Positions 1-64,000 of a DNA stretch of 64,000 bases are shown piece by piece. The notes below the pieces were generated by a model. That model had not been told where the DNA came from. It made no database searches and saw nothing but the letters and a program-made list of their open reading frames with translations. How positions within the stretch are numbered: the stretch's first letter is position 1; the number at the start of each line of letters is the position of its first letter. The translations under genes were made by a program, and so were the position numbers. Source of the stretch: Ananas comosus (lineage: Eukaryota; Streptophyta; Magnoliopsida; Poales; Bromeliaceae); the NCBI RefSeq assembly GCF_001540865.1, contig NC_033621.1, forward strand, positions 584,466 to 648,465. Direction: 5' to 3'.

Positions 1-215
1 ATATTTAAACTCAATTATTAATTTTTGTATGTCCGTGGTATATGAGTCCGCATTTAAAAATTTCATACCCACCCTTCTCACGAATCTCACCCTCAACAGC
101 CTGTGGGGTCATTGATATTAATATATCGACAATAAATCGTGCATCCAATTTCCAGGAAGTTTTAGTCATGCCCGGAATCAGAAATTAGTCAGTAAATTAG
201 CCAATGAGTCGCATG
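1..215. repeat. Direct duplicate of 2,015-2,221, ending at an N
   Basis: Positions 1-215 repeat 2,015-2,221 in the same orientation, with scattered substitutions and one roughly 9-base length difference near 80-95. The repeat breaks off at the single N at 216, while the downstream copy continues. The simplest reading is a contig end that overlaps nearby sequence (possibly the other haplotype) and was joined by an N, not a biological duplication. No gene is visible in it. Confidence 0.75.
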
Positions 216-741
216 NAAACCGATTCATGCGAACCAAACAAAATTAACCGGATTTGATCAAACCGATTCCCATTCCATACCCAAAATGGATGAACCAAAC
301 AAACCCTAAATATAATTGTGACAATAAATGACTATTAGTTAACAGAGCTATTAATTTTAATATAATCTTTAATTTAATTAAATAAAAAAATATCTAAAAA
401 ATTTAGAAGTTATGAAAATACTAAATAAAAAATAAAAATAAACTCAGAGATGAGAGAGTATTATTGCCAAAAAGTTTTTTAAAAAACAGGTTACTCATCA
501 TACTTTTAAAATTAAATAAAAATATATTTTTAAAATTTTTTATATATAAAGTATGCAAATTATAAAAATTTTGGAGGGGTCACGGCCCCCTCAGCCCCTG
601 CATAACTTCGCCCCTGATTAGGTCTCATCCCGTTTAGGTACTGATGTTATCGTTAGTTCAGCCCTAATCAAACGAATATTCCAAAATTTATCAGACGATG
701 TAAGATTTATTTCACATTTTCAGCTAATAACATAATTTCAT

Positions 742-1669
742 GAGTAGAGTTACTATACTATCGAAAGTATAGAGAATCTGATACTTTTCACTTTTTAACC
801 CTTAGGGCCCGTTTGGTTCGAGTTATGTAATATTACAAAGTATCTCGACATATCCAGGTATTTTGGATTTCGGCGTGAGATTACTACTAATGCTACATTA
901 GAGCGTTTGGTTTAATACAGTAATGTAATACTAGATTACAGTGTTTATAGCATTAATATGTTTGGTTCAGTTTATAAAATTTAGTAATCCTGACATAAAA
1001 GTATAGTTTTTTTTCAAAATTGCCCTTGTTGTGGTCATTTGAATATTATTTTTTGCGAAAATGACGAATGGAGGGAAGGAGATCGTGATGATTACTTGGG
1101 AGGACGACGCAATAGAAGATGATAGGTGTTCGTGCGAGAGAGAGAGAGAGAGAGAGAGACGTCCAGAGAGAGAGAGCGAGAGAAAGCGGCGTGCGAGAGA
1201 GAGGGCCGGGGGGAAGGCGAGATAGAGATGAAAATAATGCTGTTAATTAGATTTGGGGTTGTTGGAGGGTAAAATTGTCATTTTACATAATATGTAGTAT
1301 TAACGGGTTTTAGTAATGCAAGATACACGACCCCCCTCTCGTTAATATTTTCGATGTAATCCTGCTCGATTTGTAATCCTACATTAACGACTAGATTACA
1401 TAGCGGATTAACCAAACATAGTTATCCTGGCAGGATTGCCTGTAATCCTGCCAGGATAACTCGAACCAAACGCACCCTTAGATCAGACTTTTTAATCATT
1501 TTTAATCTTTGGATTAATACTATTACCCAGTGGGAACCACTCAAGCTTAGAATACTACTCAACTCTAGGGGGGACCGCAATCATTCCAACCGCACAATTC
1601 TTGATCCAATAATCAAAAATCGAAAATATCAAATTCTCTATGCTTCCGATAATATATTAGCTCTACACT
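742..1669. mobile_element. MITE split by a second MITE
   Basis: The ends are an imperfect terminal inverted repeat: GAGTAGAG at 742 and CTCTACACT at about 1,661-1,669, each followed inward by a 'tactatcgaaagtatagag'-like stretch. The element is closely matched by the uninterrupted copy at 29,037-29,287. The inner element at 805-1,477 interrupts it at a TTA. There is no coding capacity. Confidence 0.7.
805..1477. mobile_element. PIF/Harbinger-type (Tourist-like) MITE
   Basis: The element begins GGGCCCGTTTGGTTCGAGTT and ends AACTCGAACCAAACGCACCC, so the termini are inverted repeats. It is flanked by TTA on both sides (802-804 and 1,478-1,480), the target-site duplication typical of PIF/Harbinger elements. 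A GA-rich microsatellite lies at about 1,137-1,205. There is no transposase, so it is non-autonomous. Confidence 0.8.
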
Positions 1670-1738
1670 AATTTCGTTACCAATTGTAATAATTTGATCC
1701 TTTATAGGAATAACTCGTCAGGCTTTGTACCATGGATC

Positions 1739-1998
1739 GGACAAAAATTTGCTGGGCATCGCCCCCAAACTAGTAGTTTGGGGACGATGCGGGACGATGC
1801 GGCTGGGCGCCACGTGACCCATCCCACGGTTGCCCTCCTCTCCCTCTGCTCCTTTCTCTCTCTCTCTCTCTAAAAACACATGGCATCAAATTTTTTTTTT
1901 CTTTCCTTTCATGGGTGCCGTCAGATGGGCCATGTGGCACCCATCCGCATTATCCCCAAACTAAATAGTTTGGGGACAATGCCAGCAAATTTTTATCC
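1739..1998. mobile_element. Mutator-type MITE with 9-bp target duplication
   Basis: A 260-bp element with inverted termini of about 110 bp (GGACAAAAATTTGCTGG at the left; CCAGCAAATTTTTATCC at the right). It is flanked by a perfect 9-bp direct repeat, CCATGGATC, at 1,730-1,738 and 1,999-2,007. A 9-bp duplication with long inverted repeats is the Mutator-like signature. It is non-coding. Confidence 0.82.
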
Positions 1999-2543
1999 CC
2001 ATGGATCCAAAAATATTTAAATTCAATTATTAATTTTTGTATGTCCGTGGTATATGAGTCCGCATTTAACAATTTCATACCCATCCTTCTCACCCTCAAC
2101 AGCCTGTGGGCTCATTGATATTAATATATCAACAATAAATCGTGCATCCAATTTCCAGGAAGTTTTAGTCATGCCCAGAATCAGTAAATTAGTCAGTAAA
2201 TTAGCCAATGAGTCGCATGTCATTTATGATGAGTGCAACTTAAATTTTTGCGAGGGAGATATAAAAGAAAAAAAAAATGATTCACGACTAAGATCAAGAT
2301 ATTTAATCCATAATTTGACTTTACAAACTAATATTCTAGCAAGTAAGATAAACCCACGTGCTCATATCAAGGATACATAACCCCAAGAGTCAACCCGGAA
2401 AATTTGTGGCCAATGATAATAACCTCATTATAAGCTCCTTCTAGGAAGATAACATAAAAAGGGATGTGAAAATCATTATTGGCCAAAATGAAAAAAAAAA
2501 AAAAGTTGGAATAATAATTCAAACTTAATTAAAATATAGTTAC

Positions 2544-2855
2544 TGTCACATCCCAATAATCTCACATCGAATATAAATGAGAATGTGATTGAATATATAA
2601 GAGACTTAGACATTAATAATAATAACTGAACTTAAGCATTTTGGGCTGGTGGTTGGGTCCAACGAGTTATTGTTGTTAGTGAGCTGCGTCGTTACATTTG
2701 GTATCAGAGCCAGTTTACCCGCTGAAAATGTGTGGCGAGTCTCGGCTGAGCAAGAGTCTGAATTACAAGATGACCAGCTATGTCAGGGTCTGGATGACAA
2801 GGCACTAGTAATAATAATTGGGCTTAAGACTAGTGGGTCAGGTCGGGTCGTTACA
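2544..2855 (+). mobile_element. Small LTR (TRIM-like) element nested in the 5' LTR
   Basis: This block is absent from the 3' LTR of the host element, so it inserted later. It starts TGTCACATCCC and contains CGTCGTTACA followed directly by TTTGGTATCAGAGCC, an LTR end joined to a tRNA-Met primer site. It finishes with GGGTCGTTACA, apparently the end of a truncated second LTR. The flanks GTTAC (2,539-2,543) and ATTAC (2,856-2,860) could be a 5-bp target duplication with one change. Its size and lack of coding fit a TRIM; the exact family is not identified. Confidence 0.65.
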
Positions 2856-3674
2856 ATTACAGATAAGTTTAAATCTTTTATTTGATTATGATTAGGATAT
2901 GTAATTATCCAAAGTAAACGTTGAATTTATTATCTATTATAATTTAGTGGCTATATATATAGTCAGGCATGAATTAATTTGATGAATAAGTCATAGTAAA
3001 CATGATTGCACAAGTGTTGCCCAAAATGTAATTGCTTTATTAATAAAATATTAGTTTAGGTATCTTCTCCTCCTCCAATATCTCTTCTCCATATTATTTT
3101 GATCTATTTTAGATCTTGGGTTATATAATTGGTATCAGCACAAATACCAGTTCTAATAACAAGTAGTATCAGAGAAAATTACGCTTCCAACAAGTGGTAT
3201 CAGAGCCAGAAAGTACCATGTGACTTATAAACCAGATGACGACATATTCGAAAAAAACATAGATGCACTGTATCGGATAGTTACGTCAAAGTCAACCGAC
3301 TCATAGCAGATTGACGAAGGTGACGTTCAGGTGAAACCAAAGTGAAGGAATCGCTTTGAAGAAGTTGGCCTCCACATAGCACACGACAGCAGGTGGTTGT
3401 GACGACGAAAAGAGAGTGAGGAGAGCTCGTGAAGAGATCCAAGAAGGCTTGACTAGATAGCCAGGAGGGCTAGTCAAGCAAGCCGAAACACAGAAAATTC
3501 GGCGAGATCTCGACGAATTAAGGACGTCATTCAAACCGGAAGGTATAAATCTGAAACTTGTTTTTCGGATTTTCAAGTTTCGTTATGTATTTAGATAGTT
3601 GGTTTATTCAACCTGGCTTACCAAAGTTCGATAGAACGAACTTTAAACGATGAAAAATCATAATATGATGTTTT

Positions 3675-4362
3675 TTAGAATCTCAAAATTTGTGGGATGT
3701 AGTGGAGAATTGTAATTATGAAAAAGAATTTGGTAGAGAAGAATTTAGTAAAAGAGATAGAGAAATTCTATTATATATTTTTAAAGCAGTGGATCTATCG
3801 TTGGTTGAAAAATTTTCAACGATAAAGACGGCACGAGAAGCGCGGAGAATACTATCGAAAATTGGAGGAGAATATTTGCTGGAAGATAATAAAATTCAAG
3901 AAAAAAAAATTCAACCCAACAACGAAGATACTGAAGGCCCCAATTTGCAAAGAAATTTGGAAAGAAAAGTCTGATCAAAATCACGAAAAAGATCAGATAC
4001 GTGAAGAATATGTTAATGATCAAAACAGTGCAACTCAGATTGACGAGAAAGTTCACAAGGACGATATGATTAAAAAATTTTCCATCGATGAAATAATTAC
4101 GCATCAAGACAAAGAGGAAATTGACTCTTTATATAATGTGAATGAAGAAAAGAAAATAGTAGACGAAAATATAGTATTAAAAATACAAAATTTTGATACG
4201 ATACAAGACGCACACATTGAAATCAGCGAACCCAAAATATCAAATTCAGATATTCGCAAGAACGTGCAAATCTTTAAGGATGATGTGGATAATCAGTATT
4301 ACAGGTGGCAAAGATTCTGTGTATGGCAACATTATTGGACGGGCGTCATGTTGCACAACTAG
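3675..4362 (+). pseudogene. Decayed copia-type gag (UBN2-like) frame
   Basis: The frame reads LWDVVEN followed by a helix-rich stretch with KRDREILLYIFKAVD and ending near KTAREARRILSKIGGE. This is the pattern of the UBN2 gag region of plant Ty1-copia elements. The first frame stops at 3,974; a second, shifted frame (3,862-4,362) continues as a lysine- and glutamate-rich tail, consistent with a frameshift in an A-rich tract. No CCHC zinc knuckle is seen. It is inferred to be inactive. Confidence 0.6.
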
Positions 4363-4911
4363 AACACGACGACAACAACAGCGACAGAGATTGCAAAATT
4401 AAAGTGTGCGTTTCACGGAGTTCACAGTTTGAAGATAAAGTTTGGATTAAGGAAGGATGTTGGAATAATAATCCAAACTTAATTAAAATATAGTTATAAA
4501 TAAGTTTAAATTTTTTATTTGATTATGATTAGGATATGTAATTATCCAAAGTAAAAGTTGAATTTATTATCTGTTATAATTTGGTGGCTATATATAGTTA
4601 AGCATGGATTAATTAGATAAATAAGCCATAGTAGATATGACGGCATAGATGTTGTCCAGAATGTAATTGCTTTATTAATAAAGTAGTAGTTTAAGTATTT
4701 TCTCCCTCCTTCAATATCTTTTCTTCATATTATTTTGTTCTATTTTAGATCTTGGATTATATAATTGGTATCAGCAAAAATATCAGTTCCAATAACAAGT
4801 GTATCTAAGAAAATCACGCTTCCAACAAAAGGAAAAAAAAGAAAAAAGAAAGAAATTACATAATAAAATTGATGTAAACATGGAAACTAAAAAAAAAGGG
4901 GGGGGTAAAAT

Positions 4912-6777
4912 TTAGGTCATGTTCTCCACATGAGAATTGAGTGCCCATCCCCCGCTTCCATGGAAGGGGAATTGGTTCTTGTTAGTCTCTGCATTAGCTA
5001 GAGCTCCCTCTATTGCTTTTTCCACCTCCGAAACCGACATCTACGCACAAAAATTATATGAAAAATCAGATAAGTTTTAATAAAATTGAAACATTCATAG
5101 TTAACGTAGTTCTTTGGATAGATCACCATTTGCACTTTATCCTTGATAAATAAATTTGCATCCGTAATCACTACGTTTAATTCATATAAAGCTTACCACT
5201 TAATCCCTTCTGTTATATATAGAGAGAGAGAGGGTGAAGTGCAAGATTTTTCAATATCAAATACATATAGTGATTTATTCAGGAGAATTATCTGCATTTT
5301 TAATGTTATTATGGCCCTTAAACATTTGAGTAAGGTAAAATTATTACAACTAGTTCATACTCTAGACATAATGAGAAGGAAAGTTCAACTTGTACGGATC
5401 TATTAATCTTCTCTTTGAAACTACTTTTTTCATATTTGCTTATATAATCCACATAGTAGTTTTGAATGTAAAATTTTCATCGAGGAACTGCTATCAATCA
5501 ATGCGCACCTTTGTTTCGATACTCATGACCGTCAACAAAACATGGCCAGAGAAATTAGACCGCATAGCTCGGGCCTTTACATCCATATTTTTCAAGCATC
5601 TAAGAGCTCCGATCATCGAGTCAATAGTGGATGATGGATTCGCCACCTCGAACTTCACCTTTACCCCTTCTACGTTCGCATCATCCCCTACTAACCTCGC
5701 CTTGAACTCCTCGTTGCGCCTTTGGAGTTCATTCCTCACTCCTTTGAGTTCGCGAATGTATAATGCAGCAGATTGGACGATGGAGTTCTTATCGCCCTAT
5801 AACAAGTTAAAATAACTTCTTGTGAGTAAAATCAAAGCTTAGATTGGCGAAGTTGTCAATAAGATATTAATTGGGTGAATGATTTGATTATGTTAGCCTT
5901 GCAGGATCCTTGTTTGTGGCCAAATGCACTAACTTTGTAATATAAGTAGATCGATTAACCGAGCTAGATTTTGGCTAATTTTATGTATATATATTTGGGT
6001 AAAAAGTGATCTGAAATGTAATTAAGACCACAATTTTCTTTAGATAGCCACATTGAAGCTTTATTATCTTGAAGTTATCCTTTAATTAAACTTTAACACG
6101 CTTGGAATAATTCTATCTTGCTCCAATTATACGAATTACAGAGAATCAGGCCACTGCATCTTTTCAAACAAAAATGTTACTTCATAATAGCACAATGCTA
6201 AAGGGGATTTCTCCAAATTACCCATTTTCTTCCTCTAATTCCTTAATTATCCATCTTAAATTTAAAAATTAAGTGCTCTTAAAGCCATAAATCCAATTAA
6301 GTGACCTCAAAAAAGAAAAAAGAGAAAAAGAAGTCCAACCTTTGATCTCGTCGAAAGAATAGAGTGTAAGTCCGCGTAGCTCTGACTCAACTTCTCCCTC
6401 CTCTGCCTCTCCCTCATCATGTGTCGGAACCCGCGGCTCCACTCCACTCCCTTACTCTCCTCTTTACCCCTCGGCATCGACCGCAGCAGCTCAATCACTC
6501 TCAGGTGGATGTTCCTACCACTACTACTGCTGCTACTGCCGCTACCACTACCATTACCCGATTTCGAATTCGAGCACTCGGTTGTCCACCCAAACTCGGG
6601 CCTCACATACTTCTCAAACGCGCTCCGCTTGACAGGTTGTGGATCCACCGGAATCGGGTCCAAACCGGCGCCGACGAGATTGAACGGCGCTTCAACTTCC
6701 GGAGACAGGGCCCATAGTGGCATTTCACCATGGAACTGTAACTCATCTTGGAAAGAATAGAAGGGATCCATTAACAT
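4912..6777 (-). CDS. bHLH transcription factor, bHLH92-like
   Basis: Three exons on the minus strand: 6777-6340, 5796-5509 and 5040-4912. All junctions are GT/AG and in phase 0, giving about 284 residues. The basic region (FRHMMRERQRREKLSQ, around residues 117-132) carries the His-Glu-Arg triad used to contact E-boxes and G-boxes. Helix 1, the loop and helix 2 continue across the first intron (LHSILSTRSK joined to GDKNSIVQSAALYIRELKG). An ACT-like beta segment follows. A serine/glycine run of about 20 residues lies before the domain. The organisation resembles the plant bHLH92 group, whose members respond to osmotic and salt stress; the function here is inferred from the family. The start is the first in-frame ATG after a GA-repeat leader. 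Confidence 0.88.
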
Positions 6778-6780
6778 CTT

Positions 6781-7225
6781 TCTCTCTCTCTCTCTCTCTC
6801 TCTCCCTCTATAACAATTAATCTCTCACTCTCCCCCTTTTCCCCTAGAATGGGATGTTGAGTTGCAAAGCTTACATTTTATAAATGGGTACACTGTGGTT
6901 CGTTTTTAAACCACGTGGTCAAATTGGGATTTGAAATTGGGTGGAGAGCTTAATTAGACCATGGAACAGTCAATTTTCGGGTTTGGAAAAAGAACACGTG
7001 AAAGTAATGGTTTATAATATTTCCTCGTGACGAAATGGATCATGAGTCCATCAGAATCGTCCGTTGATGATTGGTCAACGAATCTGGACCGTCCGTTCCG
7101 TGGGCCCATGAATTCGGAGGGGCGCTGAAGCTTCCACGTAAGTACTTGTGAGAATAAGTTATTAGCAGGGGAGAATAAGTCGTCTTAATAGAGAGAATAA
7201 TAACTCGGGACTTTGCCAACACGTG
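6781..7225 (-). promoter_or_regulatory. Promoter of the bHLH gene: GA leader, TATA box, three G-boxes
   Basis: Reading upstream from the bHLH start, a (GA)n tract on the mRNA strand (6,781-6,805) sits almost against the ATG. A TATAAAA box lies at 6,876-6,882. Three CACGTG G-boxes lie at 6,912-6,917, 6,995-7,000 and 7,220-7,225. G-boxes are binding sites for bHLH and bZIP proteins, so self- or ABA-type regulation is possible; that is inference. Confidence 0.6.
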
Positions 7226-7508
7226 GTGACATAATACTGGGGAAAAAATTCTAATATATAGAAATCTTTCTGTAGAATACAAAATTTGGCATTTCCATCA
7301 CATGAAGAAAACAGCTCCGTATTGAACCACCTTTGTTTAAGGAAGGAGCCAACGAGACTACATAACATGTCCAAAAAAAATATTGGACGCATTTGGTGTA
7401 CTGTAAACTAACTATAAATATATACATAAAAAATAAATTTTCGTAGCATAATAAATTATTTCAATGTTTTACATTATACAACATTAAATTATATATTATT
7501 TTGTGGTT

Positions 7509-7549
7509 TTTTTTTTTAGGAAAAGATAGCATGCTACCTGCTTCATTAA
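7509..7549 (-). repeat. LINE/SINE 3'-tail fragment
   Basis: A T-run followed by 'gatagcatgctacctgcttcatta' is the reverse complement of the LINE/SINE 3' tail seen elsewhere in the window (AATGAAGC..GGTAGCATGCTACC..A-run). Only about 40 bp is recognisable. Confidence 0.5.
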
Positions 7550-7982
7550 AACTGTCCAAAATATCCGATATACCATATCCAACCCGTACCCAATCCGGAC
7601 CCAAACCGGAACCGATAAAAAATAGATTGTATACGGGTAAAAAAAATTACTCATTAAAGTTTCGGATATGGGTCTAGATATTTTATACCCATATCCGATT
7701 TGGACTCGACCCAAACCCAACTTTTAAATGGGTAGGGTTTGGAATAGTTTTCAAATCTGGACCCGATAAAATATCCGATAATAAAAAAAAAAGATTTAAA
7801 CTTTTAAAGTTGAGGGATCAATTTTAATAGAATTTATATATGAAAGGTCTTTACAAATTTTCATCCTAGTAAAACAATGAAACATTAGCCGCTCTTTTAC
7901 TCTTTTCTTTCACTCCTTTTTCTAATTTTTTTTACTCTTTATTTTTTACTCATTATTTTTTTGTTTCATTTTCGCCTAAGTC

Positions 7983-8699
7983 TCCGTTTGGTTCGGGGAT
8001 AGGATTAAGTTCAGGGTTAAGGTGGGGTTAGAGTAATTTTGTGTTTGGGTGAGAATTGGGTTTAGTCCAGATATAGATAAAATAGTGTTTGGTTGGAGTT
8101 GATGAGATAGGAAAGATAATGGGTTATTATAAGTAGAAAATAATGATTTTGCCCTAATTTTAAAATTTAAATTTATATTTAAAATTTAAATAATTAAAAA
8201 TAATAATTTAAAATTTAAAATTTATAATTTTATTTTTAAATTCAAATTTAAAATTTAAAGTTATAAATATAAAATGTCAAATTTAAAATTTAAAAATAAT
8301 TAAAAATAATAATTAAAATTTTAAAATTTTAAAATTTAAAACTCAAAACTCAAAACTCAAAATTAAAATCTATATTTTTAAATCTCAAATTAAAAAATTT
8401 AAAGTTACAAAAATAAATTATCAAATTTAAAATTTAAATACTTAAAAATAATAATTTTTAAAAAAATTTAAAATTAAAATTTAAAATTTTTAAAAATAAA
8501 TATTAATTTTAAAATTAAAATATATAAATTTTTAAAATTTTAAATTTTAAAATTAAATTTATATTTATATTAAAAAATTAAATAGGGGTGGGATTAAGTT
8601 AATCCAACCCCTATTCCTGGGGCCTAACCCCGAACCAAATGGTGGGATTAAGTTAATCCCAACCCTATTCCTGGGGCCTAATCCCGAACCAAATGGTAG
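7983..8699. mobile_element. AT-rich MITE with GTTTGGTTCGGG ends
   Basis: The left end reads CCGTTTGGTTCGGGGAT and the right end ATCCCGAACCAAATGG, an inverted pair. The right terminus is tandemly doubled (about 8,587-8,640 and 8,641-8,697). The core is almost pure AATTTAAA-type sequence. There is no coding capacity. A clear target duplication was not found. Confidence 0.65.
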
Positions 8700-8830
8700 C
8701 TAAGTGTTTTTTATGAAATAATATTTTCATCGTTGTCATCATTAGCGATATTACTTCTCATAGGCATGGCACAAGTAAGTTTTTTCCAAATCCCTTCTCC
8801 AATCATAGTCGACAGCCTAATTTTTTTTAA

Positions 8831-9482
8831 GGCTAAATTACAGAAAACCCTCCTGTTAAAATCCGCTTTTTCACTTTTCCCCGCTGTCATTTAAAAACCT
8901 ACACTTTACCCCCTTGTAAAATGAAAAATGTGCACTTCACCCCCTGCCGTTAGCGATCCGTTAGGGTTCTGTTATAAAATATTTTTTTTATGCCAAAAAT
9001 ACCCCTCCGCCCTCTTCCCTCTTGCTTCACTTCCTCTGCCTCGCCGCCTCGCCCTCCTCCACTGCCTCGCCCTCGCCCACATCTCCGTTTGCGCCCACAA
9101 CCACCCCCTCGCCCTCCTTCGCCGCCTCGACTTCGCCCTTGTTGCCGTTGCCACCTCTCCATCTACACCCACCTCGATTTCCTCCGTACTGTCGCCAAAA
9201 TCGAGGGGCGACGAGGGTGTAGGAGGAGAAGGGGAGCATGTGGAGAAGAAAATGGAGAGAAATCGTGGCCGATCGAGGGGCAAACCGCAGCCGATCGAGT
9301 CCGCGGATGAGGAGAATGAGGGAGAAGACGAAAATAGCGAATGGCAAAATAGTCATTTTTCACACCATACCGCCCCTGTGCATATTTTTTATTTTACAAG
9401 GAGGCAAAGTGTATGTTTTTAAATGACAGGGAGAGAAAGTGAAAAAGCGAGCTTTGATAGGGGAATTTTTTGTAATTTAGCA
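8831..9482. mobile_element. Mutator-like element with GC-rich core (possible Pack-MULE)
   Basis: Inverted termini of about 150 bp (GGCTAAATTAC at the left, GTAATTTAGCA at the right) are flanked by TTTTTTTAA at 8,822-8,830 and 9,483-9,491. The core, about 9,000-9,330, is strikingly GC-rich and C/T-rich against AT-rich surroundings and is open in several frames at once, as low-complexity DNA is. No transposase was found. The core could be captured host sequence, or simply a family-specific low-complexity insert. Confidence 0.72.
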
Positions 9483-9491
9483 TTTTTTTAA

Positions 9492-10838
9492 TGAATATTC
9501 TATTTAGTAAACTTTTAAATTCCTCTTTATTTTTTCCTTTTTTTAATGTTAGTATGTAATATTAGTAATTATTATAACTTATATTCTCTTTACAGGGGGA
9601 GATTAGTTTGTCCACATACTATTTAATAAAGTTTATAAAAAAAATATATGTATACGGGTACCCGTACCCGATTTAGACCTGACAAGTATCCGATCTTAAA
9701 GGAATAGTATATGGGTAGTCACTACCCAGACCCGCTTAAATAGGTCCGACGGGTATATTAGTAACTTAAGTACCCAGATCCGGACCCGACCCGAAGTTAA
9801 ATGGGTAGGATATATATTTTTTTTTTTCTAACCATTTTTCGGGTACGGGTACAGTATATTAACTATCAAGGAGCATCACAGATTTTCCCGCAAGGAGCAA
9901 ATATCCATAGACCGAAAATGTTCCATCAGTATATTAACTATCAAGGAGCAAATATCCCGAAGAAGCAACAACTCCGTACAGAGTTCATTCTTACCCTCCC
10001 AAAAAGGAGCATCACACACATTTGTAATAAAAAGTAAAATTAATCATCATATAGAAGAGGTCAAAACTTTTTCTCATGAATATATATATTGACATAAGGA
10101 TATATCAGGCCCTTGCTACTGCTCATGCTATGAGACCATTAGATATGTTTTCCAATACCAAGAAGGTAAACTCTCAATCAAATTTCAATCTTTAATAAAT
10201 TAACTTGCGAGTTGCGATTTGTGTTTAGGCATCGCTTCCTGATTTCACAAGCATACTTTAGTTCTTGTGGATCTTCTATAATTTGCAAATCATTGCGAAA
10301 TGCTACAGTAATCAGACAAGTTTTAGAAAAAATTTATAGATTTCGCATGTATTTATGTGAAAAAAAAAAGAAAAATTCCTGTAAGAAATTACTAAGATTT
10401 TGACAAATTTGGATAAGCCCAAGCACCTAAAGTCCTTAAAGTGAAAAATTAAGCTTCTTCTTGTTAAGACTCCAGTGCGAAGTGACTTCCTTTGTCCTTT
10501 TTCTGAAAAATAGTATGGTGATAATCTGAGTTCTAGAGCTACCTAGATTACTAAAAAAATATGATCTAAAAGTAATTAAAAATTTCAGTTTATACATGAT
10601 ATGAATTTTGTTAGATCTCTCAGTACTACTAAACTTACAAATTGGATGAGACATCATTTAGTTGGATAGTATAAAGGCAATGTGCCACTAAATTTTTACT
10701 GCTATCCCTTTTTGTTTCGTACATGTATTTTCGATTTCTAAATGGTTTGAGGATGTAAATCATAACCAATTCGCTTCAATGTTTTTGCATAATTTTGAAC
10801 TGGTTAGAATTTCACAAATAAACAATCCCACATTGAAT
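9492..10838. other. Intergenic, no gene recognised
   Basis: This stretch is AT-rich. It contains GGGTACCCGTACCC-type repeats at about 9,650-9,860, related to those at 7,553-7,740. A 21-bp unit beginning TATATTAACTATCAAGGAGC occurs twice about 78 bp apart (from 9,854 and 9,932). The short open frames resemble no known protein family. Confidence 0.5.
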
Positions 10839-10858
10839 AATAATCAATAAGTAAAAAA

Positions 10859-13015
10859 GATCGTATCAAAGGTTCTTGCTAATCGACTTGAAGGGGTAGT
10901 GCACGACATCATCTCCCCTTCTCAGGCGGCTTTTCTTAAAGGGCGACTAATCTTGGACTCCTTCGTTACTGCAAGTGAGATCGTCAGCGGGTGCTCTAAA
11001 GCAGGGGTGGAGGCTGTAGGAGTTAAAGCTGACTTCGCGAAGGCCTACGACAAAGTTAGCTGGATCTTCCTCAGGAAAGTTATGTTGTGGCTTGGAGCGC
11101 CTATCAAATGGTGTGATTGGATAGACCAATGTACGTGCAACGCTAAGGTAGCGATCCTAGTAAACGGTGCCCCAACCAGGTGGATCAGAGCTAAAAGGGG
11201 GCTTCGTCAAGGGGATCCTCTATCCCCTTACCTTTTCTTACTGGTTGCTGAAGGTGTTGCGAGACTGACGGAAAGGGCAGTTCGTAACAACCTCTTAAGT
11301 GGGATTGGACCTACTGCGAATGCCAAGGTTGCCATCATCCAATACGCAGATGATACTTTCTTTTTCTGCGAGGCTAACGCTACACAAGTAACGAATTTGC
11401 TCTTTCTCTGGCAACTTTTCGAATGGGCCTCTGGACTGAAGGTTAATAGACTCAAGTCTGAACTCCTCTACCTGGGCAGGCGTGAAGGGCTGGGACAGAG
11501 GCTAGCTGATGTCATTGGGTGTAAGCTTGGGTCCCTCCCGATCAGATATCTTGGATTACCGCTCTCAAACAAACCCCTTCGAAAAGAGGACTGGTGGCCG
11601 ATCATTGAACGAGTGGAGAGACGGATTGATGGCTGGCAGTCAAAACTCCTGTCCCAAGGTGGCAGGCTGGTCCTTGTTAACTCTGTACTTTCGAATCTAC
11701 CCCTTTATTTCTTCTCGGTCTTTCGAGCGCCAAAATGGGTTCTGCGTCGCATCGATGCTTTGCGTCGAGCCTTCTTTTGGGTAGGGAGGACTCGTGTTTC
11801 CGGGGGCCGTTGTTTGGCAAGTTGGAGATCGGTCTGCAGAAGTAGACCGAATGGAGGCCTCGGAGTTTTGGACCTAGAGCTCCTTAACATAGCACTCTTA
11901 GCGAAATGGTGGTGGCGGTATCTCACAGATCACCATCATCAGTGGGGTCCCCTTCTTGATGGCTTCTATTACTCCCGGCGCAAACCCCTGGGGGAAAGAG
12001 CTTCCTTCAAACCTCATTCACAATGGTGGAGGGACGTCTTAACAACTAGGACGATTTTTAAATGTGGTATTTATTACTCGGTTATGGACGGACGCAGTGT
12101 AAACTTCTGGTCGGACATTTGGGCTGACCATTCCTCCCTTCGGTCCTGCTTCCCTGATTTGGCAGACGTGGTTCAGAGTATTAACTGTAGGGTAAGAGAT
12201 TGTTATGGACGAAGAGGGTGGAGGTGGCGCAAGATCCTGGCGGGATCCGATCCTACCTCGCTTTCTCAGAGAGAGGCGGTCGCCAACCTGAAGGAGATGC
12301 TTTCATCGGTGGTGCTATCTGACTCGCCTGACATACCTAAATGGAGATGGACTCAAGCCGAGAGATTTACGGTCAACTCGCTCTATAAATTCCTGCAGAA
12401 TGGAGGGGTCAAAGATAGTAACTTTTCTCTGATATGGAACATCCCGAGCCCGCTGAAGGTCAAAATTTTTGTTTGGCTAGTCCTGAAACACAAGGTACAG
12501 ACAAAGGATAATCTGCGTAAAAGGGGCTGGCATGGTGATCATCATTGCGTTTTGTGCTCTATGGAACCGGAGACGACTGACCACCTCTTTGTTCGGTGTG
12601 AGCTGACAAGGCTCCTCCTGGGTTGCTTGTTTCCTAATAAAAGAGCGCTTGCTAACTGTCCTTCGGTTAGTGCGCTTTGGGAGTTCAGCGGATCCAAAGG
12701 TGGTGCTTTGAGGAATTCGGAACTTTTGTCTATTGCCTCTCTCTGGTGGTCAGTTTGGTTAGAACGTAACAGGAGAATCTTTGAAAACGCGAAGCGCAAT
12801 TCGAATCAAATTCTGACGGCTGCTCGCGAGCTTCGACGAGAGTGGATTTTGCACTGTGCATCGCAGTGACTTGTATATCTTGCCTTTTTCCTGTCTTTTT
12901 TCCTTTTATCCTTTCTTTCCCCTTTCCCTCTCTGTGAGGCCCAGCTGCCTCAGTTTGTTGCTTAGTTCACCTTCTTTATGAATGAAGCGGTAGCATGCTA
13001 CCTTTTCTCAAAAAA
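10859..13015 (+). mobile_element. 5'-truncated LINE (L1-type) with target duplication
   Basis: The element is bracketed by a perfect direct repeat, AATAATCAATAAGTAAAAAA, at 10,839-10,858 and 13,016-13,035. A 20-bp target duplication is usual for LINE insertion by target-primed reverse transcription. The 5' end starts inside the reverse transcriptase domain; the 3' end has a CT-rich UTR, the palindrome GGTAGCATGCTACC and an A-run. The unmutated target duplication and intact remaining frame indicate a fairly recent insertion. The missing 5' part (ORF1 and endonuclease) means it is dead on arrival. Confidence 0.93.
10860..12869 (+). CDS. LINE ORF2 C-terminal part: reverse transcriptase and zf-RVT
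   Basis: The frame is open from the insertion junction at 10,860 (KVLANRL..) to a stop at 12,867-12,869, about 669 residues. It starts within the reverse transcriptase fingers, shows SQAAFLKGR and GLRQGDPLSPYLFLL, and has the catalytic YADDT at about 11,343-11,357. The C-terminal zf-RVT region follows (PLKVKIFVWLVLKHKVQTKD, then CVLC..TDHLFVRC), typical of plant L1-type LINEs. The N-terminal endonuclease is missing, so translation would have to start at an internal codon; expression is unlikely. Confidence 0.92.
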   Translation: MVSKVLANRLEGVVHDIISPSQAAFLKGRLILDSFVTASEIVSGCSKAGVEAVGVKADFAKAYDKVSWIFLRKVMLWLGAPIKWCDWIDQCTCNAKVAILVNGAPTRWIRAKRGLRQGDPLSPYLFLLVAEGVARLTERAVRNNLLSGIGPTANAKVAIIQYADDTFFFCEANATQVTNLLFLWQLFEWASGLKVNRLKSELLYLGRREGLGQRLADVIGCKLGSLPIRYLGLPLSNKPLRKEDWWPIIERVERRIDGWQSKLLSQGGRLVLVNSVLSNLPLYFFSVFRAPKWVLRRIDALRRAFFWVGRTRVSGGRCLASWRSVCRSRPNGGLGVLDLELLNIALLAKWWWRYLTDHHHQWGPLLDGFYYSRRKPLGERASFKPHSQWWRDVLTTRTIFKCGIYYSVMDGRSVNFWSDIWADHSSLRSCFPDLADVVQSINCRVRDCYGRRGWRWRKILAGSDPTSLSQREAVANLKEMLSSVVLSDSPDIPKWRWTQAERFTVNSLYKFLQNGGVKDSNFSLIWNIPSPLKVKIFVWLVLKHKVQTKDNLRKRGWHGDHHCVLCSMEPETTDHLFVRCELTRLLLGCLFPNKRALANCPSVSALWEFSGSKGGALRNSELLSIASLWWSVWLERNRRIFENAKRNSNQILTAARELRREWILHCASQ

Positions 13016-13193
13016 AATAATCAATAAGTAAAAAATTGATATATACCAACAAGCAGAAATCTAATAGGTTTAATTTTTTTGAGTAGATGGCTTTTATTAG
13101 ATATGTTATGTTTTTTTTAGCACACTTGCATAGATCTAAGCTGGACCAGAGCTCCCAAACAATTAGTTTTAAAGCGAGTGGTTTAACAATTTT

Positions 13194-13350
13194 TTTTTTT
13201 TTTTGAGAGATAGGTAGCACGCTACCCGCTTCGTTCATTTCATTTAGAAAATAAACTTAGCTAGAAATGTGAATCAACTAGGATTCGAACTTGAGTCTCG
13301 AGTATCAATCACCAAGTCCTTTGTCACTTACTCTAGGGACGGTCGGTGTC
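13194..13350 (-). mobile_element. tRNA-derived SINE
   Basis: Read on the minus strand it starts GACCGTCCCTAGAG, has an A-box-like segment near AGTGACAAAGGACTTGG and the B-box GTTCGAATCC, and ends in GAAGCGGGTAGCGTGCTACC, CTCTC and an A-run. It is flanked by GTTTAACAATTT at 13,181-13,192 and 13,351-13,362, a target-site duplication. The 3' tail matches the LINE tails in this window. Confidence 0.85.
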
Positions 13351-13363
13351 GTTTAACAATTTT

Positions 13364-14440
13364 GAGTTACTTGTTTAAGTGGTGTATTCTACGATACTCA
13401 GTATACTCGGAATGAGTCATGCCAAAAAAGAACACGTTAGGCACGTAGGCACAACTTAGAGGCATGAATTCGATTGGTTGGTGTACTTAAAAATGTCGAG
13501 TCCAAGAGGCATAAGTAGCCACAAGAGAGCCCGAACGGGATTGAGGCGCAAGTTAGAGACACGCGGTTGGACCGGGTTCACGTTCCTTGAAGAGCATGGC
13601 CTGTAAAAGAGCTTAAAGTGACATGGTACACTATTTGTGCTAGACCTGCCTTAAATTTTGAAACCGTAAAATTTTTTAATCCTATTCTAGTATGATTATT
13701 TTATTAAATTAAATTTAATTTATGTTTAATTTTATTAAAATTATTTCTAATTTTATTGAACTTTAGTTTTTAATATAAATATGCTATTTATTCTATTGAT
13801 TCGGAGGATAGCATTTTTGCAAGAGATAGACATATGTTATACATCACTTTAATTATAATGAAAATTTTTTGCTCTGCCTTCGTTCGTAGACGTAGGTCGG
13901 TGGCCGAATCATGTAAATATTTATTTATTTTTTATTTTCTCATTTTTGATTCTCTTAATATTTTTGCGCCGGATGAACTTTTTTTTTTTTGTCACAACAA
14001 ACAAGTGTTGGAGCAAATTTGGTATTAAAATAACTCATGGGTTCATAACAAACTGGCATCGGAGTTAGACGGTTTTGTTTGAGTGTTCTAAATGATGACG
14101 AAAGTTTAGATTGAGATGTTTGATCGCTCCAATAATTTTATTTTTCGACAAGTTGCCATTCTGATGCAACAAAGATTGCAAAAGATATTACTGGAGAATC
14201 AGAAGATAGACGTTTCAGAAAATCTCCCAATTTGCTTATTAAGCATGACCAAGTTCAATATTTCATAGACTTGGTTTGTATGAGTGTATTTTCAGAAAAG
14301 AATTCTCTGAGAGAATTTGAAATGTTTATCCCAAATAGAATTCTCTAAAATAGAAGGAAACTCAACAAGCTATCAATTATAACTCTTGTGCTTCATCTCA
14401 GATTTCATTTCTTACATCATTTTGAAGTATGGCATTCTTT
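13364..14440. other. Degenerate copia LTR and gag remnant, otherwise unassigned
   Basis: Around 13,885-14,075 the sequence GTAGACGTAGGTCGGTGGCCGA, followed by a T-rich stretch and CAAACTGGCATCGGAGTTAG, resembles the 3' part of a Ty1-copia LTR plus a mutated tRNA-Met primer site. Just downstream a broken frame reads IEMFDRSNNFIF, similar to the start of copia gag. The region 13,364-13,860 shows no gene. Confidence 0.4.
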
Positions 14441-14443
14441 TTA

Positions 14444-15143
14444 GGGTGAGTTTGGTTCATGCTATTTTTTTAAAATTCTTAATAATCTAATAGGAATAAA
14501 AAAAATATAACACTGTTTGGCTAAATTTGCTAAATAGTTTAGTTAATAATATTGAATTTACTTAGGAATGAGATTCATTCTAAAATACTAATCTTATTCC
14601 TTTGAGGGAGGGTGATTATCCTCGTATTAATAAATTGTAGTCATAATATTGTCTAATCTTTTTCGGTAATCATAATATGTCATCTTTTTCTTCCTCCGTC
14701 GCCTAGTTGGTTTTGTTTTTCTTTACTCTTGAAACCTCGTATCTCTCTCTAAGCTTATCTTTCTCTATCAAAACTTTAACTTTTTTCCTCTCTCGAAGCT
14801 AAGCTCTCTTTCCCCCCTCTTTTTCTAGAATCTCGATCAACTCTCTCTCTCTCTAACCTCGACACTATCTCTTTCCCTATTTCTTTAATTATACTCTCTC
14901 TCTCTCTAACCAATGTTCTCTCTTCATTTTTTTTTCTTAAAGGATGTTGAAATTATTTATAGTATTATCTGAAATTAATTAACGAAACAAATATATTAAT
15001 TTTATATTTTTTATAATTTTAAATAATATGACTGTGCGAACCATACCGAAATACCACATTCTTAAAATAAGATGAGTAGGAATAAAATCATCAGACATTT
15101 TTTTATTTCTAATAATCTTTCATAGTGCGAACCAAACGCGCCC
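14444..15143. mobile_element. PIF/Harbinger-type MITE
   Basis: The element starts GGGTGAGTTTGGTTCATGC and ends GTGCGAACCAAACGCGCCC, and is flanked by TTA at 14,441-14,443 and 15,144-15,146. The same architecture is seen at 805-1,477. The core contains C/T-rich tracts and no transposase. Confidence 0.78.
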
Positions 15144-15559
15144 TTATAGGCATGCATAAGTACACATGCACATATCAATTTGAAGTTGACAACTTTTTTA
15201 AGTTAACATATATTAATTAATAGAATTTGGAAAAACATACAGGCATGTGTTTCATGCGTGTATATGTATAAATCATGTATGCCTTGACCGTCCAAATAGA
15301 TAACCCATTCATACGTGAAGGATTTCGGTAGACCTGGAGCACCACGAATCAACTTACATATTTATGCATCTTTTACATTTAAAAATTTTATAGGCCAAAT
15401 AAAAATCTTTATGCCATATAGAAAAAAAAATGTATATATTCAACATTCTCCAATTTGCTTCTTTTGTTATTCATGCAACCTCCCTCGTCTCAATGCCAAA
15501 CTGAACAAAATAATGTTCAGGAGGTGACACGAATACTCTTTCAACATTAGCTTGATACA

Positions 15560-15713
15560 CCGACCGTCCCTAAAGCAAGTGGCAAAGGGCTTGGTGGTTG
15601 GTATCCGAGGTCTCAAGTTCGAATCCTAATTGATTCACATTTCTAGCTAAGTTTATTTCTAAATGAAATAAACGAAGTGGGTAACGTGCTACCTATCTCT
15701 CTCCAAAAAAAAA
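15560..15713 (+). mobile_element. tRNA-derived SINE
   Basis: Starts CGACCGTCCCTAAAG, carries the B-box GTTCGAATCC, and ends GAAGTGGGTAACGTGCTACC, CTCTC, A-run. It is flanked by a 17-bp target duplication beginning AACATTAGCTTG (15,543-15,559 and 15,714-15,730, one mismatch). It belongs to the same family as the copies at 13,194, 45,796 and 47,545. Confidence 0.87.
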
Positions 15714-15890
15714 AACATTAGCTTGTTACAAGCTCAACACAATACAACTAGCGCCCTACGATACTATTTAAGTATGAACTCAGCTCACAATGAACCAGCA
15801 TAGCCGCCATAACGAAACATGCTTCGATCTCAATGCTAGCTCTATCTACGTATTTTGTGCGACATGAAAGATGCAAGTAGAACTCGAACA

Positions 15891-17338
15891 TTTTTTTGGG
15901 AGAAAAAGGTAGCACGCTACCTGTTTCATTCATTAGGAAAGATGAACTTAGCGTACAAGGTGGAAGCAGCTTAGGCTTCCTTGGCAAAGATAGGAAAGAA
16001 AAATAAAGAAAAATAAAAATAAAGAAAAATAAATAGAACAACAGTAAAACGAAGAGAGAAAAAGAAAAAAGAAAAAGATCAGAGGGGAGAGGTTACGGGA
16101 GCGAGATCCAAGAGTTAGACAGTGATAATGCTCTATCCGAGGCTCTGACGGCGTTGGGAAGATTCGAACGGAAGACAAAGCTGTTTCGCTCGGTCCAAGC
16201 AACCCACCAAATAGCCGCCGGTTTGGTCAAGCCTTTTAATATTTTAGTGGCATCGGGGATTTGTGATATTAAGTTCCAGAGGCCTCGGACGTCGTCGCCC
16301 AAAGCATTGTTGGGTGGTGCCTCAGCCGGTCGGTGAAGGAGAAATCGGGCAAAAACGCAATTGCAGAAAAGATGGTCGACACTTTCCAAGGATAGTGCAC
16401 AGAAAACGCAGGAAAGTTCCACGAAAGTCCCTCGACTGATCAATCTGTAGGCCATGAGCAACCTTTTGCGAAGGAGCAACTAGACGAAGATTTTGATTTT
16501 AACAGGAGTCTTAAGTTTCCATAGGTGTTGGTTGGTCGAGTCAGATTGACCGGCGTACGTGATGAATTTATATAGGGAGTTGACAGTGAACTTTTGGTTA
16601 GAGGTCCACCTCCATTTGAGCGAATTGGGTTCGATGCTTGGGTTGTAAAGGAGTAGCAGGTCTTTTAGCAGCGCCAACTGTCTTCTATTTTCAGAGGAGG
16701 CAGAAGCCACGTAACCTCTACAGATAAAGTGCCATCTCCATCCGTGTGAATTCCAGCATTGGGAAACACGAACATCCTTGTTCCTGATAGTTGAGAATAT
16801 AGCTGGGAACACTGTGCTCAGTGGTGTTTCCCCAATCCAGATGTCCGTCCATAGCCTGATATTACTTCCGTCACCGATTTGATAGGAAATGCCGCATTTG
16901 AACACATCACGACACCGGACCACTCCTTTCCACCACTACGAGTAGGGGACGAAGGCGGTACCCTCGTGCAAAGGTCTTCTTCTCGTGTAGTATAAGTATC
17001 TAATTAGCTTACACCAAGGCTGGTGTGGTTCAGTGAAGAAGCGCCACCACCACTTGGTTAAGAGAGCGATGTTCATGGAGTCCACGTCTTCTATCCCCAG
17101 TCCTCCTTCATTCTTGCTTTTACAAATAGTTTTCCAGTTGACGAGACATGCGCCTCCAGCGATTTTGGAGCAGCCTTTCCAGAAGAAGGCTCTCTGTAGG
17201 GCTTCAATTCTGAGTAGCGCCCAGCAAGGCGCTTTGAAGATTGATAGGTAGAAAAGCGGTAGGTTAGCTAATACCGAGTTAATAAGTATAAGTCTTTCCC
17301 CTTGTGATAGTAGTTTGGCTTTCCACCCTTCGAACATT
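15891..17338 (-). pseudogene. 5'-truncated LINE relic
   Basis: On the minus strand a single frame runs from about 17,335 to 16,093. It begins in the reverse transcriptase thumb region (GWKAKLLSQGERLILINSVL) and continues to the zf-RVT region (CVFCALSLESVDHLFCNCVF). It is interrupted only by two stops, at about 16,936 (where the related LINE has Gln) and about 16,480 (where it has Trp). The 3' UTR ends with the GGTAGCGTGCTACC tail and A-run (T-run at 15,891-15,897 on the plus strand). TCGAACATT at 15,884-15,892 and 17,330-17,338 may be the target duplication. Confidence 0.85.
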
Positions 17339-19560
17339 ACTTTGTAACATTTTGTCCCTATTAATTGTGTTTTACGTACAGATGAGGTGACATATTTAGG
17401 GTGCTAAACTCTAACACCAAAGCACGAGTGCTGGTGATAGGGCTGGTCTAAAACGTTAAATTCATTAAAAAGCTAGATAAAAAGAGGCTTAATTGTACAT
17501 ATAATTATATGAGAAGTAGGTTGAATATCTCCCCCAAATTCACGCATCCGACTACCATCTGCCAAACATCCCCACCACCAATACTTATTGATTATCATTG
17601 CCCTCCGATCATCACTACTACTTTCGCCGGCATTACAGTAGCCTACTCTCTCCCGTCATCTCCAGTAAACATTAAAGAACTGATAACCGCCATCACCGAC
17701 CAGCACACTCTCACGGATTGCTACTCTATCTGTAATTACCAACCGTCGTCCACCAGTGCTAACTATCATAACTACTATTGTATCGGTTGGCCATAGGCCA
17801 CTGTATTCTATTACAGCCGCCTTAACTCGTCGTTTTCTATAACAACTAACTAGACACCATCATCTACAGACTTGCCGCCACTGGTATCGTCAAATGTGTG
17901 CGGTTTAGTGCCGTTATTATCTATTCACTATTGTTATTAATCAACATCTCATCCACCAACTTTGCCGACCACGAACGCTATTCTTGTTGCCATAAGTGTT
18001 GGCGAGTATCATCACTTCCACCGAGAGCCATTCATCATCCTGGGCTAGTGCCAACCTCCACATCATTAGTCGTTACACTCATGAATGTCGGGCGCTTGCA
18101 TTGTCAACCATCATAGCCACCTCCACAGGTCGCTCATCATTGCAAACTCTTAACTCCCTCAATACTATGTGTATCATCCACCTCGCCGTTATTATTCATC
18201 GAACTATAATCATTATGGCTCCTATCAACAAGGTCGACTTTCACATTAATGGGCATGATGGGCATGTGCCAATGCTAGCCATGGATGCAAGTATGTAAAA
18301 GAACAACATACATAGTGCGCGGCATGCTAGTTGCGCAACGTATTGGCACAACACAAGTCATGGCATACCATGCCGACCAATGGCCAACATGCTCCTCTAT
18401 CAAAGAACTTAAAAAACTTGTAGAATGCCTTCTATCACACCATCAACTCCATTATACCACACATGGTGAAATTGTTAATTGCTAACAGGTACTCTGTTTG
18501 TATGGTACAACAAAGCAGTAGGGAAAGAAAAATTATCATATGGTAACATATGCACCATAAGATAGCTGCTCAAAAAAAAATTTAACTACCAATACTTCGG
18601 AAAACATGCCCAAAATAGAGGGGAAAGAGAAATAAAGACATTGTGTTTTACGAGAAAATTAAATAGCATTGATTGGTTAACGTTTACTATTATCAATTGA
18701 AGTTTTTTCAGCACACATGTTTAAACATATCGAAATGGAGCAAAAGGAAAGGAAGCATAATTCCTGAATGAGCAAGTCATGTAAAAGAAAAGAGAATGTA
18801 GAAGAGGGTAGAATGGCGACGAAGTCCATGCCAACAGAGAGTGATGCCAAAACCAGGGTAATACATCAATATAACATGATGAAACAAGGGGAAAGGGAAA
18901 ATACTATTAAGTATTAATGATATTGTAAGGAAGAAAAGGAGCATGGACTTGTAGTGAACAAGTGTATTGAAGATAATTACAGTAACTCTTTTGTTCATAG
19001 ATATAGAGATCAAGGAATGGAAAGAGTGAAATTATCTAAACAATTGTTCAATGAATATAAAAGTGGGAACTTTAGAGATCTTACAATGTCATCTGAGAAA
19101 ACAAAGTCGAGTTTTGTGAAGCTTGCTAAGGGCTCCAAGTTAAAAAGTCTATGAAGAAAATGGAACTAGGGAAGGCCACTGGAGCAAATGAGATTCTTAA
19201 TAAGAGTCAAACTAACCAGGGGGAAGCAGGAACAAAGTAATAAGAAACCTGTTTATCATCCAGAAATCTGTTCCAGGATGAAAGTTTAGTTATGCATCTC
19301 ACAATCTGTACAGGAGGTATCTTCTAGCTGAGCAGATGCATAAATAACCTAGCATGCCTTTATGAAATTAAAGAAGAAGGAGAAGAAGAATTAAAAAAAA
19401 AAAAAAACAAAAAGGAGAAGAAGAGAAGGGAGGAGGAGGAGGAAGAAGAAGAAGAAGAAGAATCAAATCTCTCTCGACATCTTCCATGAATCTAATTTCA
19501 TGAGCCTCAATGAGAAAGAAACAATGGAATCTTTGCTAACAGATAGGCGTGATTCATACC
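17339..19560. other. No gene recognised
   Basis: 17,500-18,490 is rich in ATC/ACC triplets and reads as low-complexity open frames without known domains. 18,500-19,560 is AT-rich and ends in purine tracts (GAA repeats at about 19,373-19,460). Nothing resembles a transposase, a splice-consistent gene or an RNA gene. Confidence 0.5.
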
Positions 19561-19908
19561 TTACGTGGATTTGAGTAGTGCCTAGTAGTTCTCTGTTTTC
19601 TCATTCTGTCCTTGGTAAACCGGTGCTGTTTCTTCGTTTCGGAGCCTTCCTTCTATTGTCGGCACTCTCTTTGCTCTTTTCCTTCTTTGTCTCCATTAAG
19701 CTGCCTCCTTTCGGCTTTCTTCTACCTCTATGCTTCACTTAACGTCTCTGTTGTCGGAATATGTGGGATCTTTACTGTGTTTACCGTTTTTTTTTTTCTT
19801 TTTTCCTTTTCCTGTCATCTTCGAAGTCATGTTGCTTCACTCTGTTGCGAAATTCACTTTCTTACTGAATGAAGCAGTAGCATGCTATCTTTATCTCAAA
19901 AAAAAAAA
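19561..19908 (+). mobile_element. LINE 3'-UTR fragment
   Basis: A C/T-rich stretch ends with TGAATGAAGCAGTAGCATGC, TATC, TTTATCTC and an A-run at about 19,899-19,909. This is the same 3' end as the LINE at 10,859-13,015. No coding part is left; the 5' junction is not sharp. Confidence 0.6.
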
Positions 19909-19909
19909 T

Positions 19910-21583
19910 CCTTCCGCTAAAACACCCCACGATCTTCGCTTCCTCGGCAAGGCTATCCTCAAATGCAAACACAGATGTCATAAACTCTATCAATCTATCT
20001 TCTATGTTTCCATTCCTTTACTATATTTCGTGAACAAGTGGAGCTCCCCTGTTCAAGCCAATGAAACCGCAGGAACATCCACTAAAATAATAAGCAAGGC
20101 CAAGCAGAGCCTCGCCTCATCACGCAGCGTAAGAGACTAAGAGAGCATCGTCTTACTCGTCTCCATTCTTCAACCAAGACGCAACGATCTCTACACTAGA
20201 GGCCCTTGGAAAGCAATCAAATAAAAAGCAACAAAGAGAAGAAAACGAATATACATAAAATTCTAAGACTCCTATAACTACAGAAAACACCTCCATCAAC
20301 AGCATCTAAATTGTTTATCGAGGCAATCGTAGTATGCTTATTTCAATTTCGCTGAAAAAAAAAAAAAACTATGCTTAGTGCTCCATTTATACGCACCTTA
20401 GCCTGAGTTCCCAATATAGCGGACGCCACCAAATAACCTCGACTTCGTAGAAGAACATAAAATTGGCTTCGTTGCTCATCTCCATGTCGTCGCTTTCTTT
20501 CAGCCACTCCGCTTCTCTCTAAAAATTTCTCTTGGGCAAATCGTCGGACACCTGGTGATCGTAGGCCCAACAAAAAAATAAAAATAAAAAATCTCACGAA
20601 AAATCCATCAATTTTAAAAATTTACAAGAGCAAAAGGAATCTCACCTCTCATGAGAAAGAGAAAGCGAAAATCTCCGTGCAAACGTCTCATTTTGACGAA
20701 TGGCCCAATCAGGATGGTCAAGTGGCGCTCTCCCGCATTTCCCGCATGATTTAAAAATGTCTACTTCTCGTATTTCCTTCACGTGTTCGATTAGGGCCGT
20801 GTACCTTCAAATTGGCGCCAACGGGTCGCTGTTGAATTTATACCGGTCAAAGGTGGGTGTGCGACAACAAAAGCGTGTTGGGACCTAAGAATTTAGATAA
20901 ACCCACGTGAGCAAATGTTAAAATATAAATTTTTCTTTTTTGCAAAAGGGTTCGATCTGGAACGATAAAATTGACGAATTGAATTAGTCAGATAGAAACT
21001 TTCGTGATTGTTACATATTTAAAAATCAAAACGCGAAACGCGTGGTAATTAATTAAGATAATGGGAACGCAGGGAAATTGTCGCTAGTGTGCCACTGTAT
21101 TAAGCATTACCATCCACGTTTGACTTTTGAAATCTTTTGTTTGAGACAGAGTGGGGTTTTTTTTTCTTTATTTATTTATCTTGTTTAGCTTGTCCGTATC
21201 AAGTAGTTTAGCATTAAATATGTTATAATAATTTTGAGGACCGATGCAGGTGAGAACAAAAAAAAAAAAAAATCCGAGCTTTGCAAAAGAGTTATTGAGG
21301 AGCTTCTCAACAGGATCTAGCAAACGAACTACAGTGTATCAGAAACTGTTGAAGCTTAAGCAGATGTATTGTCTCAGTAGAGAGCTGATCCAAAACAGAC
21401 AATTAGTTCCTATCACCTTTCGGTAGGGGTTTTTGATTAAACAAACAACTTCGCAAAACGAAGGAAAAGAGAAGGGACTACAAACAAAACCAACCTAGGC
21501 TCCACTTTTATATGGATAAAATCGGTGACAATTTGTAATGTACAGAAATGAGATTTTGTTGATACAGGGCCCTTCTTTGCGGG
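19910..21583. other. No gene recognised
   Basis: The longest frames are short and lack family features. A 60-codon plus-strand frame at 21,247-21,426, rich in Lys and Leu, has no recognisable domain. Part of 20,900-21,580 lies just downstream of the XRCC4 stop and may include its 3' UTR. Confidence 0.4.
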
Positions 21584-24078
21584 CTACCTGCGTGCTTTCT
21601 TTCGACCTTTCATGCTGGTGGTATCGTCGGATTCTTCTTGCAGGGCTTCCTCCTTGATGTTCTCCGCATCGCTCGCTTCATGGAAGCTCTCGGTCTTGCC
21701 GCTCGACTGATCATCATCATCATCATCCTCCTCTACAGCTTTGTCCGTGGCTTCTAGCTTCGATATTCGGTCCCTGAGGTCTCTGAGTTTGGCCTTCTTC
21801 GAGTTTAAAATAGCCACAAACTAAAAAACACAACATAAACACAACAGCTCAACAAAGAGGTATAGATTTCATGTTCCAAGTTAAGATATAGGAAAATAAT
21901 AAGCTTCGAAGAAAAAAACAACAAAGATAATAACTATTGAGTAATAGGCCTCTTTGGCTTGCTGAAGCTTTTGTAGGAGTGTTGTTGGAAAAGGCATTAA
22001 CAACTTCCTGATAAACAGAAGCACAAGCTCTGAATTTAAGTAGGAAGGGTCGTCAAGGCCGAGAACCACTTTTTAGCTTCATGCCATGGTAAAAACTATA
22101 AGAGTGATTGCTGGATCATAGATGCCCATCCAGCTAAAAGAGTTTGGTAAATACAAGAAGACTGCTGCTTCTCGTACTTTCATGGCCAACATCATGGAAA
22201 ACTACAAAATGCTGGTATTCAAAACCAGATTAGCAAATACAAAGCTGACGCATGGGAGTCGAGGAAAAGGAAAAAGAAAAGAGCTTAAAAAGGAGTGAGA
22301 AAGGGTATAGTAGCCCCCCAACTTTGACGAGGACCCGGCAAGAAATAGAACTGCATGCAGGAAAGGATTTCCCCGGCAACGACAGAGAATTACCTAACAC
22401 TGTAATTTTGTGTAAAACACACAGCATTACAACATGTAAGCGTGTAAGTTCTAGCTATGTAAGAAACCATATAAGACGACGAACATAACGTGAACTCTTT
22501 TAATTCAACAAGAGAAGCAAAAGATAGCAGCCGAGGAAACAAAATGCGTAAAAGAGGCGACAACCTTGGAGTAGACAGAAGACTCGAACTCAACTTTCTC
22601 GTTGCTAAATCTCTCACTTTGTTGCAAGCACCTTTCAGCTTCTGCTTTTAGTTTGTCAAAGGCTTGAGTTTTCCTGACAACCTCTTCCTGTGTAAAATCA
22701 ATTGAAGCCATTATACTTCTTGCATAGCTATCAAAGTCATTTACTAGAGCCCAAAAGTATCGGGGCTTCACGGTCATAACGGAAATCAAATGCTGGAAAG
22801 AAAAGTTTTGAAAGAAAATACTTGAGATCTCTGCTTATGCAGAAAGCCCTCCGCAGAAATTTTCAAAACCTCCCAAAGTCATAAAAACAAACTAACTTTG
22901 GGGGAGGTACAAAGGTTAACCAAATACTCTCTCACCATTAAGAGCACTTCAAACATAGGATAGTAAGAACGAACATCAGTTTCACCAGATATTTCAGCAA
23001 CTTCATCCAAAATTCTCCAGTTTTTTTTTCACGCTACAGTTAAGATCCTTAGTTTAACAAGCTAGTGACAAAAAGCCAACAACAAATACACATGTAACAC
23101 AAATTATCTAAGGAGGAGCTTCAAACATTGGATATTACTTAATCTGAGCAATGCCGAAACGAGAAGAAAAGAGATCTAGCATACACTCAAGCGTATATTT
23201 GCGTCCATGAGGAAATCCAGGATTTCAGCAGTAGTCTGCTTCTTATTTGGCGCCGGTTGGCATTTCCAACGCCACTCCAACTTGGTACCTTGCTTCTCAA
23301 ATGTCCACGATAACTACAAAACCATAAACCGAGAATCAGTACCTACCTCAGCGTATCCTGCAGAGTACAAAAGCAGATGGGGCAATTTCGACCCCTCTCT
23401 AACTTTTACTTAATTTTGATTGATTGACCACCCCGCCAATGTTTTGTTTCTTTGGTTCTGCTAAGAGTTTGTTAGTTAACTGGTAATTTCTTCGAGTAAA
23501 CTGGCTCTTCCGTTTTCTGAGAAGTGAGAGGTAATTAGAGCACGGAACCGCTGTTAAACTGCAGTAAAATTCCCAACTTAAATTACTGGAAAACTGAAAT
23601 CGAGATAAGAGTTGTTAAGCAGGGGGTCAAATTCAAAATGGCGTATACAGGCCCTAGGCCATGATAGTGGGGAGGTCTCTCTCTCTCTCTCTCTCTCTCT
23701 CGAGCAATTTTAGGGTTTCGGTGTGTGTGTTGGTGGAGTAAGGTGGGGGGGAGGGGAATAGACGAACTTCACCCTTCGGGGGGCATGGGGGTCGGCGGCG
23801 GCGTCGAAGGCGTAGCGGGAGCCGGGTTGCTGGAAGGCCAGGTAGCGCTCGGCGAGGGCAAGGTAGTCTTGCGGGGAGAGGTCCCACTGCTCGGCGCGGA
23901 GCTTCACCTCGGCGTCGGAGGCGTCGCACGTCCACGCCTCCGCCCCGTCGGTGACCGCCAGGGAGAAGCGTGAGGGGTGCCACGTCCCCTTCACGAAAAT
24001 GGCCGCGCCGACGGCCCCCTCCCTTTTGGGGTCCTCCACCGGCAGCTCCAGCTTCAGGCACGTATGCCGCGTCGCCAT
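21584..24078 (-). CDS. XRCC4: DNA double-strand-break repair protein XRCC4
   Basis: Four exons on the minus strand, all in phase 0 with GT/AG junctions: 24078-23773, 23313-23185, 22687-22565 and 21820-21584. The product is about 264 residues, the usual length for plant XRCC4. The N-terminal beta-sandwich head includes CLKLELPVED, WHPSRFSLAVTDGAEAWTC and YLAFQQPGS. Exon 2 encodes LSWTFEKQGTKLEWRWKC and ILDFLMDANIRLS; exon 3 is the start of the coiled-coil stalk (EEVVRKTQAFDKLKAEAERC). Exon 4 finishes the stalk (ILNSKKAKLRDLRDRI) and an acidic then basic tail ending KGRKKARR. In known plants XRCC4 dimers bind DNA ligase IV in non-homologous end joining in the nucleus. The ATG at 24,078 is preferred over an in-frame upstream ATG at 24,258, because the extra residues are a low-complexity Ser/Pro leader. 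Confidence 0.95.
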
Positions 24079-24258
24079 TGATGGAGAGAGGGAGAGAGAT
24101 GAGGTTGCAGGAGGAGGAGGAGGAGGAGGAGGAGGGTTGGGATTTAGGAAGGGGAAGAGACTGCTAATAGAAAGAAGGGGTGAGAACTGAGGGAGGCTAC
24201 ACAGACTACTCGGCTTGCTGTGCAAGACAGCTGAGTTGTTGTGTTCGTGCGACGCCAC

Positions 24259-25242
24259 AAGCTAACGAAGGTTTTTCACTACACCCGCCCATGATCTCTG
24301 GTCGTCCCCTAACGAAGTGCATCCATCCAACGGCCATCCGGAAAGTAGAATGTAAACAAACGCACTCCAAGTTTACACGAAGGTTTTTAAATTGGCCAAT
24401 TTATCATTTTTGTTTTTACCTTCATCCGACGTGAATTTACGTGTAACTCCAAAGCAATCAGAGGGGTACTGTAAAATCTAGATGAGGATCGTCTACACAG
24501 ATCAAGGTGTTGACATATCTGTGTGCTACTTTGTTGCTAGCTAGGCTACACTTACTAAAATACAACCAAATATTGGTTTAAACGAGGCGAGATGACATTA
24601 ATTAGAAACAGATTCAACGCATTATTATTATACTCAAAAAAAGAAGAAGAGGAAGAAGAAGATGCAGGTCATGGCAACCACTCACCACTTCCCATTTGAC
24701 CACTCCAGCCGCTCGGACAGCCAAACAGACAACCACACGGACGGCTTACAGAGCAGCATTATTAGCGAGCTAATGAGCCACCAAAACATTTCTAAAACCT
24801 GCGCCTGCTAGTGCGGTAAAAAAGAGAAGGCTCCATATAAAAGCACAGGCCAAAAAGGTCACGCTACAACAAGAGTACTACTAATACTTTCAACACGAGC
24901 AAAAATAAGGACCAACCTCAGTAGCATTTGAGATCAGTGGAAAGTCAAAAATTCTTCATCGTACAGACACAAGTTTCCAGAATCTATATAGAGTTTCAGT
25001 TGAACATTAGAACAAGTATGGGAAAGAGAAAAAAAAAGAAGAAAAGATCCCAGCTCTAAACCGCTTCTTTAAGATCTTGAAAGGGAGCAGAGGCTCAGAA
25101 GAGGGAAGAAGAAAACCTACTATTCTGCTATAGCTAAATTTCCCAAGTCAGAACGCACCGACTGGATACCCCTATACTCTCTACATCCAAGCAAAGAAAC
25201 ATGAGTAAATGGTGCGGGGCGCAGCATGACAATGATGCACCG
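24259..25242. other. XRCC4 upstream DNA and Alba-gene 3' flank
   Basis: The first part is the XRCC4 promoter side. From about 25,242 down toward 24,850 the minus strand is likely the 3' UTR of the Alba-domain gene. No other coding signal is seen. Confidence 0.4.
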
Positions 25243-27545
25243 TCAGGCCTTGATTTCCTGTTCAACAGCCTTGATGCGATCCGCCTTGTTAGTAGATAGG
25301 AGGCTGTTGAAGTTCTCCGACTTCCCAAGTAGTATCTCAATCTTTCAAAAGAAAAAAGAACAGAAGGGTCATTAATGACCTACATGGAACTTCCAACGAT
25401 TTGAAGGACTAGTATGCAAATAAAAGACCTTTACCTTGGCTTTGCGGACGAGGCGGCCCTTGGCCTCATCTCTGGTGCCAACAGTGGATGTCAGGATCTC
25501 TGGTATAGTTCAGAGAAAACAAGATTAGCTAACATTTTTCAATAGCATGGGCTTAAAATAAAAGAGGAGTTTATACTCTTCTCGGTAGCCAGGCCATTAT
25601 TCTTCAGGATCTCGGCGACAGTGACGACAGTGCCAATTGCTGAAATTAAGAGAGATGATCAAATAATCAGCATTAGTAGTGACGAGATAGTCTCTCCCTC
25701 TCTCTCCTCAATTCGTTTCCTTTATTCTCAATTCAGATTGATAACCAAGCAAGCCAATAATACCACCATGAGGAAAACAAAGCTCAAACATAATATCAGT
25801 ATAAAAGAACAAAAGATCAAAACTAGAAACAATGTTCCTCATTCATCGGAACTAGAAATAATGATCCTCGATCATCGGATATAACATATCAGGTTATAGT
25901 GAGAAACAGTAGCACAATTAACCAACTGAAAATTTAGAATTGCCCCAGATTCAAGGACCAGAAATCCAACCACCTGCACTATTGTAATGAAAACAGATCT
26001 CACGAACAGAAGCTAAAGAGCATAAAGCAGAAGCGAAACAGATCATTCAAATGCAACAGCAAGTAAGCAATATTCAAATGTTATATGGATACATTACTAA
26101 GAATTTATATCATGTTTCTTTTCTTTGATTCATTCTCATGATATACTAGAACGTAATAGATAAAAAATAAGGATTGCACAGGTTTACCCATGCCTAGTGC
26201 AGAAAGCTCAACCTCATTGTTGTGCTGCATGTACCTCTGCAAATCAATCCATGAAGGGAAAAAAAGAAAAAAAAAAAAAGAAGAAAAAAAAGAAGAGGAA
26301 TCAGTGAAATGGAATCAGAGCTTTCATCTACAGAATATAATAATAGAAATATAACATGCCGCTGGGAAAAAAAAACAAAAATTTACAAAGTACATTCTAA
26401 AGAGATCAAGGAATTAGGGATGATGTACTTGCATATAGCCAAGCCTTCAAGATATCTCATATATCTCAACAATTACTACACAACCATTCCTACGGAGGGA
26501 ATTAACTTAAGTGGAAGAGCAGTTATTATAGTCAAGCACTTCTATATCATCGCATTTTCTCGTAAATAGCTAAAGAGCGAAAGCTATCACGAGTTTGGGG
26601 TATAAATCTCCTGTATCTTCAGAAACAACAGGAAATGGATACCTAGGCTAGATCATCTTATATCAAGCCTTACAGTAATCAACTCACATATAAATAGATG
26701 AAGTAAAACAAGATAAGTAAATGCATCACGAAATTGGGAAAATATAGTTGCATTGTCAATGCTTCAAGAAATTTCACGTCCCAACCATCAGGAAAAATGT
26801 AAGGACTACGCAAACGAACATACAGGAAACGATCAGATCGCAAACAATTATGATCGGACTAGGGTTTCTTCTACATAATTCTGAAGAAAAGAGATCATAT
26901 GCATATCACCATTAATATTTCTCACAGACTACAAAGGAAAGGACAGCTATGAGGGGATAGATCGATGCACCATTTCTACAAAAACACAGAGAAATCGATC
27001 CCTCGGTACGATACCATTTACTAAGCCTTAAAAAACAACTTTAGCTCATTAGTCCATAAGTAAAACGTTAATGCGAAGATATTAACCAAAAAAACGATCG
27101 CTAAACAGCATCAGATCATGTTAAATGATCCGGACCATCGGAATTACGTCGTTAAGACAAAGAAAGAAGCTCGAGTGAGATCAAACCAAATCGCAAGCCA
27201 AATCAAAACAAAAGATTGCGAAAACATCAGATATCGTCGAGATCATTCGTCCCGATCCTCCAAATGCATGAATCGACGATGAAGCAAGCGATAGAAGCAC
27301 GAGATCGATCAAATCTAAGCATCGAAAGCACGAATTTCTCAAGCGATAATGCAATCGAGAGAACAAAACAGAGAGAGAGAGATCGATACCTTGGCGAGAT
27401 TGACGTAGAAGTATAGCGGCTTCTTGTTGGTGGAGACCTGGATCCGGTTCTTCTTCGCCGGCGCCGTCGCCTCCGCCACCTCCTCCGCCGCCTCCTCCGT
27501 TGCCTCGCGCTCCTTCTCCGCCTCTACCACCGTCGCCGCCTCCAT
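25243..27545 (-). CDS. Alba-domain DNA/RNA-binding protein (At2g34160-like)
   Basis: Five exons on the minus strand: 27545-27390, 26236-26188, 25639-25577, 25499-25435 and 25341-25243. The phases join exactly, giving about 143 residues. An acidic Glu/Ala-rich leader (residues 1-30) precedes the Alba fold. That fold is visible as KKNRIQVSTNKKPLYFYVNL, RYMQHNNEVELSALGM, AIGTVVTVAEILKNNGLATE and KILTSTVGTRDEAKGRL, then IEILLGKSENFNSLL. Alba proteins are small nucleic-acid binders; plant members bind RNA or R-loops and act in nucleus and cytoplasm. The exact role is inferred from family. The 5' leader holds a long (GA)n tract on the mRNA strand (27,580-27,606). Intron 1 is long (about 1.15 kb). 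Confidence 0.93.
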
Positions 27546-27571
27546 CCTCTCCTCTCTCGCTTCTCTCTCTT

Positions 27572-27606
<35 letters not shown>

Positions 27607-29036
27607 GCGATTGGGCGGAGGAAGGCGCTTCTCTTCTCGTGTCCGCTCGAATGGAAACAATCGCAAGAAGTGCCCCCCCGAGCGCATTTATATAGGGCCC
27701 ACCCGTTCCTTTGGATGATTATCCAATGGGAAGTGGCAACGTGGAGGTCGGGCCCACTAGGCGGTTATGTTCCGTGGGCGGTTATTTCGCCCCTCCCGTT
27801 TTGGCTTATTTACGATGGCGACCCTACTGTGTTGGGTCTCTCCGGAATTGGGTCAAACAACGAGCCCAATCTCGCTCAGGCGCAACCGAAATTGTCGAGC
27901 TCTTTTTAAGCCGCAATTGATCAGGTTGAATCATATGGCCATTTCGGGTTCATGAAATTTTTTTCTCAGTTAACAATTATTTTTTACAAATTTAAAGAAC
28001 TTCAAAATCAAAGTTCTCCGAATTTACTGAATCTTGTCAACCTCAACTAATGAACAATAACCAAATTTAAACTTAGTTTAATATTAAGGTATATCTAACG
28101 CTATTAAATAAAATGGAGTTGGGATAAAAACATAAAAGGATATGCTTCTATATTCTCCGATAGGACCGCATAAAATATATCGTAACCAACTCATCGTGAT
28201 ATGAAAAATACAATATTACGTACGGAAACAAACAGAATATTTTTCTATTGTACTTTCTTTCCGCACATAACGTAATCTTGCTGCAATCCCAAACGATACC
28301 ATATTAAAATAAGCTTTTTTTAGTAACCTCTCTCTTTTATGACTCATTTTCTCTCCATCTATTTATATCTTGAATCAAATGTAGGCCATTCAAATCCTAA
28401 CATATTTTGTAGTTCGCCCCTCCCTTTTGGTTGTTCAATCTCCTCTCCCAAATAAATCTTAATCTGATCTCTTTCTTTAATGCAACCAAACCTACCAAGT
28501 ACCAACCTCCTCTCCTCTTCTAACTCCTTTTACACATCTCTTTCCCCTCCAAAGGGGACCCATCACATCATATATACCACTCTCCTCTTCCTGCTACTCT
28601 ACACTCTCTTTCACATCTTATAGATTATTCATGCCAATGTCATCTAACATAGGAATGGCAACAGGCTTGGTGGGGATAGGGAGCCATTCCATCATCTGTA
28701 TTCTGCTATCAACCAAAAGGAAAACAAAATATTCTTCATCCCTATCCTGGGGAGTACATTCTCATTCCCATAAATTAATAGAGATCTCTACGGATACGTT
28801 AAATATGAAAAAAAATCATTTTACTTATTTACTTGCACTTAAAGTTCGATTTAACCAAACTTAATACAATTCGTCTCTTCCACGTTTATGTGGATTTATA
28901 AATTATTTTCTTCCACTTGCCTACTTGTTAGCTGTGTAAATAATTAATGTACCAGATAATTAAAATTAAGAGTGATAGAGATTTGGACTAAATTTGCTAA
29001 TTGGCTATAAATAAAGACCTTAAAAATTATATGTTT
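27546..29036. other. Intergenic upstream of the Alba gene
   Basis: 27,546-27,720 is the GA-repeat leader and promoter side. The remainder is AT-rich with no coding signal, transposon ends or RNA genes that I can support. Confidence 0.45.
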
Positions 29037-29283
29037 GAGTAGAGCTACTATACTATCGGAAGTATAGAGGATATGGTGTTTTCGACTTTTTGACCCTTAG
29101 ATCAATCCTTTTGATCATTTCTTATATTTGGATTAATAATATTATCCTGTGGAGACTACTCAACTCAAGAGTACTACTCAACTCTAGGGCGGACCGCAAT
29201 CATCCAACCATATAATTTTTGATCCAATGATCAAAAAGTCATAAGCATTAACTTATCTATACTTCTATAGCATAGTAGCTCTA

Positions 29284-29287
<4 letters not shown>
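29037..29287. mobile_element. MITE next to a (TA)n microsatellite
   Basis: Inverted ends GAGTAGAGCTACTATACTAT and the complement of GCATAGTAGCTCTACACT; a (TA)n run directly follows at 29,288-29,325. It is the uninterrupted relative of the split MITE at 742-1,669. Confidence 0.7.
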
Positions 29288-29325
<38 letters not shown>

Positions 29326-29327
<2 letters not shown>

Positions 29328-29450
29328 AGAGAAAGAAAGGTAGCATGCGAAATTTAGTTGGAAATGTAAAATAATAAATCTTCGAACTTCAAACCTCCGA
29401 TACCAATCATCAAGTTCTTTGTCACTTGCGCTAGTAACAGTCAGTCTTAA
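29326..29450 (-). mobile_element. Diverged SINE copy
   Basis: GAGAGAAAGAAAGGTAGCATGC, then a stretch ending in CTTTGTCACTTGCGCTAG and CAGTCAG, matches the reverse complement of the SINE family, with internal loss around the tail. This is the last element before the mirrored block that clearly reads in the normal direction. Confidence 0.6.
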
Positions 29451-29466
29451 TATTTGCACACAATTA

Positions 29467-29527
<61 letters not shown>

Positions 29528-29715
29528 GAGGTGCACGAGGTACACATGATAGTCCTCGCACGGTCCACGAGATCCCGCATCTGCTTGCGGACTCCTTCCA
29601 CCTGAACTTTTAGTTTTCTGTGGGAAAAAAAGCGGAAAACAAAAAATCAAGTTTCCCCTAAAATTTGTAATATCACTTTTTTTCACAAACCAACCTTATC
29701 CACCCTATTCTTTTA

Positions 29716-29937
29716 TTACTAACTATTTCTTCTTTTTACACTCCCAAGCCCTACGCACGCCCCAATTTCAACCCTCCTCCTCACCCCAATTACTAACTAT
29801 TTCTTCTTTTTACACTCCCAAGCCCTACGCACGCCCCAATTTCAACCCTCCTCCTCACCCCAATTACTAACTATTTCTTCTTTTTCCACTCTCGAGCCTT
29901 ACGCACGCCCTAATTTCAACCCTCCCCCTAACCCCAA
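29716..29937. repeat. Three tandem copies of a 74-bp unit
   Basis: Units start at 29,716, 29,790 and 29,864 (each TTACTAACTATTTCTTCTTT...). The first two are nearly identical and the third is diverged. It lies in the mirrored block, within a GGTTGGGG-type MITE-like element that has a relative at about 31,950-32,315. Confidence 0.8.
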
Positions 29938-30255
29938 TCATTTGGGGTGATTGGGCCAAACCCTACCCCAATCATTTAGGGTGGGGAATTCTTACCACAA
30001 ACCTATATTTAACCCCCAATTCTTTAATAAGGTGGCTAATTGGGGTTGGTTTGCCACCGATTGATTTGTAACTTAAACTTTGAGCGGTGCGCGCATAAGT
30101 TGTTATTAATTTAATTAGTTATGTTCGTTAGTAAAGAGAAAGTGATAATCAGTATGTATAGAATAGAATGTGTTATTTTGTACTTTTACAGTAACGAAAT
30201 TATCTACAGTGTTCTTAACGTACTTTATTATAAGATGGATGTTAATTATGAAAAT

Positions 30256-30611
30256 CCTTTTTGAAGTTTTTGGGGAGGACACCAAAGCACGTAAGAGTGA
30301 AACGATGGGACACCAAATTTTGCATAGTTAAACGGGGGGACACCAAAGCAAAAATAGAAAAACAATAGTTAAAATAATAATAAAAAAAATTTTTAGTCAC
30401 TGTTTCATTTTTAATTTCCTATGATTTCACTGATAAGCTATTTATATCTACCAATAGACTTCAAAAAACATATATTAAATTGCTTTATAATTACTTTTTC
30501 GAAGGCTTTTCTATTTTTACTTTAGTGTCCCCCCATTTAACTATGCAAAATTTGGTGTCCCATCGTTTCACTCTTACGTGCTTTGGTGTCCCCCAAAAAA
30601 CTTCAAAAGGG
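30256..30611. mobile_element. Mutator-type MITE written in mirror image
   Basis: Long inverted termini of about 100 bp, flanked by TATGAAAAT (30,247-30,255) and TATGAAGAT (30,612-30,620), a 9-bp duplication with one mismatch. Read right to left it begins GGGAAAACTTCAAAAA, then TGTGGTTTCGT and TCTCACTTTGC, closely following the element at 48,085. In the written direction it does not match that element. Confidence 0.9.
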
Positions 30612-31336
30612 TATGAAGATTATTATGTACTTATTACGTACGATGGAAAAAGATTTTTTTTTTTAATGGTGAGATATATATATATATATATATACACACA
30701 CACGAAAATTTTTATATTGTGAAATACTTCATTTTAACTAGATAATAAGAAAAGGTCACCTTATGAAACACTTAGAATCACAAAGACGACTCGTGACGGC
30801 TAAGGATTTTTCTCACTCCAGAGTGTCGGCCGCGCCTCAGGGATACAGAGGGACGCGGCTCACGGTGGTTAGGGAGACGGCTTACATTTTTCGCTATGTT
30901 TCATTTTTAGATATGTTTGGAGGAGTTGATTATCGAAAAAAAAAACAAAATAACTCCAAAAAAAAAAATTGATTTATTAAATCTGTTTTTTTTTAATAAT
31001 TATTAAATATTATAATATATTCAAATTAAAAAATTAACTAACTATTAACTATTATTCATGTTAATGATATGAATGAAATTAATGCGTGTTTGAGTTTATT
31101 TTATTCATATCGCTAACTCCCTAACTTTATGTTATGATAGTTAGGTGTACAAATAAATACTATCATTGTCAGTTGCTCATACAATATTTAAAAAAAAAAA
31201 AAACTATCTAGCCGTCGTACGATGAACGAAGCAAATAAAGTAAATCTTTATTTGAATCGACCTTTACACTTAGTTAATCTTAAGCTTGAACCTTAGACTC
31301 ATGGTTTTTTTTTTTTTCTTCTTTGCTCATCATATA

Positions 31337-31456
31337 AACATGATTACCGAAAAAACTTAGGCTTCCTACTACTCCTCCTCTTTTAAAAACTTTTTTAACT
31401 ACCGAAGATGAACTTGTGTGTTTTACGAGGAACCTAAGTTGTTTTGTCGTTGTTAC
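31337..31456. repeat. Copy of the foldback-element centre
   Basis: About 110 bp here repeats 34,366-34,472 in the same orientation with scattered changes. Both lie in the mirrored block. It looks like a fragment of the same foldback element. Confidence 0.6.
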
Positions 31457-32399
31457 AATGAATAGTTGGATCGGTAAACGATCTAGACAACGCTTTTTTT
31501 AACAATCCAGGCCTTCACCTTCTTTCTACCTTACGTGGCCTCTGATCAAAATCAAAAAAAAGGATACTAGAACTCGTTCAACAATCTAAACCTCAAAAAA
31601 TTTCTTTTTTCGTTCCTGTACCAAATCTTTATTTATCGATTACATCGACCGTTAGTTATTAACCATTACTTTATCTTAAAACATATGCTTTTTTTATTAT
31701 TTTATCAATTAAGGTATTTTCCATTCATTTAACATTTTAAAATGGTTTCAATATGGTTTACAAAAAAAAAAAAAAAATTATTTCATTGCTTATCAATCAA
31801 AGAGCACGTGTGATGTAGCGTGCACGGTGGCCCGGAAACAACCAACCCAACTCACAAGCGAAACCAGTTCTAAACTCGAGCTTGGTAAAGTTTGTCAAGT
31901 TGGTAGTTCTTCGACCTTTGTTGCAATTTCGATGGCAAACTAAGCACCAATTCTTTTTTGATCAATAAAATCCTTATACCAATTCAAGTTTCAATTCCAT
32001 TCTAATTTTATAAAAATACAAACCAACTTTTAATCTCAATCAGGTACTAATTTTTTTTATCACAAATCAATCTTATCTATCTTATTCTTCCTATCACTCA
32101 TTTTATCACAAAATAAACCAACCTCATCACCACACCTTACCATAATCGACCCCAACCAATTAAGGTGAGGTTTACTCAATAAGACTTAATCGGGTAAACC
32201 CTACCTCAATTGATTGGGGTGGAGGATGTTATTACAAACCCTTATTTTGGCCCCAATTCCCCAATAGGTTGGGGAATGGGGGCTTGGTTTGTGTTCAATC
32301 TAATCTCAAAAAACAGCGCAGGACACATCGAGCTCGAGGGCGGCCGCTGGCGAGGCGGTTCGGAGGTGGCGCGGGATCGCCAAGAACTCGAGAGCCTAG

Positions 32400-33600
32400 G
32401 GCTAGGGCTCGTAGTAGGGACGCCGCTGCTAGGGCTGGGGAGGAGGCTCGCAGGTGGCACGGGATCGCTAAGAACCTCGAGGAACCCTAGGACTAGGGAC
32501 CTCGTTAAGAACCTGGAGATCTCGGAGTAGCTAGGGACGTCGCTACTAGACTGAGAACCTCGATGCCGGCGGGATTACACTCTAGGAGAGAAGGAGAACA
32601 CGATATAATTAGGTAGCTAAGGACGGTCTTTTACTGACAACTTAATGGGATCACTAAGGTTAGACAACTTAGGACGTGATAATTGACAGCATCAAGGAAC
32701 CACTAAAGCTAGACAGCTTAGGACGAAACGTAACAAAGGGAGCCGGACCAATCTTTATTGACAACTTAATGGATCACTAAGGTAAGAGAGCTTAGGACGC
32801 GATTATTGACAACATAAGGGTATCGCTGAGTTTAGACAGCTTAGGACAAGACGTAACAAAGGGAGCCGGCTAAGAAAACGGCTCGTCCCCGTCTCTTGCT
32901 AGAGTCCTTATCGACGTTTATTGACAACTTAGGGATGACCACCCCTACATCTATAACATATCGAGACGTTTGTTTTTTTTTTTTCTTTCTCATACACTAC
33001 CGAAAAACCATAACACGAACAACATTAACACGTCGCTACTAGGACTGGGGGGCGACGAACTCGTAGGTGGCACGGGATCACTAAGAGTCCCACGAAACCC
33101 TAGGGTTAGGGACCTCGTTAAGAACCTCGAGATATCTTAGTAGGGACGTGACTAGGGACGTCGTTTCTAAGCTAAGAACCTCGACGTCGACTAGGAAAGC
33201 GGCTCGCGGCACTACACTCTAGGAGAGAAAGAGAAGAAACAAGATGAAATTAGACAGCTTAGAACGATTCTTTATTAACAATTTTAGTTTATTGACAACT
33301 TAAGGGGATCGCTAAAGTTACAGCTTAGGCCGTGACTATTGACAACTTAAAGGGATCGTTAGGGTTAGACAACTTAGGACGAGAAGTAACAAAGGGAGCC
33401 GACCATGAAAGCGGTTCACCCCCATCCCATGCAAGGGAGCTCTCTCCCACTCCTCAGCTCGGAAAGAAGGGGAAGCGGTGCGCTCCGGTTAACGAGGTCC
33501 GGGCTCGAGTGAACACACAGGGGTGTGACTTGTGGCGAGGAAGTTCGGGATTACACTCTAAGAGAGAAGAAGGAGAGATCGATATCATTATTTTCAAAGT
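32400..33600. repeat. Degenerate direct repeats, GC-rich, unassigned
   Basis: A segment at 32,400-32,640 recurs at about 33,010-33,260, and a shorter related stretch is at about 33,530-33,600. Between them, short phrases such as GACAACTTAA, GGGATC and TTAGACA recur several times. The block is mirrored; no coding signal was found in it in mirror reading. It may be a degraded repeat array or transposon interior. Confidence 0.5.
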
Positions 33601-33779
33601 CTTTATCGACGTTTATTGACAACTTAAGGATGTCCACCCCTACATCTATAACGTATCGAGAACAATTATCAGCACTACCAATATTCTTTATCTTTACATA
33701 CACGACTGAAAAACCATAAAAAAAACGACATTAACAAACTAATGAAATAATATCCCCCTCACGAATAAAGGAGCTAAAT

Positions 33780-35082
33780 AAGAGTTTTTATTTTATTTTT
33801 GACAAACTTAGAACGACTTCAATAAAAAGGGGAAAAAAAACTTTTTTTTTTTAAAGGAAAGTACAAACGAAGTCTCTTATTACCTCGGAAAACACCTCCT
33901 AGATTTACAACTGGACTCAGCATCGTTTGTTAAGCATCACTAGGTACGCTTAGCTGGTTTGTGGCATTAAGCTTCCCAAGGAGGAATAAACTCTCTTCGC
34001 CCAGTTGTCATGATGTGAGGTTTACATCAAAGTTAACCCGGTATGGTAACTCCTTTTGGCTTAGACGTCCCTCTACCTTCAGTCGACGGATACTAAAATA
34101 GCGCTCGAGATTAGTACGTCAACTGCTCAAAATACGCTTTCATTTACTTCACTAATTGGTTCGCGCTTCGCGAATACTCCTACTGAAACCAGTATATTCA
34201 CTGTTTCTTAAATGCGCTAAATACAACTAACTACGAACGAAAAATGAAGTTAAATACAACTGACAAAATCTATCTTTAAGGTACACCAGTTTCCCTCATA
34301 GCAAGTGTTTGTATAGGTTTCTATAATAGAATCGGCTTTTGGTCAATGGCACCAAACATGATTACCATTAAAACTTAGACTTCCTACTACTCTTCCTCTT
34401 TTAAAAACTCCTTTAACTACTGAAGATGAACCAGTGTGTTTTACGAGGAACCTAAGTTGTTTTGTCGTTGTTAGGAAGTCTAGGTTTTAACGGTAATCAT
34501 GTTTGGTGCCATTGACTAAAAGCCGCTTCTATTATAGAGACCTATACAAACACTTGTTATGAGAGAAACTGGTGTACTTTAAAGATAGACTTTGTCAGTC
34601 GTATTTAACTTCATTTCTCGTTCGTAGTTAGTTGTATTTAGCGCATTTAAGAAACAGTGAATATACTGGTTTCAGTAGGAGTATTCGCGAAGCGCGAACC
34701 AATTAGTGAAGTAAATGAAAGCGTATTTTGAGCAGTTGACGTACTAATCTCGAGCGTTATTTTAGTATCCGTCGACGAAGAAAATACTGAAGGTAGAGGA
34801 CGTCTAAGCCAAAAGGAGCTACCATACTGGGTTAACTTTGATGTAAGTCTCACATCATGACAACTGGACGAAGGGAGTTTATACCTCCTTGGGAAGCTTA
34901 ATGCCACAAACCAGCTAAGCGTACCTAGTGATGCTTAACAAACGATACTGAGTCCAGTTGTAAATCTAGGAGGTGTTTTCCGAGGTAATAAGAGACTTCG
35001 TTTATACTTTCTTTTAAAAAAAGGTTTTTTTTTTCCTTTTTATTGAAGTCGTTCTAAGTTTGTCAAAAATAAACTTCTCCGC
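33780..35082. mobile_element. Large foldback (inverted-repeat) element
   Basis: Two arms of about 610 bp (33,780-34,388 and 34,470-35,082) are reverse complements of each other at high identity, around an 81-bp centre. Reverse-complement symmetry survives mirroring, so this structure is real in the source DNA. No transposase frame was recognised. It lies downstream of GDSL copy A in that gene's true reading direction. Confidence 0.85.
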
Positions 35083-36017
35083 GTCTCGATCTAGCACAGA
35101 AGTAGCTTGCTAAAAGGTGTTATCCCTTCATTATCACAGTCGTCATTGAAAGTAGAACGAACAAAAATCTTAAGACGTTTGGAAAAAGTGTTAAAAAGGT
35201 GAGTTTGTGATCTAAGAAAAAGAGGACAAAAAGAACACCGTATCCCTGGTACCCCACCTAGAAACAAAGATTTCTCCGTAACCTGACAGACCAAAAACAA
35301 CACGGAAAGATTGCCGTAACCTAGCGACAAAAAAAAATACAGCTATTACAAAACATGACATTTATCTTTGAAGCCTAGTAGAAGGTAGATTACTTACATA
35401 CAAACGAATAGAAACGAGACCTAATTAGATTCATCTGAAGTCTAAAAAATCAACAAAATCAAAATGAAAAATGCAAAGAACGCGTTGATAAATCAAAGTA
35501 TGTGTAGTACTGTACTTATAGATAAATACTACACATATAAGTGCTAAACATAGTTTAAAATGAGCCAATCAACCTAATACCGTTCAACCTGTTTTAAAAC
35601 CAAAGACGTCTTTGTCTTCGACAATAAATGTTTAAACCAAGACGACGATACTGAACAAAAAAGAGGAAATAAAAAAAAAAAACCCACAATTTCAACTCAA
35701 GAGAAACCTAAACTATAACCTCTCTTAATAAAGAGGAGTGGTTGTAGACATCGTGATTCTACACAAGATTCAAGATTCTCGCCACCTCTCTTGTTTTTAC
35801 CCTATTATATATCTCTAATGATACGGTGGGTGTCGGTTGTATCAGCTAGTTATGTGGCGTTATTAAAGAATTAAAACGAAGAGTATGTATAGAAAAATTA
35901 AGCTTGAAATAATGGAACTAGCCGTAGTACTGTTATTGTTGTAACTACTTTATTTTGATTAAATTTACTAAATGTTAATATTAAAACTTCTCGCGTATTT
36001 TCGTCCTCTGTGTGACG

Positions 36018-38221
36018 AGTTGAAGACGTTTCTCAACACTCGAATTAGACCCCTAATCTTATAAAAGGACTATCATAGAATCTTCGCCGATAGAATAAAC
36101 GTTGAAGACACATCACATGGGGTAGGGTCGAATAACTGGCTAGCGGGTGGCGTGTTCGACAGCGGCACCCGACCGGCGTTCAATAGGCTAGACGCATCAA
36201 CATGCCGCCGGGCGGCACCGGCGTTGTTCGGTAGTTACCCAAGAGTTTTGGACCTTATTTAAAATATACATTAGGCGTACTTTAGCTCGTGGAGAAATTG
36301 GAACAAGACTCATTAAATTAAAGGACAAGCCTCTTTTTGAGGGAGTACCATATTGGGTTAAGGTGTAATGTGAGAACACTAAGAGTTTTTTCTTTTTGTG
36401 TCCTCGTTTGTTTATTTTCTTTACCTTTTATCGAAGGGATATATACATGCATATGAGTGGCATAAGAAATACTAATCGCTTCTCTAGTATGAACTATCTT
36501 ATGTATAGACACGTCTGTCATCATCGTAAGAACATGAGCCTTGAGTTAAACAGCGTATTAAATAAGTAAACGAGCAATTTTCGAAAACGACGTAACAACA
36601 TTAGTCGTTCTGTCGGGTTGTCTAGTTCGAGCGACAGCAAGAAAAAGGAGTCGCGTTCGCAGACGCCATTTGTAGGTTCCCCGGGACATAACATATAGGT
36701 CTTAAACGCTGGTGGTAAAAGCATATGATTGACGTTAGAATTTCTTGATTTAGTTAGGGTCGAGGTAAACTATTCGTAGGTGGTATCTAGTGGTGTATTA
36801 AGTCCGATTGATCATCACTAATACAAAATTCTTAACAGCTGGAATTTGGTTGATAGTGATTCGCCGCGTACAATTCATGTAAAACCAATCGAGATAACTG
36901 ATAGGAAACTTAACTAATGTACCGTACTTCTATTGTGAGCACCTGAAGTAACACAACTTCATGCTCTTTGTTTTAAATTTCTTTTTACTATTTAACACAC
37001 CCACAACTACTCTATGCCAACTACAGCTTTACCATGAGCTCTTTTTTCTTGACTTTGATGTTCACTTTTACATAGAACAATTTCGTCTATGACTGATGAT
37101 GGTTTCCTTTGTTGTATGCCACGCTTTTCCTATCAAGTTTCTCATTGAACGGAGTTACCGTAGAAGCTAAGAACTCTCTTATCTACCATACAACAGGTGC
37201 TGAGCCCCTATCGAGTTCAATCGTTACTTCCGCTATCTCTATAGTAAGACGGGGTACAGTTTCCTTATTTGACGTAGTACCTTAAGGAAGAGCGACTAGT
37301 TACTTGGATTCGGACATTTCTCTGATAGCAGCGTATAGTTGTATAGATGTAATGACTATATTAACCTATAGTTATCATTCGTCTTGAGATTAATGTATAG
37401 TTATACTTTTGTGATTTTCCGATGTACACATCTAAAATATCCTAGAGATTATCACTCGGGTTTTTTTGGTTCTTCTCTTCAAATAAATCCACTTTATCTA
37501 CTCTATAAGAACAAGCACCTTCAGGTGTTGAGGTGTTGAAGTCCTATAAAAACATTGTTTGACGTGAAAGTTCCACATTTGTACGTGACTATACGGATTC
37601 ATTCACGGGGTTTAACTATAACACTCGAGGTTGACCTGGCTTCGTTTACATTACACTAAGCGTTCTTCCTTTGTCTGGAAAACTCGCCTCTAGAGCGCAC
37701 GCTAAGAACTTCACTTCCTTAACTTCTTGAACTCATCTATTTCCTTTACCTTGAGGCCAGTAGACTCACCGGTGTGGTCGATGTCGTTTCAAGTGAGGTA
37801 CGCATTTCAAGCTGGGACTGCTGAGGTCTATTCCCGAGTCTATTAAATAGAAGTTCAAGAGTGGACGTTGTCATTATTTGTACAATAATGAGTGTAAGTC
37901 GTCATTTATGTAATGACGAGTGCCATTCGTGTCAAATTACAACCGTATTCGCTTAAGATTAGTGTATGTCTACTTTAGTTATATGTCGGCCGGCAGTGTC
38001 TTGGCCGGTCATCAGAACACCTTCTTAACCGCCGGCCGACCCCCCGGCTCTATCTCCGGCTCTGGTCTCCATTCCCGGGGGCACAGCCTCAAGCTTAGTG
38101 GTTTCAACTTCTATTATGTAAACCTTAGTTGTACTCAACCATTTCCTATATTGTGTTCCTAGTGTTGTTGTTTGTCTAATAACTTTCTTCCCTCTGATAT
38201 AGGACGGGACCTTAATGGGTA
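36018..38221. CDS. GDSL esterase/lipase (copy A), readable only in mirror
   Basis: Read from high to low coordinate WITHOUT complementing. Exons: 38221-37969, 37863-37678, 37312-37152, 36730-36460 and 36250-36018. These give 1,104 nt and 367 residues plus stop, with all phases matching. Introns are GT/AG except the third, which is GC/AG (GAG|GCAAGT). An N-terminal hydrophobic signal segment (about residues 12-32) is followed by GDSNSDTG with catalytic Ser43, block III GQND with Asn169, and block V SWDGVHYTE with Asp333 and His336. It also shows YNTGPLGCLPQ and CCGHGGPPYNY. This is the plant secreted GDSL group that includes ENOD8-like and alpha-fucosidase-like members, acting on ester bonds outside the cell; the substrate is unknown. 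The start follows a 17-codon upstream frame that ends inside the coding region. Confidence 0.94.
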
Positions 38222-39295
38222 GGGAGGGAGGAAAAAGCAGAGAGGTCAAGAACCAGTGTTGGTAACGAACAGAGAATAATCGCGGTGTGGAGAAGTTGGG
38301 TACATATTGATTTAATAAAAAAACAAACAGTGATTTTTTCCTGAAGCAACTAGGTTTTGTAGGTTCCGGAGATATGTGTCTTGTACTGATTTGTTGATTC
38401 TACAAACTTCATTTTGTTAAGACTGTTGTCACTGTCAAACAAATGAAATAATCTTCTCTGAATTAAATGTCTTTTCCCGTAGATGTCTTTTCCTGTTTCA
38501 TGTGAACTTTCACTCCGGGTTACTCCCACCGTTACTTGGTGGTGTACTACACCATGTAAAGGGTTGTTATCCTTTCCCACTTTGAACCGTGTCTCCCCCA
38601 ACCTCTTATCGGTTTAACGGTACAATGAGTATAGGGTCAACGGTATTTATTCTCTTATTGTGTTCTACCTACCATAACAATCCAAAACTGGATCTCCCGA
38701 CCCCGGTCCTTTTCAAATTGTTTAGATCTTGTTTATCTGTTTGACCCAGTTCCACAGGACACCGATTCTAGATCCCGTAAACATCAAATCGTAAAGATAA
38801 TGAATAACTAAAGAAAAAAATATCCTCGTCAGTCTAACTAGAAGTTTATTAGAACAACCTATCACTTGGCTTAAACTCTCCTGTAACTGGTTCAGTTCAG
38901 CGACTGGCTCAGTTCACACAGAAGCCCTACACCTAGCAAAAGACCTAATTGGGAGCTCACGCGGTGCTAGTTCACTAAACTAACCCTTCCCTAGTCGAGT
39001 TGGCCTAAGTATAAGTTTTTTTAATCGACTAGGCTTAAATACTTGTCTGAGCCGACAATCTCAGCTTAGTTAACATATAACATGAGGTTTAATTTTCATT
39101 TTGATTTTTGGAAAATTCTCGGCCTAAATAATCTCGCCGAGCAATACGCCTAACCGAAAGGTTATATCAAGAACACGCAGAAAAAAAACACGGCTGTAAG
39201 GACATGGTCCTCTTTTAACATTGTGAGGTTATATCCATGAGCACGCAGAAAAGGTAAGCTACATTATGCTTTTCTTCAAGATTAAACTTCAAAAG

Positions 39296-39690
39296 TAATG
39301 ATGGTCGTGATAGATATAGCCGAATTCGAAATGTAGAAGTAAAAATAGAAAATTCGACGTACGGAGTACGGACATGAAGGATACATATGTTTGGAAAGGT
39401 GTACATAAATCCATGAAAACAATGAAATAGGAAGTAACTTAATACGTACTACGGACTTCTACTTGTGTCTAATGATGGTCGTGACAGACTTAATTCAATA
39501 TTTAAAAGTAGAAATAGAAAGTTCAGCGTACGGTTATGAAGTATACATATATTTTGAAAGTTATACGTAAATCAATTAAAATAATGAAATAGGAAATAAC
39601 CTAATACGTACTCCGACCTTTACCTGTGTCTAATGATGGTAATGAAAGACTTAGCTCAAATCGATGTTAAAAATAGGGATATATTTTTAG
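39296..39690. repeat. Tandem repeat, about 161-174 bp unit
   Basis: The phrase TAATGATGGTCGTGA starts units at 39,296 and 39,470, with a third, variant start (TAATGATGGTAATGA) at 39,631. It lies between the two GDSL copies in the mirrored block. Confidence 0.65.
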
Positions 39691-39817
39691 AAAGTCGTAC
39701 ATAGATTAATCACCTATTTATGGGTCGTTATTAAAGAATTAAAGTGACTATCTTACTTTGATTAAATTTATTAGATGTTGGTATTAAAACTTGTCGTATA
39801 TTTTTGTCCTTGTGACG

Positions 39818-42455
39818 AGTTGAAGACGTTTCTCAACACTCGCATTAGACTCCGAATCTTATAAAAGGACTAACATAGAATCTTCGCTATTAGAATAAAC
39901 GTCGAAGACACATCACATGTGGTAGGGTCGAATAACTGGCTAGTCGGCGGCGTGTTCGGCAACGGCACCCAAACGGGGTTCAGTAGGCTAAACGTATCAA
40001 CATGCCGCCAGGGGGTACCCGCGTTGTTCGGTAGCCACCCAAGAGTTTCGGACCTTATTTTGTATACATTAAGTGTACTTTAGTTCGTGGAGATATCGGA
40101 AAGAGACTCATTTAAGCACAATCCTGTTTAAAGTCTATCGGGGAGTACTATATTGTATTAAGGTTGTCGTCTCATCCTTTACATAAGCCAATTTTTATGT
40201 TATCAATATTGACGTATATAAAACAAACTAACCTACATCGATTTTGGTAACGTTGATTTTTATTAAATAAATCAATGTATGTTAACTTAAATAAAATATA
40301 TATACCTCTGCTCTAATAGAGGTTTCATCTTTTCTTTAAAAGTCAAATTTTTCACTACTCTCCATTTGAATATAAAATAAATTTTAATAAAAAAGATTGA
40401 CAACGTCAATCTTGACATCGATTAAACCTGAACTAAACTACGTAAACTTAGGTTGACAACACCAACCTTGACGTACTTTTCTGAGTTGATGTTATCAACC
40501 TAAATTTACGTAATTTAGTTTGTAACCTAAACTTAGACATACATTAATATTGATGCCACGTCACACGGTGCGGGGGACTCCTTATTGCCACGTTGTTTGT
40601 TTATTTTCTTTACCTTTTATCGAAGAGATATATGTATATGAGTGGCATAAGAGATACTAACCGTTTCTCTAGTATGAACTACCGTATGTACAGTCACGTC
40701 TGTTATCATCGTAGGAACATGAGTCTTGAGTAGAACAGTGTATCACATAAGTAAACGAGTAATTTTCGAAATCGACGTAACAATATTAGTCGTACCGTCG
40801 GGTTTCCTAGATCGAGCGACGGTAATAAAAAGGAGTCGCGTTCGCAGACGCCATTTGTAGGTTCCCCTGGGCATAACATCTAGGTCTTAAAGGCCGGTGG
40901 TAAAAGCATATGACTGACGTTACAATTTCTTGATCTAGTTAGGGTCGACGTAAAACATTCGTAGGAGATATCTAGTGGTGTATTACCTCCTGCTGATCAT
41001 TACTATGACCAAATACTTAAAAAGCTGGAATTTGGTTGATAGTACTACGTACGACTTACGTAAAATCAATCGAAATCACTGATAGGAAACTTAACTATTG
41101 TAACGTACTTCTATTGTGAAACACCTGATGTCACACAACTTCAAGTTCTTTTGTTTTAAATTTCCTTTTACTACTTAACGCACTTACAAATGTTCTATAC
41201 AAACTACAAGCTTTACCATGAGTGACTTGATGTTCAGTTTCACATAGAACAATTTCATTTATGACACATTATGGTTTCTTTTGTTATATGTGTACGCTTT
41301 TCCTAGGAAGTTCCTCATTGTACGGAGTTACCGTAGAAACTACGAACTCTCCTATCTACCCTACAAGAGGTGCTGAACCCCTATCGAGTTCAATCGTTAC
41401 TTCCGCGATCTCTATAGTAAAACGGGGTACAGTTTCCTTATTTGCCGTAATGCTTTAAGGAAGAGTGACTAGTTACTTGGATTTGGACATTTCTGTGATG
41501 TTAATGTATAGTTACATTGATGTATGACTATATTAACGTATGGTTGTCATTCGTCTTGAGGTTAATGTATAGTTATCCTTTTGTGATTACCCCGATGTAC
41601 ATATGTAAAATATGTTACAGATAATCACTCGGGTTGTTTTGGCTCTTTTCTTTTCAAACAAATCCACTTTATCTACCTATAAGAACAGACACCTTTTCAA
41701 GGGGGTCCTTAAACTGCTGTGATGTTGAAGTCCTATAAAAACATTGTTTGACGTGGAAGTTCCCCGTATATACCTTTAAACCTAAAAATGTTCCAATACA
41801 TTATAAAAATCTAGTAAAACGTCCTCATGTGACTATGGGTGTTCATTCTCTCGGTTTAACTATCATATTCGAGGTTGACCCGGGTTAGTTAGTAATTTTT
41901 TGGTTGTACGTTACACTAAGTGTTTTCCATTATCTGGAAGACTCGCCTCGAGAGCGCACGCAAAGAACTTCACTGCCTTAACTTCGTGAACTCATCTATT
42001 TCCTTTACCCGGAGGTAAGCCAACTTACCGACGTGGTCGATGTCGTTTCAAACGAGGTACGCATTTCAAGCTGGGGCTGCTGAGGTCTATTCCCGAGTCT
42101 ATTAAATAAAAGTTCAAGAGTGGACGTTGTCGTTATTTATGTACTAACGAGTGTAATTCTTGTCAAATTGGTACCTTACTCGCTTTAGATTATTGTGTGT
42201 CTACTTTAGTTATATGTCGGCCGACAGTGTCTTGGCGGGCCTTCCGAACACCTTCTTGACCGCCGGCCGGTCGTCCTCTCGGCTCTGCCTTCGGTTGTGG
42301 TCGTCATTCCCGGGCACAGCCTCAAGCTTAGTGGTTTCAACTTCTCTTATGTGAACCTTAGTTGTATTCAACCATTTCCTATATTGTGTTCCTATTGTTG
42401 TTGTTTGTCTTCTCGATTTCTTGCCTCCGTTATAGAACCAGAACCTTAATGGGTA
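39818..42455. pseudogene. GDSL esterase/lipase (copy B), mirror-written, exon 1 frameshifted
   Basis: Read from high to low coordinate without complementing. Exons: 42455-42200, 42122-41937, 41485-41325, 40915-40645 and 40050-39818. Exons 2-5 have exactly the lengths of copy A and are open, with the same GC/AG third intron and the SWDGVHYTE block. Exon 1 differs by +1, -2 and +4 nt: block I (GDSNSDTG) is out of frame with the start and a stop follows early. The +3 net change restores frame before exon 2, so the shifts may be recent or sequencing errors in GC-rich DNA. A conserved Cys of copy A (TCGQ) is Trp here (TWGK). Intron 4 is about 385 nt longer than in copy A, suggesting an insertion around 40,170-40,560. 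Confidence 0.85.
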
Positions 42456-43559
42456 GGGGGAGGAAGGGTACGGGGAGTAAAGAGCAGAGAGGTCAAGAAC
42501 CAACGTCGATAACAGAGAGAATCACGACGTTGAGAAGTGGGGTAAATATTAGTTAATAATAAAAAAATAAATAGTGATGTTTTTAAGTAACTAGGCTTTG
42601 TTGTTTCCGGGGATTTTGTCTTTTCTGATTTGTTAAGTTTACAGTTTCATTTGGGTTTTTCTTTTATAAACATGAATACAATCTCTACTTTTAACAAGAC
42701 TGTTCGTCATAACGTGATCCCATCTGAGATTTATGAGATTCTTTACATCTACGTACTATGAAACAAATGAAACAATCTTCTTTTGATTAGATGTCTTTTC
42801 CTGTTTTGGAACACTTACAACGTGCTACTCCCACCGTCACTTGGTACTGTACTATATCATGTAAAGGGTTGTTATCTTTTCCAACTTTTAACCGACTCCC
42901 CTGTCCTCTTATAGGTTTAACGGTACAACGAGAATAGGGTAAAACGGTATTATTCTTTTATTCTGTAGTACCTTTCATGAGAGTTCGGAACTAGATCTTC
43001 GGTTCCCGGTTTTTTTCCAATTATCTAGATCTCAGTTTATCTGTTTATACCACTTCCACAGGTCGCCGGTTTTAGATCCCGTAGATTTCAAATCCATAAC
43101 AAACTATAGTGACAGGAAAAAAACAAAAAGACAATATATAAACTATCCAACGTCTTTTCTGAAAAGAAACTAATCATTCGAATGTTACGTAGGCCGATTT
43201 ACTATCTACTTTAAAAATAAACAAAAAGACAATATATAGTTTAAAAATAAAAAACAACAGTTTATTTGTGGTATTTAATTTTCTAATGTTTGATAGGTGA
43301 TGGGTGACGACATGGAAAATCCGTGTTTTAAGATGAATTTTTTTTTTGTTTTTCGTTTGTGCTATGGTTTGCTCCGGAATCGTATAATAATAAATAATTG
43401 TAGAACAAAATATCCTCGTCAGTTCAAGCCTAAAAGTTTATTAGAAATTGAAAATTAACCGAAGAATAAAATTTCTTCCTTAATTTCAAGTCTGTTCAGG
43501 TCTTGAAATTTGCTATTTTTCTTACTTCAAGACTTCCGTTGGTGGTAGTTTTATTAATG

Positions 43560-43975
43560 AAACAGACCCAACTTATTTAAATTATCCCGTTTAACCGACA
43601 GTGTTGTCTCAACCTCCTAAGTTAAACAGACCCAACTTATTTAAATTATCCCATTTTGTCGACAGTAATGTCTTAACCTCCTAAGTTAAACAAAGACAGG
43701 TAGATATCAAAATGATATTGTATTAACCAGTTGATTTGGTGAATTGATATATGTTTATGTCCGTAACTTACGTTTTTTGCATGGCATTGTCATTAGACCT
43801 ACGATATAAACTGAATTGTCTCAAGCTCCTAAGTTGAACAGATAGGTAGGTAGATATCCAAATGATATTATAGTAACCAGTTGATTTGGTCAAATAATAT
43901 ATTTATCTCGGTAACTTACGTTTATCCATGACATTGTTATTAGACCTACGATATAAACCGAATAAAAGAGAAGCC
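43560..43975. repeat. Two short tandem duplications
   Basis: A 64-bp unit (AACAGACCCAACTTATTTAA...) occurs at 43,561 and 43,625. A unit of about 150 bp beginning near GGTAGATATC occurs at about 43,700 and 43,848. Both lie in the mirrored block, on the promoter side of GDSL copy B. Confidence 0.6.
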
Positions 43976-44070
43976 AAACAGTATTTTGATTGGGTTTTTG
44001 ATAAAAGCAAGCCTTTTATTTTAAAACGAACAAACCAAGCTGCTTTTTGTCAAAAGAGTATTTTTACCAA

Positions 44071-44071
44071 N
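44071..44071. other. Single N at the right edge of the mirrored block
   Basis: One undetermined base separates mirrored DNA on the left from normally written DNA on the right. To its right, sequence such as GATTCCGATTCC and GCGAACCAAAGACGCC with a following TTA reads like a Harbinger-type MITE end in the usual direction; no matching left end is found. Confidence 0.7.
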
Positions 44072-44399
44072 ATAAGTTAGATTCGAAATACTTGATTAAA
44101 TTTTAATTTTTAATTCAAGTTCAAATTAAAATTTAAAATTTAAAATTTAATTTCTAAGTTTAAACTCATATTATAATTAAAAAGTTGAAAAAAAATAAAT
44201 TTAATCCAAATAAATATCCATTCCGTCCGGATTCAACTTCCAATCCGGCCTCCTAGGCCGGATTGAAAAAAAGAGGTGATTGGGGGATTCCCATTCTACT
44301 CGGGAATTGGAATGAGACTCTCGCGTACCAAACACCTACAAACGGATTCACTCATTCTGATTCCGATTCCAGGATGAAAAAGAAGCGAACCAAAGACGC

Positions 44400-44935
44400 C
44401 TTATATATAAAATCATGTATTTCAAATTTCGGTATGTCGATGGACCCATTTTATGGCGGGAAAAAAAATTGATTCCTCTTTCCTTACGTAAAATAAATAA
44501 TAGAATTAAAAAAACTTTTATTTCCTCTTTATTTCTACAACAGAAAAAAATTTATACTTATCCAAATTTTTACCAATATGAGAATATCTACTTTAAATTT
44601 TTATTTAATTTGTTTTTATCTCTAACTGTAATATAATATCTATACTATCTAGCACGTATTTCAAATTTCGATATGTCGGCAGATCCATTTTTAAGCGGAA
44701 AAAGAATTTGATTACTCTTTCCTTACGTAAAATAAATAGCACAATAAAACAAACTTTTAATTTATCTTTACCTCTAAAATAAAAAATATATATACTTATT
44801 CAAATTTTGCCAAGCGAAAGATATCTATTGTGAATCTATATTTTAATTCAAAATTTGTTTAATTTCTTTTTATCTCTAAAATAGAAATAAATTCATACTT
44901 ATCCAAATTTTTGCCAGAATATCAATATGCTCTAT
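44400..44935. repeat. Diverged tandem duplication, about 240-bp unit
   Basis: TATTTCAAATTTCG recurs at about 44,418 and 44,657, followed in both copies by CTCTTTCCTTACGTAAAATA and later by a phrase like ACTTATCCAAATTTTT. The DNA is AT-rich with no gene. Confidence 0.55.
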
Positions 44936-45126
44936 CCATCTATTTTACATTAAAATTTAAATTGAGTTTAAATCGTGAATTAAATTTAATTTTTATTTTG
45001 GATATCAAATCTATCAATCTATTTTATATTAAAATTTAAAATGATATTATAGATATTTTTTAATAAAATATAAATATAAATTTATAAAATATTTTATTCT
45101 AAATTTTTACGTACGCTCACAAGTAA

Positions 45127-45198
<72 letters not shown>

Positions 45199-45206
45199 TA
45201 TATATA

Positions 45207-45756
45207 AGCCATGGCTACATACTATTATGAGTATTGGAGGCGCCTCGTACTCATAAGTTGTTTTCAATGATGGAGCTTCCGACATCAAACGATCCACTCC
45301 GTTAAATATGATCTAAATTATTGAAAACTTCTAGAAAATAAATTTTGTAAATTTTCGAAATCATAATAAGTCCATCAAGTGGGCATAAAATGAATGGTTA
45401 AAATCGAACGACGTCCTAAAAAAAGATATCGGATACTTCAATTCAAGATCAGAGTTATTGATCTTTATCTATGTAGTGAATTAGAATTTTCTATCAAAAA
45501 TTCAACAAATTCGCGATTCTTTTATACCGTTAAACTACAATGCTATCTCATACCGGCCGTTAAAAAAGTGTCAAATTTGTGACCTCTTGATCGTAAGGTA
45601 AATGATGTCGAAAAATTATAAAATTTGATTTCTAGAAGTTTTAAATGCTGTAAATAACGTTTAACGGTGTGGATCGTCGATTTGGAAACTCTATCATCGA
45701 AAACAACTTATGAGTACGAGGGCGATCGTACTCATAATAGTATAGTAGCCGAACCC

Positions 45757-45757
<1 letters not shown>
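45207..45757. mobile_element. Long-TIR MITE between (TA)n tracts
   Basis: The left end 'ggctacatactattatgagta' and the complement of 'tactcataatagtatagtagcc' form an inverted repeat extending about 100 bp. (TA)n tracts flank it on both sides (45,133-45,206 and from 45,758). Central phrases (TAGAAAATAAATTTT, then TTTTCGA and ATCAT) are shared with the element at 46,714-47,270. Confidence 0.75.
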
Positions 45758-45793
<36 letters not shown>

Positions 45794-45795
45794 GT

Positions 45796-45936
45796 TTTTT
45801 TGAGAGTCACGCTACCCGCTTCGTTTATTTCATTTAAAAATAAACTTAGCTAGAAATGTGAATCAACTATAATTCAAACTTGAGTCTCGGATACCAACCA
45901 CCAAATTTTTTGTCACTTGCTTTAGGGACGGTCGGT
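45796..45936 (-). mobile_element. tRNA-derived SINE
   Basis: On the minus strand: CCGACCGTCCCTAAAGC, degraded B-box, GAAGCGGGTAGCGTG tail and an A-run. The target duplication TGTATGTATGTATGT is at 45,781-45,795 and 45,937-45,951. Confidence 0.83.
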
Positions 45937-46680
45937 TGTATGTATGTATGTTGTATTTAGATCTATAACATGTAAGGACATGTATGCATATTAGGTACCC
46001 TTCGAGCAGGATAAAAATGGCATCCTCAATTTCCATCCTCGACCCATTTGTGGCGCATTTTGCGGAGATACTGACTCTGATAAAAAGTCACAATCCATAT
46101 TCCATAAATTTCTCACTTGACCAAAACTATTTCAGCCCAAGTAAGAATTAATCGCCCCTAAAGTGGAATTCATTAAAGCACTTGATGAACCACAAACAAG
46201 CTTATTTGCGAAAGGTAATGCTACGGAACATATCGTGCAATGATATATATATATATATAGTACAATGTGGGCCAGATAACCCCTGTAAGGAAATGAAGCT
46301 AACCGTTGTTTCCTTCTCACGAGGTGAGAGGCATCTTAATTGGTGTAAAATAAAATGGGTCCATTTTGATATGCTCAGATAATTAAGGGTACCATGAAAG
46401 GGTTTAAAGTAGGGCTTGAGAGCCTCTCTTACTTTCCACAGGCCCCTTAATTAGGTATGCAATCAGGGTTAGGTACAGAGAAAGAAATCCGTCAACAACC
46501 AATATTGGAAGACCCTTTTAATCTGAGATCGCGACAACGGAATCACAATCACATCAAAATACTAAGATTGTTCATAAGATTTCAAAAATTACTTACTATA
46601 TTGGATGTGTCTCGGAACAGTTCGTTTTCGACTCCTTAGTAAGCATTATTTACCGGCAAGATTGGATTGAGTCAATCTTT

Positions 46681-46713
<33 letters not shown>

Positions 46714-47270
46714 GAGTGAGGCTACTATGCTATCGGAAGCACGGAGCCTTTTGTGCTTCCAGCTTGTTTTCGATGTTGCGATTTTCGAATCGTCGATCGG
46801 CTCCGTTAAACTTGATCTAGAGTATTTGGAGTACCTAGAAAATAAATTTTATTATTTTTCGATATCATTTGCCTAGTGATCGAATAGGCTCAAAATCAAC
46901 AAATTTCAATGGTCGTAGTGAGCCGTTTGCAAGTTTAACGGTGTAGAAATATCCAAATCACGTGAAATTTTGATAGAAAATTCTTTATACTATATAAAAC
47001 AAGATCAATATCTTTGATTTAAAATTTTAATGTCATATTATTACATTTTGTAAGATTTTTATTTTCAGCCGTTGATTTTGAGCCCCTTCGTTCACTAGGC
47101 AAATAGATCGTGAAAATCATCAAAATTTATTTTCTATGGTATCAAATATCGTATATGATTCAATAACGGAGGCGATCGACGATTCGAAAGGCTGCAGACA
47201 TCGAGGAGGAACGACGCTGGGAAGCACGGATAAGGCCCGTGCTTCCGATAGCATGGAGTAGCCTCAGCTC
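46714..47270. mobile_element. Long-TIR MITE beside a (TA)n tract
   Basis: Inverted ends GAGTGAGGCTACTATGCTAT and the complement of ATAGCATGGAGTAGCCTCAG. It follows a (TA)n tract (46,679-46,713). It has the same core as the element at 45,207 and related ends to those at 742 and 29,037. Confidence 0.75.
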
Positions 47271-47544
47271 TCTCGTCTCTCTCTCTCTCGCTATTATATA
47301 GTATATATATATATGTTTTAAATATATATATATATATATATATACCACCTTGCCATGATGTTTATTTAATTTCGGGTCAACTTGGAATTAATGCGCTAAT
47401 TTGTAAATGTGTACGCATTTTTTCAGATTATGAGTTTGTAATGTATACTACGAGTTACCTATGGCATCACTATTAATTAGTATATTTGAGAAACATAGAT
47501 TATATATGTGGTTAGGAATAGTGGTAGTGTTAAAAATGGATTGG

Positions 47545-47692
47545 TGAGAGAGAGATAGGTAGCACGCTACCCGTTTCGTTTATTTTATTTAGAAATAAAC
47601 TTCGCAATAAATATGAATCAACTAGAATTCGAACTTGAGTTTCGGATACCAACCACCAAGTCCTTTGCCACTTGCTCTAGAAACGATCGGTA
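47545..47692 (-). mobile_element. tRNA-derived SINE
   Basis: On the minus strand: CCGATCGTTTCTAGAGCAAG, GTTCGAATTC (B-box with one change), GAAACGGGTAGCGTGCTACC. The target duplication AAAAATGGATTGG is at 47,532-47,544 and 47,693-47,705. The terminal A-run has been lost. Confidence 0.82.
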
Positions 47693-48084
47693 AAAAATGG
47701 ATTGGATATTAAGTGTTAAATGAATCTCATTATATATTCCACATGAATTTCCTTATACGTAGCCAAAATGTTGGGTACACTTATCTAAGTACGTACATGC
47801 GTAATGAAATGATTGTATCCCTGCAGGTTGGATGATTCAATGATTTATACGCTTCGTAACTAAAGAAACTATATTAGTGTGTCAAATATCAAGCTTCTGA
47901 TCACAATGATATATTTTCTGCATCGAAAAGTTGGGCAAAATAAGCTATGCATCGACTCAACAAAAGTAAAATGCGTTCGTTGATGAATTCTCATAACCAA
48001 ATAACAATAGAGCTAAAAAAAATAAAATAAAAGAAGGTTATATAAGCATGCCTCCTCACAGTAAAACCATTATTATTATAATAA

Positions 48085-48431
48085 GGGAAAACTTCAAAAA
48101 CCTCCATGTGGTTTCGTAGTTTCTCACTTTGCCCTCATGTGGTTTAAAATGTATCAATTTGTCCCCCTGTGGTTTCTTTTTTCTCTTTTTCTTATCAAAA
48201 TTTTTTTTTTCTTAAATCAATAATAGAGTTAAAATTAAAGAATGCTAAAGTGAATATTTGATAAATCTAGATGGTATCTGAAGTTTTTTGTATATAATTT
48301 AATAAAATATTAACGAAAAAATTACCAAAAATATAAAAACAAAACCACAGAAGGACAATTTGATACATTTTAAACCAAAAGGGGGCAAAGTGAGAAACTA
48401 CGAAACCACGGGGGGTTTTTGAAGTTTTCCT
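48085..48431. mobile_element. Mutator-type MITE with 9-bp target duplication
   Basis: 347 bp with inverted termini of about 90 bp (GGGAAAACTTCAAAAACC at the left, GGTTTTTGAAGTTTTCCT at the right), flanked by TTATAATAA at 48,076-48,084 and 48,432-48,440. Non-coding. It serves as the normally written partner of the mirrored element at 30,256-30,611. Confidence 0.88.
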
Positions 48432-48799
48432 TTATAATAATGAAGTAAAGATTTATTTAGTATTTAAGACTTAATTAATTAGTGGGTAATGCCATAGTTA
48501 GCAGTTTGGTGAAACTCTTGTGACTTCAATGCAGTGCCACTGCGGAGGTAACCGTACCTGTCGAAGCAGCGAATGGACGCGCCCGAAACATTTGAAAGCA
48601 CGGGACTCACGCGCAATCTTTTATTTTATTTATTTTATTTGTTTTCAAAAAAAAAAAAAATAATAAATAACAATAAAAGATCAGGCGGTGGGCCCGCCCT
48701 AGAGGATAAAGATGTATGAAAAACCTTCTCAATTATAGGAGATCCTTCCGTCCCTTTTCTAGCCGGTGGAATGGTATTCTTATCGTCACCATTATTTTT

Positions 48800-49740
48800 A
48801 AATGAGGAGCAGCTTTTACACTAGGAAACGGGAGTACCATCGATTTCTAGCAAGATCGATGGTGTGGGGGGAAAACGTTGAACCTGTCGTTCCCGAAAGC
48901 TTACCTATTGTCAGAAAGGAAAAATCCCAGAGTAAACGACTGCTATACGAGGGGTAACTGAAACTGGACCAAGATTCTGGGAACCGAGGTGGACCAAGTG
49001 CAGGGGTTGATATCGAGCCTAGCGGATCTTGTTGAAAAGGTCTCCAACTTCACCGTAGAGCAGAGGCCGGATAGGATTCTCTGGCGCTGGAGTCATGATG
49101 GACAGTTTACGATCAAATCGATTTATTCGGCGTTGACGGATGGCGGGACGAGAGATGTGCGAGCTATCTGCATCTGGAGTCTGAAAATCCCATTAAAAGT
49201 TAAGGTCTTTATCTGGTTGGTCCTAAAGAAAAGGATTCTCACCCGGGATAGGCTGATCAAGCGAGGGTAGGTAGAGGATCCTACCTGCGTGCTCTGTTGG
49301 GCGAACGAGGAATCAGTCGATCATCTGTTTGCTCAGTGTGTATTCGGCAAGTTTATCTTAGTGACAGGGACGGAGGACATTCATTCCCAAGATCTAGGGG
49401 ACGACGTGAATCTAGTATGGGACAGGTGGATGGACAGAATGAACCTCCAAACGAAGCGAACCAGACTTCCCGAACTAGTGGGGTGTTGGTGGATCACTTG
49501 GAAGATAAGAAACGACAGTATATTTCGGAATATCCCCCCCAACCCAGGGATAGCGGCGCATAGACTCAAGTTGCTCATGAAGGAGTGGGACCTACTTCGC
49601 GAGCCTTCAAACTACTCATAATTGTTTTTTTTTTTTTTTCCATCCCTTTCGGGGCCTGGTTGTTCCACACTTGTAACCTAATTTATTGAATCAATGAATG
49701 AAGCGGATAACGTGCTACTTATTTCTCAAAAAAAAAAAAT
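48800..49740 (+). pseudogene. 5'-truncated LINE relic with three nonsense changes
   Basis: One frame covers the C-terminal part of LINE ORF2 from about 48,812 (LGNGSTIDF) to the stop at 49,619-49,621, including IPLKVKVFIWLVLKKRILTR and CVLCWANEESVDHLFAQC. It is broken only at 48,848 (TAG), 48,959 (TGA) and 49,268 (TAG), each at a position where Trp is expected. The 3' UTR ends ATGAATGAAGCGGATAACGT, then an A-run (49,729-49,739). Confidence 0.85.
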
Positions 49741-49967
49741 ATATAGAAAGTTTTGAATTGGTACCTCAACTTTATTTTTCTTTATTATAAATTTTAGTTA
49801 ATTAAATAAATAAAAATTATGTCGAATTAACCTATGATTCTATCAAAATTAATAATTTTAACTACTTTTAGTAAAACTGAAGTAGTTAGCAGCCAATAGA
49901 TGATAAAACTATTAGATGTAAATTATTTTAACTTAATTAACTATAGTAGTTTATTTTTAAAAATGTT

Positions 49968-50107
49968 TTTTTTTAAAGAAAAGAGTACTATGTTATTCAC
50001 TTCATTTAAGTTTTAGAAATAAATTTAGTTAGAAATATAAAATAATTAAGGCTTCAAACTTAAGACATGAGGTAGGCCCAAGCCAACTACGACAGTTGTA
50101 GTCGGTA
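49968..50107 (-). mobile_element. Old, diverged SINE relic
   Basis: A T-run, a degraded tail (GAGTACTATGTTATTCACTTCA) and AAATTTAGTTAGAAATATAA match the SINE family on the minus strand. The tRNA-like end is replaced by GGTAGGCCCAAGCCAACTAC. Only a weak call. Confidence 0.45.
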
Positions 50108-50450
50108 GTTTAAAAAAAAAAAAAAAATTGTAGTAGATAAAAATAAATTTGAGCGGTCTATTTGAAAACTACTTTTGGGTCGGAGATTTTTCATACAATT
50201 TTATTAATGATTTAAAAATTGGATCGAACTAGCTGGTTCAACTAATCCAATCATGATCCAATTTATAAAGTGTTTGATTTAACTCTTTAAATCAAAAAAC
50301 TGCTTTAAACTGTTCGAATCGGCCGTTCAACTATCCGATTTTAATCAAATCGACAGAAATTTTTTGATCAGATCATATTAAAATCCAACGACTTAAAATC
50401 AATTTTGCTTATTTTATTTCTATTAGTACAAACTAGTCTTATAAAAAGTG

Positions 50451-50519
50451 AAAACTCATATCAATTTAATTTGATCTAAAGGTTAGAATTTTATGATTAA
50501 ATATGATAATAAAATTATA

Positions 50520-50557
<38 letters not shown>

Positions 50558-50636
50558 NAAAACTCATATCAATTTAATTTGATCTAAAGGTTAGAATTTT
50601 ATGATTAAATATGATAATAAAATTATAATATACATA

Positions 50637-50640
<4 letters not shown>
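50451..50640. repeat. Perfect duplication across an N (contig-join artefact)
   Basis: About 85-90 bp starting AAAACTCATATCAATTTAAT at 50,451 is repeated exactly from 50,559, immediately after the N at 50,558. Each copy runs into a (TA)n tract. This is what two overlapping contig ends look like when joined without merging. Confidence 0.9.
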
Positions 50641-50703
<63 letters not shown>

Positions 50704-50831
50704 AATTAAAATTAGTAATTAAATATTTATAATGTTTTGACCAGCAGTGATCCTCGACCAGCACCATTTTCGGATTGCTATTACACTTGGTTTTTGAATC
50801 ATTGAATTTAACCACCGTAGAATTCGAAACT

Positions 50832-50991
50832 CGCCGTTACGTAACGGCGTTAGTGGGGCGGAGCTATAAATGCTCTCTTACTGGAGCAGTGAAGCGAGAG
50901 AGACAGAGACAGAGAGAGAGAGAGAGAGAGAAGGGGGAGTCGTTGTCGTCCTCTGTCGCCGATCTTGGAGCTCGGAGCTCGAAACCCTAAG
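50832..50991 (+). promoter_or_regulatory. Core promoter and non-coding first exon of the WDL gene
   Basis: An 18-bp perfect palindrome, CGCCGTTACGTAACGGCG (50,832-50,849), sits just upstream of a TATAAA box (50,865-50,870). The transcript likely starts about 30 bp downstream. The leader exon contains a (GA)n tract (50,911-50,931) and ends at CCCTAAG|GTAATG (donor at 50,992), followed by a leader intron of about 1.58 kb. Confidence 0.65.
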
Positions 50992-52578
50992 GTAATGATC
51001 TACGACATTGCCCGCGATTTCGCCCTTTTCTTTGTCTCCTCCTCGTAGATTTGGCTCCGGATCTCGCTTTTGTTGTTTGAGCTCAATGTGGGATCGGAAG
51101 GTTGTGATTTCGTTCAGATTTGTTGGAATGATCTGTGAAAGAGGAAGTTTTGATCAATTTTGTCAGCAAATAGTGCGGATTTCGTTCGATTTCGTTTGAT
51201 TTCGTAGATCGATTGCGTGGGTGGAGAGTGGAATGTATTTGATTTGATCCTTATCTGAATCAAATCTGGGAAATGTTTTGTTTATTCTAGATTAGTATCA
51301 GTAGATGCCACGGTTAGTAGCTTTTGCACTCTGAAAATGAGTGTATTCTTCACATGTGTAAACCTGTTTCCTTGTATATACTTTTAGAAAGCAGCGTTCT
51401 CTCTGTTTCCTAATGTCATGTTGTTGTGAAGCTCAATGTGTATATTAATGGAATTCTATGTTAAGCCCTAACATAAGTTTTGGAGAAGGGCTAGCTCTGG
51501 GCTCTGGCTAGTGTCTATGTTAATACCTCTGATGGGGCGCTCTATAAAAGTTTATTCCTCCAAAATGGAGACATGCAGTGATTATAATTTTATTTGAAAT
51601 AATCCAAATCAGTTAACGCCACTGTGCATAGCAATCTGAGATAGGGATGTGTCTATCTCATTTGAAAAGCTTGACAACACATTACATTCTAAGATGTAGC
51701 CATTCAATCTGCGGAAAGATGACTATTGTTCTTCTAGCTTTGCTTGCTTCATTTATGCTTTATCCTTGTTCCCTCTTTTGTAGTCTTGACCTTTGTTTGA
51801 CAAGTTGCTTTAAGCTTTCCAGGGAATCTTTGCTGCTTTACTGAATACTAATGGTTTTTTATGTATAATTAAACCACAAAGCTGATTATATCAAATGGAT
51901 CTTTGTATCTCTTTCTGCGTCTCCAAGGAGGCTATGATCACCGACATCGTTCAGGAAAATATTTTATAGGAGGCAATGCTCAGTATGAATGAACAAATGC
52001 TGATAAAACTTTTGACAGAAGAGCAATAAGATAAGAACCTTACACGTAGAACCAAAAAAAAAAAAAACCACTAGAAACTAAGTTTCTTTTTTCTTTTTTC
52101 TCTCTCATTTGTTTTATGTATTATAAACCATATTGATGGAACTTCTTTTCAGCTTTAGATTGGGAAAATAGATAATTATATCAGGTTATTGAGGCCTGCA
52201 CTATCCTTCATGCCTGATTATCCTACCAGTAGATGCTGCAAATAATGGGGTATGACTCTGCTGCATGGTACTTCTAGTTTAGATGCAATTTATTCAGTAT
52301 AAAATCAATCATGATTGTCCCCTTCAAAGCAATGTAGTTATGTTTTCCAAGAGATGAATTAAGTGGTTCATGCAATTTTTATTTATGCAAGCCTTTGTGG
52401 TTGTTAGTGGTGTATATCAGAAAGTCATTCATCATTGACTCATTGGTACTGTTTCCTTATGACAAAGCATATATTATGCTAAGGGAAACGCAGGAAAGGC
52501 TAATCTAATGCACACGACGTATATAGCACGCGCTCAATTTGAAATTGTCTCATATTTATGATATTCTCTTGCAGTGAT

Positions 52579-55428
52579 ATGGGAAAAGAAGTTGCAGACA
52601 TACATTTTGATGAAAAATCAGATTCTGCTGTTGATTCCTTCACCCATGGGGAGCAGTCTGATGAGCATGATTCTAAACATTTAGGGCTTTCTGAATCAGA
52701 TGAAGCTACAAAAGTCACATCTGATTCTCTTGGTGAGGCATCACCTATTTACCAAGACAAAAGTGGTTTACAAGAGCAAGAAGTGCCTTCAGTTGAGAAC
52801 CTTACTTTAGGTCCTGACACAAATGAGAAGGGAGAAGAGAGATGTGACATACAAAAGCCATCAACTGATGGTGGACCTACCAGTCAGACTGTTCCTCAAC
52901 CTTTTGCTGTTGCAACTGACAAGCATGCATCGGGTGTCAACCGCACTATTGCTAATACTGCCAGGAATGGAAACAATGCTCTCAAGGTAACCTTCCTCTT
53001 GTTGTGAACTGGGGCTTTTGTCCCTATAAAATTGGAAAGGTAGCATAGAATGCAAATACTTGTTTCTTCTTTCTTAATTTATGTATGTCCTTCTGGAAGT
53101 TTCCGCTCAACAATTTTTATTTTACTACTGTTTCAAACTTATCTTGTTTTCTTGCTTACTGTATTCATTTTTTTTCTTTATCTGTTTTTTGGTGGGATCG
53201 GGCTAGGTTCAAAGTTTTCTAAATTACAATGTCTCTTTGTTTTTCTGATGAAATGCATCCGTTCTGTGTCTCCATCTCCATCTACAACTACTAAGACTCT
53301 AGTCTTTGCTTTTCAGTGTTGTCTTGTATGGATCATATGCTTCTATTGAGTCCTGTGTTCTGGAAGATTCTTTGTTAAATCTTGTACTGTCGTATCTTTT
53401 TCTCACCTCACTGTATGATGTCAGTTAGTGCTCTTACCCCTTCTCAAGGCACAGTATACCTCATAAATTCCACCTCTTTATTGGTATGCTAGGTGGTTCA
53501 ACTGCATATATCCCAACTGTCTTGATCGTTTTTGTGCAACTTATTTCACCTGTGTCTGATACAGAATACATTATAATGTCTTTTCACGGACCCACTCCTC
53601 TACTCATCTCAGGGTATTTGTTTTGGTCCCCATCATATTTGTACTTGAACACTTGTTCTGTTACTGCTCAAGCATGCTGGCTATTTCAGATATTGATGAC
53701 TCAGGTTATACTGTCTCTAAAGGAAATCAATATTATGTGTCAAATCATTATCAAGTGCTTTTACAGTATTTAAGTTTACTAGTTCAAGGTCATTACGACT
53801 GGTGAATGCCTTTTTCTTTTTAATTCTGTACCGGATATGGCTGGATTTTTTTTTTAGTAAAAAAATTAAAATTATCTTGTAGCTGAATCAACTAAAAATG
53901 TCTTTATATCATCTTTCATTGGATATGTGCTAGACTACCATAACACCCACATTAAGGAAGCCTCTGCAACCTGATAATACAAAGCATCTGGATGAAGAGG
54001 ATGCCTGGTCTCTTGCTTCATCGTATCCTTATGACTTGTAAAAATTTATTTTATGAGCTCTCCGTATGGGCATATTCCCTTCATTTGAGATTGAAATGAG
54101 TTTCCTTAACGACAAATAGTACGACCGCATCTATGAAACAATTTAAAGGCAGATATACGAAGGCAGCTGCTCCTATCTTTAAATGCTCTGAACGTGCAGA
54201 GAAGCGCAAGGAGGTATGAAGTAACAACTATTGACATTTGATGCCTTTGCAGAGAAAATACTTGCTTTAATATCGGCGTTTTCTTTCTTTCCTGTTTAGT
54301 TTTACTTAAAATTGGAAGAGAAGCATCAGGCTTTAGAGGCTGAGAAAAGTGAAAGTGAAGCTAGGTCAAAGGTACATTACTGTTTAACTTTTTTAGCTGA
54401 TAAATTCAGCAAATTCTGACCTTGTTTTAAGTTCATACTTGTTAATGCTTCTTAAGTCAGGTACTTATTTGGACTCCTATAGAATAATACGCCTGGATAT
54501 GTGCGTGTGAAGCTAATGCCCTAGTGTTCTTTCATACCATGTTGTTTAAACGTTAGAATTCTTATGTTCTCTTGTTACTGACAGAATCATCATCAAATGA
54601 TCAAAATTTGGGCCTGCATGCTTGTGTGCAGACATCCAGACCTATACATTATTGTCATCGCCTTTGCTGCGAAAGTTTATTCTGTAGAAACCGACAAGCC
54701 TTTTTGACCGACATTACAATTTATCTTCAGAAACATTATTCAGCATAATATATAAATACCTTTAACATTCGACCATCTATCACATAGAACTCTGTACCGT
54801 GAAAATTTTGAAAATTCTTGATAAATTACTTACTAAGCAGAATTGTTCTGAGTAGATTTGTTGAAAGTCATTGAGTACTTCTATCTTAAACTTTTTTTGT
54901 TGTTACCCCAGGAAGAAAGAGATGCTGCTATTAAGCAACTCAGAAAGAGCATGACATTCAAAGCTACACCCATGCCGAGTTTCTATCATGAGGGGCCTCC
55001 TCCTAAAGCCGAGCTCAAAAAGGTGAAGAAACTGTTCTAACTTATGTTGTAACAACTCTTTTTAGATGAAAATTATATTGCTTGCCGAACTACATTTAGT
55101 GCTTGGGTGCGAAACTTCTAACTTTTGTTCTTTTTTGGCTAAGCTGCCAACCACTCGTGCGAAGTCACCAAAGCTTGGTAGAAGAAAGAGCTGTAGCGAT
55201 GCAACTAATCCATCCAAAGGAACTGATCAAAGCAGAGTAAGTGGTCGAGTGAACCGACACAGCCTTGATAACTCCAAGCAAGTAACCAACAAGCTGCAGA
55301 ATGGTGCAAGGAAAGACGATGCATCTAAGGATCAAGGAAATAAATTAATCACGACTAGGGCTACTACTAAGGCCCCTGCTCAAAAAGCATCCAATCTGAG
55401 AATTTCCAATATCGCCGTGCAATCATAA
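52579..55428 (+). CDS. WVD2-like (WDL) TPX2-domain microtubule protein
   Basis: Six coding exons: 52579-52986, 53934-54022, 54120-54213, 54300-54371, 54912-55022 and 55144-55428. Phases join to give about 352 residues. The N-terminal half is acidic and Ser-rich ([13 protein letters not shown]...). The KLEEK/TPX2 region spans [52 protein letters not shown] and [17 protein letters not shown] basic C-terminal tail includes [12 protein letters not shown]. Arabidopsis WVD2/WDL proteins bind cortical microtubules and affect anisotropic growth; this role is taken from the family. The ATG lies 4 nt into the second transcript exon, after the acceptor TTGCAG. Confidence 0.94.
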
Positions 55429-58400
55429 GACTCCGACTTGGTGGTGAGACACTCATCGTTTCCTTAAAAGACTTATCTCTCACATCATGAATGATCTATC
55501 TATTTATTGTGGGACATGCTGTTTTCTTCGTGAGAACATTTTGCTCGGGTTTGTGTGACTTGTGATGGTGTACATGCTGTAACTTATAAATGTGTCGTCA
55601 ACTTCTATGAACTGTTTTGCTTTATCCTCGCTGTTTCTGCAAGAAAGTTTGTACCCGGAGGAAAAAAGTTGCTTAGTTTCTTCCTGAGACAAAAATTGGC
55701 ATGAATGACCTGCATAGGAGAAGCCATTGCCTGACATTAGTCCTCCATGTCAGCCGTCTTACTATCTACTTTCCATTCTGCTAATTTAGAAAAATAAATT
55801 TTCTACTTGAGAAAAACGCTACGAGTCATTTGAGTGGTGAGAATTGAAAGTAGATATGAGATGGACGACAGATCTCTGGACGTTCGTTCCATGGCTAATA
55901 TGTTGGCTCATGTCTGGGCAATAGTCTTTCTCATAGCAGGCTCATTAGTGGGTTTTGAAAACCCAAACAACTAGTTCAAAGCAGTTATGGGCGGCCATTT
56001 TTATCTCATTTCTCATCATTTATATGTGAAGCTTACAGAAGCCTTATTTCTCCTGATAAAGATCTTAGTCTTCGGGACGATCCTGTTTGAGGTTTTGAGC
56101 TCTATTTTTTTTTTCTTTTTTTCTTTTTTTCTTTTTTTTTCTAAAGTGAAGATTCAGCAATGTGGGGATTTTGTATGTGATAATAACTTAGTAGCTTGAT
56201 TGTTAGCTACTTGGAGATTTTAATATTCCTACCTATTATGAGAATGCACGATTTGCTTCTACTGCTTCTTCCTCGTGCCCTTTCCCTCTTGTACTTCACG
56301 AAGCGTGCCCAGTTCGTTTTAGTGGATTACTTAACTACTATTGCTTGAGTTTTAAGCTTGGAATCACAAGGTGTAGAGTGGTCCATATATATTTGATGAT
56401 GGTTCTCTCTATTCCTCAACCTCCCCCTTACCTTTTAAATTAGTGGCCAGCAAAAGAAAAATCCCTTGTCTGGGAATATCATCCAAATTTCAAGGATCCT
56501 CTAATTAAGCCAGGACCTAACAAAGAATCGCTTTGATAACGATCTTAATCGTAGCCAAGAATATATATCACCAGTGTCATCATATCCATCCTCGAAACAT
56601 ATATTCCCTCCGGTAAGCATAAAATCGAATATGTGACGGGTCCATCTAACCTGGAACGAAAACCTGAGTAAGAAACAATATCTATGGGTCTAATAAATAG
56701 AAAAATCTCAGATTCTCCCCATCCAAATCATCCAAACATGGTGAGGTAATTATTCTATGCTAAGCCCACTCTATTATTCTTCTAATGATCACGGGACCCT
56801 CTTAGATGCTACAAGGAGCTCATAGGTTGACCCAATTTGATCAGCATCCTGCTTTATGGGGGTCAAATCTTAAATAAATCTTTGCAAAAAGTTTACTTCA
56901 TTTATAAATTAGATAATCCCTAGCTATTTGTTGAGCATCAAGATCTCAACTTTCCTTAAACTAAGCAAATATCTTTTAAAACACGAGGTCGTAAGCTAAA
57001 AGTGAAGCACTGTGCACATTTTGACTCCATATTATCATACGATTGAGCGAGTCAAAGCATCCCCTCTTTGTCCACCTGTTAAAATTATATAAAGCCCCGT
57101 GAAGGAGCATTGCACTGCATGGTTTAGTGTTGTACCGTTTCTTTAGTCCCTCAACTTCCCGCTCCTTTGTAACTGGATTTTATTCAAAAAGATTTGTGAT
57201 CTTATTTCTCACTTACACTACGTAGGTCATTAGTGGGTGACTTGCGTTGCTGAGAAAGTCTCTATGAAAATGCGAGGGGGAATGCTGTCTGGTCCGAAAC
57301 CATCAGCGCGAGGAGGGCGACGATGATTTCGGACCAGGCTTCATTCCTCCTAACTCATGGACTCCATGCATGTTCGAGTTTTCTTCCTCGCAGAGATTGC
57401 GCCGACAAGTAAGCTTCACACTGCACCACAATCTCTATTGCCTTAGCCTTTCGCTATTTGCATGTGTTCCTTGTGTTGTTACCGCGACGTCGTCAAAATT
57501 TGGAATAATCTTATATATAAGATATGGTAGCGCTAAATCTTTTAACCAGTCTATGGTATTTTGAGCGATGGTTATTTCCAAGAGGTTAAGAGGTTGAGCA
57601 AGCCTAAGGCTAAGTGGTTCTAGGATGGTTGGTTCATCCCTCTGGGAAGCGGACTATCGTAGTTAATTTCAAAGCTAATTACTAGCTGAAAGTGTGAGAT
57701 ATGTTTCGACTAAATTAGAGTCATACAACGATTAAGAGCATAGTTCTTCGGCTAACGACCATTGTGAATAAAACGTGGCTCCCCACAAAGTCTATTAAGA
57801 CTAAGGAAATAAGTCTCACGTAACCTGATATTTATTTAGTGTGATTGGGCCCGACAAATACGCCGCCCTCTTAAAAAGAGGGGGATGGAAATGCTGCACT
57901 TTCAAAATTCAGAATAGTTCTATATGATATAGCAGGGTCAAACTTTTTAACTGAGTTATAATATTTTACATGGTGATTAGATCTAAGAGGTTATAGGATT
58001 AAGCGAAGATGGAACTAAAATAGTTCTAAGATAGGTAACTTTCCTAAGAGGCTAGCCATCACACTTACCATGTTTCTTTCAATAATTTTCACATGAGTTT
58101 CAGCATCACAGGATCCGGATCAACTCTCCGGGTGGTGTTTAAGATTTGATTAATATATCTGAATAGTGAGATAATATCTAACCCCGCGATTTCTTTTCTT
58201 TTTTTTTTTTTCTTTTTTTTTTGTAGTACTCTCCTCACGTATGAACGATAGGAGCAGGTATCGAATAAGAACTTTGTACTGTAATCCTCTGAGACTAAGG
58301 TGCCTGTGTACGCTTAACAGGCATGGAGCTCTGTGCGTGAAACGCCCACAGAACCACTTCTGCATACCAGCAAATTAACACAGGGTGGCATAATAAACAT

Positions 58401-59092
58401 GTTTTCTTTTCCACTTACAAGTTTCACAATTTATGCAGGTAGAAAATATGTGCGACTGTTCTTTCTTTTTTTTCTTATATTGTTTTTCATGGTGGGCATA
58501 GCTCGTTATGTTTTCCATGTGTGGATGAATAATAAACAAGAAAAAAGAAAAAAAAAAAAGAAAAGAGAACAAGTAGAGAACTTACTACAATGCCAAATGA
58601 CATCGCAATATGGTTTTCTCATCAAACATCTCCTTAGATGCTCAGGATAATAACACTTCAAAAGAAAAAGAAAAAGAAAAAAGAAAAAAATTATGCAATA
58701 TTCAGCAACGAAAATAAGTTGGATTACACAGGGCACCAGGTCATTCATCCAATAACATAACACGCACAGAAGCATTAGATGTATCACGCTTAAATAATGA
58801 TGTGTGGAAGTGGTGTGTGGAAGTGATGTGTTTTGTGTACTTCGAAACAGCAACAATAGCTGTTTCTTAACCTCCATAACTGCGTAAAATTTAATGCCCT
58901 GACTATAACAATGTCTGTTAGTGGTGAAAAAAAAAAAAATGCTATTACAAAGACTATACAACTACACTGCTGAGAGATACCTTTAATCTTGATCTCTCAA
59001 ACGAATTTTGTTTTTTTGGGAGAAAAGGAATGCTCAGGACGCAAAACTCCGCCTTTTCATCAACTGACGGATTTATTCACCGCCTTCTCAGG
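55429..59092. other. 3' flank of the WDL gene and intergenic DNA
   Basis: 55,429-56,200 probably includes the WDL 3' UTR. At 57,490-57,655 and 57,903-58,065 there are two diverged direct copies of a segment (AATAATC/AATAGTTC..TATATRA..TTTTTAAC), perhaps remnants of an LTR-type element. 58,180-58,220 and 58,530-58,700 are homopurine/pyrimidine tracts. No gene is supported. Confidence 0.45.
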
Positions 59093-62000
59093 TCAAGGCT
59101 GTGTTAAACTTCTTTCATAAGCTGCCTCAAACATTGGTAGGAGTTCCGAAACAACACTCCTAGAGGGAACACGCAAAAGTCGGTCGCTGCATCCATTGAT
59201 AGGTGATTTGGATAGAAGATTGACCCGAGATTCTGAAGAACTATTGTTGATAATCTCACTCCATAATTCGTCATCCTCGTTGAGATTGGATTGCTTCAGT
59301 AGTTCCAAAACTTTGTCCAAATGGGCGACATTTCGACCAGCACCGCAACCCATGGCAGTTGCGGCCCCCACAGCATTTGCAAGCGCTAATGTATTGACAG
59401 CTGGCATGCCCTTAAGGAAACCGAAAGCTATCGCGGCTGTAAAACTATCTCCGCATCCAACAGTGTCAACAATGTTCACCTGTTTGGAATTCAAAACTTA
59501 GTCAATGGTTCTAGCAGCCAAAAGAAAAAAGCACTAATAGTAGCTTTTATGTATTTATCCCTGCAAATCATCTATTTGTAATCTCAACGACTTAATCTAC
59601 ACCCCTCAGCAATGCAGTTTCGTACAAAAATACTAAGTTTTTGAAGAGCGTACTTGAAGATTCAGACACGCACGCATGCACGTGCGCATGCACGTATGTA
59701 CGTACGTACATATATAATATAATTTGATATGGACAAGCCAAATAATGTCATAAAGATTATCAGGCATTTACAATTACATGCAGTTCCTTTAAGTCTTTAA
59801 TATCAGGAAAAAAGACTGTAAATGGAGAGCACTCTATGGAAATACCAGAAGTGAATTTTCTCACAATGCCCAATCTACTAGCATGAAAGGGATTCTATCT
59901 AATGTAATACCTTAAATGCAGGTGCACACGAAATAGAGGATTTGGTGATAAGAACAGATCCTTTTGAACCCATTTTGACTATCACCCACTGCGAGCGAGC
60001 CCCTTTTCTTGCCAATTCCTGTCCTGCTCGAATTGGGTTCGTGATCCCTGTTAATGACTCAGCCTGGAACATCTTTGGGTTAGAAATATGGAATGACAAT
60101 GTGCTGAATAGAAATGACAATTCAATCAAGACAGGCAACTAGAAAATACCAGATCAAAAAGGAAAGACAGACACAGAAGAATTCACAGTTATATAATGCT
60201 TACTAAAAAAAAAAAAACAAATTCTAAGGACATAATTATTATATTAGAGCAAAGCTATCTACAGTTGCAAGGTGCATGAACGAACCTCTTCTGCAGTTAA
60301 AAGAAGAACATCACTGAACCTCAGGAACAAATCAAGGGCCCTCTGCTCTCCAGAAGTCCCATGAAGAAGTGTTTTTCCGCGAGGACCAGGATCAAAGAAC
60401 ACTGCTGTCCCAGAATCGATAGCACACTCAAGAGCAGAGACAAGCACATCTGGGCAAAGTTCGTCAAAAGCATACCCATTGCAGAAAATTATCTTGGATT
60501 GTTGAATAGCCACCTTGACTTGGCTAGATAGTTTACTAAGCCAATTAAATGCAGGCTCTTCGCTGAAATCAGTAACACTGATATAATAGAATATAATGGA
60601 TTGATTAGTATTGTGTAAGGCTTAGTATGAAAGGTATACATGCATTGTACCCCAGTGAACAACGGTGCATTTCCACATGGCCAACCAAACTTTAAAACGT
60701 AAAGGTATAAAAAGATAAAAAGGACATACTGTCCGGTTCAATCAACCATCTACCCATTATTTTGGCCAGTTTGTCTTGACAGCCTCTGGTCATAAAAGCC
60801 AAACAACATAAATGCCAGTACACTGATCTAGACATTCAAGGAAGAAACGGTATAATTTGAACTTCTAAGGATTACATTATGGTCACATCCTAGCAAATGC
60901 TACAAAATTTAGTAAAACTACAAGCCAGATGACTAATTAAAACATACAGATTGTTCAAGTAATTTAATTTTTTTTGTTTTATGGTATAAGCAACCGTCTA
61001 CGAAAGTGATCTGGTTTACAGGGGTCCGCTGCATTTATCCCAACATAAAAAGAGAGAAAAAGTAGAGATTTAATAAAGAATGAATGAAAATTGTGTAATA
61101 CTAATCACTAAGGGGTCTACCTGCAAAAACCATGCCTTTGAAATGGGTCCACAAGAACCCAGCACAGAAGTGTTTCATAAGAAGAACTAGAACTAGTAGC
61201 TTCAGCATCGTCATTCATTCCAACAAACTGAATGCTCTCATCCCGAAGCACGTCAAGAAGGAAATTTCCATAGATTTCCTCACCTACATGACCAAGGGTG
61301 ACACAATGAAGCCCCAACCTTGCTGCAGCAATGGCCAAGTTGCAGTTACCGCCAGCTTCCCATGATGTCTACTCATGATACAAAAAGTGGAAGCAATTTT
61401 GCGTTACAACTTACAACTAAATGTGACTGGGAAAAGAGATAGTTACCTTCAAAAAAATTAAGCATAAATGTCTGGATACTCTTATAAGATGGCATGAATG
61501 ATCGGTATTTTTTCCTAGAAATGTGTAAAGCATAACGAGCTCAACCATTAAACCCACAATTATTTGGGTCCAAATTCCTAAGTGTTGCAGGATGAAACGC
61601 AAAACCTTAATACAGCAGCAAAATATACTAAAGGAAAATTTTACATATGCTGATCAATGATGAACATCACTCATTAATATTGCATAAAAATATTTACACG
61701 TCCATTATAGTTAAAGACCAGAAGAAACTAAATGCAAGTGTGCGCTTTCTTTTCAAGTGAATACATGTTCTAATATTTCACCCATAGGATAGTTACATAT
61801 CATCATAAGCAAAAACTCGATTTGGAATTGCATTTCAGAAAAGTTTGCAAATTTATTTTGAACAATGCTATTCAACATGACTTACACTGTCATCTTTACA
61901 AATTTTATCCGCAGGACGACAATTTTTCATCCTTCAATATCAATATTTTGAGTGTTCTGCTCTATTTCATTTTCAGACCTTTCTAAATCTTTAAGTTGTT

Positions 62001-62772
62001 CTAAATGTGCAACAAAGAAAAAATGTTAGGCAAATCGAGAGCTTGAAAGCCTAAAACAAGAAGGTCAAAACTGTATTGATTAATTCATGAAATTAACAAC
62101 GCAAAATCAAATTGGTTTAATTAAAAAATGCTAGATTTGATACTGTTCCCATTCATTTTACACAACCATGCAAAATCTCAAAACCATTAATCCGACACTT
62201 CAACTTGCCATTATTTTCTCCTTTTCTCGATTGTTTCCACTTATTATCTGTCCATTTTTCTCCCCTTCTCTACGCTTCCCCCAAATTTAACTACACTTGG
62301 AGACATTTTCTGATCACAGAGCAAATATAGCTAATATGAACCGATTAAAGAGCTAGAAAAACCACTGAAACCCTAAAAAGGTGCCATTTTTACCAACCTT
62401 ATCGGGAGGCGAAGCAGCTAACCTCTCCATATACGCCCTCCTCTCCTCAGGCGGCGCCGGGGGTAAGCTCGGGACGCTGAGTACGATGTCGACGCAGAGA
62501 TTCCCCAGCGTCGCGAGGTCCACGTCCTTCTTAACCCCTCTCCTCGCTCCCTCACCTCCACCTCCCACTTCGCCTCCTCCGCCGTGGAACCTCCCATTCC
62601 TGGCGACGGCGGCGGCGGCGGCGCGGGCTCCTCGTCGGATCCTTGCTCCGGCGAGCGGCGGGAGCCAGGGATCGTGCCACGGGTGTAGGATCCGAAGGAG
62701 GGATCTGTCCCCGGGAACGAAGGATGGGTGCGGGCTCCATGAGATGGGAGGGTTTAGGGTTCGGAGTGCCAT
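59093..62772 (-). CDS. NARA5: pfkB-family carbohydrate kinase, chloroplast, NARA5-like
   Basis: Five exons on the minus strand: 62772-62398, 61368-61121, 60577-60286, 60063-59911 and 59479-59093. Phases join to give about 484 residues. Residues 1 to about 80 are rich in Arg, Ala, Pro and Gly and look like a plastid transit peptide. The kinase fold begins at VDLATLGNLCVDIVLSVPSL, followed by WEAGGNCNLAIAAARLGLHC, FFDPGPRGKTL, LLLTAEE, WVIVKMGSKGSVLITKSS and the pfkB signature DTVGCGDSFTAAIAFG with the catalytic-site Asp. The plan matches Arabidopsis At4g27600 (NARA5), needed for accumulation of plastid-encoded photosynthetic proteins such as Rubisco; its substrate is not settled. The 5' leader carries a (CT)n tract on the mRNA strand (62,801-62,831). 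Confidence 0.92.
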
Positions 62773-62798
62773 GGGAGGAGGAGTCGGGAACGAGAGCT

Positions 62799-62831
<33 letters not shown>

Positions 62832-62832
<1 letters not shown>

Positions 62833-63932
62833 CTGAGAAAATAGAGGAATAAAATAATTTTTAAAAAAAACGGAAGGATACTTTCTAAAAGGATTCTTTT
62901 TTTTATTAATTTAGCCCCCTCAAAATTTCTAATTACTAATTAATTTTAATTTTTTTTGAAAAAGAGTATCATAGTTTTAACCCCACAATTTAGTTCTGGC
63001 TATGCCCATAATTTATTTAATTTTTTTTTAGACCGATTTGTAGCATGTAATTAAACATTCCTACGTTACTAAAACTTCATCTCAAATACTAATAAATGTA
63101 TATGATTTGAGAAATTTTCTTAGAATCTTACCATGAAATTATACTTCATTATTATATTTCAATATTCAATGTCCATTTAAATAATTTTGTCAAAATTTTG
63201 GGCCATGTGGCTTGGGCCTATTTCTCTAATTATGTATGTCCTGCATGTTCATTATTCTTTTGGTTCCCCCATAAATTATTATTTTTTTCCATTCAAATGG
63301 ACCGAGTGATAACATTTGGCCCATCCAGAGCCGTCCACTAACAGAAGAATAGATTCCTAACCGTGCGATTCCCGAATATCGTGGGTGGGCATATAGTGGA
63401 CTCACAATTTGCGTGCTGAAACCATTGGCTCTTTTTTTAAAAAAATAAAAATAAAAAGATTAGTCCCAAACAAACTATCAACTTCTTTCAAAAGAACTCT
63501 CAACTAATCAATGGGATTTGTATATAGAACAAAGAAAACATGTCCATGATGGAGAGAGAGTAAGCTGAGAAAATGAGTTTATTTTTCATATCTTACAATT
63601 GTGTTGTATGTTACGATGATGTTTCATTTGTCTTTCGTACGTAACTCACATATATGTAGTTAATTAACAAGTTGGTAATTAGTAAGCTTAATTGAGTTGA
63701 AATCTGAGTGGAGAGTAATTATAAGAAATCTGAAGATCTTCAAAACACGAGAGCAATGCGAGGAACACCTCCACCTCATCTCATCTTAACAAAAAGATTA
63801 TAAATATTAGCACACATTAAGAAGCTTACAGTGAACAACTTCTCCAGCTCAGAATACAAGTGCTTTTGGAGAGCACATCACAAGAACCACAGCAGAGTCC
63901 ATAATTTTAAGCTGCATACGCATAGTTTAGGA
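62832..63932. other. Intergenic; probable 3' UTR at the right edge
   Basis: 62,832-63,700 is AT-rich with no coding signal. If the terminal exon at 63,933-63,989 is real, the sequence just left of it is its 3' UTR on the minus strand. Confidence 0.4.
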
Positions 63933-63989
63933 TCAGATTTCACCACCAACCCCACCTGTTCCAACCCAAAAGCACTTATCCAAAAAGCT
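63933..63989 (-). CDS. Possible last coding exon of a gene starting beyond the window
   Basis: On the minus strand, an acceptor-like GGCTTAG is followed by an open stretch reading SFLDKCFWVGTGGVGGEI and a TGA. The Gly-rich end looks protein-like and the following DNA is AT-rich, as in a 3' UTR. The family is not recognised and only about 18 codons are visible, so this is tentative. Confidence 0.3.
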   Translation of the reverse strand, partial: SFLDKCFWVGTGGVGGEI

Positions 63990-64000
63990 CTAAGCCACAT

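What the first reader, a model, noticed from the sequence alone, without database searches (positions are those of the whole stretch)
29640..44070. A 14-kb block of the window is written backwards without complementing
Seen directly: read right to left with no complementing, the block gives two five-exon GDSL lipase genes with correct splice sites, a full catalytic set (GDSNSDTG, GQND, DGVH) and identical lengths for exons 2-5 (186, 161, 271, 233 nt). In the written direction, on either strand, these genes cannot be read. Independently, the MITE at 30,256-30,611 matches the MITE at 48,085-48,431 only in mirror. DNA inversion always complements, so no known process makes this. Inference: one contig was string-reversed instead of reverse-complemented, or the segment was altered on purpose.
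Basis: partly seen in the sequence, partly recalled or inferred. Interest (0 to 1): 0.98.

Follow-up and report, generated by a model that had tools for sequence, protein, structure and literature searches.

The report
Backwards-written contig in pineapple reference genome
A 14-kb piece of a plant chromosome sequence (likely pineapple) is spelled backwards without swapping the bases and repeats genes that the same genome assembly spells correctly on another chromosome, so it is most likely a computer error made when the genome was put together; similar backward pieces turned up at other places in the same assembly.

Summary
From about 29.6 kb to the N at 44,071 the window is string-reversed without complementing. 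Read backwards it gives two GDSL lipase genes with the claimed exon lengths; one encodes a complete 367-aa protein, 99% identical to a pineapple protein. Against 200 kb of neighbours the block has 0 matches as written and 20 reversed; three control segments behave oppositely.

The same assembly holds the gene pair in normal orientation on contig C4: a 741-base stretch there is identical to the reversed block, and the block's right end matches C4 at 99%. The block is most likely a misplaced, mirrored, redundant contig: an assembly artefact.

It is not alone. Four further loci contain mirrored stretches, one with a proteasome alpha subunit. Three marker words give 61 mirrored of 3,776 copies, about 1.6% or 6 Mb. 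If C20 is chromosome 20, a published 94.2-kb "F153-specific" segment is at least partly mirrored, so some published presence/absence variation is likely this artefact. Deliberate alteration is not supported. The software step was not identified.

The parts
29640..44070 (.). Block written in reverse order without complement; left junction uncertain (29,289-29,670)
44071..44071 (.). Single N (assembly gap) at the right edge of the block
36018..38221 (.). GDSL lipase gene 2, read right to left without complement: exons 38221-37969, 37863-37678, 37312-37152, 36730-36460, 36250-36018; 367 aa, intact
   Evidence: Pfam Lipase_GDSL 5.1e-45; 99% to Ananas comosus P0001
39818..42455 (.). GDSL lipase gene 1, read right to left without complement: exons 42455-42200, 42122-41937, 41485-41325, 40915-40645, 40050-39818; exon 1 frameshifted
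34472..34987 (.). DUF247 protein fragment, read right to left without complement
   Evidence: Pfam DUF247 7.3e-37
33792..35073 (.). Inverted duplication inside the block
30256..30611 (.). MITE in mirror form; matches 48,084-48,430 only reversed
31187..31306 (.). Second repeat family in mirror form (matches 13,188-13,308, 45,808-45,882 and others reversed)
29671..29960 (.). Repeat that, when reversed, matches 40 scored loci (of 511 candidates) in normal orientation; sets the left limit of the block

Best explanation
The block is string-reversed, uncomplemented sequence whose genes the same assembly holds in normal orientation on contig C4, so it is most likely a software error made when contigs were joined or gaps were extended, and not a feature of the living genome. 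The assembly is likely pineapple (Ananas comosus F153). Shown: mirror orientation, a correct relative on C4 (identical over the 741 bases compared), the N at the right edge, and other mirrored segments in the same assembly. Inferred: a merging or gap-extension step used 'reverse' where it needed 'reverse complement' and attached the reversed contig to the end of the contig on its left, leaving the N on the other side. Also inferred: that the block belongs on C4, and that reversed contigs survived redundancy removal because a mirrored sequence aligns to nothing. The tool was not identified.
For: As-written block 0 hits, reversed 20 hits in 200 kb of neighbours; three control segments 20/18/28 as written and 0/0/0 reversed. 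GDSL protein from the reversed reading: E 2.8e-251 and 99% identity to a pineapple protein, 2 differences in 367. C4 holds the exons in six-frame reading, C1:614,105-628,535 shows none among 95 matches. C4:443,060-443,800 = reversed block, 741/741. Right end of the block, reversed, matches C4:512,452-512,752 at 99% over 1-300. Further mirrored loci C921, C18, C8, C3053. Reversed readings of two of them give a proteasome alpha subunit (Pfam 2.4e-40, PDB 6.1e-82), a PPR protein (Pfam 3.9e-40; 99% to pineapple) and a Polyketide_cyc2 protein (1e-23); as a control, 8 of the longest as-written ORFs of this block, L039 and L041 match no Pfam family. Mirrored matches run right up to an N run in this block, L039 and L040, and mirror-like composition starts 7 bases after an N in L038.
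Against: No raw reads were seen. The left junction was not resolved and no mark of the join is visible there. The as-written search of the genome did not list the block's own place, which is unexplained; 3,000 bases fetched at its left edge were identical to the window. Only 741 bases of the C4 text were compared letter by letter; at the left end the one C4 match near the expected place is a 194-base repeat at 94%, no better than other copies. C4 has two copies of the gene pair, so a true extra copy on C1, wrongly written, is not excluded. L041 (C3053) shows no N within the 10 kb fetched, and L038 holds one 32-base match as written inside its mirrored part.
Confidence: 0.97

Rival explanations
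1. Same error, different step: an in-place reverse complement was applied to a flipped scaffold by a case-sensitive routine that reversed lower-case (gap-filled) letters without complementing them; the true sequence would then be the complement in place.
For: Blocks abut N gaps on one side, and in the window the other side joins normal sequence without N. At C8 the complement looked at first like a continuation of the neighbouring repeat.
Against: A spliced query built on that idea at C8 gave 43 matches, none of which reaches more than 3 bases across the splice; this does not support it, but the repeat may simply end there. The window block's relatives stand on C4, so complementing in place would probably not put it in its right place.
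Confidence: 0.12
2. The segment was altered on purpose (a planted test or a watermark).
For: No natural process known to me reverses DNA without complementing.
Against: 3,000 bases fetched from the deposited genome equal the window; mirrored marker words occur on 32 contigs, 18 of them among C1-C25 (counted); if C20 is chromosome 20, another group reported an F153-only region that is at least partly mirrored.
Confidence: 0.01
3. A real structural change: a biological inversion or a diverged region that only looks mirrored.
For: None found.
Against: A real inversion is reverse-complemented and would read normally on the other strand; the block gives no match on either strand in the neighbours and the genes are open only in the string-reversed reading. 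The 741/741 identity of the reversed string to C4 excludes chance.
Confidence: 0.005

Closest known systems
Contig misjoins and redundant haplotigs in draft assemblies
   Same: Sequence whose relatives stand on C4 sits at a gap on C1 beside an N; chimeric regions in F153 v7 chromosomes are reported in PMC8774480 (passages read).
   Different: Here the contig is also string-reversed without complement, so aligners, gene finders and redundancy filters would not see it.
Genomic inversion
   Same: Order of features is reversed.
   Different: An inversion is reverse-complemented; this is not.
F153-specific presence/absence regions of PMC8824783
   Same: 15,973 regions, 24.18 Mb, absent from both GL1 and CB5, with 108 PAV genes; the longest, chr20:65,001-159,200, holds no PAV genes (passages read). 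Taking C20 as chr20, the one sample taken inside it is mirror-like and 4 of 45 mirrored marker words fall in it.
   Different: The passages read treat the regions as accession-specific, and mention an incomplete F153 assembly as a possible cause of low variant counts; they do not mention reversal.

Membership tests
String-reversed (uncomplemented) assembly segment | Similarity to other DNA of the genome only after reversal without complement | tested here: met
   0 as written against 20 reversed in 200 kb of neighbours; controls opposite. In the whole genome the as-written text does match other loci, of which all four extended proved mirrored
String-reversed (uncomplemented) assembly segment | Genes readable only in the reversed string | tested here: met
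   four of the longest as-written ORFs of the block match no Pfam family
String-reversed (uncomplemented) assembly segment | Short-word asymmetry mirrored (CG/GC and 6-mers) | tested here: met
String-reversed (uncomplemented) assembly segment | The correct text exists in normal orientation | tested here: met
   741/741 on C4; right end 99% over 300 bases; the rest of the block not compared, left end only a 94% repeat match
String-reversed (uncomplemented) assembly segment | Raw reads contradict the written order | not testable with these tools
   no reads at hand
Genomic inversion | Segment reads normally on the opposite strand | tested here: not met
   blastn searches both strands; 0 hits as written
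GDSL esterase/lipase (proteins in the block) | Pfam PF00657 above its cut-off in the reversed reading | tested here: met
   154.6 bits, cut-off 23.6, gene 2; gene 1 not scanned
GDSL esterase/lipase (proteins in the block) | GDSNSDTG, GQND and DGVH blocks (motif roles as recalled) | tested here: met

The most novel reading that the evidence does not exclude
The pineapple F153 reference genome carries several megabases of string-reversed sequence spread over most chromosomes, invisible to aligners and gene finders, and a good part of the 24 Mb reported as F153-specific presence/absence variation, including its longest 94.2-kb segment, is this one software error.
Probability: 0.7. Interest if true: 0.6.

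Novelty: not a real feature. Interest (0 to 1): 0.45.

Why it matters
As biology it is nothing: in all likelihood the reversed DNA does not exist in the plant. For users of this assembly it matters. Genes inside mirrored blocks (a proteasome alpha subunit at C18, a PPR protein on C3053, GDSL lipases here) cannot be read there as written, reads would not map, and comparisons of cultivars would count the blocks as sequence found only in F153. A scan for reversed, uncomplemented matches is cheap and is not, as far as I know, a standard quality check; it could be run on any assembly of that generation.

Tried and rejected
Complement-in-place (the block only lacks complementing and is otherwise in its right place): tried at the C8 locus with a spliced query; none of 43 matches reaches more than 3 bases across the splice. 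That does not support it, though the repeat may end there; with the relatives on C4 it was set aside. A looser BLAST around junctions was swamped by TA repeats and its output was cut; no conclusion drawn. Marker word CTCCCAAGCCCTACGCAC gave 2 mirrored (both in this block) and 2 normal copies; left out of the pooled count. The ORF in the chr20 sample resembles a U-box/USP plant protein from memory only; Pfam and PDB gave nothing, so it is not used as evidence. Searches for a printed description of reversed, uncomplemented assembly segments and for misassembly of F153 showed none that fits; only listings were seen (30 of 61 papers, 12 of 40), plus passages of PMC9635638, which concern ordinary reverse complementing. 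The paper that I recall as the source of the assembly (doi 10.1038/ng.3435) is not held, so the responsible tool could not be looked up. A search of plasmid records with the MITE found nothing.
Full report
WHAT WAS CLAIMED AND WHETHER IT IS THERE. The finding says that 29,640-44,070 is written backwards without complementing. Among ORFs of 70 aa or more in all four readings of the block (as written, reverse complement, plain reverse, plain complement), GDSNSDTG, GQND and DGVH occur, each twice, only in the plain reverse. Two genes of five exons follow, with exon lengths 256/186/161/271/233 and 253/186/161/271/233, introns GT-AG except a GC-AG third intron in each; the second gene is open over 367 codons, the first has a frameshift in exon 1. 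Pfam gives Lipase_GDSL at 5.1e-45 for the intact protein and DUF247 at 7.3e-37 for another reversed-reading ORF of the block. Four of the longest as-written ORFs of the block match no Pfam family.

IS IT MORE THAN CHANCE. Four tests, only the first of which depends on genes. (1) The spliced protein has 994 relatives at E <= 0.001; the best, P0001, is a GDSL esterase/lipase of Ananas comosus at 99% identity and E 2.8e-251; the two differ at residues 100 and 115 only. (2) Self-comparison at E <= 1e-5: all 7 mirror matches join the block with the outside, and no ordinary match in the list joins inside and outside. (3) Against 200 kb of flanking chromosome (20 loci) the block has 0 matches as written and 20 reversed; three segments of equal length from the window's flanks have 20, 18 and 28 as written and 0, 0, 0 reversed. 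(4) Composition: CG and GC ratios are swapped, and a strand-symmetric 6-mer score trained on the neighbours finds one mirror-like segment, 30,067-43,966, at -228, against a worst of -13.6 in any of the 20 neighbours scored leave-one-out.

EDGES. The right edge is the single N at 44,071. On the left, ordinary matches run to 29,288; reversed matches start at 29,671, one at 29,668. The junction is therefore inside about 29,289-29,670. Other single Ns lie at 216 and 50,558; the latter separates two copies of a 107-base sequence at 99%, the look of two overlapping contigs placed side by side and not merged.

WHERE THE CORRECT TEXT IS. The window is G000:C1:584,466-648,465; G000 has 381,958,007 bases in 3,128 contigs. 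A six-frame search of G000 with the reversed-reading protein finds the gene pair on C4, minus strand, at 443,070-449,447 and again at 504,538-510,959, and nothing at C1:614,105-628,535 (95 matches, 111 of 180 candidates scored). C4:443,060-443,800 was fetched and equals the reversed, uncomplemented block at 741 of 741 bases; the second C4 copy could not be fetched. The reversed right end of the block (300 bases) matches C4:512,452-512,752, in the second copy, at 99% over its whole length. The reversed left end (440 bases) matches a repeat at 40 scored loci of 511 candidates, among them C4:437,044-437,237 at 94%, no better than other copies but about 0.3 kb from where collinearity with the first C4 copy puts it. 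So the block is a mirrored relative of the C4 segment, most likely a redundant contig misplaced on C1; the C4 text was compared letter by letter over 741 bases only. P0001 lies on a contig of 15,584,765 bases, C4 has 15,577,694; I do not equate them.

IT IS NOT UNIQUE. A search of G000 with the block as written gave 103 matches, all within a few short stretches of the query (585-1,064, 1,544-1,667, 2,290-2,652, 10,611-10,924), 39 of 269 candidates scored. The block's own place is not in that list, which I cannot explain; 3,000 bases fetched across its left edge equal the window. Of the eight loci cut out, two scored like the block (-14.1 and -12.5 per kb; block -15.6), two slightly negative (-3.3, -0.8), and four positive (1.3, 2.6, 8.2, 8.5); seven loci fetched with an unrelated repeat scored 1.6 to 11.7. 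I extended four of the eight to 10 kb (L030, L033, L036, L029). All four contain mirrored matches: L038 (C921), 40 mirrored matches at 4,596-8,592, mirror-like composition from 2,996 just after the N at 2,989, and one ordinary match of 32 bases at 5,720-5,751; L039 (C18), 26 mirrored matches ending at 7,450, the N at 7,451, and 27 ordinary matches from 8,364 on; L040 (C8), 11 mirrored matches, only at 4,953-5,267, starting right after a run of 25 N, with 38 ordinary matches on both sides; L041 (C3053), 29 mirrored matches at 4,950-9,731 and no ordinary match. The other four were not extended; two of them (L032, L034) look ordinary around a mirrored MITE, so their mirrored part is short or the reading fails there. 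The 6-mer score is weak on short stretches: L029, inside mirrored L041, scored 2.6.

GENES IN THE OTHER BLOCKS. Reversed readings give, in L039, a proteasome alpha subunit (Pfam 2.4e-40; best PDB chain 7qve_k 6.1e-82) and a kinase fragment (1.4e-9), and in L041 a PPR protein (3.9e-40) and a Polyketide_cyc2 protein (1e-23) (places). As a control, the two longest as-written ORFs of each of these two loci match no Pfam family. The PPR protein is 99% identical to a pineapple protein. L038 gave no reversed ORF longer than 104 aa and none was searched.

HOW MUCH. The genome search reports for each word the count of the same word read backwards. MITE word: 14 mirrored (2 in this block) and 430 normal. 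Second repeat: 45 and 3,009. Third repeat: 2 and 276. A fourth word was too rare to use (2 and 2). Pooled over the first three, 61 of 3,776, or 1.6%, about 6 Mb; singly 3.2%, 1.5% and 0.7%. Intervals for the first two are 1.7-5.2% and 1.1-2.0%; these words cluster within blocks, so the intervals are too narrow. The mirrored words lie on 32 contigs, 18 of them among C1-C25.

A PUBLISHED CONSEQUENCE. PMC8824783 (passages read) mapped 500-base windows between three pineapple assemblies and found 15,973 F153-specific regions, 24.18 Mb, with 108 PAV genes; the longest is chr20:65,001-159,200 without PAV genes. Taking C20 as that chromosome 20 with the same coordinates (an assumption), 4 of the 45 mirrored words of the second marker fall at C20:101,254-103,828, where 0.011 are expected if independent (P 5e-10; the four are neighbours, and for at least one word P is 0.01). 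A 1,500-base sample at C20:110,001-111,500 scores -8.2 per kb, against a mean of 10.6 and a minimum of -2.4 in 63 overlapping flank windows (3 negative) and a mean of -16.7 and a maximum of -5.7 in 17 block windows, and has 0 matches as written and 3 reversed. The segment is at least partly mirrored. My total of about 6 Mb would explain roughly a quarter of the 24 Mb; the rest is not explained here.

SPECIES AND FLANKS. A flank reads normally: an ORF at 23,710-24,258 (-) is XRCC4-like (best 51% over 83% of the query; annotated XRCC4 proteins at about 57-68%; 32 proteins listed, none from pineapple).

MECHANISM. Shown: mirror orientation, a correct relative on C4, mirrored matches running right up to an N in three of the five blocks studied and mirror-like composition starting 7 bases after an N in a fourth, mirrored words on 32 contigs. 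Inferred: a merging or gap-extension step wrote reverse instead of reverse complement and attached the contig at a contig end; mirrored duplicates then escaped redundancy filters. The alternative that the block merely needs complementing in place was tried at C8 and not supported (43 matches, none more than 3 bases across the splice), though not excluded. The tool is unknown.

VERDICT. Observation confirmed, interpretation supported and extended: an assembly artefact that recurs across the genome. Not a biological feature.

Noticed in passing
G000:C20:101,254-111,500 (L042): Mirrored words and mirror-like composition inside the published 94.2-kb F153-specific segment chr20:65,001-159,200 (taking C20 as chr20), suggesting that this presence/absence variant is at least partly an artefact.
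   Followed up: partly
G000:C4:443,070-449,447 and 504,538-510,959: The GDSL gene pair stands twice on C4, 61.5 kb apart, with equal match scores for four of the five exons of gene 2 but not for gene 1; either a segmental duplication or a second assembly duplication.
   Followed up: no
window 50,451-50,665: A 107-base sequence is repeated at 99% on both sides of the single N at 50,558, as if two overlapping contigs were set side by side and not merged.
   Followed up: no
L024 around 176 and 4,279 (G000:C1:698,466-708,465): Similar GAC-rich repeat sequence stands next to two of the three single Ns in this locus, perhaps another unmerged overlap.
   Followed up: no
G000:C3053 (59,435 bases), L041: The 10 kb fetched have only mirrored matches, and marker words at 9,706 and 26,615 are mirrored too, so much or all of this unplaced scaffold may be reversed; it carries a PPR gene in the reversed reading.
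   Followed up: partly
window 33,792-35,073: A 1.3-kb inverted duplication inside the block at 90% identity; similar DUF247-like protein text appears in a second reading of the block.
   Followed up: no
window 29,715-29,938: Three tandem copies of a unit of about 74 bases; the genome has many copies of the parent repeat in normal orientation.
   Followed up: partly
The whole-genome search with the as-written block did not list the block's own place although the deposited bases fetched there equal the window; cause unknown.
   Followed up: partly
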